Assembly: GCA_903828645.1 (NCBI GenBank)
Contig: CAIKNA010000249.1
Span: 1-47,624 of the forward strand
Direction of reading: 5' to 3'
DNA length: 47,624 nt
From: an uncultured Bacteroidales bacterium
GTDB taxonomy: Bacteria > Bacteroidota > Bacteroidia > Bacteroidales > FEN-979
This document shows, piece by piece, positions 1 through 47,624 of this stretch. The translations under genes and the position numbers were made by a program. Under the pieces are notes generated by a model, which was given only the letters and a program-made list of their open reading frames with translations, was not told the DNA's origin and did not search any database. Each line of letters starts with the position of its first letter. The first letter of the stretch is position 1.

Positions 1-1
1 C

Positions 2-1450
2 AAATCCCATATGCAGGTGAAATGGGTTGCCGTTGTGGGGATGAGTCTGCAACTTTTGAGCGCCATCGCGCTGATCCTGCTTTACCTGGCCGAACGAAGG
101 GCCGGCAACATGGCCGAAGTGCTTTTCGTACAGGACAATGTATGGTATCAAACCCTCAACATCCATTTCTACCTTGGAGTTGACGGGGTTTCTGTAGCCA
201 TGATCGGGTTGACAGCCCTGGTGGTTTTTGCCGGAATCTTTGCCAGCTGGGACATCGTTGACCTGCCGCGCGAATTTTTCACATCGCTGATCCTGCTGGC
301 TTCAGGGGTTTTCGGTTTTTTCATCTCCCTCGATCTCTTCACGATGTTCCTCTTTTATGAACTGGCAGTGATCCCAATGTACCTGCTCATAGGTATCTGG
401 GGAAGCGGTCCGCGTCATTATTCAGCCATGAAGCTGACCCTGATGCTTATGGGAGGTTCAGCCTTCATTCTTTTAGGGATCATCGGCATCTATTTTAACT
501 CTGCACCCAATGGCGGACCGCTTACTTTCGACCTGATCAAAATCTCAAAGCAAACCTTGCCGCTCAATGTACAGTTGTTTCTCTTTCCCTTTCTTTTCCT
601 TGGATTCGGCGTGCTTGGTGCCATGTTCCCCTTTCACACCTGGTCTCCCGACGGTCATGCTTCGGCTCCAACCGCGGTATCGATGCTCCACGCCGGGGTG
701 TTGATGAAACTCGGCGGATATGGCTGTTACCGTGTGGCGGTTTTCCTTCTTCCCCAGGCAGCACACCAGCTGGGATGGATATTCCTGATCCTCGCCACCA
801 TCGGGGTTATTTATGGTGCACTGGGTGCGATCTGGCAAAAGGACCTGAAATATATCAATGCCTATTCATCGGTAAGCCATTGCGCACTGGTGCTCTTTGC
901 CATCCTGATGTTTAACCAGACAGCCATGAACGGCGCCATCATGCAGATGATCTCGCACGGCATCATGACGGCCCTCTTCTTCGCCCTCATCGGGATGATC
1001 TATGGAAGGACCCACACCCGTTTCATCAATGAAATGGGCGGATTGATGAAGGTGATGCCGTTTCTGGCAGTTGCTTATGTAATCGCCGGTCTTGCTTCCC
1101 TCGGACTTCCGGGATTCAGCGGCTTCGTGGCCGAGATGACCATTTTCGTGGGCGCTTTTCAGAATGCCGATACCTTTCACCGGGTAGCTACCATCATCGC
1201 AGCCTCATCCATCGTTGTTACGGCCGTGTATGTGCTCAGGGTCGTGGGAATTTTGTTGCTTGGAAAAATAAAGAATGAACATTTTGAGACGTTGACTGAT
1301 GCAAAATGGTACGACAAGATAAGTGTGGTCGCCCTGATTTTCGGGATCACCCTGATCGGGATGGCACCGCTGTGGCTGTCGGATATGATTACCGGAGGTT
1401 TGGGACCCATCATGCATAAACTGATGGCTGCCGCGCCGATATTGAATTAA
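2..1450 (+). CDS. nuoM: NADH-quinone oxidoreductase subunit M (NuoM), 5' partial
   Basis: Proton-pumping membrane subunit of respiratory complex I, an antiporter-like protein of the inner membrane. The translation is almost all hydrophobic helices and carries family hallmarks: the YFLGVDG-type start of a helix (here FYLGVDGVSVAM), FFISLDLFTMFLFYELAVIPMY with the conserved membrane Glu, MFPFHTWSPDGHASAPTAVS, and KDLKYINAYSSVSH. An ATG exists at 11, but the reading frame stays open to the left edge (codons for K-S-H precede it) and the usual first transmembrane helix of NuoM is missing. The true start therefore lies outside the window. The gene ends 75 bp before nuoN, and the gap holds a GC-rich hairpin. 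Family assignment is secure; only the start is unknown. Confidence 0.95.
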   Translation, partial: KSHMQVKWVAVVGMSLQLLSAIALILLYLAERRAGNMAEVLFVQDNVWYQTLNIHFYLGVDGVSVAMIGLTALVVFAGIFASWDIVDLPREFFTSLILLASGVFGFFISLDLFTMFLFYELAVIPMYLLIGIWGSGPRHYSAMKLTLMLMGGSAFILLGIIGIYFNSAPNGGPLTFDLIKISKQTLPLNVQLFLFPFLFLGFGVLGAMFPFHTWSPDGHASAPTAVSMLHAGVLMKLGGYGCYRVAVFLLPQAAHQLGWIFLILATIGVIYGALGAIWQKDLKYINAYSSVSHCALVLFAILMFNQTAMNGAIMQMISHGIMTALFFALIGMIYGRTHTRFINEMGGLMKVMPFLAVAYVIAGLASLGLPGFSGFVAEMTIFVGAFQNADTFHRVATIIAASSIVVTAVYVLRVVGILLLGKIKNEHFETLTDAKWYDKISVVALIFGITLIGMAPLWLSDMITGGLGPIMHKLMAAAPILN

Positions 1451-1464
1451 ACCCCCTCCCCTTG

Positions 1465-1486
1465 CCCCTCCCCCTTGGGGGAGGGG
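1465..1486. repeat. GC-rich perfect hairpin between nuoM and nuoN
   Basis: Two perfect 10-base arms (C4TC5 and G5AG4) flank a TT centre. They are embedded in a longer C-rich then G-rich stretch at about 1451-1499, from CCCCCTCCCC to GGGGTGGGG. It has no U-tract, so it is not a classical terminator, and it lies inside an operon. From memory, C-rich/G-rich intergenic palindromes of this kind are common in Bacteroidota genomes; that was not checked here. Confidence 0.8.
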
Positions 1487-1525
1487 TCGGGGGTGGGGTA
1501 TTGAAACCTTAAAAACACACATACA

Positions 1526-2935
1526 ATGCTGATAATGAGACATGAATTGCTGCTGATTGCCATCACAGTAATCTTATTGATTGTCGAAATTTTTCTGCCC
1601 GATACGCAGAAGCATAAGATCATTTTACCGGCAATCCTGCTCATGGCTGCCGTAACGGTACTGGGATTTTTCCCCGGGACGGCCGGGATCCTGTTTGGCG
1701 GGATGTACCAGTCGACACAACTTTCGATGTTGCTGAAAAACATTCTTAACATCGGGGTGTTGATTATCTTTATCCAGTCGGTCGACTGGCTGAAGCAGGA
1801 ACAGAACAAGGAAAAGATCAGCGAATATTTCCTCCTGATGCTCTCCACCCTGATCGGGATGAATTTCATGATCTCTTCCGGCGATTTCCTGATGTTCTAC
1901 ATCGGACTGGAGCTCGCCACCATCCCGGTAGCGGCACTTGCAGCGTATGAACGCCTGAAGGAAAAGTCGGCTGAAGCAGGGGTCAAGCTGATCTTCACCT
2001 CCGCGCTTTCGTCGGGAATCCTTTTATACGGGTTGTCGATGATTTACGGCACTACCGGAACAATGTACTTTGCCGATGTGGCTCCCCTCATTACCGGCGC
2101 TCCGCTGCAGGTACTTGCCTTCATTTTCTTCTTTGCAGGGATGGCCTTTAAAATTTCCCTTGTTCCCTTCCACCTCTGGACGGCCGATGTTTACGAAGGT
2201 GCCCCGGTGAACGTTGCATCGTTTCTTTCGGTAATCTCAAAGGGAGCTGCTGTTTTTATTTTCACAATCATTCTTTATACGGTATTTTACAAGATTGCCG
2301 TAATGTGGAGCGAGTTGCTGTATGGCATTACGGTCCTCACCATTACGGTCGGAAACCTCTTTGCCATGCGCCAGAAAAACCTCAAACGCTTCCTGGCCTT
2401 CTCTTCTATTGCCCAGGCGGGGTTCATCCTGCTGGGGATCATCGGCCAGAGCCAGCTCGGGATGACCACGGTTATCTATTTTGCCCTGGTTTACATCTTC
2501 TCAAACCTGGCTGCCTTCGGTGTTGTCGGAATCATTTCAAACCGTACCGGCAAGGAAAATATCGATGATTACGACGGATTGTACCGCACAAACCCGAACC
2601 TCAGCCTGGTAATGATGGTCGCCCTTTTTTCCCTCGCTGGAATTCCACCGCTGGCAGGGTTCTTCGGGAAATTTTTTCTTTTCACGGCCGCAGCAAAACA
2701 GGGATACTACATCCTGGTCCTGATCGCCCTGATCAACACCATCATCTCCTTATACTATTATTTACTGGTGATCAAGGCCATGTTGCTCAACAACAGCGAC
2801 CAGCCGATTGCCAGATTTACCAGCGACGGGTACACCCGAATAGGCCTGCTCATGTGTGTGGCCGGTATTGTGATCATAGGGTTTGCCAGTTCAATTTACG
2901 AGGTGGTATTCAACCTGAGTTTTGGGTTGTATTAA
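1526..2935 (+). CDS. nuoN: NADH-quinone oxidoreductase subunit N (NuoN)
   Basis: Second antiporter-like, proton-translocating membrane subunit of complex I (469 residues, about 14 predicted helices). Family signatures are visible: SSGDFLMFYIGLELATIPVAAL with the membrane Glu, FKISLVPFHLWTADVYEGAP, KRFLAFSSIAQAGFILLG, and ALFSLAGIPPLAGFFGKF. The start used is the ATG at 1526; an in-frame ATG at 1535 (MRHELLL) is an equally plausible alternative. It follows nuoM in the usual nuo order and is the last nuo gene here. A palindromic repeat follows its stop codon directly. Call is secure. Confidence 0.95.
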   Translation: MLIMRHELLLIAITVILLIVEIFLPDTQKHKIILPAILLMAAVTVLGFFPGTAGILFGGMYQSTQLSMLLKNILNIGVLIIFIQSVDWLKQEQNKEKISEYFLLMLSTLIGMNFMISSGDFLMFYIGLELATIPVAALAAYERLKEKSAEAGVKLIFTSALSSGILLYGLSMIYGTTGTMYFADVAPLITGAPLQVLAFIFFFAGMAFKISLVPFHLWTADVYEGAPVNVASFLSVISKGAAVFIFTIILYTVFYKIAVMWSELLYGITVLTITVGNLFAMRQKNLKRFLAFSSIAQAGFILLGIIGQSQLGMTTVIYFALVYIFSNLAAFGVVGIISNRTGKENIDDYDGLYRTNPNLSLVMMVALFSLAGIPPLAGFFGKFFLFTAAAKQGYYILVLIALINTIISLYYYLLVIKAMLLNNSDQPIARFTSDGYTRIGLLMCVAGIVIIGFASSIYEVVFNLSFGLY

Positions 2936-2938
2936 TGT

Positions 2939-3003
2939 AGAGCCACCGCATGCCGTGGCTCTAAACGATATGCCGTGGCTGTACAAATAAATATTGCCGT
3001 GGC
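2939..3003. repeat. TGCCGTGGC repeat cluster with a near-perfect palindrome
   Basis: Positions 2939-2962 form a 24-base palindrome: AGAGCCAC and GTGGCTCT arms around a GCATGC core with one mismatched pair. Two further copies of TGCCGTGGC follow at 2971-2979 and 2995-3003. The cluster starts three bases after the nuoN stop. It could fold in the nuoN transcript, but no U-run follows the palindrome, so I call it a dispersed repeat and not a terminator. Confidence 0.7.
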
Positions 3004-3024
3004 GGCACAAAAAAAAATATTATT

Positions 3025-3354
3025 ATGGCATTGACAAAAGGAAAACACAATATAGCCGAAATCGAAGGAGTACGTTGCTCTGTGATTGAAACCGGGACTA
3101 CCCGTGAACGTGCCGAATTTTTAAAAAACCTGCTTGTATTCAACGGCTACGACGTGAGGATGGAGAAGGAAAAAGCAAAAGACGGAACCGAACTTGAATC
3201 CTTTGTGATTGGATTAACAGATATTCTTTTCAACCCGATGATTGTCGTTTATGAAAAAAAACTGATCAGAAAGGATGGTTTTACCGTGACCCCGGCGCAC
3301 TGGAATCAACAGCCGGAGGAAACCACCCTTCCTTACTGGCAGGTTAAACGGTAA
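3025..3354 (+). CDS. Conserved-looking hypothetical protein, 109 aa
   Basis: A small soluble, charged protein (MALTKGKHNIAEIEGVRCSV...) with no signal peptide or transmembrane segment. The N-terminal half has an alternating beta/alpha pattern around the segment RAEFLKNLLVFNGYDV. The C-terminal half, containing the segment FNPMIVVYEKKL, looks like the strand-rich part of a small alpha/beta domain. I do not recognise a characterised family. Reasons to believe it is a real gene: codon use like its neighbours, an A-rich upstream region after the repeat cluster, and a downstream gene beginning 4 bp after its stop. It may be co-transcribed with the following small membrane protein. No function can be assigned from sequence. 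Confidence 0.75.
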   Translation: MALTKGKHNIAEIEGVRCSVIETGTTRERAEFLKNLLVFNGYDVRMEKEKAKDGTELESFVIGLTDILFNPMIVVYEKKLIRKDGFTVTPAHWNQQPEETTLPYWQVKR

Positions 3355-3358
3355 TTCC

Positions 3359-3556
3359 ATGCAAAAATTCTCCAAGTACTTCTCCTGGTTCGTCATCCTG
3401 CTTTATTTCGTTCTGGGGGTATATGTGCTTGTCAGTCCGCGGTTTCAATATCTTTCCAAAGAAGTTAAAATCATTTTTGCCATCTTCCTGTTTCTCTATG
3501 GAGGTTTCCGGATGGCCCGGCTGTGGACAAAAACAAGGGAAAATAACGGGGAATAA
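3359..3556 (+). CDS. Small two-helix membrane protein, 65 aa
   Basis: Two hydrophobic segments, about residues 8-27 (WFVILLYFVLGVYVLVS) and 37-53 (VKIIFAIFLFLYGGFRM), are joined by a short polar loop, with a basic C-terminal tail (KTRENNGE). It is probably an inner membrane protein of unknown function. It starts 4 bp after the preceding gene and ends just before the promoter of the PstS-like gene, so it belongs to the 109-residue gene's unit and not to the TonB cluster. The small size and plain hydrophobic composition prevent any family call. Confidence 0.7.
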   Translation: MQKFSKYFSWFVILLYFVLGVYVLVSPRFQYLSKEVKIIFAIFLFLYGGFRMARLWTKTRENNGE

Positions 3557-3559
3557 AAA

Positions 3560-3591
3560 TTGAAAGGGCAATAATAATTTTAATAAATTTG
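3560..3591 (+). promoter_or_regulatory. Bacteroidota-type promoter for the PstS-TPR unit
   Basis: TTG at 3560-3562 lies 21 bp before TAAATTTG at 3584-3591, matching the TTTG / TAnnTTTG pattern of the primary sigma factor in this phylum. The PstS-like ATG follows at 3633. Confidence 0.65.
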
Positions 3592-3632
3592 TGTTCTTTC
3601 TAATGAAATAGTTGATTTTAAGCGTAAAAGCG

Positions 3633-4592
3633 ATGAAAATCATCAAAGCGATACCGGTATTTTGGATGAATCTGGGTGGGATATTTTTATTCCTGCTAAT
3701 GGCTTCCTGTGGTGGTGGCGCAAACCAGAAAAACACCGACACTCCCACAGCCGGGAAAATCAAGGTTGGCGTGGATGATTCCTACCGCCTGCTCGTTGAA
3801 GCAGAAATATATACGTTTGAGGCAATGTACAAATATGCCAGCATCGACACCATCTTCAAAACAGAAGCCGATGTGATCAATGATTTTATGAATGATTCCG
3901 TGCCCATGATCATGGTCAACCGGAAACTTTCAGACAAGCAGGTGGCCTATCTCCGCGAGCGTCAGTACATTCCGAAAACTACTAAAATCGCCATCGATGC
4001 GGTTGCGTTGATCGTGAACAACGACAACCCTGACACATCCCTCTTTTTTCAAACCGTAAGGGATATCTTTCAGGGGAAAATCACCTCCTGGAGCCAGGTG
4101 GATAAAAAATCAAAGTTGAAAGATCTGAAAGTTGTATTTGACAATTTTAAATCGGGCAACCCCAGGTATTTTAAGGAACGGTTTAAGATCGATTCCTTCC
4201 CCTCGACCTGTTTTGCGGTGCATAGCAATGCGGAGGTGATCAATTACGTAGAGAAAAACAAAAATACCATCGGAGTGATCAGTGTAAACTGGATCAGCGA
4301 CCCGGCCGATACCGTTTCGCACAACTTTCTTCAGCGCTTTAAGGTTGTGGGCATTGCACTTGAGGGAGACAATGATCCCGGAACAAAATTTTACCGCCCT
4401 TTCCCTGGTTACATTGCCGAAGGATCCTATCCCTTCACCCGTGATGTTTTTTGCATCAACCGTCAGCCATATACCGGGCTGGCCCATGGTTTTTCATCGT
4501 TTATGGCTGGGGAAAAGGGACAGTTCATCGTTCTGCATTCAGGACTTGTGCCTGCTGCGATGCCGGTTAGATTAGTCGAAATTAAACATTAA
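3633..4592 (+). CDS. PstS-like phosphate ABC transporter substrate-binding lipoprotein
   Basis: A periplasmic binding protein of the PstS family (319 residues). The N-terminus is a lipoprotein signal with lipobox LMASC (Cys 26), so the mature protein should be membrane anchored. The body fits the family: an IKVGVDDSYRLLVEAEIYTFE start, a lobe segment IAIDAVALIVNNDNP followed by RDIFQGKITSWSQV (typical of PstS-like proteins), and a late strand with NTIGVISVNW. I chose the ATG at 3633 because it opens directly into the signal peptide; a TTG seven codons upstream is less likely. No pstC, pstA, pstB or phoU gene is nearby. Instead it heads a cluster with a TPR protein and ExbB-ExbD-ExbD-TonB, so it may serve a TonB-linked envelope process and not a neighbouring ABC permease. 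Its ligand is inferred. Confidence 0.8.
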   Translation: MKIIKAIPVFWMNLGGIFLFLLMASCGGGANQKNTDTPTAGKIKVGVDDSYRLLVEAEIYTFEAMYKYASIDTIFKTEADVINDFMNDSVPMIMVNRKLSDKQVAYLRERQYIPKTTKIAIDAVALIVNNDNPDTSLFFQTVRDIFQGKITSWSQVDKKSKLKDLKVVFDNFKSGNPRYFKERFKIDSFPSTCFAVHSNAEVINYVEKNKNTIGVISVNWISDPADTVSHNFLQRFKVVGIALEGDNDPGTKFYRPFPGYIAEGSYPFTRDVFCINRQPYTGLAHGFSSFMAGEKGQFIVLHSGLVPAAMPVRLVEIKH

Positions 4593-4611
4593 TACACAGG
4601 AGACACAGATT

Positions 4612-6324
4612 ATGTCCAGATTTATCAAACCGGCCGGTGTTGTTGTTGCACTGCTGCTCTTTTTCCCTTTTATGGGAAAAGTATACTCCCAGGAACTGAA
4701 GGATGCCAGGAAACTGACAAAGAACGAGCAGTTCGTGGAGGCAAGTTCCATGTTTAAAAAACTGATCCGGCAGACACCTTCCAACGGCGATCTCTATTAC
4801 TATTACGGAAGGAATTTCCTCTATAAATTTTATTCGGACACGCTCAACGTATCCTTTCCCGAAATGGCTGATTCAGCTAAAGTATTGTACCAGGAAGGAG
4901 TCAAACAGGATCCTTCAAACCCCTTAAACTTTGTAGGTTTGGCTGGCCTTGATGTTATTGCCAAAAACAATGCCCTGGCAAAGGAAGAGTATGAGAAAGC
5001 GAAGGCATTATTGCCCTCCAAGGCAAATAAAGCCATTAAGATGGAGCCGGCCAGACAGGCAAGCGTAATGATCGAGATGGCGGAATGGTATGTTTTTGCG
5101 AAAGTGCACGATACTGCCACTGCATTTACCCTGCTGCGTAACGCAGAAAAACTTGACAGCAAGAACCCGGCCCTTTACATCGTAAGAGGGGATGTCTATT
5201 TTTACCTGCTGAACGATGGATCCAAAGCCATTGCCAATTATAACCTGGCCCAGGGACTTGATCCCATGTCGCCGGAAGCCAAACTGAGGCTGGGGATGCT
5301 GTGGCTTCGGGCAAGGCAATATACCACGGCGATGAATTATTACCAGGATGTTGTTAAAATGGACTCCACTTTTGCCCCGGCATACCGGGAACTTGGCTCC
5401 CTGCAGGCGCGCGCCGGACGGCAGGAGGATGCCAAGAAAAGCTTTAAGAAATTTCTCGAGCTTTCGCGCAATACGGCTGCCCGCAAGCAGTTTGTAAACA
5501 CCCTTATCGAACTTAAGGACTATAACGAAGCCATCAACCAGCTGAATGAAATTCTCAAGGTTGATAACAACGACAACGATGTGAACAGGGCGCTGGCCTA
5601 CTCCTATTTTGAAACCCAGCAATATGACAAGGGTCTCGTTTACATCAAAAAGTTTATTGCCAATGCCAAACCCGAAAAAGTACGGTCGCTCGATTATGCC
5701 TATTACGGGCGGTTGCTGGCGAAGACCAAACAGGATTCACTTGCTGCCGGGCAATTGATGAAGGCATACTCGCTGGATACTTCGAAATCGGAACTGATCT
5801 CTGAAGCGGCCCTGTGTTATACCAAAATTAAAAAGTATGACCTGGCAAAAGAGCGCTATGAGCAAAAGATCGCCATAAAAAAAGGAGTCCCGATGGATTA
5901 TTACAACCTGGGAAAGGTTTACTACAGCCTGCAGGATTATGTGAAGGCCGACACCAACCTGGCGATTTTCAATGTCATGCAGGCCGATTATATCCCCGGT
6001 TTTGCCTGGCGTGCACGAACCAAGTCAAACCTCGATCTGAAAGATGCCAAAGGGTTTAATACAACCGGGTATGGTGTTCCTGTTTATGAAGGACTCATCG
6101 TTAAAACGCAATCCGACACGGTGAAATACATGAAAGAACGGTTTGAATCCTTCGATTATCTCGCATTTTATCATTACAGCCAGTTTTCACGCGACGCGAA
6201 ACTCAAGGATGAAGCGGAGAAAGCACTCAGCTATTACCTGAGAATGAGCGCAGTGAACCCCAATGATGAAAAGGTGGTCATTGTGAAACCGGTCATTGAA
6301 ATTCTGAAACAAAAGATCAAATAG
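4612..6324 (+). CDS. Secreted TPR-repeat protein
   Basis: A 570-residue protein with a signal peptide (hydrophobic segment VVVALLLFFPFMG, likely cut after KVYSQ), followed by tetratricopeptide repeats along almost its whole length. Visible repeats include NGDLYYYYGRNFLYKF, NPALYIVRGDVYFYLLNDGSKAIANY, PEAKLRLGMLWLRARQYTTAMNYY, APAYRELGSLQARAGRQEDAKKSF and PMDYYNLGKVYYSLQDYVKAD. It most likely lies in the periplasm as a scaffold. It starts 19 bp after the PstS-like gene and precedes ExbB, so a role in assembling or regulating the TonB machine or the phosphate-binding protein is inferred from position only. Domain call is firm; role is unknown. Confidence 0.85.
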   Translation: MSRFIKPAGVVVALLLFFPFMGKVYSQELKDARKLTKNEQFVEASSMFKKLIRQTPSNGDLYYYYGRNFLYKFYSDTLNVSFPEMADSAKVLYQEGVKQDPSNPLNFVGLAGLDVIAKNNALAKEEYEKAKALLPSKANKAIKMEPARQASVMIEMAEWYVFAKVHDTATAFTLLRNAEKLDSKNPALYIVRGDVYFYLLNDGSKAIANYNLAQGLDPMSPEAKLRLGMLWLRARQYTTAMNYYQDVVKMDSTFAPAYRELGSLQARAGRQEDAKKSFKKFLELSRNTAARKQFVNTLIELKDYNEAINQLNEILKVDNNDNDVNRALAYSYFETQQYDKGLVYIKKFIANAKPEKVRSLDYAYYGRLLAKTKQDSLAAGQLMKAYSLDTSKSELISEAALCYTKIKKYDLAKERYEQKIAIKKGVPMDYYNLGKVYYSLQDYVKADTNLAIFNVMQADYIPGFAWRARTKSNLDLKDAKGFNTTGYGVPVYEGLIVKTQSDTVKYMKERFESFDYLAFYHYSQFSRDAKLKDEAEKALSYYLRMSAVNPNDEKVVIVKPVIEILKQKIK

Positions 6325-6330
6325 CAACTG

Positions 6331-6361
6331 TTTGATTTCCTGTTTAATTTTTTTATCTTTG
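6331..6361 (+). promoter_or_regulatory. Promoter upstream of exbB
   Basis: TTTG at 6331-6334, a 19-bp spacer, then TATCTTTG at 6354-6361: a very good match to the Bacteroidota -33/-7 consensus (TTTG, 19-21 bp, TAnnTTTG). exbB begins at 6424, giving a leader of about 55 bases. This suggests the TonB genes can be transcribed separately from the PstS-TPR pair. Confidence 0.75.
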
Positions 6362-6423
6362 TAGGCCTTTTTAGTAAGAAAATCCAATAATTCATTCAAT
6401 CTTTAATCTAAAACTTTTTAACG

Positions 6424-7245
6424 ATGAGCAAGACAAATAGCAAAGGCGGATCATTGGGTGAAGCCTTAAGGTCAGTGTTTACAGTGGGCGCTATGATCGT
6501 AGCATTCGCCTTTTCTTATTTCCTTTACAAGGTTGTGTTTGGTAACCCATTATTTTTCGAAGGCGGGAATCCCGATGGCCATCCGCTTCCCGGAAATTAC
6601 CTGGCAATTATCTACAAAGGAGGTGTTATTGTACCTTTTCTGATCACCTTGAACCTCATCCTGATCATTTTTGCCGTTGAACGCGGCATCACCCTGTTCC
6701 GCGCGAGGGGGAAAGGCCGTATCAATGTATTCGTCAAATCACTGCAGACAGACCTCAACAACAACAAAATCGAGGATGCTATCGTAGCCTGCGATAAACA
6801 AAGAGGTTCACTGGCAAACGTTATGAAAGCCGGTTTGATGCGCTACCGTGCTTTGCAAAATGATGCCACCCTGGAAAAAGACCAGAAAATCCTCGCGCTG
6901 CAAAAAGAATTTGAAGAAGCTTCCGCACTTGAGCTTCCGATGCTGTCACGCAACCTGGTCATCCTCTCCACCATTGCCTCCATCTCGGTTTTAACCGGTC
7001 TGATGGGAACGGTTATCGGGATGATCAAGGCCTTTGCCGCCCTTGCACAGGCCGGTGCACCCGACGCCCTTGCCCTTGCAAACGGTATCTCCGAGGCGCT
7101 TATCAACACCGCCTTTGGTATCTTTGGTTCATTGATGGCTATCATCTTTTACAACTTTTTCTCTACCCAGATTGATAGCTTTACCTACAAAATTGATGAG
7201 GCCGGTTTCAGTCTCGTTCAGTCATTTGCAGCTGCTACCAAATAG
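6424..7245 (+). CDS. exbB: ExbB / MotA-TolQ-ExbB proton channel family protein
   Basis: Proton-channel subunit of the TonB energising complex in the inner membrane (273 residues). There are four hydrophobic segments, about residues 20-38, 66-86, 177-207 and 225-247. The last two match the pore-forming pair of the family, with the conserved LSTIASISVLTGLMGTVIGMI and NGISEALINTAFGIF stretches. A large cytoplasmic domain (about 90-175) lies between segments 2 and 3. The extra N-terminal helix and a roughly 28-residue loop before helix 2 make it longer than the minimal enterobacterial ExbB. It is followed at 14 bp by the first exbD. Assignment is secure. Confidence 0.95.
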   Translation: MSKTNSKGGSLGEALRSVFTVGAMIVAFAFSYFLYKVVFGNPLFFEGGNPDGHPLPGNYLAIIYKGGVIVPFLITLNLILIIFAVERGITLFRARGKGRINVFVKSLQTDLNNNKIEDAIVACDKQRGSLANVMKAGLMRYRALQNDATLEKDQKILALQKEFEEASALELPMLSRNLVILSTIASISVLTGLMGTVIGMIKAFAALAQAGAPDALALANGISEALINTAFGIFGSLMAIIFYNFFSTQIDSFTYKIDEAGFSLVQSFAAATK

Positions 7246-7259
7246 TTAAAAAGAGCCCC

Positions 7260-7895
7260 ATGCCAAAAATTAAACATCCGGCAAGATCTCCGCACATCGA
7301 CATGACGCCGATGGTGGATTTGTTCTCCTTGCTGCTCACCTTCTTCATGCTAACCACCTCCTTCCGCCCGCAGGAAGCCGCGCCGATCGAAACACCCTCT
7401 TCGGTGTCGGAAAAGCAGGCCCCGGATAATGATATCATGACGATTTTTATTTCCAAGGAGGGAAAGGTGTTTTTCAATATCGACAACGGAAGAGACACCT
7501 CCACCCACTTCAGGGTAAAATTGCTTGAGAAAATGGCTGAGCAGTACAAACTGACCTTTACCCCGAAAGAACTTGACAAGTTCGGCAAAATGTCGTCGTT
7601 CGGAATGCCGATCAAAAACATGAAGGATTGGATCGACGCAACAGAACCGAAAGTCAGGGACAAACTCCAGGTGGGAATTCCCATGGATTCAACCGACAAC
7701 CAGCTGGCCTGGTGGGTGCGTATGGCCCGTCTGACCAATCTGAGTGCCGAAGTTGCCATCAAGGGTGATGCCGAAACCGATTACACCGCCGTGAAGAAGG
7801 TCATGGATCTTCTTCAGGAAAACAAGGTAAATAAATTTAATCTCGTTACCAACCTTCAGAAAGACGAAGTCACCATGAAGGACCTGCCCAAATAG
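7260..7895 (+). CDS. exbD: ExbD/TolR family biopolymer transport protein (first copy)
   Basis: Partner of ExbB in the proton-driven motor. One N-terminal transmembrane helix carries the conserved motif IDMTPMVDLFSLLLTFFML; Asp 20 corresponds to the proton-carrying Asp of ExbD. The remaining roughly 175 residues form a periplasmic domain with family-like strands (IMTIFISKEGKVFFNI and a late segment AVKKVMDLLQENKVNKFNLVT). At 211 residues it is longer than enterobacterial ExbD (about 140), as is common in Bacteroidota. It is clearly diverged from the second ExbD and not a recent duplicate. Confidence 0.93.
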   Translation: MPKIKHPARSPHIDMTPMVDLFSLLLTFFMLTTSFRPQEAAPIETPSSVSEKQAPDNDIMTIFISKEGKVFFNIDNGRDTSTHFRVKLLEKMAEQYKLTFTPKELDKFGKMSSFGMPIKNMKDWIDATEPKVRDKLQVGIPMDSTDNQLAWWVRMARLTNLSAEVAIKGDAETDYTAVKKVMDLLQENKVNKFNLVTNLQKDEVTMKDLPK

Positions 7896-7932
7896 GGCAA
7901 CGTGATTTTAATCCCTAAAAGATAAAACCAGT

Positions 7933-8574
7933 ATGGGTGAAATAATTGTTGAAGAAAAAGGGAAAAAGGGTGGTAAGCGCCAGGCGAAGAAACACAGCAC
8001 CCGCATCGACATGACCCCCATGGTCGACCTGATGTGTTTGCTCATTACATTCTTCATGCTCACCACAGCTTTTAGCAAGCCCAAGGTCATGGTGATTACC
8101 ATGCCCGAAAAAAATGATAAACCCGATGAACCCAAGGGACCTGAAATTCCTAAAAACAGGACCCTGAATATTTTACTTACAGAAGGTCATAAGGTCTATT
8201 ATTACATTGGTATTGCCGATCCGAAAAAACCTGCCGAAATGCCTCAACTTGTCAAGACTGACTTCAGCAAAGACGGGATCCGGAAATTCCTCCTGATTAA
8301 GAACAAGGATCTCTTTACAAAAATTGCCGAATACCGTGACAAACGTGTTACCGGGAAGACTGTAGTCGCAGACACTACAGCCGATTCAGCGATCAAAAAG
8401 ATGAAAAAGGAGGATCAGAAAGGACCCATTGTGCTGATCAAAGCGGATGTAAAGGCAAAGTACAGGGACATGGTTGACATCATCGACGAAATGGCCATCT
8501 GCAACATTGCAAGTTATGCCGTGGTTGATATGACCCCCACGGAGCAGCAGATGTTGCAGAACGCTCCAAAATAA
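7933..8574 (+). CDS. exbD: ExbD/TolR family biopolymer transport protein (second copy)
   Basis: A second ExbD of 213 residues. A basic cytoplasmic N-terminus (GKKGGKRQAKKHSTR) precedes the helix motif IDMTPMVDLMCLLITFFML, where Asp 32 is the proton-carrier equivalent. The periplasmic region contains NRTLNILLTEGHKVYYYIG and, near the end, PIVLIKADVKAKYRDMVDII, the typical ExbD C-terminal segment. It sits 37 bp after the first exbD and 38 bp before tonB. Two different ExbDs in tandem suggest a hetero-dimer in the motor; that is inference. Confidence 0.93.
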   Translation: MGEIIVEEKGKKGGKRQAKKHSTRIDMTPMVDLMCLLITFFMLTTAFSKPKVMVITMPEKNDKPDEPKGPEIPKNRTLNILLTEGHKVYYYIGIADPKKPAEMPQLVKTDFSKDGIRKFLLIKNKDLFTKIAEYRDKRVTGKTVVADTTADSAIKKMKKEDQKGPIVLIKADVKAKYRDMVDIIDEMAICNIASYAVVDMTPTEQQMLQNAPK

Positions 8575-8612
8575 CCTGAGATAATGTGTTTAACACTTTA
8601 AAAAAATAGTGT

Positions 8613-9395
8613 ATGGCAATTGAAACACAGCATGTAGAATCGCTGGAGGATATTGTTTTCAAAAACAGGAACAAGGAATACGGTTCATATTACCTGCGCA
8701 AGAATTACAGGAAATTTGTAATCATTTCCATGATCTTTGGTTTTGTATTGATAGGAGTTGTTGTGGCCTATCCACTGATCAATGCTTATATCAATAAAGA
8801 AAGACTGATAAGGGAAAAGGAAAAAGAGGTTGGTGTTAAATTCGAAAACCTGAAACAGGAAGAAGCACCACCTCCGCCACCTCCGCCACCTCCGCCCGAA
8901 GCAATGGTTGAAAAAGTCAAATTTACAGCCCCTGTCGTTGTCGAAGATACAACGATAGAAGTAAGTATGGCGAGCATGGATGATCTGAATAAAAAAGGCA
9001 ATGTCGAAGCTCCTACCGAAGATGTTGAAGTAGCCGTGAAAGATGAGGGGCCCAAAGTCATTGAAACACCGGTACAGCAGGAAATTTTTACAGTGGTTGA
9101 AGAGCAGCCGGGCTACCCTGGAGGCGAAGAAGCCCGTATTTCCTACCTGCAGCAAAACATCAAATATCCTGAAGAAGCCAAGGAGCTTGGCATCCAGGGA
9201 AAAGTTTTCGTAACCTTCGTGGTTGAAGTTGACGGCTCCATCACCGATGTACGGGTTCTCCGTGGCATTGGAGGCGGATGCGACGAAGAAGCCATCCGTG
9301 TGGTGAAGTCGATGCCTAAATGGGTTCCCGGCAAACAACGCGGGGTGCCTGTCAGGGTTCAGTTTAACCTGCCGATCAAGTTTACATTACAGTAA
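8613..9395 (+). CDS. tonB: TonB energy transducer
   Basis: Transmits proton-motive energy from ExbB/ExbD to outer membrane receptors (260 residues). The N-terminus (residues 10-33) has the motif LEDIVFKNRNKEYGSYYLRK, which I associate with Bacteroidota TonB proteins. A membrane helix spans about 35-56. A run of ten prolines (86-95) begins the periplasmic linker, followed by an acidic Val/Glu-rich spacer. The C-terminal TonB domain (about 165-260) shows YLQQNIKYPEEAKELGIQGK, VFVTFVVEVDGSITDVRVLRG and KWVPGKQRGVPVRVQFNLPI. The polyproline is encoded by three exact 9-bp units. A strong terminator follows the stop. Assignment is secure. Confidence 0.96.
   Translation: MAIETQHVESLEDIVFKNRNKEYGSYYLRKNYRKFVIISMIFGFVLIGVVVAYPLINAYINKERLIREKEKEVGVKFENLKQEEAPPPPPPPPPPEAMVEKVKFTAPVVVEDTTIEVSMASMDDLNKKGNVEAPTEDVEVAVKDEGPKVIETPVQQEIFTVVEEQPGYPGGEEARISYLQQNIKYPEEAKELGIQGKVFVTFVVEVDGSITDVRVLRGIGGGCDEEAIRVVKSMPKWVPGKQRGVPVRVQFNLPIKFTLQ
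8868..8894 (+). repeat. Three perfect 9-bp tandem units in the TonB polyproline
   Basis: The unit CCACCTCCG occurs three times back to back, each encoding Pro-Pro-Pro. Slippage here would change the proline run by three residues without shifting frame. Confidence 0.85.
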
Positions 9396-9397
9396 AG

Positions 9398-9416
9398 CGT
9401 GACACGTGAAACGTGA
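9398..9416. repeat. CACGTGA-type short repeat
   Basis: Three copies of CGTGA (CGTGA-CACGTGA-AACGTGA) lie directly after the tonB stop and before the terminator. From memory, similar short CACGTGA repeats are common between genes in this phylum; here it is only a local observation. Confidence 0.5.
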
Positions 9417-9417
9417 T

Positions 9418-9450
9418 AAAAAGGCGACCCCTGTGTGGGATCGCCTTTTT
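9418..9450. terminator. Bidirectional rho-independent terminator
   Basis: The arms AAAAAGGCGA and TCGCCTTTTT, extended by CCC/GGG around a CTGTGT loop (one bulged A), form a stable stem with a U-tract on either strand. It stands between the convergent tonB gene and the minus-strand gene ending at 9595, and can serve both. The rest of the 9396-9594 gap is AT-rich, with a weak AGGA/TCCT hairpin near 9510-9533 and nothing else I recognise. Confidence 0.85.
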
Positions 9451-9594
9451 GCTTTTCTCTCTGCACTGATAGCTCTTCTAATAAACCGACTTTGCAATTA
9501 TTTATCGCGGATCAGGATTTGCGTCCTCGCTGATTTTTTCCTATTTGTGAGTTCGGTTAAATAATAATTGATAAGGATTGCATTAATATTGCGG

Positions 9595-10836
9595 TTATTG
9601 TTTTTTGATCGTTACCCTGCGATTCTGGGTTCTCCCGGCAGCAGTTTTGTTGTCGGCGATTGGTTTTGATGAACCGTATCCCCTGGTTTCCATCCTGTCT
9701 GCCGCGATGCCATTTTTAACAAGTTCTGCCTTGATTGCCTGGGCTCTTTTATCGGAAAGAGAGAGATTCTTGGCGTCGCTCCCGGTATTATCCGTGTGAC
9801 CTTCAACAATGATCTTCATTTGCTGATGTTCTTTCAGATAGGTTGAAATCTGGTCGATCACCGGGAGACTTTCGGGTTTTACCACCGATTTGCCAATATC
9901 GAAATTGATGCCATAAACATCGACAAAACCTTTTGTATCCAGGTCCTTCAGGAGATTGTCAGCCGGTTTCAGGGTCTCTTTTTTTACTGCCGGTTCACCT
10001 GAGATGGCAGGCCTGAATCCAAAGCCCGGGGCGCTGTTGTAGGGGAATTCATTGTTCCGGTAAGAGATTCTCATACGGCTTTCCTCGCTTCCCCAGGAGC
10101 CACCGCGCAGTACACGGTGAGTTCCCCGCTCAGGTCCTGCCGGATTCTCCTCCGGACTGATTTTATAATAGGTCTCTGCATACCAGTCGGAACACCATTC
10201 CCGGATATTGCCCGCCATGTCGTAGATGGTCAGTTCGTTTGGCATTTTCTGCCCGATGTTGTGAGACCTGTTTCCTGAGTTTCCCAGAAACCAGGCGACT
10301 TCATCCAGGTTGTCGCCGCCGACATACTTAAATCCCTTGCTTTTTGTTCCTCCTTTTGCAGCAAATTCCCATTCGGCTTCGGTGGGGAGTCGGAATTTTT
10401 TCCCGGTTTCCTTGCTCAGCCAGTTGAGATATTCCACTGCGTCAAACCAGCTGATGTTTGCCACCGGTTTAACGGAGTCGCCTACAGGCACAGGATTCCC
10501 GTTCTTGTACTTCTTCCACGATCCCTGGTAGGTTCCCCGGGGAGGCAGGCCATGTTTGAGCCTTACCGTATCAGGTTGTTCAGCATCCGTTACATAACCC
10601 GTGGCGTCGACGAACTTTTTAAAATCCTGATTGGTCACCTCGTATTTGCCAAAATAAAAGCTGTTGAGGGTCACCTTGTGAACAGGTTTTTCCTCCTTGT
10701 TCCCTTCGTTGTTTCCCATCATGAAGGTTCCGCCTTCAACCAAAATCATCGGAGGCATTTTTACTCCTGCTTGCTGGGTGTAACCGATCTTACAACCAAG
10801 AATAATTAAGAGAATTATTGTCAGATTTTTTTTCAT
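9595..10836 (-). CDS. FGE-sulfatase (SUMF1)-fold protein fused to an OmpA peptidoglycan-binding domain
   Basis: A secreted 413-residue protein with two domains. The N-terminal signal has a possible lipobox (ILGC, Cys 15), though cleavage after GYT-Q is also possible. Residues about 28-277 are a formylglycine-generating-enzyme-type domain: ILVEGGTFMMGN, YEVTNQDFKKFV, NISWFDAVEYLNWLS, FRLPTEAEWEFAAKGG, YDMAGNIREWCSDWY, HRVLRGGSWGS, and a closing GFGFRPA. The two catalytic cysteines expected just after RGGSW in true FGE are absent, so oxidase activity is unlikely. Residues about 305-413 are an OmpA C-terminal domain (INFDIGKSVVKPES, VEGHTDNTGSDAKNLSLSDK with Asp 362 and Arg 364, RGYGSSKPIADN), expected to bind peptidoglycan. 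The FGE part resembles the non-enzymatic GldJ/GldK-like lipoproteins. Role unknown; probably structural. Confidence 0.9.
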   Translation of the reverse strand: MKKNLTIILLIILGCKIGYTQQAGVKMPPMILVEGGTFMMGNNEGNKEEKPVHKVTLNSFYFGKYEVTNQDFKKFVDATGYVTDAEQPDTVRLKHGLPPRGTYQGSWKKYKNGNPVPVGDSVKPVANISWFDAVEYLNWLSKETGKKFRLPTEAEWEFAAKGGTKSKGFKYVGGDNLDEVAWFLGNSGNRSHNIGQKMPNELTIYDMAGNIREWCSDWYAETYYKISPEENPAGPERGTHRVLRGGSWGSEESRMRISYRNNEFPYNSAPGFGFRPAISGEPAVKKETLKPADNLLKDLDTKGFVDVYGINFDIGKSVVKPESLPVIDQISTYLKEHQQMKIIVEGHTDNTGSDAKNLSLSDKRAQAIKAELVKNGIAADRMETRGYGSSKPIADNKTAAGRTQNRRVTIKKQ

Positions 10837-10902
10837 GGATTTTTTTTGTAAATATAATACAGATTTGTTTATTTGGCAATGGAGTGCGAAATTTTGAATG
10901 GG

Positions 10903-12807
10903 TTATATCTTTTTTCTGGCATAGTAATAACGCCAGTCAAATGCCAGCCTGATCCCGACAAACCAGATGTGTTTTAACTTCAGTGGATCCGGATAAACAG
11001 GTTCGATCATGACCTCTTTACGGGGGATGTCGACCCCGGCATTGATCTGCAACAACAGGCTGGCGCTTTGCCTGCGTGAAAACGTCCTGACCGGGCGGTA
11101 CTCGAGGATGGGGAAATCAATATGCAATGAATGCATCGAAACCAAAGCCAGGTTGCCGGGTTCCTGGTTTACGTCGGGAAACAAGAATGAATCGGCTCCC
11201 TGGGCCGAACCATAGAAACACACCCCTACCTCCCTTCCAAGGATAAACTGAAACCGACCGATGGAAGTGACCATTCCTGCCTGCCATGGAATAAGACCTC
11301 CTGCCCCTGCGCTGGCGATCACCCCATTCAGGGTTTTTGGTGATGCCAGCAAAAGAAGCGGACCTAAAATGACCAGGTCGCCGGGAATAATGTAAAAAGG
11401 CATGCGAAGCCGGAAGTAAAATGCATCCCTGCTGGGTATTGCCGACAGGATAGAGCCGAATTGCTTATAGGCAGGGTCACGTTCAAGTTTGATCGTGGAA
11501 GCCCCGTCAAGCCGCCATCCCAGGTCGAGGAATACCAATCCGTCGCTGGATTCATTCAGCACTCCTTCCATGCCCAGTCCGATATGGAGTGCCAGTTCAA
11601 GACCAGGCACCATCCCGGCGGTGAGCTGCGAGGTTCCAAAGCCGCCCGACAAAATGGAAATCCTTGCTGCCGGAGCAATCCCGATAAACGGCCCGATTTC
11701 TGAACGAAATCTTGGAATTTCGCCCAACCCCGTGGCAAGGCCGGGAACCGGCGTGGTGATCAGTACCAGGTCAAACAAATCCCTGTAATCGGGATCGATC
11801 AGGCGGGGAGGCATTCTGTATGCCACGGCAATGTTAAAAGTATCGGGTACGAACACACCGGGCTGATCATTGAACCGCACAGGGCTGTTTTGTCTGCCGG
11901 CTGCATCCAGGAACTGGTTCAGGCTTACCAGGATGGTAAGGGCGGCCCGTTCGGCATCGGCCGAACGCATATAGGCATCACCGGTGAGAATCATGCGTTC
12001 ACCCTGCCAGGTGGTGATTTCAAGTCCGTGTTCATCATAATAATCATGGGTTCCTTTTCGCAGGGCAGCATTTCCCCAAATCCCGGCCACATGGCCTGCT
12101 GAAAAACCATCTTCAAGAAAATGCAGGGCAAAAGCCTCATCAGCGAGTGCCGAAAGGGTGAGTGCCGAAAGTTGTTCAGGTATCATGACCTCGGACGATA
12201 ACCGGTGGGCTTTGGCCAATGCACTGGAATGAAACCATTTGTAAGTGCCGACAAGATTAACTTCGGCACCCTGGATGAAGCAACTGTCGAAATAGGCTGT
12301 TGCGGAGGTATTCACCCCCGGTCGTGCGAGCATGAAATGCACGTTGTTCGATCCCGCCCTCGAAACGTAATCAGGATCAGCCCTCAGGAGCCGTAAATCT
12401 GACACACGCATCTCGTTTGCCAGTTCACTTTTTGTTTTTGCTTTGGCAAGGCCCGTTTTAAGCCTGGCTGCAACATCGGCTACATTCATGATCCAATCGG
12501 TCTGCAGGATGTTATAAAGCATGTTGTCGGAGGATGTGGAGTGGTCCCCTGCAATGGCAGGCCATGCCGAATAGTCGAGATACTTTGGGTGCTCTCCCTG
12601 TAAAATATTCGCAACAGATTCGTCAAGGCGGTATTCATACCCTTTTCGTGCCACTGCCCATAACCGGTTTAATAATGCCCGGTGTGAGGAATCCAGCTTC
12701 TGAATGGCAATCAGGGTGATCTCCCTGTGTTCGGGGTAGACCCATGCGCTGCATGTTAAGCGCAATGCCATAATTATTACCAGGGTCAGCAGGATTTTTC
12801 TTTTCAT
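10903..12807 (-). CDS. S1/P1 nuclease / zinc phospholipase C superfamily protein with large C-terminal extension
   Basis: A 634-residue secreted protein. Signal peptide cleavage after CSA would leave Trp 22 as the mature N-terminus, as required in this superfamily. The pattern matches the three-zinc site of P1 nuclease: Trp 22 and His 27 (spacing of W1/H6), Asp 78 or Asp 88 and His 89 as candidates for the next ligands, then His 229, Asp 233, His 239 (spacing of H116/D120/H126) in ALHFLEDGFSAGH, and His 254 and Asp 258 (spacing of H149/D153). Residues about 300-634 are outside the family length and look strand-rich with alternating hydrophobics and glycines, possibly an outer membrane beta-barrel. 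Nuclease or phospholipase activity cannot be told apart from sequence. Confidence 0.75.
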   Translation of the reverse strand: MKRKILLTLVIIMALRLTCSAWVYPEHREITLIAIQKLDSSHRALLNRLWAVARKGYEYRLDESVANILQGEHPKYLDYSAWPAIAGDHSTSSDNMLYNILQTDWIMNVADVAARLKTGLAKAKTKSELANEMRVSDLRLLRADPDYVSRAGSNNVHFMLARPGVNTSATAYFDSCFIQGAEVNLVGTYKWFHSSALAKAHRLSSEVMIPEQLSALTLSALADEAFALHFLEDGFSAGHVAGIWGNAALRKGTHDYYDEHGLEITTWQGERMILTGDAYMRSADAERAALTILVSLNQFLDAAGRQNSPVRFNDQPGVFVPDTFNIAVAYRMPPRLIDPDYRDLFDLVLITTPVPGLATGLGEIPRFRSEIGPFIGIAPAARISILSGGFGTSQLTAGMVPGLELALHIGLGMEGVLNESSDGLVFLDLGWRLDGASTIKLERDPAYKQFGSILSAIPSRDAFYFRLRMPFYIIPGDLVILGPLLLLASPKTLNGVIASAGAGGLIPWQAGMVTSIGRFQFILGREVGVCFYGSAQGADSFLFPDVNQEPGNLALVSMHSLHIDFPILEYRPVRTFSRRQSASLLLQINAGVDIPRKEVMIEPVYPDPLKLKHIWFVGIRLAFDWRYYYARKKI

Positions 12808-12832
12808 GGAATGCTGATTGATATTTTTTGGG

Positions 12833-12840
12833 CAAAGGTA
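12833..12840 (-). promoter_or_regulatory. -7 box (TACCTTTG) upstream of the P1-nuclease-like gene
   Basis: On the minus strand TACCTTTG matches TAnnTTTG and lies 26 bp before the start codon at 12807. No clear TTG is seen 19-21 bp further upstream, so the call is moderate. Confidence 0.45.
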
Positions 12841-12857
12841 TCTTAAAAATTATTTTT

Positions 12858-14084
12858 TCAGATAACCGGCAGGGTAAAGATGAACCTGCTCCCTTTTCCA
12901 TACTCGCTCTCCACCCTGATCGAGCCGGAGTTTTTTTCGATAAACTCCTTGCAGAGGATCAGCCCCAGCCCGGTTCCCGATTCGTCAGCGGTGCCTTTGG
13001 AGTAAACTTTGGTGTCGATCCTGAACAGTTTTTCAACATCCTTCTTTTGAATGCCGACACCATTGTCCTCTATCGTAAATTCATAAAACTTCTCACCGGC
13101 GTTCGACGAAAGGGAGATGCATCCTCCCGGCCGGGTAAATTTGATGGCGTTGGAAACAAGGTTTCTCAACACGGCCGAGATCATGTTTGAATCGGCGAGT
13201 ACCACGGCCTGTGCGGGCACAGAATTGGAGATGGTGATGTTTTTCTTGGTGGCCTCTCCCGAAAGAATGACCAGTGTTGAATTGATGATGTCGCTGATGT
13301 TGATATCCTCAGGATTGAATTGGATGCTGTTGGTTTGAGAACGGGCCCAGTCGAGCAGGTTGCCCAGCAAGGTATAGGCGTTTATCGCGGAGTCATTGAT
13401 GTAGCCGATATATTCACTTATTTCATCGAGGTTGAATTCAGAGATGTTTTCACGCAGGAGGTTGGAGAACCCGATCACGGCATTGAAGGGATTGCGGAGA
13501 TCATGGGCAATAATGGAGAAGAACTTATCCTTTGCGGCATTTGCTTCTTTAAGATTATTTTCCGATTCCTGCAAAGCTATTTCGGTTCTTCTGCGCTCCT
13601 CGATCTCAAGTTTGAGTTTGCGGTTGATATTCTGAAACTCGGCTGTGCGCAGTTGCACCTTCTCCTCCAGTTCGCTGTTGATGTTGCGTTCACGGTCAAG
13701 AAACCGAAGGTACATGTTCAGGGTATGAACGATCTGAACATCGTCGATGGGTTTGGTGAGGTAATCGAGCCCCCCGGCATTCAGCCCCTTTTCCATCAGA
13801 TTTTTATTTGGGTCGAATGCGGTGATAAAAATGACCGGGATGTGGGCGGTTTTCGGACGTGACCGCACCAGTTTGGCTGTTTCGAAACCATCCAGCTCGG
13901 GCATCTGTACATCCATCAGGCAGAGATCGACCGGGTGCTCGCTGATGATGCGCAGGGCTTCAAAACCGGAAGCTGCTTCAATCACCTCCACCGGGAAATT
14001 CTCCGCGATCAGCTCGTGCAGTGAAAACAGGTTGTTGGGATTGTCATCAACGATGAGGATCGTGTGCTTGTCTGTTTTTTCCAT
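12858..14084 (-). CDS. Receiver-histidine kinase (REC-HisKA-HATPase), second tandem copy
   Basis: A cytoplasmic signalling protein of 408 residues. A receiver domain comes first (about 7-125; phospho-acceptor Asp 58 in LCLMDVQMPELDG; Lys 111 in YLTKPID). A coiled-coil linker (130-185) follows, then the HisKA dimerisation domain with His 194 in SIIAHDLRNPF, then the ATPase domain with RNLVSNAIKF, DNGVGI and GTGLGL motifs. There is no membrane segment or sensor domain, so input must come through phosphorylation of the receiver, probably by the large hybrid kinase upstream. It starts 8 bp after the stop of its paralogue, with which it is colinear over its full length. Output partner unknown; no separate DNA-binding regulator is encoded nearby. 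Confidence 0.93.
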   Translation of the reverse strand: MEKTDKHTILIVDDNPNNLFSLHELIAENFPVEVIEAASGFEALRIISEHPVDLCLMDVQMPELDGFETAKLVRSRPKTAHIPVIFITAFDPNKNLMEKGLNAGGLDYLTKPIDDVQIVHTLNMYLRFLDRERNINSELEEKVQLRTAEFQNINRKLKLEIEERRRTEIALQESENNLKEANAAKDKFFSIIAHDLRNPFNAVIGFSNLLRENISEFNLDEISEYIGYINDSAINAYTLLGNLLDWARSQTNSIQFNPEDINISDIINSTLVILSGEATKKNITISNSVPAQAVVLADSNMISAVLRNLVSNAIKFTRPGGCISLSSNAGEKFYEFTIEDNGVGIQKKDVEKLFRIDTKVYSKGTADESGTGLGLILCKEFIEKNSGSIRVESEYGKGSRFIFTLPVI

Positions 14085-14092
14085 GATTCCGG

Positions 14093-15298
14093 TTAATTAA
14101 TTTTTGCAGTTTCAGGGATGGAGATGGTAAAGGTACTTCCTTTGCCCACCTCGCTTTCAACCCGGATCGTTCCTGAATTTTTTTCAACAAATTCCTTGCA
14201 GAGGATCAATCCCAAACCGGTTCCCTGTTCACCTTCCGTTCCATAGGAGACCACATTGCAATCGATACAAAAGAGTTTATTGAAGGTTTCGGGTCCTATC
14301 CCGATGCCGTTGTCGGTTACGGCTATTTCAACCATCCTGCCGGCATTCCTGGCCGATAATTCGATTCTGCCGCCACTCCTGGTAAATTTAACGGCATTCA
14401 GCAATAAATTCCTGATGACCGTTTGAATCATATTCCTGTCGGCAAAAAGGCTGATTCCCGGCGGGATGTTCGACTCAATCACAATGTTTTTATTTCCCGC
14501 CGAGGTTTTCACAAGATCAACGATCTCGTCGGTTATGGATGCTACCATCAGTTGTTCCGGTTCAAAATGGATCTTACCGGTTTGTGTTTGCGACCATTCA
14601 AGCAGGTTTTGCAGCAGCCTGAAGGTGTTTTCGGCAGTCGTTTTAATATCCCGGATGAACTCCTTCTGTTCCGCTGGAGGAAAGCTGTCATAATCCTCGA
14701 GGAGCAGGCTGGTCAGCCCGATGATGCCGTTGAACGGATTCTTCAGGTCGTGGGCGATGATCGAAAAGAATTTATCCTTGGAGGCATTGGCGGCCTTCAA
14801 TTCACTTTGTGAAATGTACAAACTTAGTTCAGTGGCCTTTCTATCTTCAATTTCTTCGATGAGCTTCAGGTTCAGCTCCCTGAGATGAAGGTTCATCATG
14901 AACTCGTGTTTGATGAACCGCAGGTACATTTTCAAGCGGTAAACCAATTGGTTGTCATCGATCGGCTTGGTGAGGTAATCATATCCCCCGGCGGCAATTC
15001 CCTTTTCGAGTAATTTCTGCGTGGGGTCGAAGGCTGAGATGAAGATGATGGGAATGTTGGATGTTTTCGGGCGGTTTTTAATGAGCCGTGCGGTTTCAAA
15101 CCCATCCATGCCGGGCATCATCACATCCATCAGCACAAGATCGACTGAGCGTTCATTGATGATGCGCAGCACCTGTTCGCCGGAGGTAGCTTCAATCAGG
15201 TTGGCATCAAAGTGGGCCTCTATAAGCGTTCGTAAGGTAAAGATGTTGTTTTCTATGTCATCAACAATGAGAATGTCGGGTTTGAACTTCGCTTCCAT
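14093..15298 (-). CDS. Receiver-histidine kinase (REC-HisKA-HATPase), first tandem copy
   Basis: 401 residues with the same order as the next gene: receiver (Asp 58 in LVLMDVMMPGMDG), coiled coil (about 130-172), HisKA with His 183 in SIIAHDLKNPFNG, and an ATPase domain with Asn 301 in RNLLLNAVKF, DNGIGIG and GTGLGL. Like its neighbour it lacks any sensor or membrane part. It begins 7 bp after the CheB-CheR gene, indicating one operon. The two copies share whole motifs (IAHDL.NPFN, GTGLGLILCKEF.EKNSG.IRVESE.GKGS), consistent with a tandem duplication that has since diverged. Which one receives phosphate from which kinase cannot be told from sequence. Confidence 0.93.
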   Translation of the reverse strand: MEAKFKPDILIVDDIENNIFTLRTLIEAHFDANLIEATSGEQVLRIINERSVDLVLMDVMMPGMDGFETARLIKNRPKTSNIPIIFISAFDPTQKLLEKGIAAGGYDYLTKPIDDNQLVYRLKMYLRFIKHEFMMNLHLRELNLKLIEEIEDRKATELSLYISQSELKAANASKDKFFSIIAHDLKNPFNGIIGLTSLLLEDYDSFPPAEQKEFIRDIKTTAENTFRLLQNLLEWSQTQTGKIHFEPEQLMVASITDEIVDLVKTSAGNKNIVIESNIPPGISLFADRNMIQTVIRNLLLNAVKFTRSGGRIELSARNAGRMVEIAVTDNGIGIGPETFNKLFCIDCNVVSYGTEGEQGTGLGLILCKEFVEKNSGTIRVESEVGKGSTFTISIPETAKIN

Positions 15299-15305
15299 GG
15301 AGGGG

Positions 15306-16991
15306 TCAGATTATTTTTTTAAAAATTTTATTGGGCTTGTCGAAAATTTGGAAACCGATCGGGTAAGATGCAATGCTTTCACTTTCACCAAGTACGAGAA
15401 AGCCGTTCATATCGAGGGAACGGAAAAAGAGATCGAGCACGGCAGTCTGGAGGGTCTGATCGAAATAGATGAGCACATTGCGGCAAAGTACCAGGTGAAA
15501 CTCGTTGAAAACGCCTTTATTCAGCAGGCTGTGCTGGAAATATAAAATCCGCTCCTTTAAATGAGGTTTCACCTGTGCATAACCGTCGCGGATGATAAAA
15601 TAGTTGTCAAAATCGCCTGATCCTCCTGAAAGCTTATAGTTTTCGCGGCTTGCATCGATCATTTCGAGCGAATAGATGCCATTCTGGGCCTCCTCCACCA
15701 CATAGGGATTGATGTCGGAAGCGTATATCTGCGACTTGTGCAGAATGCCGAGTTCATCGAGCATGATCGCCAGTGTTACCGCCTCCTGCCCGGTTGAACA
15801 TCCGGCACTCCAGATCTTGATGTGGGGGAATGAATCAAGGTAGGTCAGCACTTTTTGACGGATGGACAGGAAAGTAAGCGGATTCCTGAAAAATTCGGTT
15901 ACGTTGATGGAACATTCGAGGAACAGGTTTTCGAACAAATCCTGGTCCTGCATCACAAATTCCTCAAACCGTTTGAACGAGTAGATGCGGTTATCGGCCA
16001 TCACCCGGGCGATGCGGCGGGTGGCGCTCTGCACGTTGTAATGGCGGTAGTCGTAACCATAATGATCGTTGAGCCCGTTGAAGAATCGTTTCAGTTCAGT
16101 TTCATCGATTTTTAGGTTTTCCGGTTCGATGATCCTGGCCAGGTAGGATGAGAGTTCGGGAAGGGGAAATTTATAATCGATCAACCCGGTTTTCCATGCG
16201 TTGATCAGCAAGTCCCTGGCATCGCAATCCTCGGGATCCTCAATGAGCGTGGTTGCCCCGTATTCTTTTAAGAGGGCAAGGGCTTTGCTGCCATCATCGC
16301 CGTAACCGCAAAGCATCACGGCAATCAGGCCATCCCTGTATTCATCCGCAAGCGATTCGAAGGTAACCTGGATGGAGGGACGGGCAAAATTCAATTTGGC
16401 CCCGGTTGAAAGCCTGATTTTCCCGTTTTCGACGATCATGTGGTGTGCCGGGGGGGCAATGTAAACGCAATTCGGCCTCACCGTAATGTTGCCGGTAACC
16501 GGGACAACCTTGAAAGCAGTGCTTCTTTCAAGAATTTCACCCAGGTAATTCGGCTCATTTTCAAGGATATGCTGCACGATAAACACACTGATATCCCTGG
16601 GAGGAAGTTTGGCCATGATCGCCATGATCTTGTCGAGGCTCCCTGCCGAGCCACCCAGCGCGATCGCCCTGATTTTTTTTGTCTCGCGGTATTCGGGCGA
16701 ATGCTGCTGCATTACATGGCATTGGAGGCCCAGGCGGTAAAAATAGGAGCCAAGGTACCTGTGAAAAACGTTTATTTTCAGCTTGATCGTTTTATTGGCA
16801 GCCATGAATGATTTTATGGCAGTCATCACATCGGCGGGCAATATCCGTGCATCAAAAAAGGTAAGTTCAAGTTCCTTATGGCTGCCGGGCAGAAGGAGCG
16901 AAAAAAAGGCTTCCCGGTCGGCCTGCGACTGCATGTTTCCCTGCACCGAAATATGGTGCGATTTCCGGGTATCGATGGCATGAACGTTCAT
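15306..16991 (-). CDS. CheB methylesterase - CheR methyltransferase fusion with STAS-like N-terminus
   Basis: 561 residues. I place the start at 16991 (MNVHAIDTRK), 2 bp after the hybrid kinase stop; a longer frame exists upstream but overlaps that gene and reads as arginine-rich noise. Residues about 1-95 resemble a STAS-type fold (ELTFFDARILPADVMTAIKSF). About 106-288 is a CheB methylesterase domain with triad Ser 115 (LGGSAGS), His 141 (VQHI) and Asp 233 (GYGDDGS). About 295-561 is CheR: an N-terminal helical part, then the SAM-binding domain with IWSAGCSTGQEA and ASDIN. There is no CheB receiver domain. Fusions like this usually modify methyl-accepting proteins or regulate kinases; no such receptor is encoded here, so the adjacent hybrid kinase is the candidate partner. 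Confidence 0.9.
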   Translation of the reverse strand: MNVHAIDTRKSHHISVQGNMQSQADREAFFSLLLPGSHKELELTFFDARILPADVMTAIKSFMAANKTIKLKINVFHRYLGSYFYRLGLQCHVMQQHSPEYRETKKIRAIALGGSAGSLDKIMAIMAKLPPRDISVFIVQHILENEPNYLGEILERSTAFKVVPVTGNITVRPNCVYIAPPAHHMIVENGKIRLSTGAKLNFARPSIQVTFESLADEYRDGLIAVMLCGYGDDGSKALALLKEYGATTLIEDPEDCDARDLLINAWKTGLIDYKFPLPELSSYLARIIEPENLKIDETELKRFFNGLNDHYGYDYRHYNVQSATRRIARVMADNRIYSFKRFEEFVMQDQDLFENLFLECSINVTEFFRNPLTFLSIRQKVLTYLDSFPHIKIWSAGCSTGQEAVTLAIMLDELGILHKSQIYASDINPYVVEEAQNGIYSLEMIDASRENYKLSGGSGDFDNYFIIRDGYAQVKPHLKERILYFQHSLLNKGVFNEFHLVLCRNVLIYFDQTLQTAVLDLFFRSLDMNGFLVLGESESIASYPIGFQIFDKPNKIFKKII

Positions 16992-16993
16992 AA

Positions 16994-19900
16994 TCAATAC
17001 TTCTTTTGACACCAGGCCTCGACCAAACCAATCAGCATGTCGTAATCGACTGGTTTGGCAAGGTAGTCGTCGGCGCCTGCGGCGATGCATTTCTCGCGGT
17101 CCTCTTTCAATGCTTTAGCGGTAAGGGCAATCACGGGCATATGTTTTAACTGGTCGTTTTCCCTGATCTTTTTCATGGCGGTGTACCCATCCATCACCGG
17201 CATCATGATGTCCATGAGCACCAGGTCTATTCCCTTTTCCGCGAGCATGTTCAGCGCCGCCTGCCCGTTCTGGGCGTCGATCACCTTTGCACCGTGTTCT
17301 TCCAGTGCCGTACTCAGTACAAACACGTTTTTGATATCATCGTCAACCACCAGGATGGTTTTTCCGCTGAGCCGTTTCACCTTTGCATTCAGATCGTTGG
17401 AAAGGGCAGGTTCATTGGTCGTCTCTTTCTGGGTCTGGTGAAGAAACAGCGTCAGTTCGTCAAGCAGACGGTTTTCAGAATGAACCGTTTTGATGATGAT
17501 GCGGTCGGTATAACGTTTCAGCTCTTTTTCCTCATCGGCTGAGAGTTGCTTGCCTGTGTAAACGATGATGGGGACCTTTATCTGGTTTTCACGGGCATAT
17601 TTGCAGATGTTCATGCCGCTGCCCGATTTCAGCCCGAGGTCGATGATCACGGCATCATAAATACCCTTTTTCAGTTCGGTGGTGGCTGCCGCTTCGGTGT
17701 CCACTCCCATGATGCGGATGTCGGGGCTTGCTATCAGGGCCATGAGCGCTTCCCTGTGGTTTTCGTCATCTTCGACGATCAGCAGGTCTTTCGGGTTTTT
17801 CTCACTGAAATTCAGGATTCCCTGGATTGCATCCTGGATCTGTTCCTGGTCCACAGGTTTCTGAAGAAAATTCAGTGCGCCCAGGCGCATCAGTTCGGGG
17901 TTTTTCTCATGACCGGAGATAATCTGGACCGGGATATGCCTCAGATCTTTAAAGCTTTTCAGGCGGCGAAGGAAATCGACCCCGTTCATGTCGGGGAGGA
18001 CCAGGTCGAGGATGATGCCGTTTATCTTGTACTGTTGCACAAAGCGCAACCCCTGTTCGGCGGTTGAAGCATGCAGCACCTTCATTTTCATGTTATGGAT
18101 CACCATCGCCACAATGTCGGCAAAGGTGTTGTCATCTTCCACGATCAGAATGACCTTTTCACCAGCACGGATGGTCTTACGGTCGTCCACAAAGATTTCC
18201 GGCTGTTCAATTACAGGCAGGGCGGGTTCTGTCAAACTTTCATTATCCCTGGTCCGGGGCTTGGTGTACTCGGCATCTTCGCCTTCATGAGGGATGAGCA
18301 CTTTTGGCAACAGCAATACAAATTCGCTGCCCTTGCCCTCTTCACTGTTCATGGCAATCTCACCCTGCAGCAACGTGGTTAGCTTTTGCGAAATCGTAAG
18401 TCCCAGCCCGGTACCGCCATACTCCCGTGAAATGGAGCTGTCGACCTGCTGAAAAGCATCAAAGATAAGTTTGTGTTTTTCGGCCGCGATGCCGATCCCC
18501 GTATCATGAACACTGATTCTGACCGGCCGCTCTTTATTGCCGCTCTCTCCGGCCCTGATGGTGATCGTACCGGCTTTGGTGAATTTAAGTGCGTTTGAGA
18601 TGAAGTTCCGCAGGATCTGCGAGACTTTGTCCTTGTCGGTGGTGAGCGTTGTTTTCAGCGCGTCGTCAACACTCAGGGTCAGCCCTTTAGTTTTGGCGGT
18701 GGAGGCAAAGAAGTGGCTGAGGTCATTCAGCAACGTTTCGGTTGAAAATTCGCTGATGGTCAGGGTGGTCTTGCCGGCGTCGATTTTTGAAATATCCAGG
18801 ATGTCGTTGATGAGCCTGAGAAGCTCTTCCCCCGCCGAATGCACCACTCTTGCCCGCTTGATGTCGTCGCCGCTGAAATTGCCCCGTTCATTCTTTTGCA
18901 TCATTTTTGAAAGCAGGATGATGGAGTTGAGCGGGGTGCGCAATTCATGCGACATGGTGGCGAGGAAATCACTTTTGTACTTGTTCGACATCTCCAGGTC
19001 GCCCGCCTTGATATCCAGGTCCTCTTTTGCCTGCCGCAACTGGTCGTTCCCCTGCCGCAGGTCTTCGGTTTGCTGCATCAGCTGTTGCTGCTGTTCCTCG
19101 AGCTGTGCGTTGGTTTGCTGCAACTCCTCCGACTGCTGCTGCAACTGCTGCTGCTGTTCTTCCAGCTGGGAATTGCTCTGCTGCAACTCTTCCGACTGCT
19201 GCTGGATCTGCTGCTGCTGTTCTTCCAAACGGGCGTTGGCCTCCTGAACCTGCATCGTCTTTTCCTCTGCGTCTCGCTGGGCAATCTGCGATTTGGTAAG
19301 CAACTCCTCGATTTTAACCCGCTGGATGGCGGAGAAAATACCCGAGGCGATCACTGCATTCGATTCATCCAGGAATGTGGTTTGGATTATTGTAAAAGGT
19401 GTAAGGGAGGCGAGTTCAATTACCCCGAGCAGCTCATCCTCATAAAGCAGGGGATAGGTATAAGTATTGTACGGTGCCGATTGGGTGGTCCCTGTGCTGA
19501 TCGGTGCTTCATTTTTAGGCACATTTCTCAGGAAGATGGACTTCTTTTCGATGGCGACCTGGCCAACTACTCCTGTGCCGTATTCATACACGTTCGACAG
19601 GTGATCCCGATCGGTAAAAGCAAACGAACTGACCAGGTTCAACCTTTTATTTACCGGGTCGTTCAGGTAGATCACTCCGCGCCCCGCGCCGACATGTCTG
19701 CTGATGAAGCTGACAGAACCCGAAGTGATTTCGTCAAGCCCCTTGTCGCCCGAAAGTTCCACGCTGAGCTTGTTCAACCCGTCTTTCAGCCAGTTCTGAT
19801 CCTTGTTGTGTTTTTCATTCTTCAGCAGGTTCTCGCTCATGCTGTTGATCGATTTGGAAACCAGGTCATTTTCACTTTTGACCACAAGCCGCTGTTCAAA

Positions 19901-20842
19901 ATTTCCCTGTGAAATTTCTTCGGTCACCTTGCTGAGATCGCTCAGGGTACGGGTCATCTTGGCAAGGGAATTTCCAAGCTGGTCATTTTCAGACTGGGGA
20001 ATGATTTCGACCGAAAAATCGCCACCGGCAATGTTTTCGGCTTTATTGGCCACACCCAGCAATGTTTGCTGAAGGATTTTTATGGCATTGTAAATCCCCT
20101 TGGTTTCTGCGGGAAATTTGACATTCAGGTTTCCTTCTGTGATTTTTCCGGTCATCTCTTTTATCGTTGTAGGTTCACCACCAACGATACTGTAAACAAA
20201 CCATAAAATAGAGCCGAGGACAATCAAACCAAAAACGAACATGATCACAAAGAAGGAGATAATCCAGGTATTAAATGAGGAAATCGAATCACCTGCCTGC
20301 GACCTGGCTGTCTCAAAATTCGATTTGTTCAACGCCACAATCTGCCCCAGTTTTTCGTCGAGTTTATTCGAAATATTCTGCGTTAACAGGCCTTCAGCCT
20401 CCGCTTTTGAAAGCACCCCGGATTCACTTTTCACCACTTTGTCTGACGTTAAAAGGTATTCCCGGTCAATTAGTTGCTGGTATTCAGAAAAACAGGTTTT
20501 CACCTCTTCAAGCTTATTTTGCCCTTCATTGTCTTCATACTGCATCAGGGAATTTATTTTCGAACCGGCATCGTTGAATGCATTAAAACTGTATTCCTTC
20601 AGATCCCGTTTCCTTTCAGGTGATGTGCATATCAGCATTTCGCGCTCATAGCCTTCAATAATCTTTTTGTTTTTGATGATATCCGATGCCAAGGATGATT
20701 TTGTAAACTCGATACCACCGATCCCGGTTGTTTTTTTATTTATGGTTTCAAGCGATTTTAAGGCGAATGACAATGTGAGTGCCAACAAAATCATGTAAGA
20801 AGCAAAAAGGGTAGACAGGAGCGACTTAATGGTAAGTTTCAT
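16994..20842 (-). CDS. Membrane hybrid histidine kinase: 4HB sensor-HAMP-GAF-HisKA-HATPase-REC-REC-REC
   Basis: A 1282-residue inner membrane sensor kinase. Order: transmembrane helix about 8-29; extracytoplasmic helical sensor 30-190 resembling the four-helix bundle of chemoreceptors; helix 193-219; two or three HAMP-like units about 217-335; GAF 360-505; Gln/Glu-rich coiled coil 515-620 with three 21-residue repeats; HisKA with His 632 (MSHELRTPLNS); ATPase domain with Asn 750, DTGIGIA and GGTGLGL; then receivers with acceptors Asp 946, Asp 1068 and Asp 1211. The second receiver is the most diverged (LGLKSGSG after the Asp, in place of the usual Pro motif). No Hpt domain is present, so onward transfer needs another protein. 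It heads an operon with CheB-CheR and two receiver-kinases. The signal is unknown. Confidence 0.93.
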   Translation of the reverse strand: MKLTIKSLLSTLFASYMILLALTLSFALKSLETINKKTTGIGGIEFTKSSLASDIIKNKKIIEGYEREMLICTSPERKRDLKEYSFNAFNDAGSKINSLMQYEDNEGQNKLEEVKTCFSEYQQLIDREYLLTSDKVVKSESGVLSKAEAEGLLTQNISNKLDEKLGQIVALNKSNFETARSQAGDSISSFNTWIISFFVIMFVFGLIVLGSILWFVYSIVGGEPTTIKEMTGKITEGNLNVKFPAETKGIYNAIKILQQTLLGVANKAENIAGGDFSVEIIPQSENDQLGNSLAKMTRTLSDLSKVTEEISQGNFEQRLVVKSENDLVSKSINSMSENLLKNEKHNKDQNWLKDGLNKLSVELSGDKGLDEITSGSVSFISRHVGAGRGVIYLNDPVNKRLNLVSSFAFTDRDHLSNVYEYGTGVVGQVAIEKKSIFLRNVPKNEAPISTGTTQSAPYNTYTYPLLYEDELLGVIELASLTPFTIIQTTFLDESNAVIASGIFSAIQRVKIEELLTKSQIAQRDAEEKTMQVQEANARLEEQQQQIQQQSEELQQSNSQLEEQQQQLQQQSEELQQTNAQLEEQQQQLMQQTEDLRQGNDQLRQAKEDLDIKAGDLEMSNKYKSDFLATMSHELRTPLNSIILLSKMMQKNERGNFSGDDIKRARVVHSAGEELLRLINDILDISKIDAGKTTLTISEFSTETLLNDLSHFFASTAKTKGLTLSVDDALKTTLTTDKDKVSQILRNFISNALKFTKAGTITIRAGESGNKERPVRISVHDTGIGIAAEKHKLIFDAFQQVDSSISREYGGTGLGLTISQKLTTLLQGEIAMNSEEGKGSEFVLLLPKVLIPHEGEDAEYTKPRTRDNESLTEPALPVIEQPEIFVDDRKTIRAGEKVILIVEDDNTFADIVAMVIHNMKMKVLHASTAEQGLRFVQQYKINGIILDLVLPDMNGVDFLRRLKSFKDLRHIPVQIISGHEKNPELMRLGALNFLQKPVDQEQIQDAIQGILNFSEKNPKDLLIVEDDENHREALMALIASPDIRIMGVDTEAAATTELKKGIYDAVIIDLGLKSGSGMNICKYARENQIKVPIIVYTGKQLSADEEKELKRYTDRIIIKTVHSENRLLDELTLFLHQTQKETTNEPALSNDLNAKVKRLSGKTILVVDDDIKNVFVLSTALEEHGAKVIDAQNGQAALNMLAEKGIDLVLMDIMMPVMDGYTAMKKIRENDQLKHMPVIALTAKALKEDREKCIAAGADDYLAKPVDYDMLIGLVEAWCQKKY
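19040..19228 (-). repeat. Three 21-residue (63-bp) repeats in the hybrid kinase coiled coil
   Basis: Residues 539-559, 560-580 and 581-601 are three in-register copies of a 21-residue unit beginning LEEQQQQ and continuing QQSEELQQ.N.Q. Twenty-one residues are exactly three heptads, so copies can be added or lost while keeping coiled-coil phase. Confidence 0.85.
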
Positions 20843-20867
20843 AGGTCGGAGGGTTTATATCAACCTT

Positions 20868-20875
20868 CAAAGTTA
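20868..20875 (-). promoter_or_regulatory. -7 box (TAACTTTG) for the signalling operon
   Basis: TAACTTTG on the minus strand fits TAnnTTTG and lies 26 bp before the hybrid kinase start at 20842. A -33 TTG is not obvious at the expected distance. Confidence 0.5.
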
Positions 20876-21096
20876 GAAAATAAATTGAATTGTTAGGGCT
20901 ACTTGACCCGGAGTTTTGAAATTGGTTTAGAAATCTTTTAGCCCGGTACGACACTGATCGGGAAAACCCTGGTCAGCGGTTGGGTTATCACCGGTGCAAG
21001 TTCTTCATTTAGTGATCCCCGGGGATTTTCAACCCTGAGAGGCAGCATTTAAAGCGCTCATTTACTGTTCATTGCTCATTCCTAATCAGAGATTTG

Positions 21097-21173
21097 TTTC
21101 AGGTCTGTTTCAGCGTTGTTTCAGCGTTGTTTCACTTTCCTTTCAGTTAGCGTTCAGTAAGGATTCAGCAGGG
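21097..21173. repeat. Seven tandem 11-bp units with TTCAG core (operator-like array)
   Basis: Units start at 21097, 21108, 21119, 21130, 21141, 21152 and 21163, exactly 11 bp apart. The first six or seven bases are conserved (TTTCAG; variants TTTCAC, GTTCAG, ATTCAG) and the rest varies, except units 2 and 3, which are identical (TTTCAGCGTTG). The 11-bp period puts every core on one face of the helix, as in direct-repeat sites of OmpR/PhoB-type winged-helix regulators. The array ends 60 bp before the -7 box at 21234. Confidence 0.85.
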
Positions 21174-21233
21174 AGAATCTGTTGAGTCTACGGGTTTGGA
21201 AGTTGTCAAATTCAAGGTCCAGTGAAAAATTTG

Positions 21234-21241
21234 TATTTTTG
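21234..21241 (+). promoter_or_regulatory. -7 box (TATTTTTG) upstream of the TPR-HTH gene
   Basis: TATTTTTG matches TAnnTTTG, 25 bp before the start codon at 21267. There is no TTG at 19-21 bp upstream, which would fit a promoter that needs an activator at the repeat array; that is inference. Confidence 0.5.
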
Positions 21242-21266
21242 ATAAAAATTTATCCCCCGGGGCCGG

Positions 21267-23003
21267 ATGTATTGCACTACAAGATATTTAGTTATACTTT
21301 TTTTTTCGTTGATACTTGCCGGTTGTTTACATGGTTCGACTTTTTCAGGCGACACCATTGAAAAATATCAGCAGATTCTAAAAATAAATCTTCCCGGAAT
21401 ATCAGCCGCTGAAGGGTTGCTTATCCAGTCAAAAAATATCGAGAACAATGATCCGGGACTATCCCTTGCTTATGCCCGCAGGGTTGAAAGATATGCGCTG
21501 ATTGAAAAAACGCCGCTTCTGGAAATTCAGGCACAGCTTCAAATTGCAAACGTGCTTGTAATCCGGACAAAATTTGCTGATGCAATGAAAATAGCCTTGC
21601 AGGCAAGGGCGCTTGCTGAAAAGCTCCAGGCATACGATGAATTGGGGATGTACTATGAAATTGCAGGAAGAATCAAGTCCAGCACCGGCGATTATGAACA
21701 GAGCCTGGATGACCTCTTCAGGTCGCTGAAGTACTTTGATAAAGATAAAGATCTCACCGGGACAACCCGCGCACTGAATTCTATCGGAACGGTATATTAC
21801 TGGCGGAAGGATTATGAGAAAGCGCTGGGCTATTACATCAGGGCCATGAAATTATCTGAGCAGATCAAAGATACCATTCAGATAGCCAGGTCGGTCAACA
21901 ATGTAGGGGTAATTCACATGTCGCAAAAAGATTATGTAAAGGCTCTGGACAATTTTTCCAGGTCGAAGGTTTACAATCAGAAATCGGGCCAGCTGTTAAG
22001 GGTGGGCGGCAACATGATGAATATCGCGATCATTCACATGCATCTGAAAAATTTCGATCAGTCGTTAAAAAACTACCAGGATGCCATTTCAATCTTTTCT
22101 CAACTCGAGAATTATCTGAACCTGACACTTTGCAACCTGGACCTTGGGTATTACTACGAAGAGAGACAGGAACAGGCAAACCGCATCGGATGTTTCCGAA
22201 AGGCATTGCAAATGAGCCGCCGATATGGATTCAAAGGGATAGAAATCGAGGCGGTTACGAAACTGCAGGAAATATTTTTCCATGAAAAAAATCTTGACAG
22301 CGCATACTTTTATGCAAATCTGAAAACAGAAATCAAGGACAGCCTTCAACTTGAAAAATCCCAAACCCGGCTATCCATCGCAGAACTCCAATACCAATAT
22401 GAAAAGAGGGAGCAGGAGGTGCACCTGGATCAGCAGCGAAAAAATTTCATCCTGATCTCTTTCGGTTTTATTCTTGTTGCACTCATCATCATTGCCGTTT
22501 TGGTTCTTTCGCGCCAGGTACAGAAAAACAAAGCCATAGCCCTTGAGAAGAAAAATCTTGCAGATGAAGTTGAGTTTAAAAATAAGGAGCTGGCCATCAA
22601 CGTAATGAATCTTCTGAAAAGGAATGAATTCATTGTCGATACATCCCGGCGAATTCTTGACCTCAAAAACAATCCCAGCCCCAAAGACATAGAGGATGAA
22701 TTATATAAAATTGCAAAGACGCTCCAGGATGAAACCGGTAAAGAGGGATGGGAAGAATTTGACATGAGGTTCAAACAGGTCCATAATGCATTTTATGACA
22801 GACTGCTTGCCGAATTTCCTGACCTTTCACCCAATGAACTCAGGTTGTGCGCATTGTTAAAATTAAATCTTACCACGAAAGATATCTCCGAATTAACCGG
22901 GCAGCGCAGGGAAACCGTTGAAATGGCCAGATTCCGGCTGAGAAAACACCTTGGAATCCAGGATCCGGCTGTAAACCTGATTAACTTCCTGTCAAAGTAC
23001 TGA
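21267..23003 (+). CDS. Membrane-bound TPR regulator with C-terminal LuxR-like HTH
   Basis: 578 residues of a design common in Bacteroidota. An N-terminal signal with possible lipobox LAGC (Cys 20) is followed by TPR repeats (about 85-350; e.g. ARALNSIGTVYYWRKDYEKALGYY, ARSVNNVGVIHMSQKDYVKALDNF), a coiled coil, a transmembrane helix (about 393-415), a second coiled coil, and a C-terminal helix-turn-helix (519-565): FPDLSPNELRLCALLKLNLTTKDISELTG followed by VEMARFRLRKHLGI. The topology places TPRs in the periplasm and the DNA-binding-like domain in the cytoplasm, so it could sense envelope state and act on transcription directly. It lies downstream of the 11-bp repeat array, which it or another regulator might bind. 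The HTH family is inferred from pattern; target genes are unknown. Confidence 0.88.
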   Translation: MYCTTRYLVILFFSLILAGCLHGSTFSGDTIEKYQQILKINLPGISAAEGLLIQSKNIENNDPGLSLAYARRVERYALIEKTPLLEIQAQLQIANVLVIRTKFADAMKIALQARALAEKLQAYDELGMYYEIAGRIKSSTGDYEQSLDDLFRSLKYFDKDKDLTGTTRALNSIGTVYYWRKDYEKALGYYIRAMKLSEQIKDTIQIARSVNNVGVIHMSQKDYVKALDNFSRSKVYNQKSGQLLRVGGNMMNIAIIHMHLKNFDQSLKNYQDAISIFSQLENYLNLTLCNLDLGYYYEERQEQANRIGCFRKALQMSRRYGFKGIEIEAVTKLQEIFFHEKNLDSAYFYANLKTEIKDSLQLEKSQTRLSIAELQYQYEKREQEVHLDQQRKNFILISFGFILVALIIIAVLVLSRQVQKNKAIALEKKNLADEVEFKNKELAINVMNLLKRNEFIVDTSRRILDLKNNPSPKDIEDELYKIAKTLQDETGKEGWEEFDMRFKQVHNAFYDRLLAEFPDLSPNELRLCALLKLNLTTKDISELTGQRRETVEMARFRLRKHLGIQDPAVNLINFLSKY

Positions 23004-23296
23004 CCCCGTTTTGGTTTTTCCTTGTTTTTTTGTTCCTCCCTGATCATTTCATAAAGGTGCATGAATCAAATGGTCACTTTCATCGTACCCGCCAGGTGAT
23101 TCTTTAGAAAGAAGAAGTGAATGCCAGTTCCCGTTACGGCTTCTTATCCCATCAGTAAAAATCAAACTATCAGCTTGTTGCACCTGATGTATAGGTTATG
23201 TAGGGGATGCATGCATCGACGGTTAAAGGTTTTGTAGGGGGGGGAAGCGGTATCATTTCTTTATCTTGAAGGTACATTTGATGAAAATTTTACGCC
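23004..23296. other. Intergenic region after the TPR-HTH gene
   Basis: About 290 bp with T-rich runs at 23010-23036, a GCATGCATC stretch near 23208-23217 and a G-run near 23238-23245. Apart from the -7 box at 23273-23280 I see no gene, hairpin terminator or RNA gene in it. Confidence 0.4.
23273..23280 (+). promoter_or_regulatory. -7 box (TACATTTG) for the secreted-protein operon
   Basis: TACATTTG matches TAnnTTTG and lies 16 bp before the small gene at 23297. The -33 element is not clear. Confidence 0.4.
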
Positions 23297-23473
23297 ATGG
23301 AAGATCAACCGGTAGAAAACGAACAAATTTCCGAAGTCAATCCAACCGAGATTGAACAGGCCATAAAGATGAAGGAGATGCAAAACCTGGTGCTGAGAAG
23401 GATCCTCAAAATTGAGAATCCAGGACTGCCTGAGGAAGATGATACTGAACATAAAGATGACCATAACCAATAA
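23297..23473 (+). CDS. Small acidic protein, 58 aa
   Basis: An open frame from ATG (MEDQPVENEQISEVNP) to TAA at 23471-23473. It is very rich in Glu, Asp, Gln and Asn, with a central amphipathic helix (about 18-40, EQAIKMKEMQNLVLRRILKI) and an acidic tail (LPEEDDTEHKDDHNQ). It has no signal peptide, so it should stay in the cytoplasm. It ends 15 bp before the start of the first giant secreted protein and follows a -7 box, so the three genes probably form one operon. It may be a small partner, such as a chaperone or export regulator, for the large substrates; that is speculation. I do not recognise a family. Confidence 0.55.
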   Translation: MEDQPVENEQISEVNPTEIEQAIKMKEMQNLVLRRILKIENPGLPEEDDTEHKDDHNQ

Positions 23474-23488
23474 TTAAAACCTGTAAAA

Positions 23489-26400
23489 ATGAAAAAAATC
23501 TGCATTTTGATGATTTCCATGATGGCCTTCCATCTGGCTATTTTTGCCCAACTCACAGGCACAAAGACAATCCCGGGGGATTACCCGACCGTTGGCGCGG
23601 CGGTTTCCGTCCTCAATAGCCTGGGTGTCGGGTCCGGCGGGGTGACCTTTTTAATTTCCGATGGAGCGATATTAAGCGAAACACCCCTGTCTATAACAGT
23701 TACCGGCACACCTGCCAACCCTGTCGTGTTCAAGCAATCCGGGAACGGCCAATTACCCGTGCTCAATTTCACCGGAACATCCGGTTCAGCAGATGCCGCA
23801 TTCCATTTAAACAGCGGAAGTTTTTTTACATTTAACGGCCTAGATATCAGGGATGCCGGTAAAGATATGGAATATGGTTTTTTCCTGGTTGGCACCGCCA
23901 CGGCCGGATGTCAGAACAACATGGTCATCAATTGCCTGGTTACCCTTAGCAACGCCAATGAAAATTCAACGGGTATTTACCTTAAATCCATTGCAACAGC
24001 CATTTCAGGAACAAATTCCTTCAATAAGTTTTATAACAATACCGTCCAGAACTGCTATATTGGATATTATATTTCGGGAAATTCATTAAGTCCTGACGAT
24101 GGCAATGAGATCGGCACTTATGCGAGTCCGGCGACCAAAGCTGCATCAACCGGAACCAGCCTGGTCAATAATATCGGGGGAGGAACTGCCTCTGCCTATG
24201 GCATCTGGTATCAATATGAAAAGAACCTGCGGATTTTCCAGACCACCATTTCAAATGTTTCAAGCAATTCTTCTTCAGGAAATGCCAATGGAATTTATAC
24301 AATAAATTCCCCCGGAGGAAACAGCATCAATGTTTATATTTATAACAACAATATTTTTTCTATTTTATCCAGAAATGGCTCCACAGCACTGGCCCTTTTC
24401 AACGGATCGATCCAGAATGTTTACAACAACATCATCCATGGTGTAACTGCCAGTGAAGGAAGCTCTTATGGTATCAGTGCCAGTGCCTCAACCGACAATT
24501 TCCACAGCAATACCATTTATGATATCAGCTATACAGGGACAACTTCACTTTTCTCCCAGGCAATCGGGATTAATCTCGGCATAGGGGGTCATAACGTGTA
24601 TAACAACCTTGTTTATGATATCCGTAATACGAACGGGGGTTCCTCGGGCGGACTTGCAACGGTCGGGATCATGTGCAATGGTACCGAACAGCACTCCAAC
24701 ATTTTCAATAACACGGTTTATCTTGATTATACCTCAACTTCATCCGTGAATATGAGTGCATGTATCTATTTCACAGGAACTCCAAACATGATTACGCTCA
24801 ATAACAACATCCTGGTCAATAAATGCAATATGAGCAATGGATTACGTGCGATTGCGCTTTCCAGGCAAAATTCAACCCTCACAAATTATGCGCTCAATTC
24901 CAATAATAATTGCCTCTATGCCGGTTCCCCCGGACCGAAAAACCTTATATGGTACGATGGAGGCAATTCATTTCAGACCATAGAGCAGTTTCGTGCATTT
25001 GCCGATCCGCGTGAAAACCAGGCTTTTTCGGAAAATCCGCCTTTTATCAGCAACGCAAAACCCTATGACTTCCACATGCAAACCGCCATTCCAACCCAGT
25101 GTGAAAGCGGCGGAACGACCAATACTTCACCGGTTTCCATTACCATCGATCATGACAGTATTCCGCGTTATCCAAATTCCGGTTATCCCTACAACCCTTC
25201 GTACCCGCCTATCGCTCCCGATATGGGCGCATTTGAATTCGGCGGACTTTCCATCGACAATACACCGCCAGACATTCAATACACACCCCTGCCCAATACA
25301 GGGTCACTTTTACCCAGGACATTGCTCGTTACCATATCTGATGCAAAAAGCAACATACCAGCCGGTGGCATTGGTCTTCCGGTGCTTTACTGGAGAAAAA
25401 CCGGAACCTCCCTGTATACAGCCGTTCAGGCTGTTTCACTTGGGGGTAGTTCCTATTCCTTTACGTTCGGCGGGGGTGTTGCGCTTTATGACATCGTATC
25501 CTACTACATCGTTGCACAGGATGGAGCCGCGGTACCGAATGTAATCGCGAAACCATTGAACGGCACTTCAATTTTCACATCCAATCCGCCTGCCAGTTCG
25601 GCGGCACCTTCAAATCCAAGCACATATACCATCAGGGCGGGGATCAGCGACATTAAAACCGTTGGTACAACTGGTGCCGATTATCCCACCCTGACGGGCG
25701 AAGGCGGATTCTTCGAGGATATGAATGTCAAAATCCTGACGGGAAACCTGACGATCAGAATTACATCCAATCTGAATGAACCGGGAACCTATTCACTGAA
25801 CCAGGTATTAACTGACGGAACAGGTGATTATAGCATTAAGATTGTCCCTGCCGATGCAACTGAAAAGTTGATCCAAAACGTGAACGATGTTCCCATGATC
25901 GTGTTCAACGGCGCAAGCCATGTTATTCTCGACGGCAACTACCAGGGTGCCGGAAGGTATTTTCGGATCAGAAGCACCACCGCTTTCAATCCTTCGCTTG
26001 TACTGCAGAATGATGCAACCTTTGACACAATCCGCAACTGCGTCTTTGAATCCGGCAACGGTTCCACGGGTGGTGCCGTTAGCATCAGCACCTCCAACCA
26101 ACGGGTCGGGAACAGTTATAACGTGTTTACCGGGAACCTGTTCCGCGACAGGTCTGACGTTGCGGCATTTCCGATCTACCTTGTTTCAGCCACTGGAACC
26201 ACCGGAATTGAAAATTCCGCGAACACATTTGACAGCAATGATTTCATCAACTTCAAGACCGCCGGACTGTTTGTCGGGGGTGTTGGAAATGGAAACAACT
26301 GGAAAGTGACGAACAACAACTTTTATAAAACAGCAAGTGTCACCAGTGTTGGCCATATGGAACCTCTTTATTTCATTCCCCAGGCCAGTTCTAGCGGCAA

Positions 26401-28051
26401 CATCATTTCAGGCAACTTCATTGGTGGCAGTGCACCCCACTGCGGGGGCTCCAGCTTTATCGACGATGCCCCAAACCATGTTTTCTATGGAATATATGCC
26501 ATGACCGGAACCACCACGCCTACCGAGATACAGGGAAACACCATTAAAAACATCCGGATGACCGGCACAGGGGTCAGTTCTTCATTTCATGGAATTCGTG
26601 CTACCACAGGGTCTTATAATATCGGAACCGCAACAGGAAATATGGTTGGCGATACTATCGTTTCAAGCAGTGTTACAATTGCAGGCGGTGGTACCTGTTA
26701 TGGAATTTATGTCAGCGGAACAGATAATGTTTCAAATAATGTGATTGCCAACATTACCACAACCAATGCCACCGGATTAAATCTATTTCACGGTATCAGG
26801 CTGGAAGGCGATTTTCCCATCACATGTGAGCGTAACAGGATCGTTAATATTGGACCAGCCACCGGAGCAGCCAATGCAGGTGCCAATAACCCGCTGGTTG
26901 GTATCTATCTTCGCGGTGCCACAACTATGACAAATTCCTATACGGTTGATAATAACCTGATCTCCCTCGGAGGCAACGGGGGGATACACAACATTGAAAT
27001 TGACGGGATGCGGGTTTACCAGCCCGTCGGGACCTATAACATATACTACAACAGCATCAACATTACAGGGACTGCTGCCGATGGCAACACGCGCGGGTCT
27101 TTCGGGATCTACAAGGCAGATGCATCAACGGTAAACTGCAAGGATAACATCATTTCGAACAAACGGGTGAACGGCGCGGGGGGTGCAGGCAGGCATTATG
27201 CCTTAGCCGACATCAGCTCATCTAACCTTGCCTCCGACAACAACGACGTTTTCTCTTCCAGCCCTTCAACAACCGGGCTGTGGGGTACCACCGACTGCGA
27301 TTTCAGCACCTGGAAGAGTCTTTCGGCTGGTGACGGACATTCTGTTTCCGTTGATCCGAATTATGCCTCAAATACCGACCTCCATACGCAACGTTCTGAA
27401 CTAAACAATGCCGGAATGGCAATTCCTGATATAACCACTGATTTTTCAGGTGTTTTACGTGGAAATCCACCGGATATCGGGGCGTATGAGTTTACCGCTC
27501 TCCCGGCGAATACCAGCGTACAAAACATCATCGTGGCCAACGGACAAACGCTTTGTTACAATGCTACGCAAACGATCACGGTTGCCGGTAACGGAACCAG
27601 CTTCACAATAAACAACGGAGGATCAGCCAACATGATCGCCGGGCAAAACATCGTATACCTTCCGGGCACAACAGTCAATTCCGGCGGATACATGCACGGG
27701 TATATTACCACAACCGGTCAATATTGCATTCCAACGCTCAACCCTACGGTTAACAATCCTGAAAAGACAAACCATGTATCCACTCCTGCAACAGAAGCCG
27801 CACAGAACCAGAATATTCGTGTCTATCCAAACCCTGCGGGCAATTCATTTACCATGGAACTTACCGGAATGACCGGAAACGGGATGACGAGAGCCGAGAT
27901 CTTTGGCATGAACGGCATCAGGGTGCTTTCCAGGGACCTTGCCGGTGAACGGAAACATGTTTTTTCCATCGAAAGTCTTCGTCCGGGGATCTACTTCATT
28001 CATATAACCACCGGCAGCGGCATGGAGACCGTGAAACTGATCAAGTTTTAA
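23489..28051 (+). CDS. Giant beta-helix surface protein with T9SS type A sorting domain (1520 aa)
   Basis: Signal peptide (cut after HLAIFA), then an opening motif TIPGDYPTVGAAVSVLN typical of pectate-lyase-like repeat proteins. Two right-handed beta-helix regions follow (about 60-530 and 720-1330), marked by repeated asparagine-ladder strands such as FNKFYNNTVQNCYIGYY and NSFNKFY/YNNxI. Between them (530-700) is a module with CESGG, GAFEFGG and VSYYIVAQDGAAVPNV, also present in the next gene. Residues about 1344-1420 form a strand-rich stalk (TLCYNATQTITVAG, NIVYLPGTTVNSGGYMHGYI), and about 1440-1520 the T9SS type A sorting domain (RVYPNPAGNSF to VKLIKF), which sends the protein across the outer membrane. 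Probably an adhesin or a polysaccharide-binding protein; no catalytic site is evident. Confidence 0.9.
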   Translation: MKKICILMISMMAFHLAIFAQLTGTKTIPGDYPTVGAAVSVLNSLGVGSGGVTFLISDGAILSETPLSITVTGTPANPVVFKQSGNGQLPVLNFTGTSGSADAAFHLNSGSFFTFNGLDIRDAGKDMEYGFFLVGTATAGCQNNMVINCLVTLSNANENSTGIYLKSIATAISGTNSFNKFYNNTVQNCYIGYYISGNSLSPDDGNEIGTYASPATKAASTGTSLVNNIGGGTASAYGIWYQYEKNLRIFQTTISNVSSNSSSGNANGIYTINSPGGNSINVYIYNNNIFSILSRNGSTALALFNGSIQNVYNNIIHGVTASEGSSYGISASASTDNFHSNTIYDISYTGTTSLFSQAIGINLGIGGHNVYNNLVYDIRNTNGGSSGGLATVGIMCNGTEQHSNIFNNTVYLDYTSTSSVNMSACIYFTGTPNMITLNNNILVNKCNMSNGLRAIALSRQNSTLTNYALNSNNNCLYAGSPGPKNLIWYDGGNSFQTIEQFRAFADPRENQAFSENPPFISNAKPYDFHMQTAIPTQCESGGTTNTSPVSITIDHDSIPRYPNSGYPYNPSYPPIAPDMGAFEFGGLSIDNTPPDIQYTPLPNTGSLLPRTLLVTISDAKSNIPAGGIGLPVLYWRKTGTSLYTAVQAVSLGGSSYSFTFGGGVALYDIVSYYIVAQDGAAVPNVIAKPLNGTSIFTSNPPASSAAPSNPSTYTIRAGISDIKTVGTTGADYPTLTGEGGFFEDMNVKILTGNLTIRITSNLNEPGTYSLNQVLTDGTGDYSIKIVPADATEKLIQNVNDVPMIVFNGASHVILDGNYQGAGRYFRIRSTTAFNPSLVLQNDATFDTIRNCVFESGNGSTGGAVSISTSNQRVGNSYNVFTGNLFRDRSDVAAFPIYLVSATGTTGIENSANTFDSNDFINFKTAGLFVGGVGNGNNWKVTNNNFYKTASVTSVGHMEPLYFIPQASSSGNIISGNFIGGSAPHCGGSSFIDDAPNHVFYGIYAMTGTTTPTEIQGNTIKNIRMTGTGVSSSFHGIRATTGSYNIGTATGNMVGDTIVSSSVTIAGGGTCYGIYVSGTDNVSNNVIANITTTNATGLNLFHGIRLEGDFPITCERNRIVNIGPATGAANAGANNPLVGIYLRGATTMTNSYTVDNNLISLGGNGGIHNIEIDGMRVYQPVGTYNIYYNSINITGTAADGNTRGSFGIYKADASTVNCKDNIISNKRVNGAGGAGRHYALADISSSNLASDNNDVFSSSPSTTGLWGTTDCDFSTWKSLSAGDGHSVSVDPNYASNTDLHTQRSELNNAGMAIPDITTDFSGVLRGNPPDIGAYEFTALPANTSVQNIIVANGQTLCYNATQTITVAGNGTSFTINNGGSANMIAGQNIVYLPGTTVNSGGYMHGYITTTGQYCIPTLNPTVNNPEKTNHVSTPATEAAQNQNIRVYPNPAGNSFTMELTGMTGNGMTRAEIFGMNGIRVLSRDLAGERKHVFSIESLRPGIYFIHITTGSGMETVKLIKF

Positions 28052-28096
28052 GAACGGAATAAGAAACCAGGTATAAACAATGAAAAAAAACAAAGT

Positions 28097-31000
28097 ATGA
28101 AAAAACGTTATTTACTGCTTGCGTTCATGATGATCATGAGTATCATTTCTTTTTCACAGGTAAGCGGAACCTATTCAATCCCGGGCACTCCTTATCCGAC
28201 CATTGCTTCGGCCATTGCTGCGATCAATTCATCCGGGGTTGGTGCCGGTGGGGTAACATTCAACATTGCTGCCGGATTTACCGAAACCTTTGCTTCGAAT
28301 ACGGCGGGGTATATCAATACCAACACCGGTTCGGCATCTAACCCGGTCATTTTTCAAAAATCCGGTGCAGGAACCAACCCAAGGATCACGGCAGGAACGG
28401 GCACAGGCACCATGGATGCCATCATCTGTTTCAACGGGGTTAGCTATGTGACGTTTGATGGCATCGACCTGCAGGAAAATGGTGCAAATACCAACTCAAC
28501 CACCCGGATGGAGTGGGGCTATGCATTGTTAAAAGTGTCGCCCACACAGGGATCGCAGAATATTGTGGTTAAAAACTGTGCTATCAGCCTCAATATTGCC
28601 AATACTTCAACTTTTGCAGTTTATTCAAACAACCATACTATTTCTTCCACGACCCAGTTAACGGTTACGGCATTGCCGGGAACAAATTCAAACAACAGCT
28701 TTTCCGGCCTGATGATTTCAAATTGTTACAACGGAATCTATTTATCCGGTTTTATTGCTGCAACACCCTATACATTGTATGACCAGAACAACCAGGTGGG
28801 TGTTGCTGCCGGAAACAGCATTGCCTCCTGGGGAGGGGGAAATGTTGCCGGGTATGGTATCCAGGCACAGTACCAGAATGGCCTTATCATCGCCAATAAT
28901 ACCTTTACAGGAATATCTGGAACGGGCTCTGTTACAGGAAACCTCTTCGCGGTCAGCCTGGGAACAGCTGTCAACGCAAACCTTGACGTGTATGGCAATA
29001 CGGTCACGGTAACTTACAACGGTACCGGTCAGTTCACAGGGATCACATCATCGATGGGAGGCAGCGGAACGACAAACACCGTCAGTTTCTATAATAATAC
29101 GGTCACGGGCTGTTCGATGCCAAACATGGCCAACCTGGCATTTTACGGAATCTACGAGTCGGGCGGAACCAACGCGAATTTTTATAACAATTCGGTGACA
29201 AACAATACCATTGGTTCGGCTTCGGCTGCTGCCACTGGAATCATTTACGGATTGTTTTGCGGCCCGATCCAGACCACCAAAGGGCCTGTAAGCGTTCATG
29301 ACAACACCGTGAGCGGCAATACCAGGATCCAGTCAGGTGTGAGCACAGGCCTGGGCAACTGGTTTTATATCGGGGGAAACGGAAGCATCCTGAACTGTTA
29401 CAACAACACCATCGACAATAACACGGCAGCATCCACAACCGCGCAGTACTGCGTGTATCTCGGCGGTGATGCAGCGACAAAAAACTTTTACAACAATACG
29501 ATTGCGAACCTACTGAACGCCAATGGAACTGTTTATGGAGTGTACCAGATACAGGGAACTACCATTAATATTTTCAATAATAAGATCCGGAATCTCAATT
29601 CGGTCGGAACCGCCAGTCTGGTTTACGGTATAGATGCATTCAACGGCACTACAGTAAATCTTTATAACAATTTCATTTCGGAATTAAAAGCACCTAACGC
29701 TACCGACCCGAATGCCATATGCGGGGTGCTTTTACCGGCAACTCTTTCTGTTACATATGGATTGTATAACAACACCATTTACCTGGATGCTGCAAGCGCT
29801 TCAACGACTAACTTCGGCACTTCCGCCATTTTTACCACCAGCGGCATACCCACCGATCTCAGGAATAACATTGTCGTAAATACATCTGCCCACGTGGGTA
29901 CCGGGCTCACCGTAGCGTTAAGATATACCGGGGCGATTACCTCTTCCAATTACCAGGCAACAAGCAATAACAATGATTTCTATGCCGGTACGCCGGGAAC
30001 CTCCAACCTGATCTTTTACGATGGTACGAACAGCGACCAGGCCATCATGGCTTTTAAAACAAGGGTTTACCCGAGAGACCTCTCTTCCTTTTCGGAACTT
30101 CCGCCTTTTACAAATGTTGCCAGCCCGCCATACGATCTTCACCTTCAGACCACACTGCCAACCCAATGTGAAAGCGGCGGAACAGCAGTGGCAACTCCGG
30201 TAAACATCTCGACAGATATAGATGGAAACCCAAGGTTCCCTTACCCGGGTTACCCGGTGAATGCCGGATACCAGGCCACAGGTCCCGATCTAGGTGCCGA
30301 TGAATTTGGCGGGTTGATCAATGACATCCTTTCTCCGGTCATTGCCTTTACGCCCTTACTGAACACATCATCCCTTACAAACCGCACGCTGACCACCGCT
30401 CTCACCGATGCAACCGGGGTACCGGCATCCGCACCGGGTCTTCCGGTATTATACTGGAAAAAGTTTGCTGCAGGCTCATGGAATGCCGCAACAGGATCGT
30501 GGGTGAGCGGCAACACCTATACCTTCAGTTTCGGCGGAGGCACCCTTCTGAACGACTCCATTTATTATTACATCGTCGCCCAGGATTCCTGGGGGACCCC
30601 GAATGTTGGGTCCATCCCCATCAGCGGATCGGGTTTTTCGGTCAACCCGCCTGCATGTGCAACACCCCCGCCCAATGCCAGCCTGTTCTCCTATAAGATC
30701 ATCGGGTCGGTATGCGGAACATTCTATATTGGCGCTGGGCAGACAACGCCCAACTATACCACCATCACGGCGGCACTTGCCGACATCAACAGCAAAGAGG
30801 TGACCTGCCCGGTAACCCTGCTCCTGGCAGATGCGGCCTACCCTTCTGAAACATATCCCCTTTCATTTGGAAATCCTCCCGGGCTCAGTTCCGTCAATAC
30901 CATTACCCTGAAGCCCAATGCAGGGGTAACACCGGTCATTTCAGGAACCCTGACGGCGACAAATACATCCATCTTTAAATTTGTCCAGTCAAAATACATT

Positions 31001-33952
31001 ACGATCGATGGCTCCAACAGCGGGGGAACCGACCGCAGCCTTACAATAAAAAATGCAGGTACTACCCTGACGACAGCCGCAGTATGGATTGGAAGCAGCG
31101 GGGCGGGCAAAGGCTCCTCCAGCATAACGATCAGGAACTGTAACATCTCAAACGGGTACAGTGCTTCGGGTGCCCACGGGATATTCATTGGATCCGCTAC
31201 CAGTATCGCAAGCTCCGGCGACAACAACGACAACGTTACGATTCAGAACAATGCCGTTTCGCAGGCATATTATGGCATCCGCACCGTTGCATCGGCCACG
31301 GGGGCCATCAGCAACCTGGTTATTTCAGGTAATGTTTTCGGTTCTTCAACACCCGCCGGTTACCTCCAGGGTTATGGGATCTATATCCAGGGTGCAAGTG
31401 CACCGCAGGTTACCGGGAACGAGGTGTTCAATATCATAAGCACTGCTGTTGCAAATCATTTGTATGGAATAGAGATCAACAGTCTCGTTACCGATGCAGT
31501 TTTGCAGGGAAACAGGGTGCATGACCTTCAAAACAATAATACAACGGGGTACGGGGCATTCGGGATCAATGTCGGAACAGGCGGAAGTGTGGTCAATGCC
31601 GTGATAAAGAATAACCTGGTCTACAATATAACCACGACAAACTTTTCAGCCACCGAACTAAGCAAAAATCCATTCGGTATCAGGATGGTCAACGCTTCGG
31701 GTACAAAAATTTATCACAATACTGTAAGCCTGGCCGGAACCCAGTTTAACTCCGGCACGGCGGGAACCTTATCGTCGGCCCTGCTGATCTTTAGTGCCAC
31801 CAATGTCACCGGTACAGATTTAAGGGGCAACATATTTGCAAACAGCCTCTCCGGATCTGCCGGTTCAACATCCTATTGCATCTATGCACCAACCGGAACA
31901 ACTTTCTCAACGATCAACGGCAATGATTACTGGCCGTCGGGAACCTATGGGATCCTGGGATTCCTGGGATCTGCAAAGACAACCCTCCCCGCCTGGCAGG
32001 CTGCAACCGGTCAGGATGCTGTCTCCATAAGCGCAAATCCTTCATTTGTTTCCCCATCCGATTATCATCCTACAGCAGTCGATGTTCAGAAAACGGCGGC
32101 ATTTATACCGGCAGTCCCGATCGATTTCAACGGTATCAGCCGGACGAATCCAACCGACATGGGATGTTACCAGGTTTCAGGAAACACGTTCACTGTTGTG
32201 AGTGATGCAGCGACAGGCGTGACTCAGTTCACGGCAACACTCAACGGAGCAGTCACTGCAAACGGCAACACGGTGGCAGCGGGATTTGATTTTGGGCCGA
32301 CCGCCGCTTACGGCACATCCGTATCTGCAATTCCGGCAACTGTGACCGGGAACATCGCCACTGCAGTAAATTATACACTGGCCGGACTCATACCCAACAC
32401 GATCTACCATTACAGAACCAATGGCGTCAGCGGTGCTGTAACGACCCTGGGTGCTGACATGACATTCACCACCCTCCCGTGTCCCGTGCCGGTAATAACC
32501 GTAGACGGACCTCCTTCGGTCTGCATCAACTCGCAGGGAAATGTTTATACCACCGAAGAAAACCAGGTGAATTACCAATGGGCGATTGACGGCGGTTTGA
32601 TCACTGCAGGCTCAGGGAGCCATTCGGTTACTGTGACCTGGAACTCATCAGGCGCGAGAAATATCAGTGTAAACTATTCAAATTTCTGCGGGACTTCAGC
32701 CCCCGCTCCGAAAGTTTACGATGTAACAGTGAATCCATTACCAGAGGCATCTATTATTGCTGATGGTCCAACCACATTCTGCCTGGGAGGTTCCGTACTC
32801 CTGACGGCCCGGGGTGGAACAGGATACCTGTGGTCGACCGGTGCAACAACAGATGCCATTATGGTAACTGCCGGTGACACTTATTCTGTAACCGTAACCA
32901 ATGAGTTTTCATGCACAGCCACGGCCAGCCAGGTTGTAACGGTCATTTCATTACCCGTTGCGGCAATCAGCCCGGGTGGTCCGACTCTCTTTTGTGAGGG
33001 AGGTTCGGTAGTTCTGACAGCCTCGGGAGGAACCGGATATGTATGGTCAACGGGAGCCACTGTCGATTCAATCACGGTAAGCACCGGTGGCACTTATACC
33101 GTAACGGTAACCAACGTGAATTCATGTACTGCCGCGACCAGCCAGGTTGTTACGGTGAACCCGTTCCCAGCTGCGGCCGGAACCATTTCCGGGCCATCTT
33201 TAGTAGTATCGGGCCAGGCGGGTGTGGTATTCTCTGTCGCTGCAATTGGAAATGCAACCGGTTATAACTGGTCATTGCCCGCGGGCGCAACCATCACCGA
33301 TGGCGTCAATACCGGCAGCATTACGGTCTCCTTCTCCAATGAAACTGTTTCCGGTATAATTACTGTTGCCGGCACGAATGGCTGCGGAAATGGAACAGCA
33401 TCCCCGGATTTCAACCTTACGGTTATTCCATCAAACTCCAATGTTACAGGGACGATTTCCGCTCAGGAATGTTATAATGCAGCCAATACGATAACTCTTG
33501 CAGGCGGAGAGACAACGTTTACTGTTACACCCGCCGGCGATGTTACGATCATTGCAGGTAACAATATCCTGTTTGAACCGGGAACCAAAGTGGAGTTAAA
33601 TGGTCATCTGCAGGGTTTTATCTTTTCCGGTACATGGTGCGGCACAAAGGCGGCAACCATTATCACGGTTCCCGGCGGAGAAGTCCTGGCTAATCCTGTT
33701 ACGGAAACATCCTATTTCACCCTCTATCCAAACCCGACCGGCGGAAATTTCACCCTGGAACTGAAGGGCAGCCGTTCCTTTGAAAATCTGAAGATTGAGG
33801 TTTATTCAATGAACGGGCAGAGGGTGCTTACCGGGAACATGATCGGGGATAAGAGGCAGGAATTCGGATTCTCCGGCATGCCAAAGGGACTCTACTTCGT
33901 GAAAGTCGCAGCCAGTGATTACGTGGAGACGATTAAGCTGGTTAAATTGTAG
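28097..33952 (+). CDS. Giant beta-helix/Ig-like surface protein with T9SS type A sorting domain (1951 aa)
   Basis: A paralogue of the previous gene, starting 45 bp after it. Signal peptide (cut after IISFS), opening motif YSIPGTPYPTIASAIAAINS, a beta-helix region to about 680, the shared CESGG/GADEFGG/YYIVAQDSWGTPNVG module (about 680-870), and a second beta-helix region (about 900-1360). Added to this are a fibronectin-III-like domain (about 1364-1460), a PKD-like domain (about 1470-1545), two near-identical Ig-like modules (about 1547-1617 and 1618-1687), another strand-rich domain (1688-1775), the CYNAANTITLAGG stalk (1780-1860) and a T9SS type A sorting domain (from YPNPTGG at about 1877 to the end). 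Surface or secreted; likely an adhesive or matrix protein. No enzyme motif seen. Confidence 0.9.
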   Translation: MKKRYLLLAFMMIMSIISFSQVSGTYSIPGTPYPTIASAIAAINSSGVGAGGVTFNIAAGFTETFASNTAGYINTNTGSASNPVIFQKSGAGTNPRITAGTGTGTMDAIICFNGVSYVTFDGIDLQENGANTNSTTRMEWGYALLKVSPTQGSQNIVVKNCAISLNIANTSTFAVYSNNHTISSTTQLTVTALPGTNSNNSFSGLMISNCYNGIYLSGFIAATPYTLYDQNNQVGVAAGNSIASWGGGNVAGYGIQAQYQNGLIIANNTFTGISGTGSVTGNLFAVSLGTAVNANLDVYGNTVTVTYNGTGQFTGITSSMGGSGTTNTVSFYNNTVTGCSMPNMANLAFYGIYESGGTNANFYNNSVTNNTIGSASAAATGIIYGLFCGPIQTTKGPVSVHDNTVSGNTRIQSGVSTGLGNWFYIGGNGSILNCYNNTIDNNTAASTTAQYCVYLGGDAATKNFYNNTIANLLNANGTVYGVYQIQGTTINIFNNKIRNLNSVGTASLVYGIDAFNGTTVNLYNNFISELKAPNATDPNAICGVLLPATLSVTYGLYNNTIYLDAASASTTNFGTSAIFTTSGIPTDLRNNIVVNTSAHVGTGLTVALRYTGAITSSNYQATSNNNDFYAGTPGTSNLIFYDGTNSDQAIMAFKTRVYPRDLSSFSELPPFTNVASPPYDLHLQTTLPTQCESGGTAVATPVNISTDIDGNPRFPYPGYPVNAGYQATGPDLGADEFGGLINDILSPVIAFTPLLNTSSLTNRTLTTALTDATGVPASAPGLPVLYWKKFAAGSWNAATGSWVSGNTYTFSFGGGTLLNDSIYYYIVAQDSWGTPNVGSIPISGSGFSVNPPACATPPPNASLFSYKIIGSVCGTFYIGAGQTTPNYTTITAALADINSKEVTCPVTLLLADAAYPSETYPLSFGNPPGLSSVNTITLKPNAGVTPVISGTLTATNTSIFKFVQSKYITIDGSNSGGTDRSLTIKNAGTTLTTAAVWIGSSGAGKGSSSITIRNCNISNGYSASGAHGIFIGSATSIASSGDNNDNVTIQNNAVSQAYYGIRTVASATGAISNLVISGNVFGSSTPAGYLQGYGIYIQGASAPQVTGNEVFNIISTAVANHLYGIEINSLVTDAVLQGNRVHDLQNNNTTGYGAFGINVGTGGSVVNAVIKNNLVYNITTTNFSATELSKNPFGIRMVNASGTKIYHNTVSLAGTQFNSGTAGTLSSALLIFSATNVTGTDLRGNIFANSLSGSAGSTSYCIYAPTGTTFSTINGNDYWPSGTYGILGFLGSAKTTLPAWQAATGQDAVSISANPSFVSPSDYHPTAVDVQKTAAFIPAVPIDFNGISRTNPTDMGCYQVSGNTFTVVSDAATGVTQFTATLNGAVTANGNTVAAGFDFGPTAAYGTSVSAIPATVTGNIATAVNYTLAGLIPNTIYHYRTNGVSGAVTTLGADMTFTTLPCPVPVITVDGPPSVCINSQGNVYTTEENQVNYQWAIDGGLITAGSGSHSVTVTWNSSGARNISVNYSNFCGTSAPAPKVYDVTVNPLPEASIIADGPTTFCLGGSVLLTARGGTGYLWSTGATTDAIMVTAGDTYSVTVTNEFSCTATASQVVTVISLPVAAISPGGPTLFCEGGSVVLTASGGTGYVWSTGATVDSITVSTGGTYTVTVTNVNSCTAATSQVVTVNPFPAAAGTISGPSLVVSGQAGVVFSVAAIGNATGYNWSLPAGATITDGVNTGSITVSFSNETVSGIITVAGTNGCGNGTASPDFNLTVIPSNSNVTGTISAQECYNAANTITLAGGETTFTVTPAGDVTIIAGNNILFEPGTKVELNGHLQGFIFSGTWCGTKAATIITVPGGEVLANPVTETSYFTLYPNPTGGNFTLELKGSRSFENLKIEVYSMNGQRVLTGNMIGDKRQEFGFSGMPKGLYFVKVAASDYVETIKLVKL

Positions 33953-33964
33953 AATATCCTCCAA

Positions 33965-33996
33965 AAACCTTCCGGGTTTTAAAACCCGGAAGGTTT
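33965..33996. terminator. Perfect 32-base palindrome, probable two-way terminator
   Basis: AAACCTTCCGGGTTTT is followed directly by its exact reverse complement. The 16-bp arms are GC-rich in the middle, with T runs on the 3' side of each strand. It begins 12 bp after the stop of the giant protein, so terminator function is likely. I recall sequences of this kind as frequent between Bacteroidota genes, so it may also be a dispersed repeat. Confidence 0.7.
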
Positions 33997-34026
33997 ACAG
34001 ATCTGCAAATAAATTTGTGCTTGGTT

Positions 34027-34054
34027 AAGCCGTTCCGGGATTCCGGGGCGGCTT
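34027..34054 (+). terminator. Second hairpin with AAGCCG/CGGCTT stem
   Basis: Six-base arms AAGCCG and CGGCTT enclose a 16-base loop that itself carries two TTCCGG copies. The 3' arm is followed by TATAATT, which is only weakly U-rich. Possible back-up terminator. Confidence 0.4.
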
Positions 34055-34372
34055 TATAATTCACAGATGATTTAATTCTCTGATGGAACGGTAATTGACA
34101 GGTCTTTACATGTCAATTTATTTCTTTTCATTAAGCAAATGACAATGGTTCCCGGTAGCTTTTTAAACCCTGAGGCAGGTTCTAACAGCGGTAAATTGAT
34201 GGTTTTTTAATTCCATTTTTGGTTTGTAATTTATACAAAGGTACGTAAGATTACAATAAAAGGTAATTGCAAATTAACAAAAAGGGATAATCGAATTTAG
34301 AATAAAAAAGGGTTTCGCTCACCTGGATTTCAGCCATTAATAATTTAGAATATTTCCAAAAGAATCTTTTAC

Positions 34373-34380
34373 TAACTTTG
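34373..34380 (+). promoter_or_regulatory. -7 box (TAACTTTG) for the hdr-flx operon
   Basis: TAACTTTG fits TAnnTTTG and lies 34 bp before the hdrC start codon. The expected TTTG 19-21 bp upstream is not clear (TTTCC at 34353-34357). Confidence 0.5.
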
Positions 34381-34414
34381 CCTTGTTAATTTATTAACAA
34401 TATAAAGCTGTATT

Positions 34415-34984
34415 ATGATAACACTTGGATCTCAGGGGAAAAACACATTTCTGGAGGACGTGAATGTTAAAAGCGGCGCCAATGTGCTTGAATGTTATCA
34501 ATGTGGCAAGTGTGTAGGCACCTGCCCGGTGTCGCAGTACATGGATTTCCCGCCCCGCGAGATCATGCAGATGATCAAACTTGGACTGAGAAATGAGTGC
34601 TACATGGCCAATTCCCACTGGTTTTGCCTCACCTGCTCTGCCTGTTCTGGCCGCTGCCCCCGCGAAATAGACATCCCGGCGGTAATGGAAGCCGTTCGCC
34701 ACCTTGCCATTGACGAGAACTACATCAATGATTCGAAAAAGGTGAGGGAGATCCGTAAATTCCATGAGATCTTCCTGGATATGATCAAACGGTACGGCCG
34801 CAATTACGAACTCCGCATGATGGCCGAGTTCAACATCCGCACCCGCAATCTCTTCAAAGACATGCACCTGGCCCCAAAAGCCCTCCTCAAGGGCAAAATT
34901 CCCCTGGGGGTCAAACCGCTTAAGAGCGCAAAGGCCATCAAGCGCATGTTTGCTATTGCCGAAAAACTGGAAAAGAATAAATAA
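34415..34984 (+). CDS. hdrC: Heterodisulfide reductase-like subunit C (HdrC)
   Basis: A small iron-sulfur subunit (189 residues) that passes electrons between HdrA and HdrB. Two [4Fe-4S] motifs are complete: Cys 27, 30, 33, 37 (CYQCGKCVGTCPV) and Cys 71, 74, 77, 81 (CLTCSACSGRCPR). The rest is a helical domain with a basic C-terminus. It has no membrane segment, in contrast to membrane-bound HdrE-type systems, so this is the soluble HdrABC form. It is the first of seven genes; hdrB follows after 11 bp. Assignment rests on the cluster spacing and on the neighbours hdrB and hdrA. Confidence 0.93.
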   Translation: MITLGSQGKNTFLEDVNVKSGANVLECYQCGKCVGTCPVSQYMDFPPREIMQMIKLGLRNECYMANSHWFCLTCSACSGRCPREIDIPAVMEAVRHLAIDENYINDSKKVREIRKFHEIFLDMIKRYGRNYELRMMAEFNIRTRNLFKDMHLAPKALLKGKIPLGVKPLKSAKAIKRMFAIAEKLEKNK

Positions 34985-34995
34985 CCTGACCGAAG

Positions 34996-35940
34996 ATGAA
35001 GAAATTAACCTATTTCCCGGGTTGTTCTGCACATGGCACCAGTGAGGAGTTTGACAGCACCCTAAAGCTGGTGCTGAAAACCCTGGATGTTGAACTGGAA
35101 GACATTCCCGACTGGAATTGCTGCGGGGCCACCTCTGCACATGTGATGACCGAGAACCTGGCCTATGCGCTTCCGATGCGCAACCTCGTGCTGGCCGAAA
35201 AACTGGAAAACACCACCATGGGGATCGCCTGCGCATCCTGCTACCAGCGCATGAAGGTTACCAAGGTGCACATGGATGAAAATCCGGAGCTGGCAAAGCG
35301 GATCAACACCACTGTGGTGGAGGAGGGCACTTACCAGGGAAAAGTCGACGTGAAGTCGATGCTGCAATATGCCTACGAGGATATCGGACTTGACATCATC
35401 AAAAGCAAGGTGACAAAGCCCCTTAACGGTTTGAAAGTAGCCTGCTATTATGGCTGCCTGCTTACCCGGCCCAAAAACATTACCAAATTCGATTCCCCGG
35501 AGTACCCGGTTTCGATGGACCAGATCTGCGAGGCTTTGGGAGCTACCGCCACCGAATTTGACTATAAGACCGAATGCTGCGGTGCCTCTTTCTCCATCTC
35601 CAATACCGAGGTTGTTGAAAACCTGAGCGGCCAGATCCTGGCCATGGCCAAAGAGAGCGGCGCGCACGCCATCGTGGTGGCCTGCCCGCTGTGCCAGTCG
35701 AACCTCGATATGCGTCAGCCCGACATTGAAAAAAAACAGGGAATTAAATACGATATCCCGATTTTTTATTTTACGCAACTCATGGCTCTTGCTTTCGGTT
35801 ACCCGATCGATCAGCTGAAGTTCCCCAAGCACATTGTTCCTGTTGAAGGCGCATTGGCCAACATCGGAAAGGTTGAGCCGGTTCCTGAGAAGGTAAAGAA
35901 ACCCATCAAAGCTGTTGAAGCAGAAAGCGAGGTCAAATAA
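34996..35940 (+). CDS. hdrB: Heterodisulfide reductase-like subunit B (HdrB)
   Basis: The subunit that reduces the disulfide in HdrABC complexes (314 residues). It carries two full CCG domains whose cysteines bind the unusual noncubane [4Fe-4S] clusters: Cys 10, 42, 43, 79, 82 (FPGCS, NCCGA, CASC) and Cys 150 or 154, 194, 195, 230, 233 (CYYGC, ECCGA, CPLC). The spacing is that of methanogen HdrB, so the disulfide-cleaving centre looks intact. The C-terminal tail (about 280-314) is charged and probably flexible. Its stop overlaps the hdrA start (TAATG). The natural disulfide is unknown: methanogens use CoM-S-S-CoB and sulfate reducers are thought to use DsrC, and neither is encoded here. Confidence 0.95.
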   Translation: MKKLTYFPGCSAHGTSEEFDSTLKLVLKTLDVELEDIPDWNCCGATSAHVMTENLAYALPMRNLVLAEKLENTTMGIACASCYQRMKVTKVHMDENPELAKRINTTVVEEGTYQGKVDVKSMLQYAYEDIGLDIIKSKVTKPLNGLKVACYYGCLLTRPKNITKFDSPEYPVSMDQICEALGATATEFDYKTECCGASFSISNTEVVENLSGQILAMAKESGAHAIVVACPLCQSNLDMRQPDIEKKQGIKYDIPIFYFTQLMALAFGYPIDQLKFPKHIVPVEGALANIGKVEPVPEKVKKPIKAVEAESEVK

Positions 35941-37913
35941 TGGCAAGAGTAGGAGTTTTCGTTTGTTTTTGCGGCGCCAATATTGCCGATTATGTGGATG
36001 TCCCCCAGGTTGTTGAGGAGGTAAAACGCATCAGGGAGGTCAAGTTTGCCACGGAATACAAATACATGTGCTCCGATCCGGGGCAGGGGATGATCCGCGA
36101 TGCCATTGTGCAGCACAAACTCACCTCCATTGTGGTGGCGGCCTGTTCGCCGCGAATGCATGAAAAAACTTTCCGCAAGGCTTTGTCGGATGCCGGCATG
36201 AACCCTTACCTGCTGGAGGTTGCCAACATCCGCGAACATTCATCCTGGGTGCATCAGAAAGATAAAAAGGCCGCCACGAGCAAAGCCATGGACCTCTGCC
36301 GCATGGCGGTCGCCAAATCCATTGCCAACGAGCAACTGCATGAAATATCGGTCCCGGTAACCAAGCGCGCCCTCGTGATCGGCGGCGGAATTGCAGGGAT
36401 CCAGGCAGCCCTCGACATTGCCGATGCCCGCATCCCGGTAGTCCTTGTTGAAAGAAGTCCATCCATCGGGGGTAAAATGGCCCAGCTTGATGAGACCTTC
36501 CCGACACTTGACTGTGCACAATGCATCCTCACGCCAAAAATGGTGGATGTAGCCTCCCATCCCTACATTGAACTCATTCCCTATTCCGAGGTTATTGAAT
36601 TGCAGGGATTTGTAGGCAATTACAAAGTAAAGATCAGGAAGAAGGCATCCTATGTGAACTTCAAAACCTGTACAGGTTGCGGTGCCTGCTGGCAGAAATG
36701 CCCGGTAAAGGTTCCAAACGAATACAACATGGGCATCGACAAGCGGAAAGCGATCTATACGCCATTTCCGCAGGCTGTGCCCAACAAGCCTGTGATCGAT
36801 GCCGAACATTGCACCATGCTCCTGAAAGGGAAGTGCGGCATCTGTGCCAAGGTTTGTGAAAAGGGGTCGATTGACTATACCATGCAGGATGAGATCATTG
36901 AACGTGAGATCGGAGCGGTTGTTGTGGCAACCGGGTACGACATGTGGGACCCTGCACCATACGAAGAATACGGCGTTGGCCGGTTTAAAGACATCATCAC
37001 CTCGCTCGAATTTGAACGCATGGTTTCGGCCAACGGTCCTACCAACGGGGTTCCGGTGCGACCATCTGACGGCAAGGTTCCAAAGAATGTTGTTTTCATC
37101 AAATGCGTCGGTTCACGCGATGAGGCCAAGGGGATCGAATACTGTTCGAAAATATGCTGCATGTACACCACCAAGCATACCATCCTGCTGCACCATAAAG
37201 TGCACGATTCCCATGCTTATGTTTTTTACATGGATATCCGCGCTGCAGGAAAGGGGTACGAAGAGTTTGTCAAGAAAGCCCAGGTTGACACGGGTACGAC
37301 CTATCTGCGTGGCCGCGTTTCTAAAATTTACCGGAAGGGCGACAAGCTGATGGTTCGGGGCGAGGATGCCCAGATCGGCCAGGTAGTTGAAGTGGAGGCT
37401 GATCTTGTAGTTCTTGCCACGGCAGTATCTGCTCCCAAAGATAATCCTGAACTCGCACGCATGCTGGGAATCTCCTATGATAAATATGGTTACCTGTCGG
37501 AAGCACATCCCAAACTGCGTCCGGTCGAAACAGCCAAGGCGGGGATTTTCCTGGCCGGCTGTACCCAGGCACCCAAGGATATTCCTGAAACAGTATCGCA
37601 GGCTTCGGCCTGCGCAGCCAAGGTTTGCGGCCTCTTTGCCGGAGATACCATGAAGAAGGACCCGATGGTATCCACCATCAGCAATGAATATTGCTCAGGG
37701 TGCCAGAATTGTGTGAAAGTTTGCCCCTATGGTGCCATCGTTACCGACGAGGTTCCCATCGGATACGGTTCGAAGGAGTTGCGCACCGTTGCCAAAATCA
37801 ACGAAGGCGTTTGCCAGGGTTGCGGATCGTGTGTGGCTATTTGCCGCAGCACGGCCATCACGCTTGCCGGGTTTACCGATCCACAAATTATTAACGAGAT
37901 AGTTTCAATCTGA
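35940..37913 (+). CDS. hdrA: Heterodisulfide reductase-like subunit A (HdrA), flavin bifurcation subunit
   Basis: The FAD and iron-sulfur core subunit, 657 residues, of normal length. The N-terminal domain (1-140) includes VFVCFCGANI and VVAACSPRMHEKTFR. The Rossmann FAD site is at about 144-180 (ALVIGGGIAGIQAAL, ERSPSIGGKMAQLDETFP). Cys 192 and 195 (DCAQCILTPKM) and the clusters CTGCGACWQKCPV (244-255) and CGICAKVCEKG (299-309) follow. The C-terminus has two ferredoxin motifs, CSGCQNCVKVCP (585-596) and CQGCGSCVAIC (625-635). HdrA splits electron pairs between a low-potential (ferredoxin) and a high-potential (HdrB) branch. It starts on the last base of the hdrB stop and its own stop overlaps flxD, so translation is coupled. 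Call is secure. Confidence 0.95.
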   Translation: MARVGVFVCFCGANIADYVDVPQVVEEVKRIREVKFATEYKYMCSDPGQGMIRDAIVQHKLTSIVVAACSPRMHEKTFRKALSDAGMNPYLLEVANIREHSSWVHQKDKKAATSKAMDLCRMAVAKSIANEQLHEISVPVTKRALVIGGGIAGIQAALDIADARIPVVLVERSPSIGGKMAQLDETFPTLDCAQCILTPKMVDVASHPYIELIPYSEVIELQGFVGNYKVKIRKKASYVNFKTCTGCGACWQKCPVKVPNEYNMGIDKRKAIYTPFPQAVPNKPVIDAEHCTMLLKGKCGICAKVCEKGSIDYTMQDEIIEREIGAVVVATGYDMWDPAPYEEYGVGRFKDIITSLEFERMVSANGPTNGVPVRPSDGKVPKNVVFIKCVGSRDEAKGIEYCSKICCMYTTKHTILLHHKVHDSHAYVFYMDIRAAGKGYEEFVKKAQVDTGTTYLRGRVSKIYRKGDKLMVRGEDAQIGQVVEVEADLVVLATAVSAPKDNPELARMLGISYDKYGYLSEAHPKLRPVETAKAGIFLAGCTQAPKDIPETVSQASACAAKVCGLFAGDTMKKDPMVSTISNEYCSGCQNCVKVCPYGAIVTDEVPIGYGSKELRTVAKINEGVCQGCGSCVAICRSTAITLAGFTDPQIINEIVSI

Positions 37914-38398
37914 TGGAAACAGAAGTAAAAGATCAACTTGTAAGCATTGAAAAGCCCCAGCTGATCGCCCCTCCCAACTGGGAGCCGGTGATCATGGGCA
38001 TTTTGTGCAACTGGTGTTCCTATGCCGGGTCGGACCTTACCGGAACTTCCAGGATCCAGTATCCGCCCAACATCCGCATCATCCGCGTGCCCTGTTCCTC
38101 GCGCGTCGATCCGTGGTTCCTGATCAAGTCGTTGCAGACTACTGCCGATGGCGTACTTGTTTCCGGCTGCCATCCGGGCGACTGCCACTACATCAGCGGG
38201 AATTACTATGCCCGCCGCCGTTTCCTGGTCACAAAAAAACTGCTGAACTTCGTGGGTTTTCATGAGGACAGGATCCAGTTTTCGTGGGTTTCTGCTGCCG
38301 AAGGGCCAAAATTTGCCAAAGTGGTGAACAAGGTGACCGAAGACATCAAAAAGCTCGGCCCGCTTCATTTGTACAAAAAAGAAAATTTCGAAAAGTGA
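37913..38398 (+). CDS. flxD: FlxD / MvhD-like [2Fe-2S] electron transfer protein
   Basis: 161 residues of the MvhD family, which delivers electrons to HdrA. The family core is clear: MGILCNWCSYAGSDLTG, RIIRVPCSSRVDP, GVLVSGCHPGDCHYISGN, followed by a helix-rich end with the motif RIQFSWVSAAEGPKFAKVV. Cysteines 32, 35, 61, 86 and 91 supply the cluster ligands. The start ATG overlaps the hdrA stop (TGATG), and its own stop overlaps the flxC start in the same way. In methanogens MvhD links a hydrogenase to HdrA; here the neighbours are flxCBA, so the electron source should be NADH and not hydrogen. Confidence 0.93.
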   Translation: METEVKDQLVSIEKPQLIAPPNWEPVIMGILCNWCSYAGSDLTGTSRIQYPPNIRIIRVPCSSRVDPWFLIKSLQTTADGVLVSGCHPGDCHYISGNYYARRRFLVTKKLLNFVGFHEDRIQFSWVSAAEGPKFAKVVNKVTEDIKKLGPLHLYKKENFEK

Positions 38399-39255
38399 TG
38401 AACTACACGAAACAGATCCAGGAGATAGCGGCGAAGCTGTTTGCCGAAGGAAAGATCGACGTGTTCGTTGGTTACCGGATGAACGGTTTCGACGACAACC
38501 AGGTCCCTGTGCTGATCACCGGTCCGCAGGAGGTTTCCAGACTGGTGTTCACCGACAAATCGGTTTTTAACCTCGTGAATTACCTCAAGACCGATCACAC
38601 ACGCAGAAAGCGTGTCGGGCTCGTGGTGAAGGGGTGCGACAGCCGTTCGCTGAACCTGATGCTGACGGAAAGCCAGGTGAAACGTGAAAATCTTTACGTG
38701 GTTGGGATATGCTGCGAAGGTGTGGTTGACGATGCCGGCCGGAAAATGCAGAACTGCACGGAGTGCATGGTTCCCGATGCGGTGGTGAGCGATGAACTGC
38801 TGGGAACTCCCTCTAACATAGGGCTTCAGCCCTATGCAGTGAACCCGGATATCGCAGTACTGGCTGAAAAGCCTCTTCCCGAGCGTGCAGCCTATTTCGA
38901 AGAGGTATTTGAAAACTGCATCCGCTGCAATGCCTGCCGCCACTCCTGCCCGCTCTGTTATTGTGCCAAGTGCTGCATCGACCAGGAAACCGCCACCCTT
39001 TATAACGGCGCAAATACCACCTCCGGGGCCTTTCATGCCCTGATGACATGGTCGCTTCACCTGGCAGGCCGCTGCGTTGATTGCCGCAACTGCGAGAAAG
39101 CGTGTCCAAGTCACCTTCCGTTGCACCTGCTCCATAAGCAGAACGAAAGCGTGATCTATGAGAACTTCCAGGAGCACCTTGCCGGGGTTATCCCGGGTGA
39201 CCGTGGCGCCTTCTATAAATACAGTATGCAAGATCCCGATGATTTCATCATGTAA
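38398..39255 (+). CDS. flxC: FlxC-like iron-sulfur protein
   Basis: 285 residues. Start at 38398 (MNYTKQIQEIAAKLF), overlapping the flxD stop by one base; a longer frame upstream reads through flxD and is rejected. The N-terminal half resembles F420-hydrogenase beta-like or hydrogenase beta-like domains (VFVGYRMNGF, RVGLVVKGCDSRSLNLML, VVGICCEGVVD, Cys 120 and 123). The C-terminal half is a dicluster ferredoxin domain: Cys 174, 177, 180, 184, a cysteine knot CYCAKCC (187-193), and Cys 226, 229, 232, 236 (CVDCRNCEKACPS). It is expected to relay electrons within the Flx module. A 20-base palindrome lies inside the linker at about residues 140-146. Confidence 0.88.
   Translation: MNYTKQIQEIAAKLFAEGKIDVFVGYRMNGFDDNQVPVLITGPQEVSRLVFTDKSVFNLVNYLKTDHTRRKRVGLVVKGCDSRSLNLMLTESQVKRENLYVVGICCEGVVDDAGRKMQNCTECMVPDAVVSDELLGTPSNIGLQPYAVNPDIAVLAEKPLPERAAYFEEVFENCIRCNACRHSCPLCYCAKCCIDQETATLYNGANTTSGAFHALMTWSLHLAGRCVDCRNCEKACPSHLPLHLLHKQNESVIYENFQEHLAGVIPGDRGAFYKYSMQDPDDFIM
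38817..38836. repeat. 20-base palindrome inside flxC
   Basis: CATAGGGCT and AGCCCTATG are perfect 9-base arms around a TC centre. It is read in frame and encodes part of the segment SNIGLQPYAV in the linker between the two halves of FlxC. Confidence 0.8.
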
Positions 39256-39270
39256 TCCGAATCAATCCTT

Positions 39271-40344
39271 ATGAGCGTTGAAACATTTGTTACCGATAAA
39301 GCCGGCTTGCACAAATTCTACGAGGCCGTCATGGCCAGTCGCGAAACCTATGCCCCGGTAGAAAAATTCGGCAAATTTGATTTTAAACGGGTAACCCGTC
39401 TTACGGAGTGCGATCCAGAGTCGCCCATTGCCACGACTCAGAGCATCAAACCGCTTTTCTTCCCGCGATCGGCCAAGGTGATGAAGTACCTTGCCACCAG
39501 CGCCGGAACAGAAGTGTCGGAAGTGGATGAAGATCCGCTGGCGGTGAAACGGGTCATCCTGGGCGCAAAACATTGCGATGCACGCAGCCTGCAGGTGCTT
39601 GATAAAGTTTACAACTGGGACTACATCGACACCGATTACCAGAAACGCCGCGAAAATACGGTGATCATTTCGACCCGCTGCGACCAGGCCGGCACCCACT
39701 GTTTCTGCACTTCGCTCGATTACGATGTGGAAAACCTTGATGCCATGGATGTGGTCATCGTAAATGGCGCAGACGGAAAGATATACATAAAGGCAAGAAC
39801 GCCCAAAGGAGAAAACTTCCTGACAGAATTGAATACTGAATATCGAATATTGAATATCGAATCTCAAATGTCGGAGGAGGATAAATACGGAGAGATGAAA
39901 AAGCAGTATGAATCTTTCACAGGGTCTTTCCGTTTAAAAATGGACTACAAGGAGGTAAACGCGAAACTGTCAAAGATCTTCGACACCCCCGAGTTTGAAA
40001 ATGTGTCGGGAAATTGCGTAAGTTGCAACACCTGTGCATTTGTTTGTCCGACCTGCCACTGCTTTAAAATCTCGGATGAGAAGGTGAAGGATACGGGCGT
40101 TCGTTACAAGAGTTATGACTCCTGCAACAACGGCTATTTCACCCTGATGGCCGGAGGACACAACCCGCGCCCGGTGAAGTACCGCCGCTGGCGTCAGCGG
40201 GCCATGCACAAATTTGTCTATTACAAGGAACGCTTTGGTGAAAACCTTTGCGTCGGATGCGGCAAATGCACCATCGCCTGCCCGGTGAATATTAGCATTT
40301 TTGAGGTTGTTAATCAGGTTTCTTCTGCTGCGATGCAGGAATGA
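39271..40344 (+). CDS. flxB: FlxB-like dicluster iron-sulfur protein
   Basis: 357 residues of the hydrogenase beta-subunit / AsrA-like family. The N-terminal part contains IKPLFFPRSAKVMKYL, VILGAKHCDARSL and STRCDQAGTHCFCTSL, typical of this group. The C-terminal part holds two [4Fe-4S] sites: Cys 249, 252, 255, 259 (CVSCNTCAFVCPTCHC) and Cys 327, 330, 333, 337 (CVGCGKCTIACPV). It probably hands electrons from FlxA to FlxC/FlxD. At residues 186-200 the chain contains ELNTEYRILNIESQM, encoded by a GAATATTGAATATCGAA-type repeat that looks like an insertion. It begins 15 bp after flxC and ends 109 bp before flxA. Confidence 0.88.
   Translation: MSVETFVTDKAGLHKFYEAVMASRETYAPVEKFGKFDFKRVTRLTECDPESPIATTQSIKPLFFPRSAKVMKYLATSAGTEVSEVDEDPLAVKRVILGAKHCDARSLQVLDKVYNWDYIDTDYQKRRENTVIISTRCDQAGTHCFCTSLDYDVENLDAMDVVIVNGADGKIYIKARTPKGENFLTELNTEYRILNIESQMSEEDKYGEMKKQYESFTGSFRLKMDYKEVNAKLSKIFDTPEFENVSGNCVSCNTCAFVCPTCHCFKISDEKVKDTGVRYKSYDSCNNGYFTLMAGGHNPRPVKYRRWRQRAMHKFVYYKERFGENLCVGCGKCTIACPVNISIFEVVNQVSSAAMQE
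39826..39870. repeat. GAATAT(T/C)GAA-type repeat inside flxB
   Basis: An AT-rich series of GAAT, GAATAC, GAATATCGAATATTGAATATCGAAT units, read in frame as residues 186-200 of FlxB. On the minus strand it reads as FDIQYSIFSIQF, which I know as a product of frequent intergenic repeats in Bacteroidota. Confidence 0.7.
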
Positions 40345-40348
40345 GGGA

Positions 40349-40411
40349 AATGCGAACAATGCGAACAATGAAAACAATGAAAGCAATGCAAGGAATGAAA
40401 GAAATGCAGGG
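40349..40411 (+). repeat. Seven tandem 9-bp units between flxB and flxA
   Basis: Units begin at 40349, 40358, 40367, 40376, 40385, 40394 and 40403, all starting AATG: AATGCGAAC twice exactly, then AATGAAAAC, AATGAAAGC, AATGCAAGG, AATGAAAGA, AATGCAGGG. They start 5 bp after the flxB stop and fill most of the 109-bp gap. Confidence 0.85.
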
Positions 40412-40453
40412 TGTTTATTTCGTTGCTGTTTTTACAATTTAGTTACAGTCTAT

Positions 40454-41287
40454 ATGGAAAAGCTACTCGTCCCGATGTTATGCAAGGTTGACAAAGTCAT
40501 CCAGGAAACTCCCGATATCCGCACCTATCGCCTGAAATTCAGGGAGGAGGGAATGATGGAAAAATTCACCTATTTACCCGGCCAGTTTGTTGAATTTTCG
40601 CTTCTTGGTTCGGGCGAATGTACTTTTTGCATTGCCTCTTCCGCCACGCGGTTGGGATATTTCGACTGTTCCATCAAAAAAGCAGGCGTTGTTACCGCCG
40701 ACATGCACCTCAGCCTGGAAGAAGGTGACGAGGTGGGCATCCGCGGTCCCTTCGGAAACTGGTTCCCGCTTGAGGAGCTCAAGGGGAAAAACCTGTTGTT
40801 TATTGGCGGTGGTATCGGCCTGGCCCCGTTGCGCTCGCTGATCCAGTACTGCATCGACAACCGCAATGATTACAAGGATTTCACGATCCTCTACGGTGCC
40901 CGCACCTCGGACGGCATGTGCTACAAGGATGAGATCAGGGAATGGCAGGATAACAAAAGCCTGAAGGTGGTCCTGACCATCGACCAACCGGAAGAAACCT
41001 GGACAACCAATGTCGGGGTTGTGCCCAAAATACTCGAGGAGGTGGTTATGCCCGTGATCGAGAACACCAAGGTGATCACCTGCGGCCCGCCGATTATGAT
41101 CAAATACACCATCCAGTCGCTGGTTAAACTCGGCTTCGCCGACAAGGATATCATCACCACCCTGGAGATGAAGATGCAGTGCGGTTTGGGCAAATGCGGC
41201 CGGTGCAACATCGGTTCGACTTATGTTTGCAAGGACGGGCCGGTATTTACCAATGAGCAGTTGAAATCATTGCCCGACGAGTTCTGA
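40454..41287 (+). CDS. flxA: FlxA-like NAD(P)H-binding flavoprotein (hydrogenase gamma-type)
   Basis: 277 residues of the ferredoxin-NADP reductase-like family that includes hydrogenase gamma subunits and the electron-transfer subunit of dihydroorotate dehydrogenase B. An FAD beta-barrel (about 8-105) has YLPGQFVEFSL and VGIRGPFGNWF. The NAD(P)-binding domain (110-235) has FIGGGIGLAPLRSLI, ILYGARTSDGMCYKDE and VITCGPPIM. A C-terminal [2Fe-2S] site uses Cys 243, 248, 251, 259 (CGLGKCGRCN, YVC). The usual flavin-site segment around residues 56-63 is ECTFCIASS, with Cys in place of the common Ser or Arg types. I chose the ATG at 40454 because the frame upstream of it is only the 9-bp repeat. NADH is the inferred donor to the Flx-Hdr complex. 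Confidence 0.9.
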   Translation: MEKLLVPMLCKVDKVIQETPDIRTYRLKFREEGMMEKFTYLPGQFVEFSLLGSGECTFCIASSATRLGYFDCSIKKAGVVTADMHLSLEEGDEVGIRGPFGNWFPLEELKGKNLLFIGGGIGLAPLRSLIQYCIDNRNDYKDFTILYGARTSDGMCYKDEIREWQDNKSLKVVLTIDQPEETWTTNVGVVPKILEEVVMPVIENTKVITCGPPIMIKYTIQSLVKLGFADKDIITTLEMKMQCGLGKCGRCNIGSTYVCKDGPVFTNEQLKSLPDEF

Positions 41288-41308
41288 CCTCTGATAATCA
41301 GCTGTACC

Positions 41309-42229
41309 TTATTCTTTGATTATTTTCTGCTGCATCGTCCACCGTTCCCCTGTGATCGCCAGCAGGTAGACACCTCTTGGCAAATCACTGATGTCGAGGA
41401 GGTTTGAGTTGCCGGTCAATTCTTTTTGCACGACGATTTTTCCAAAAATATTGTAAACCAAAAGGTGCGAATCCTTGCATGAACCCGGTTCAATGGTTAT
41501 TTTACCTGCGGAGGGATTAGGGTAGATCCTGATTTTTCCCGGGGAGTCATTATTTCCAAGCCCTGTGGCAACGTCCTTCATGCAACGAATGCTGAATCCG
41601 TATTTTTTGGAGCCGGGATTATGATCAACCCCGGCAAACTGGTTCCACATATAAGTGCTCCAGGCCATCGATCCATTGTACGCGGTAGATGTCCACCAAA
41701 GGCCATTTTCACCGATCGTTCTGAAATTATTATTCAGAGGGTCACGCATGCCGCCCGGAAGTCCGGTAAAACCGGAACTGTTGGTCGCCCCGGTATTGGG
41801 ATTCAGCCAGTGCAACGTACCTGCTTCTTTCATCTGGCCTCCTGCAACGGTGTTTCCCCCCAGAAATGTTTCCGCCGCTGTCCATTCGGCATTTGAGGAT
41901 ATGCGCCAGCCTGAAGGACAAAGATTGCGGGTGTCGGTTGCCGCGTACCAGTTGTACAATGGACCATAAACCGAATCATGGGAAACCGAATCATTGTCAT
42001 AATAGCATCTGGCTCCCGATGTAAGTCCTGCCCATGCACCGGATGCAGTGACATTGGGTATGGGATCCCCGTTGTTGTAATGTGTTGTTCTCAGGTTTTC
42101 TTTTAACCAGACCTGGGTGCCGATAACGACTGTATCATATAGATTGCCGTCGGCATCGGCAACTGTTTGGGATTGATTTCTAATTGTAAAAAAAGCAAGC
42201 CCTGCTAAAATTAAAAGTGTTCTTTTCAT
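41309..42229 (-). CDS. FISUMP-domain protein with T9SS type A sorting domain
   Basis: 306 residues. I choose the start at 42229 (MKRTLLILAGLAFF), which opens directly into a signal peptide; the frame extends 15 codons further upstream without a better start. The central domain (about 20-230) is of the Fibrobacter succinogenes major paralogous type: VADADGNLYDTVVIGTQVW, LKENLRTTHYNNGDPIP, YGPLYNWYAATD, LCPSGWRISSNAEWTAAE, GGMRDPLNNNFRTIGENGLWWTST and YGFSIRCMKD. The last roughly 75 residues are a T9SS sorting domain (IRIYPNPSAGKITIE to MQQKIIKE). It should be exported and anchored or released at the cell surface; no activity is known for this domain. Convergent with flxA, 21 bp apart. Confidence 0.9.
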   Translation of the reverse strand: MKRTLLILAGLAFFTIRNQSQTVADADGNLYDTVVIGTQVWLKENLRTTHYNNGDPIPNVTASGAWAGLTSGARCYYDNDSVSHDSVYGPLYNWYAATDTRNLCPSGWRISSNAEWTAAETFLGGNTVAGGQMKEAGTLHWLNPNTGATNSSGFTGLPGGMRDPLNNNFRTIGENGLWWTSTAYNGSMAWSTYMWNQFAGVDHNPGSKKYGFSIRCMKDVATGLGNNDSPGKIRIYPNPSAGKITIEPGSCKDSHLLVYNIFGKIVVQKELTGNSNLLDISDLPRGVYLLAITGERWTMQQKIIKE

Positions 42230-42334
42230 ATTTTTATTGTTTATCATTGAAAATTCATGTTGATGTTGCGGCACAGGAATAGCCGGTCAGGAGGGTAAGT
42301 CCTTACGAAAAGCATTGCATTGTAAAAACAGTGA

Positions 42335-42739
42335 TTACCTCGAAATAAACGGCACGATTGCGGCGATGACGCCGGTACACACCACGACCATGATGAAGAG
42401 ATTGTACCTGACGTTGTAATTGCCGAGGAGCGATTCATCGTAGTATTTGGACACATTCTGGTCTTTGTACATGGACATGAGTCCGGTCACAAGTTTTGTT
42501 CGGGTTTGCCGCCCTTTTAGCAGCCCGATGATGACCACGACATTTACGAGTACAATCAGGGTGACAAAAACGAACATGACGATGAGGGCCGAATTTACGG
42601 TTCTCGATTTTTCGGCCATGCCCGAATTGATTCCCAGGGTGATCAGGTTGAGGATGATGGCGGTAAGGATAAAGATGATATCCGTTTTTGTGTTTTGCTC
42701 CAGTTCTTTTGTGATGTGGTTATGAACAAATTCCAACAT
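42335..42739 (-). CDS. Three-helix membrane protein, 134 aa
   Basis: A small integral membrane protein. The cytosolic N-terminus (LEFVHNHITKELEQNTKTD) is followed by hydrophobic segments at about 20-38, 49-73 and 113-132 (IIFILTAIILNLITLGI, SALIVMFVFVTLIVLVNVVVIIGLL and YNLFIMVVVCTGVIAAIVPF). A polar stretch between helices 2 and 3 (about 75-110) contains many charged residues. The pattern resembles small membrane proteins such as those with a Pycsar- or SLATT-like layout, but I cannot support that family from sequence. It follows the 193-residue periplasmic protein at 45 bp and is likely co-transcribed with it. Function unknown. Confidence 0.75.
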   Translation of the reverse strand: MLEFVHNHITKELEQNTKTDIIFILTAIILNLITLGINSGMAEKSRTVNSALIVMFVFVTLIVLVNVVVIIGLLKGRQTRTKLVTGLMSMYKDQNVSKYYDESLLGNYNVRYNLFIMVVVCTGVIAAIVPFISR

Positions 42740-42784
42740 GGTTGCCTCCTTTGTTTTGGATGATTATTTTTATCAAAATTAACA

Positions 42785-43366
42785 TTATTTATTTCCAAAC
42801 CGCTGGCAATATGAATCCAGCATGTCACTCTCGATCCCCAGTTCGTCCAGAGGAATAGGGGGCTGGACTGAAATTTCGCCAGCCATTTTAGCGATATCAT
42901 CCTTTGGCTGAAATAGTTGTGCGACCTGGTTGGTCAGGTCGACGGTTTCAACCGAAGGATCCAGGTAGTTCAGTTCCCATTTGCTGAGAATAAGGCTAAC
43001 CCCGGCAGTTTTTGCGAGTCCCGGAAGCTTGTCTTTTACAAGGGCCATCAACACTCCCATGGAGCCGTTGCTGAAAACCATCTGGTGCAGCAAATGCTGG
43101 TATGACATTGACTTCACTGAAAGTTCCCTGACCCTGGCAGTGTCATGCGCTTTTTCGGCAGAATCGCTTTTCTGTGTCATTTTGATCATTTGCTGCTTAA
43201 AAAAGTCTGACCTTGACCAGGCAAATGTCACGACTCTTGAATCATAGGTGCCGATCTTCGTGGCCGAAGATTTTTTCTGTGCCATGATGCAGGGTGAAAA
43301 AAGAGCCGTGAATAAAATTGTCATTGCAACGGTTGCCTGCAAAATTGTGCTGTTTTTTAATCTCAT
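42785..43366 (-). CDS. Predicted periplasmic protein, 193 aa
   Basis: A signal peptide (hydrophobic segment VAMTILFTALFSPCIMA) is followed by a mainly helical soluble domain. The start of the mature part, KIGTYDSRVVTFAW, resembles the OmpH/Skp-type pattern, and a charged helix (about 60-90) follows. The later segment AGVSLILSKWELNYLDPSVETVDLT is the most characteristic part; I have seen this combination as an uncharacterised family in Bacteroidota. Near the C-terminus, IPLDELGIESDM is followed by a short basic end. It precedes the three-helix membrane protein. The chaperone idea is tentative. Confidence 0.75.
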   Translation of the reverse strand: MRLKNSTILQATVAMTILFTALFSPCIMAQKKSSATKIGTYDSRVVTFAWSRSDFFKQQMIKMTQKSDSAEKAHDTARVRELSVKSMSYQHLLHQMVFSNGSMGVLMALVKDKLPGLAKTAGVSLILSKWELNYLDPSVETVDLTNQVAQLFQPKDDIAKMAGEISVQPPIPLDELGIESDMLDSYCQRFGNK

Positions 43367-43504
43367 GGTTTATTCCTCCTTTTTTTAATTGGTTATTGAA
43401 ATTTGTTTAAAATCATTCTTTTTTATAGTTTTGGTTTGGCAATGCCGGGGGTGTTTTTACATCGCGAAATTAGTCCGGGGTTGCAAATCGGATCAGAAAG
43501 AGAC

Positions 43505-43533
43505 TTGTAAATTGGTTGTAAATTGTTTTACAA
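43505..43533. promoter_or_regulatory. Direct plus inverted TTGTAAA repeats in the divergent promoter region
   Basis: TTGTAAATTG occurs at 43505-43514 and again at 43516-43525 (11-bp period). The second copy is followed by TTTTACAA, giving an inverted repeat TTGTAAA-n4-TTTACAA at 43516-43533. It lies 39-67 bp before the gene at 43572 and in the 205-bp gap between divergent genes, so it could be an operator for either. Confidence 0.5.
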
Positions 43534-43571
43534 GGGTTCTGCGTACACATTTTTAAAAAATAGATCGAATT

Positions 43572-44519
43572 TTGTCCCGGAAAGACCATACATATTTTGA
43601 AGTGTTGAAAAAAGAGATTGTAGCCATGATGCAGCAATCCTACCCGGGAATCAATCCCTCTATTTCTGAATGGAAGGGGCAGGAGATCTCCGATTTCCAG
43701 GAAGAACTTCGTCTCAAAGTAAAGGCACATATCAGTGAAAAATGGTTTTATACCCATATGAAATCAGGAAAAATCTCCGTTCCGCGCATTGACATGCTTA
43801 ATTTTTTAAGCCGTTATGCCGGTTATGAGAACTGGGATGATTTCGTTTTTAAAAACAGTGATATTGTCAAAATTGAAGAGCCGGCAACCGCCGCACCTCC
43901 CCTGGCCAACCGGTTTTTTATCATTGTACCCCTACTGGTGCTTGTCATTGTTTTCCTCTTTTATGGTTTGTTCAGGTTGTTCAACACCCGCGAATATACC
44001 TTCTGTTTTTATGACGCCGATACCCGGGAACCGATTACCAAAAGTAAAATTGAAGTCAGGATGTTGCTGGAGGGTGAATCCCCGGTAAATTATCCCTGCG
44101 GAAAAGAGGGTTGCTTTAAGTTGAAAACAGACAGGAGTAAAGTAAGATTGGTAGTATCCGCGGAATATTACCAAACCGATACGATCGTCCGCATCCTGAA
44201 AAAACTGGAATTAAATGAATCCGTTAATCTTCATGCCAATGATTATGCCCTGATGATCCATTATTTTTCGATGATGAAGGTTGACGACTGGGAAAAAAGA
44301 AAAACCCGGCTGGAGGCAATGATTGACGACGATGCCATGATTTACCAGGTTGTGAATGACAAGGAGGCGACGGGGATGGCGTTGTTCAATAAGCAGGAGT
44401 TTATCGACCGGATGACCATGCCTTCAGGAAGCCTGAAGAATATTGAAATCCTTGAATCCCGGGTGAGGAATGAGAAGATCATGTTGTTAAGATTTCGCAT
44501 TAATAACAGGAAAAGATGA
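43572..44519 (+). CDS. Membrane protein with N-terminal DNA-binding-like region, 315 aa (TTG start)
   Basis: Starts with TTG at 43572; no ATG is available until residue 19 or 20, inside what looks like a conserved helix (FEVLKKEIVAMMQQSYPGI). The N-terminal roughly 100 residues are helical and cytoplasmic (ISEWKGQEISDFQEELRLKV, IDMLNFLSRYAGYENWDDFV), in a pattern I recall as recurrent in Bacteroidota membrane proteins. One transmembrane helix spans about 113-137 (FFIIVPLLVLVIVFLFYGLF). The periplasmic part (140-315) begins with a strand-rich domain (YTFCFYDADTREPITKSKIEV) and has a helical C-terminus. It resembles one-pass signalling proteins. The following gene overlaps by 4 bp (ATGA). Function unknown. 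Confidence 0.75.
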   Translation: MSRKDHTYFEVLKKEIVAMMQQSYPGINPSISEWKGQEISDFQEELRLKVKAHISEKWFYTHMKSGKISVPRIDMLNFLSRYAGYENWDDFVFKNSDIVKIEEPATAAPPLANRFFIIVPLLVLVIVFLFYGLFRLFNTREYTFCFYDADTREPITKSKIEVRMLLEGESPVNYPCGKEGCFKLKTDRSKVRLVVSAEYYQTDTIVRILKKLELNESVNLHANDYALMIHYFSMMKVDDWEKRKTRLEAMIDDDAMIYQVVNDKEATGMALFNKQEFIDRMTMPSGSLKNIEILESRVRNEKIMLLRFRINNRKR

Positions 44520-45073
44520 AAAGGTTTTTTTATGTACCGGCACTGATTCTCCTGTACCTTTTAACCACGGCTAAAAGTTGCAACGACCGGGAGCAGCCTG
44601 ATGGTGCGCACGAGGAGGCCCGGCTGACCATTATCAAAGACAGCATCAGATCGACATTTGCCGCTGAAACGCTTTCAGTGGCATCGCTTCATGCGTTTGA
44701 AGATGCGGCTGTGAACAAGTTTTCCGATCTCTGCGATTACCAGGCCATCGTGCACGACACCTCGGTTGCACTTCCTTTCAGGGAAAAAGCACAGGAAATG
44801 ATCCGCGGGATTTTTATATCCGGGCAGGCCTCCGCTGTCCCATCATGGCATGCGGCTGATTCGATATGGGTGCAACAGCCATTACAGCGCACAGGTAATT
44901 CAATCTATAGCGGGAAACTCGGTTATACCTTCAATCCGAAGGGTCAGTCAACTCCAAATAATCAGAGTAGGGTCACCAAAGACTCCATCGATTTTTCCGT
45001 TATTAAACGGGAGAAGATTTTTGGGACAGGCAGTTTGTTGATATGGGATGTCTTTTTAGGGAAGGCCGAATAG
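44516..45073 (+). CDS. Predicted lipoprotein, 185 aa
   Basis: The start overlaps the previous stop (ATGA), so it is translationally coupled to the one-pass membrane protein. The N-terminal signal ends at a possible lipobox (TAKSC, Cys 22), followed by an acidic linker (NDREQPDGAHEEAR). The body is mixed, with a helical first half (LHAFEDAAVNKFSDLCDYQ, LPFREKAQEMIRGIF) and a strand-rich end (NSIYSGKLGYTFNPKG, GTGSLLIWDVFLGK). It is probably the periplasmic partner of the coupled protein. I recognise no family. It is convergent with the helicase gene, 11 bp apart, without a visible terminator. Confidence 0.75.
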   Translation: MKRFFYVPALILLYLLTTAKSCNDREQPDGAHEEARLTIIKDSIRSTFAAETLSVASLHAFEDAAVNKFSDLCDYQAIVHDTSVALPFREKAQEMIRGIFISGQASAVPSWHAADSIWVQQPLQRTGNSIYSGKLGYTFNPKGQSTPNNQSRVTKDSIDFSVIKREKIFGTGSLLIWDVFLGKAE

Positions 45074-45084
45074 GTCATCCGGTT

Positions 45085-47595
45085 CTATTTTTTACCAAAT
45101 GCCTTGAATAACTGTCCGAAGAGATTCAGCGCATCAGTTACAACCTTTTCATTGTCCACGGGAATTTTAAGATAGGTTTTTCCGGAAGCGGGGTCTGTGT
45201 CGACCATTGAAGATACCAGTTTTTGTGTGGCTTCAGGTGAAGAAAAAGTCCGGGCCAACCCGCTCAGAAATCCCAGACCCCCGGCAATGAGTGCAGATGG
45301 ATCGGGAGCCTCATCGCCCATTTCAGGTTTTGAAATGATTTCATCCGGTTCCGGAAATGGAACATCATCATCACCGGGAAAATCAAGGAGTAACTCTTCT
45401 CCATTTTGACTGGGAGTTTCCTGGTTTTTTGTTGTTTGCTGCAAATCATCGGCTTCAGCCTGTATATCTGTGGGAATTTGAATGCCGGCATTGACATCCG
45501 CAGGGGAAGGGGTAGTAATTTCTTCGACGGTTTTCATGAATGCCCGGAATTTGTCTTCTCCCATGAAAATGGAATCTTCGCCATTGTTCAGGATGCCATC
45601 GAAGAGGGAGCTTTTAAAATTCAGCACCCCGATCATGCGATGTTCTATGGTCCCGGTAGAAACGAAGTTGATAACAGAAACCTTGTTTTTCTGGCCATAG
45701 CGGTGTACCCGTCCGATACGTTGTTCAAGTAACGCAGGGTTCCAGGGAATATCGAGGTTGATGATCATGGAGGCCGATTGAAGGTTCAGCCCGGTGCTTC
45801 CGGCATCGGTGGATAAAAATACGCGGCAGCCGGCATCTGAATTGAAATGGTCGAACAACTCTTTCCGCTGGCGGCTGGGTACATTGCCATTCAGATAGCG
45901 GTAGCCGGTTTTGCGTGCGTCAAGCTCGCGTGCAACCAGCCGTGTCATGCGCTCCCACTGGCTGAAAACGACCACCTTTTCATTGTTTCCGTCGAGGTAT
46001 TCCTCAAGGATGTTCATCAACTCACCGATCTTGGTGTCGTGACGTGTTTGCTGATCAACAATATAGGTGCTGTCGCACACCATTCGCATCAGGTTGAGAT
46101 TGATCAGCAGCCGCTGACGGTCCTGCTCATTTAGAAAGCCAAACCTTTTCCATTTATCGGCGATTCTGGCTACGTTATTGCCAAATTCTTCATGCATTGC
46201 CATTTGCTGCTCAGTCATGGAGACAAAGAGGTTTTTATCCATGCGCTCTGGAAGTTCCGTCATCACCTCTTTTTTCGAGCGGCGGATCATGATATCCGAT
46301 AGTTTCCGGCTTACGTCATGAAGGTGGTTATACCCGACCACTCGGCCGGTTTCGTTCTTCACCGTGTAATAATCGAGAAACTGATAGTATGGGCCGAGTT
46401 TGAACGGGTCAACGAATTGAACGATGGAATAGAGCTCCTCCAGTTTGTTTTCGAGCGGGGTGCCTGTTAACACCAGTGCATAAGGAGAACGGATTTTTTT
46501 AACACTTTGGGCGATTTTTGTCTTCCAGTTCTTGATCCGCTGGGCTTCATCGAGAATCACCATGTCAAATTCCACCTGGTTGACAGCGGCAAGGTCGTGA
46601 CTTAGTGCATGGTAAGAAACGATTTTGTAAAATGCTCCTGATTCATATTGGCCCTGGCGGATATGCGGGAGTCCTTCTATGACGATAACCTCGCTTGGAG
46701 AGAATCGCTGTATTTCCGATTGCCACTGATATTTCAGGGAAGTCGGACAAACGATCAATACGCTGGATATTCCCCTTTCCTCCTTCATTAATTCAGCAAC
46801 TCCGATGGCCTGGATCGTTTTGCCCAATCCCATTTCATCGCAGATCATGCTTCGGCCGGCCTTTGCCGCGAAAAGGATTCCTTTTTGCTGGTAGGGAAAC
46901 AGTTTGGTTGTAAGGATTCCTTCAAGTTCTTCTCCGGTTGGATACCGGTCGTTGAACAATTTCAGACGGGATTGTTTTTCCCGGGTTTCGAGAATGAACT
47001 TCAGGGCATCATCGTAACAGCGAAAATCGGAATCAATAGTGCTTGCTCTCATCCGGAATTGCTCGAAATTTGCAAATCCGAAAGAGGTCAGTTTCATCTC
47101 TTTGTCAAAATACTCCCAGGCAATGTTTTTAAATTTGACCGCATGATCCGTCCCGATCCTGAGCATGACCTCCCGTTCCTTGCCATATCGCAAATAAACG
47201 GATGTGTATGGCGGAGTGTACCCTTTGGTGAGAATGGCCGCCAGCCGCGGAGTTGACTGAATCTGCAGTAAAACGGCCTCAATGTGCTTGCAGGTGCCGA
47301 GGTGGTTGGTTTTAAAATCAAGACAGGAGCAAAAGTTCATCCCAGGTTCACTGTTCCTGATCGCCACCTTGTAGGTATTCTTTGTTTCGGGGTTGTACAC
47401 CGAATAGTCGCAAAATACCGCGTGACCATCCAGCTTTTTAATGGCAAAATTCTTGCCGGTTACAAATTGTTTTCTGAGCGCGACCTGCCAGGCTTCCAGC
47501 GACAGGTCGGTTGGTTTGCGATGATATGGGACGGTTTCGGGATTTTTTTCGGTCTTCTTTTTAACAGTAATTGGTTTTGTTTTCCTGGTTTGCAT
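45085..47595 (-). CDS. SNF2-family DNA helicase/ATPase with SWIM zinc finger
   Basis: 836 residues. N-terminal SWIM zinc finger at Cys 89, Cys 91, Cys 102, His 104 (CSCLDF...GTCKHIEAVL). The SNF2 ATPase follows: Walker A DEMGLGKT at 253-260, DEAQ box at 349-352 (MVILDEAQRIKNWKTKI), VLTGTPLENKLEEL, and in the helicase C-terminal half FLSTDAGSTGLNLQSA, INLDIPWNPALLEQRIGRVHRYGQ. A long acidic, Pro-rich tail (from about residue 670) ends in a small folded-looking part (GKTYLKIPVDNEKVVTDALNLFGQL). Proteins of this type translocate along double-stranded DNA and may displace bound proteins; some belong to defence systems, but no defence gene is adjacent here. A stand-alone chromosomal role such as repair is the default reading. 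Confidence 0.92.
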   Translation of the reverse strand: MQTRKTKPITVKKKTEKNPETVPYHRKPTDLSLEAWQVALRKQFVTGKNFAIKKLDGHAVFCDYSVYNPETKNTYKVAIRNSEPGMNFCSCLDFKTNHLGTCKHIEAVLLQIQSTPRLAAILTKGYTPPYTSVYLRYGKEREVMLRIGTDHAVKFKNIAWEYFDKEMKLTSFGFANFEQFRMRASTIDSDFRCYDDALKFILETREKQSRLKLFNDRYPTGEELEGILTTKLFPYQQKGILFAAKAGRSMICDEMGLGKTIQAIGVAELMKEERGISSVLIVCPTSLKYQWQSEIQRFSPSEVIVIEGLPHIRQGQYESGAFYKIVSYHALSHDLAAVNQVEFDMVILDEAQRIKNWKTKIAQSVKKIRSPYALVLTGTPLENKLEELYSIVQFVDPFKLGPYYQFLDYYTVKNETGRVVGYNHLHDVSRKLSDIMIRRSKKEVMTELPERMDKNLFVSMTEQQMAMHEEFGNNVARIADKWKRFGFLNEQDRQRLLINLNLMRMVCDSTYIVDQQTRHDTKIGELMNILEEYLDGNNEKVVVFSQWERMTRLVARELDARKTGYRYLNGNVPSRQRKELFDHFNSDAGCRVFLSTDAGSTGLNLQSASMIINLDIPWNPALLEQRIGRVHRYGQKNKVSVINFVSTGTIEHRMIGVLNFKSSLFDGILNNGEDSIFMGEDKFRAFMKTVEEITTPSPADVNAGIQIPTDIQAEADDLQQTTKNQETPSQNGEELLLDFPGDDDVPFPEPDEIISKPEMGDEAPDPSALIAGGLGFLSGLARTFSSPEATQKLVSSMVDTDPASGKTYLKIPVDNEKVVTDALNLFGQLFKAFGKK

Positions 47596-47624
47596 GATAC
47601 ATTCATTATTTCACGAAGATCCAC

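Follow-up and report, generated by a model that had tools for sequence, protein, structure and literature searches.

Organization of the operon

The window, the whole stretch of 47,624 nucleotides from an uncultured Bacteroidales bacterium that was analyzed here, carries seven co-directional genes for HdrC, HdrB, HdrA, FlxD, FlxC, FlxB, and FlxA at positions 34415–41287 of the plus strand (Table 1). The first-pass annotation had recognized a complete, NADH-linked FlxABCD–HdrABC operon in DNA of a member of the Bacteroidota, and this identification holds, with all seven subunits encoded in one cluster. The three overlapping stop/start junctions to which it had pointed are also real (TAATG, TGATG, and TGATG). 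The listed start of flxA (40301) runs into flxB, and the ATG at 40454 was taken instead because the resulting protein matches its relatives end to end.

Table 1. Features of the hdrCBA–flxDCBA locus
Feature	Position	Strand	Description
TAACTTTG	34373–34380	+	Resembles the Bacteroidota −7 promoter element TAnnTTTG
TTGTTAATTTATTAACAA	34383–34400	+	Perfect Rex-type (NADH-sensor) palindrome, 14 bp upstream of hdrC
hdrC	34415–34984	+	189 aa; two CxxCxxCxxxC [4Fe–4S] motifs (domain scans)
hdrB	34996–35940	+	314 aa; two complete CCG motifs; predicted noncubane [4Fe–4S] clusters
hdrA	35940–37913	+	657 aa; FAD and [4Fe–4S] bifurcation core; overlaps hdrB stop
flxD	37913–38398	+	161 aa; MvhD/FlpD-type [2Fe–2S] electron-entry subunit; overlaps hdrA stop
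flxC	38398–39255	+	285 aa; dicluster protein; overlaps flxD stop
flxB	39271–40344	+	357 aa; sulfhydrogenase-β/AsrA-type dicluster protein
flxA	about 40454–41287	+	277 aa; NAD(P)H/FAD/[2Fe–2S] reductase, sulfhydrogenase-γ/AsrB type

Domain scans detected the CCG domain twice in HdrB. Both copies are intact, as had been proposed, with their ten cysteines at positions 10, 42, 43, 79, and 82 and at 154, 194, 195, 230, and 233. These positions are occupied by cysteine in 136–141 of 142 loci, the remainder lying outside the alignment coverage and some genomes being counted twice, whereas two further HdrB cysteines outside the CCG motifs are variable across the same loci. NAD, FAD, and [2Fe–2S] domains were all found in FlxA. 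FlxD (172 bits with the FlpD/MvhD profile) is the sole FlpD match in the whole genome; no FlxD was found in the viral contigs searched. HdrA scored 817 bits with the HdrA2 profile, below its cut-off of 1100, and that model spans a fused MvhD part.

Comparison with solved structures gave matches of HdrA with 5odc chain A (727 bits), HdrB with 8rvu_b (158 bits), FlxD with 7bkb_F (163 bits), and the C terminus of FlxC with 7bkb_E (64 bits). FlxB and FlxA matched the sulfhydrogenase chains 9nez_B (128 bits) and 9nez_C (195 bits), respectively. The AlphaFold model of FlxC had a pLDDT of 86.3 and a pTM of 0.85.

Gene order and related systems

The arrangement hdrCBA–flxDCBA had been regarded as an oddity, the precise reverse of the known order, but it is the usual one. 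It is shared by all 15 complete operons of the window's Bacteroidales family, by all 15 other Bacteroidota Flx loci compared, and by 35 of a set of 80 named loci spread over many phyla; among the same 80, 19 further loci have hdrBCA–flxDCBA and none has flxABCD–hdrABC. The outcome that the first-pass annotation had itself set as refuting its view, that this order is widespread in bacteria, was thus obtained. A Geobacter MAG locus (L143) shows exactly the window's order, and a Desulfovibrionaceae MAG locus (L191) shows it with one additional flxA-like match upstream. The operon is a known enzyme in an interesting setting, and its gene order is a false novelty. FlxABCD–HdrABC of Desulfovibrio was reportedly the subject of Ramos 2015. 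The order is already in print in PMC12125255 and in PMC6103483, the latter citing Ramos 2015.

The Desulfovibrio complex (Hdr-Flox; Price 2014, PMC4215793) shares the seven subunits and the hdrCBA–flxDCBA order with the window, and the presumed bifurcation from NADH to ferredoxin and a disulfide may be common to both. The window differs in its separate HdrA lineage, in its Rex-type operator, in the lack of an adjoining frd or fumarase gene, in a genome with only a one-cysteine DsrC-like protein, and in a family without NIR_SIR sulfite reductase (25/25 genomes). The "succinate operon" of Clostridia (Pseudoclostridium, PMC7282089) encodes the same complex; the clostridial loci examined here have, unlike the window, the order hdrBCA–flxDCBA with adjoining fumarase and FrdAB-like genes. 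Of two clostridial loci scanned for the motif, L183 carries a Rex-like site ahead of the first gene of its cluster, with 13 of 14 positions matching. The methanogen complexes HdrABC–MvhAGD and HdrABC–Fdh (5odc, 7bkb, and 8rvu) have HdrABC and an MvhD-type FlxD in common with the window, and the C-terminal part of FlxC resembles FdhB of the latter. HdrB is the disulfide-reducing subunit in methanogens. The predicted donor in the window is NADH via FlxAB, not H2 or formate, and the acceptor would not be CoM-S-S-CoB.

HdrA lineage and distribution

The window's HdrA is 55–61% identical to other Flx-type HdrA proteins, 79% to that of locus L036, and 45–48% to Mvh-type or other HdrA; assignment to the Mvh type was ruled out by this comparison and by the HdrA tree. 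The window-type HdrA forms a clade with a support of 100. Flx–Hdr loci of Bacteroides oleiciplenus, Segatella, and other Bacteroidales agree with the window in genes, order, and phylum, but the Bacteroides/Segatella HdrA belongs to a different clade, together with Ignavibacteria and Chlorobi. A tree uniting the two in one clade was rejected (AU test, p = 3.2e-9). The window's HdrA and the Bacteroides/Segatella HdrA are therefore separate lineages, a distinction that is new here.

HdrA is present in 36 of the 37 genomes of the family. It is 86–97% identical in 35 relatives (34 full length and one cut at a contig end), and therefore the operon is no chance find; the three nearest named loci are 89–96% identical to the window. 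In one genome, G042, HdrA is 79% identical to the window's although the genome is distant on the rpoB tree. This mismatch indicates transfer or contamination at least in G042, and it is what could be said for reading the operon as a recent transfer or binning contaminant without a core function. The near-universal occurrence in the family, the high identity among relatives, the lineage-specific operator, and the full support of the HdrA clade make that extremely unlikely, and for the window's family it is largely refuted.

The flanks of the operon vary within the family, and no conserved metabolic neighbor was seen as a clue to the acceptor. Inspection by eye of translated starts placed ExbB/ExbD/TonB-type genes upstream of the operon in several genera of the family.

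Promoter region and predicted Rex operator

Of 16 family loci, 12 have a TA..TTTG no more than 120 bp from hdrC (seven at −41 to −43, two at −33 and −47, and three at −90 to −120), and four have none. Alone, this motif is weak, being present in 3–24% of mononucleotide shuffles per locus.

The palindrome before hdrC, a putative Rex operator according to the consensus in the literature, has no mismatch; chance alone would give 0.23 sites with up to two mismatches over the full length of the window. A Rex-type site with 11–14 of 14 positions precedes all 16 family operons examined. It is weaker in some family members, among them L051 (11 of 14, a score that 15 of 300 shuffles also reach) and L037 (a score reached in 9 of 300 shuffles). 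No clear site was found at the window-type operon of G042 (11 of 14, equalled by 71 of 300 shuffles) or at the Bacteroides/Segatella-type loci L152 and L158. The genome also encodes Rex (203.5 bits versus a cut-off of 126), and the site recurs before other redox operons of the same genome, including a cluster of SQR-like, DUF1641, and DsrC genes (13 of 14). Sites with 13–14 of 14 positions numbered five in 99 kb of the genome's redox loci, which were chosen for their redox genes and not at random, versus one in 195 kb of unselected contigs from the same genome; including four scanned loci excluded from the 99-kb count, there were six in 140 kb. With a predicted Rex operator and a Rex gene, the operon probably belongs to a Rex regulon. 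A full-text literature search, whose coverage leaves out most subscription papers and does not prove absence, returned no report of Rex controlling Flx–Hdr.

Rnf, Nqr, and other redox enzymes

Rnf and Nqr are common sodium-pumping NADH enzymes, judged here by RnfC alone and NqrA alone, respectively. In a comparison of 66 genomes from the order, those with Flx-type HdrA encode RnfC in 3 of 39 cases (G005, G006, and G454 have both systems) and those without it in 25 of 27. The pattern rests on about four independent Flx changes on the rpoB tree, and a paired sign test was not significant (median p = 0.5). In the window's family, RnfC is missing from 34 of the 36 genomes with window-type HdrA, and NqrA is mostly missing. 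The search of the window's own genome gave no RnfC above the cut-off and no NqrA match; an NADH-type [FeFe] hydrogenase (A6), complex I (NuoD/F/L), and 2-oxoacid:ferredoxin oxidoreductase are encoded.

Replacement of Rnf by Flx–Hdr in Bacteroidales was likewise unreported in the literature search, with the same limits of coverage. PMC7382037 and PMC8674449 assign Hdr-Flox to other phyla. We tentatively suggest, as a possibility that falls somewhat short of even, that a Rex-controlled Flx–Hdr replaced Rnf, and later Nqr in most members, as the link between NADH and ferredoxin across the family, and that its acceptor is something other than DsrC or CoM-S-S-CoB.

Proposed mechanism and direction

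Here, we propose a mechanism based on the seven genes and their order, the intact cluster ligands, the homology of every subunit to components of known electron chains, the Rex-type operator, and the Rex gene. The operon probably encodes a soluble FlxABCD–HdrABC complex that performs NADH-driven bifurcation under Rex and replaces the NADH–ferredoxin link of Rnf. NADH would be oxidized by FlxA, and the electrons would pass through FlxB, FlxC, and FlxD to the flavin of HdrA. This flavin would split the pair, one electron going to low-potential ferredoxin and the second, via HdrC and the clusters of HdrB, to an acceptor of higher potential. At high NADH, Rex repression would be lifted, so that the complex would dispose of surplus NADH while supplying reduced ferredoxin to the [FeFe] hydrogenases. 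The link once provided by Rnf was probably taken over by Flx–Hdr, with complex I acting as the NADH:quinone pump.

Rnf usually carries electrons from ferredoxin to NAD+. A complex standing in for it may run mainly backwards, producing NADH from reduced ferredoxin and a thiol or other donor (confurcation). The absence of RnfC from most family genomes with window-type HdrA is compatible with this direction. Rex-type control means induction at high NADH, which seems to fit NADH consumption better than production, and we regard mainly reverse operation as unlikely, even though it is described for D. vulgaris fermentation in PMC12125255.

Candidate acceptors

The earlier view that a Bacteroidota host needs some other disulfide is too simple, since two-cysteine DsrC is encoded in 8 of the 25 family genomes searched. 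The DsrC family occurs in the window's own genome, where the single match has one C-terminal cysteine and the two-cysteine form was not found, and in 20 of the 25. No DsrC match was obtained in the other five (G003, G006, G009, G023, and G042), all with window-type HdrA. The family thus does not just lack DsrC, and yet DsrC does not accompany the complex throughout.

As has been suggested for Desulfovibrio, HdrB might reduce a DsrC disulfide, persulfide, or trisulfide from sulfur metabolism. In G008, two-cysteine DsrC adjoins a DsrK-like CCG/ferredoxin protein and desulfurase-like genes, and in G014 it adjoins ORFs that by eye look similar to those of G008. These neighborhoods, the spread of the DsrC family, and the Rex-type site at the window genome's own DsrC cluster favor DsrC, but the one-cysteine form in that genome, the five genomes with window-type HdrA and no match, and the absence of NIR_SIR sulfite reductase from all 25 make it quite improbable as the acceptor.

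Alternatively, HdrBC could feed a soluble fumarate reductase directly or via thiols, giving NADH:ferredoxin/fumarate bifurcation. In 21 of the 80 named loci, the operon has FrdA-like genes at its flanks; 14 of the 21 also contain a FumC-type fumarase and 12 an LDH/MDH-type gene, and one additional Desulfovibrionaceae locus has fumarate reductase and fumarase genes. Such coupling is already proposed for Pseudoclostridium (PMC7282089) and for gammaproteobacterial symbionts (PMC11636981 and PMC6315080). However, flxCBA does not appear in three of the 21 FrdA-flanked loci (L164, L182, and L202), and a flank scan revealed neither frdAB nor fumarase beside the window or 17 family- and order-level loci; fumarate is a somewhat unlikely acceptor. 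In the mechanism we favor, DsrC would be a less likely acceptor than the disulfide of some other protein, or than fumarate via an unlinked fumarate reductase.

The sharper novelty is the lineage itself, where Flx-type HdrA is near-universal while RnfC, NIR_SIR sulfite reductase, mostly NqrA, and often two-cysteine DsrC are missing. The predicted NADH-responsive control via Rex would help to fix the physiological direction of the complex. Which acceptor HdrB naturally uses where DsrC is absent is a long-standing question, and this lineage, often lacking two-cysteine DsrC, makes it testable in a defined background.

Predicted proteins of the seven-gene operon

The seven ORFs that fill the operon region were assigned by Pfam and NCBIfam scans to HdrC, HdrB (CCG ×2), HdrA, an FlpD/MvhD protein (FlxD), two dicluster proteins, and one NAD/FAD/[2Fe-2S] reductase, in agreement with the first-pass annotation, which had read them as HdrC, HdrB with both CCG domains, HdrA, FlxD, two dicluster proteins, and an NADH-type flavoprotein. 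The three overlapping stop/start junctions that it described were also confirmed as one-base overlaps (hdrB/hdrA, TAATG; hdrA/flxD, TGATG; flxD/flxC, TGATG). HdrA scored 817 bits against the HdrA2 profile, below the cut-off of 1100, because this model spans a fused MvhD part that is matched here by FlxD. All ten CCG cysteines are present in HdrB. Across 142 compared loci, with several genomes entered twice and Mvh-type HdrB among them, each was found in 136–141, the remainder lying outside the alignment coverage, and the other two cysteines were variable. In PDB sequence searches, HdrA, HdrB, FlxD, and the FlxC C terminus (to FdhB) matched methanogen HdrABC–Mvh/Fdh complexes, and FlxB and FlxA matched sulfhydrogenase β and γ, respectively. 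From this homology, electrons would pass along FlxA–FlxB–FlxC–FlxD–HdrA. Elsewhere in the window, the tail of the larger of two very large ORFs resembles type IX secretion signals.

Features of the window discussed in the text
Feature	Positions	Details
Two very large ORFs	23489-33952	1520 and 1951 aa
Rex-type palindrome TTGTTAATTTATTAACAA, exact	34383-34400	14 bases between palindrome and hdrC start
Operon of seven ORFs	34415-41287	+ strand
Second palindrome TTGTAAATTGTTTTACAA, 12 of 14, two mismatches	43516-43533	38 bases before an ORF

Gene order

The operon had been described as the precise reverse of a known flxABCD–hdrABC order. This mirrored-order claim was rejected, since hdrC-B-A-flxD-C-B-A is the usual order among the compared loci and is already in print, in passages of PMC12125255 and of PMC6103483 (citing Ramos 2015). 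The window and 14 loci of its family are complete and in this order, although in one of the 14, L039, flxA reaches the contig end; a further family locus, L040, ends after hdrA. Two other genomes of the order share it (L036, complete; L033, cut in flxA), as do 15 of the 20 loci retrieved for the phylum as a sample, the other five having hdrA-flxD followed by [NiFe]-hydrogenase genes. A second Bacteroidota HdrA type (L095–L099, 45–48% identical) is clustered with Mvh-kind [NiFe]-hydrogenase genes. Among the best 80 of at least 574 confirmed named loci, 35 have exactly the window order, 19 have hdrB-C-A-flxD-C-B-A, 26 vary or are cut at contig ends, and none has flxABCD-hdrABC. In one of the 26, Bacteroidota L137 (325-9588), an unrelated 1781 aa ORF takes the place of flxDCBA after Flx-type hdrCBA, and the following 8 kb hold no flx gene; either the cluster is split or the contig was misjoined in assembly. 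In another, Trichlorobacter L142, the cluster is interrupted by short unrelated ORFs, and no flxA was found. In G002, the contig with the window-type operon also carries another HdrA, within a frame of ~1041 aa and followed by an FlxD-like gene (L045:23-2470). The window enzyme is of a known kind, with an ordinary gene order.

Distribution and ancestry of HdrA

Window-type HdrA occurs in 36 of 37 family genomes (86–97% identity; cut by a contig end in G004, missing from G024) and in 19/19 genus genomes, the window counted. One match in another family, G042, was 79% identical. L133, titled Alphaproteobacteria (INTA.CYC.164), has a 93% identical HdrA of this type; it is probably a Bacteroidales MAG under a wrong label. 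At E ≤ 1e-140, HdrA was found in 101 of 395 genomes drawn from the phylum, mostly of one family, which the named loci suggest is Chlorobiaceae. In a tree of 74 selected rows, the window type formed its own clade (SH-aLRT 100), outside the one with the HdrA of Bacteroides, Segatella, Ignavibacteria, and Chlorobi; the Flx–Hdr of Bacteroides/Segatella differs from the window type in HdrA clade. A single clade for all 20 Bacteroidales-type rows, a group set by taxonomy yet after tree inspection, was rejected (AU p 3.2e-9).

Rex-type sites

The palindrome TTGTTAATTTATTAACAA, which we take to be a Rex operator, has 0.23 matches with ≤2 mismatches expected across the window; none of our literature searches confirmed it as such. 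Sites were scored over 14 positions, with T/G and A/C tolerated at one position each side. All 16 family operons have a site that scores 11–14 and lies between −24 and −80, counted from the start of hdrC or of the alignment; for most, ≤4 of 300 shuffles scored as high (L037, 9; L051, 15). Scores are 8–11 in 15 of the 16 Bacteroidota Flx loci from other clades and 12, at −231, in L141 (titled Bacteroides fragilis, MiH-22jul19-173). The G042 site scores 11, equalled in 71/300 shuffles. Other groups were represented by five loci, of which a clostridial one (L183) scores 13 at −34 and the remaining four 8–10.

In 99 kb of the window genome's loci, chosen for redox genes, five sites reach ≥13/14, versus zero in 5 dinucleotide shuffles: two precede HydABC-type operons, one lies between the divergent genes of a third hydrogenase cluster, one immediately precedes an operon for a ferredoxin and a 2-oxoacid:ferredoxin oxidoreductase, and one lies ~60 bases before an SQR-like/DUF1641/DsrC cluster. 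Twenty unselected contigs of this genome (195 kb) gave one such site (shuffles 0–1), before a 296 aa ORF. Four further scanned loci of the genome, outside that count, bring the total to 6 in 140 kb; the added site, with a score of 13 in L287, is 288 bases upstream of a 1290 aa ORF and counts against strict specificity. In the same genome, a Rex gene adjoins a hydrogenase cluster (L282; 203.5 bits, cut-off 126). Rex-type control of Flx–Hdr is offered as a prediction from these sites.

Candidate electron acceptors

A search of the window genome for DsrC, the acceptor proposed for sulfate reducers, found a DsrC-family protein, its sole copy being the one-cysteine form; the two-cysteine form was not found. 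This copy adjoins a DUF1641 protein and a Pyr_redox_2 protein that looks SQR-like by eye. A DsrC-family match occurs in 20 of the 25 family genomes that were searched: a two-cysteine tail in eight, all read in sequence, and the one-cysteine form in 16 (11 read in sequence; G004, G011, G016, G017, and G021 assigned from score), four having both. No match was found in G003, G006, G009, G023, and G024, and four of these five have window-type HdrA. G008 and G014 lack NIR_SIR sulfite reductase. The G008 sulfur cluster (L113:6494-15706) has SQR-like, DUF1641-like, one-cysteine DsrC, DsrE-like, and desulfurase-like genes, followed by two-cysteine DsrC and a CCG/ferredoxin DsrK-like protein; G014 (L112:4762-11004) has a similar set, the SQR-like gene being absent in the stretch read, and the window genome (L111) has the first part and lacks the two-cysteine block.

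Fumarate has already been proposed as an alternative, in passages of PMC7282089, PMC11636981, and PMC6315080. Gene neighbourhoods elsewhere support it: a scan of flanking genes found FrdA-like genes at 21 of the best 80 of at least 574 named loci, and fumarate reductase genes at one additional Desulfovibrionaceae locus. The same scan found no such gene flanking the window or 17 family/order-level loci. As candidate acceptors, fumarate or a non-DsrC disulfide are ranked above DsrC.

Relationship with Rnf and Nqr

The window genome has an NADH-type [FeFe] hydrogenase A6 (897 bits, cut-off 765); NuoF, NuoL, and VorB exceed their cut-offs and NuoD one of two. No RnfC over cut-off, NqrA match, or NIR_SIR protein was found in it. 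Among 66 genomes of the order, where Flx+ denotes HdrA of ≥56% identity rather than all seven genes, RnfC was found in 3/39 Flx+ (G005, G006, and G454) versus 25/27 Flx− genomes, and NqrA (E ≤ 1e-30, which takes in one below-cut-off fragment, in G047) in 5/39 (G021, G028, G031, G034, and G053, the last only 70% complete) versus 23/27; G048 and G050 (HdrA 46–47%, no flxCBA in the loci read) count as Flx−. Fisher p values were 9e-13 and 4e-9, respectively, for genomes that are non-independent. Flx changes four times on the rpoB tree, and paired contrasts on supported branches gave 3 pairs, too few for a sign test to reach significance, with Rnf changing oppositely in ~2 and in the same direction in none. 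G024, basal in the family, has Rnf and Nqr and lacks Flx–Hdr. G042, distant on rpoB and sister in HdrA, has Flx–Hdr and lacks both pumps; contamination (4%) could account for its 9 kb contig. Our literature searches found no report of the separate lineage, Rex-type control, or near-exclusion with Rnf and Nqr; all three are offered here as predictions.
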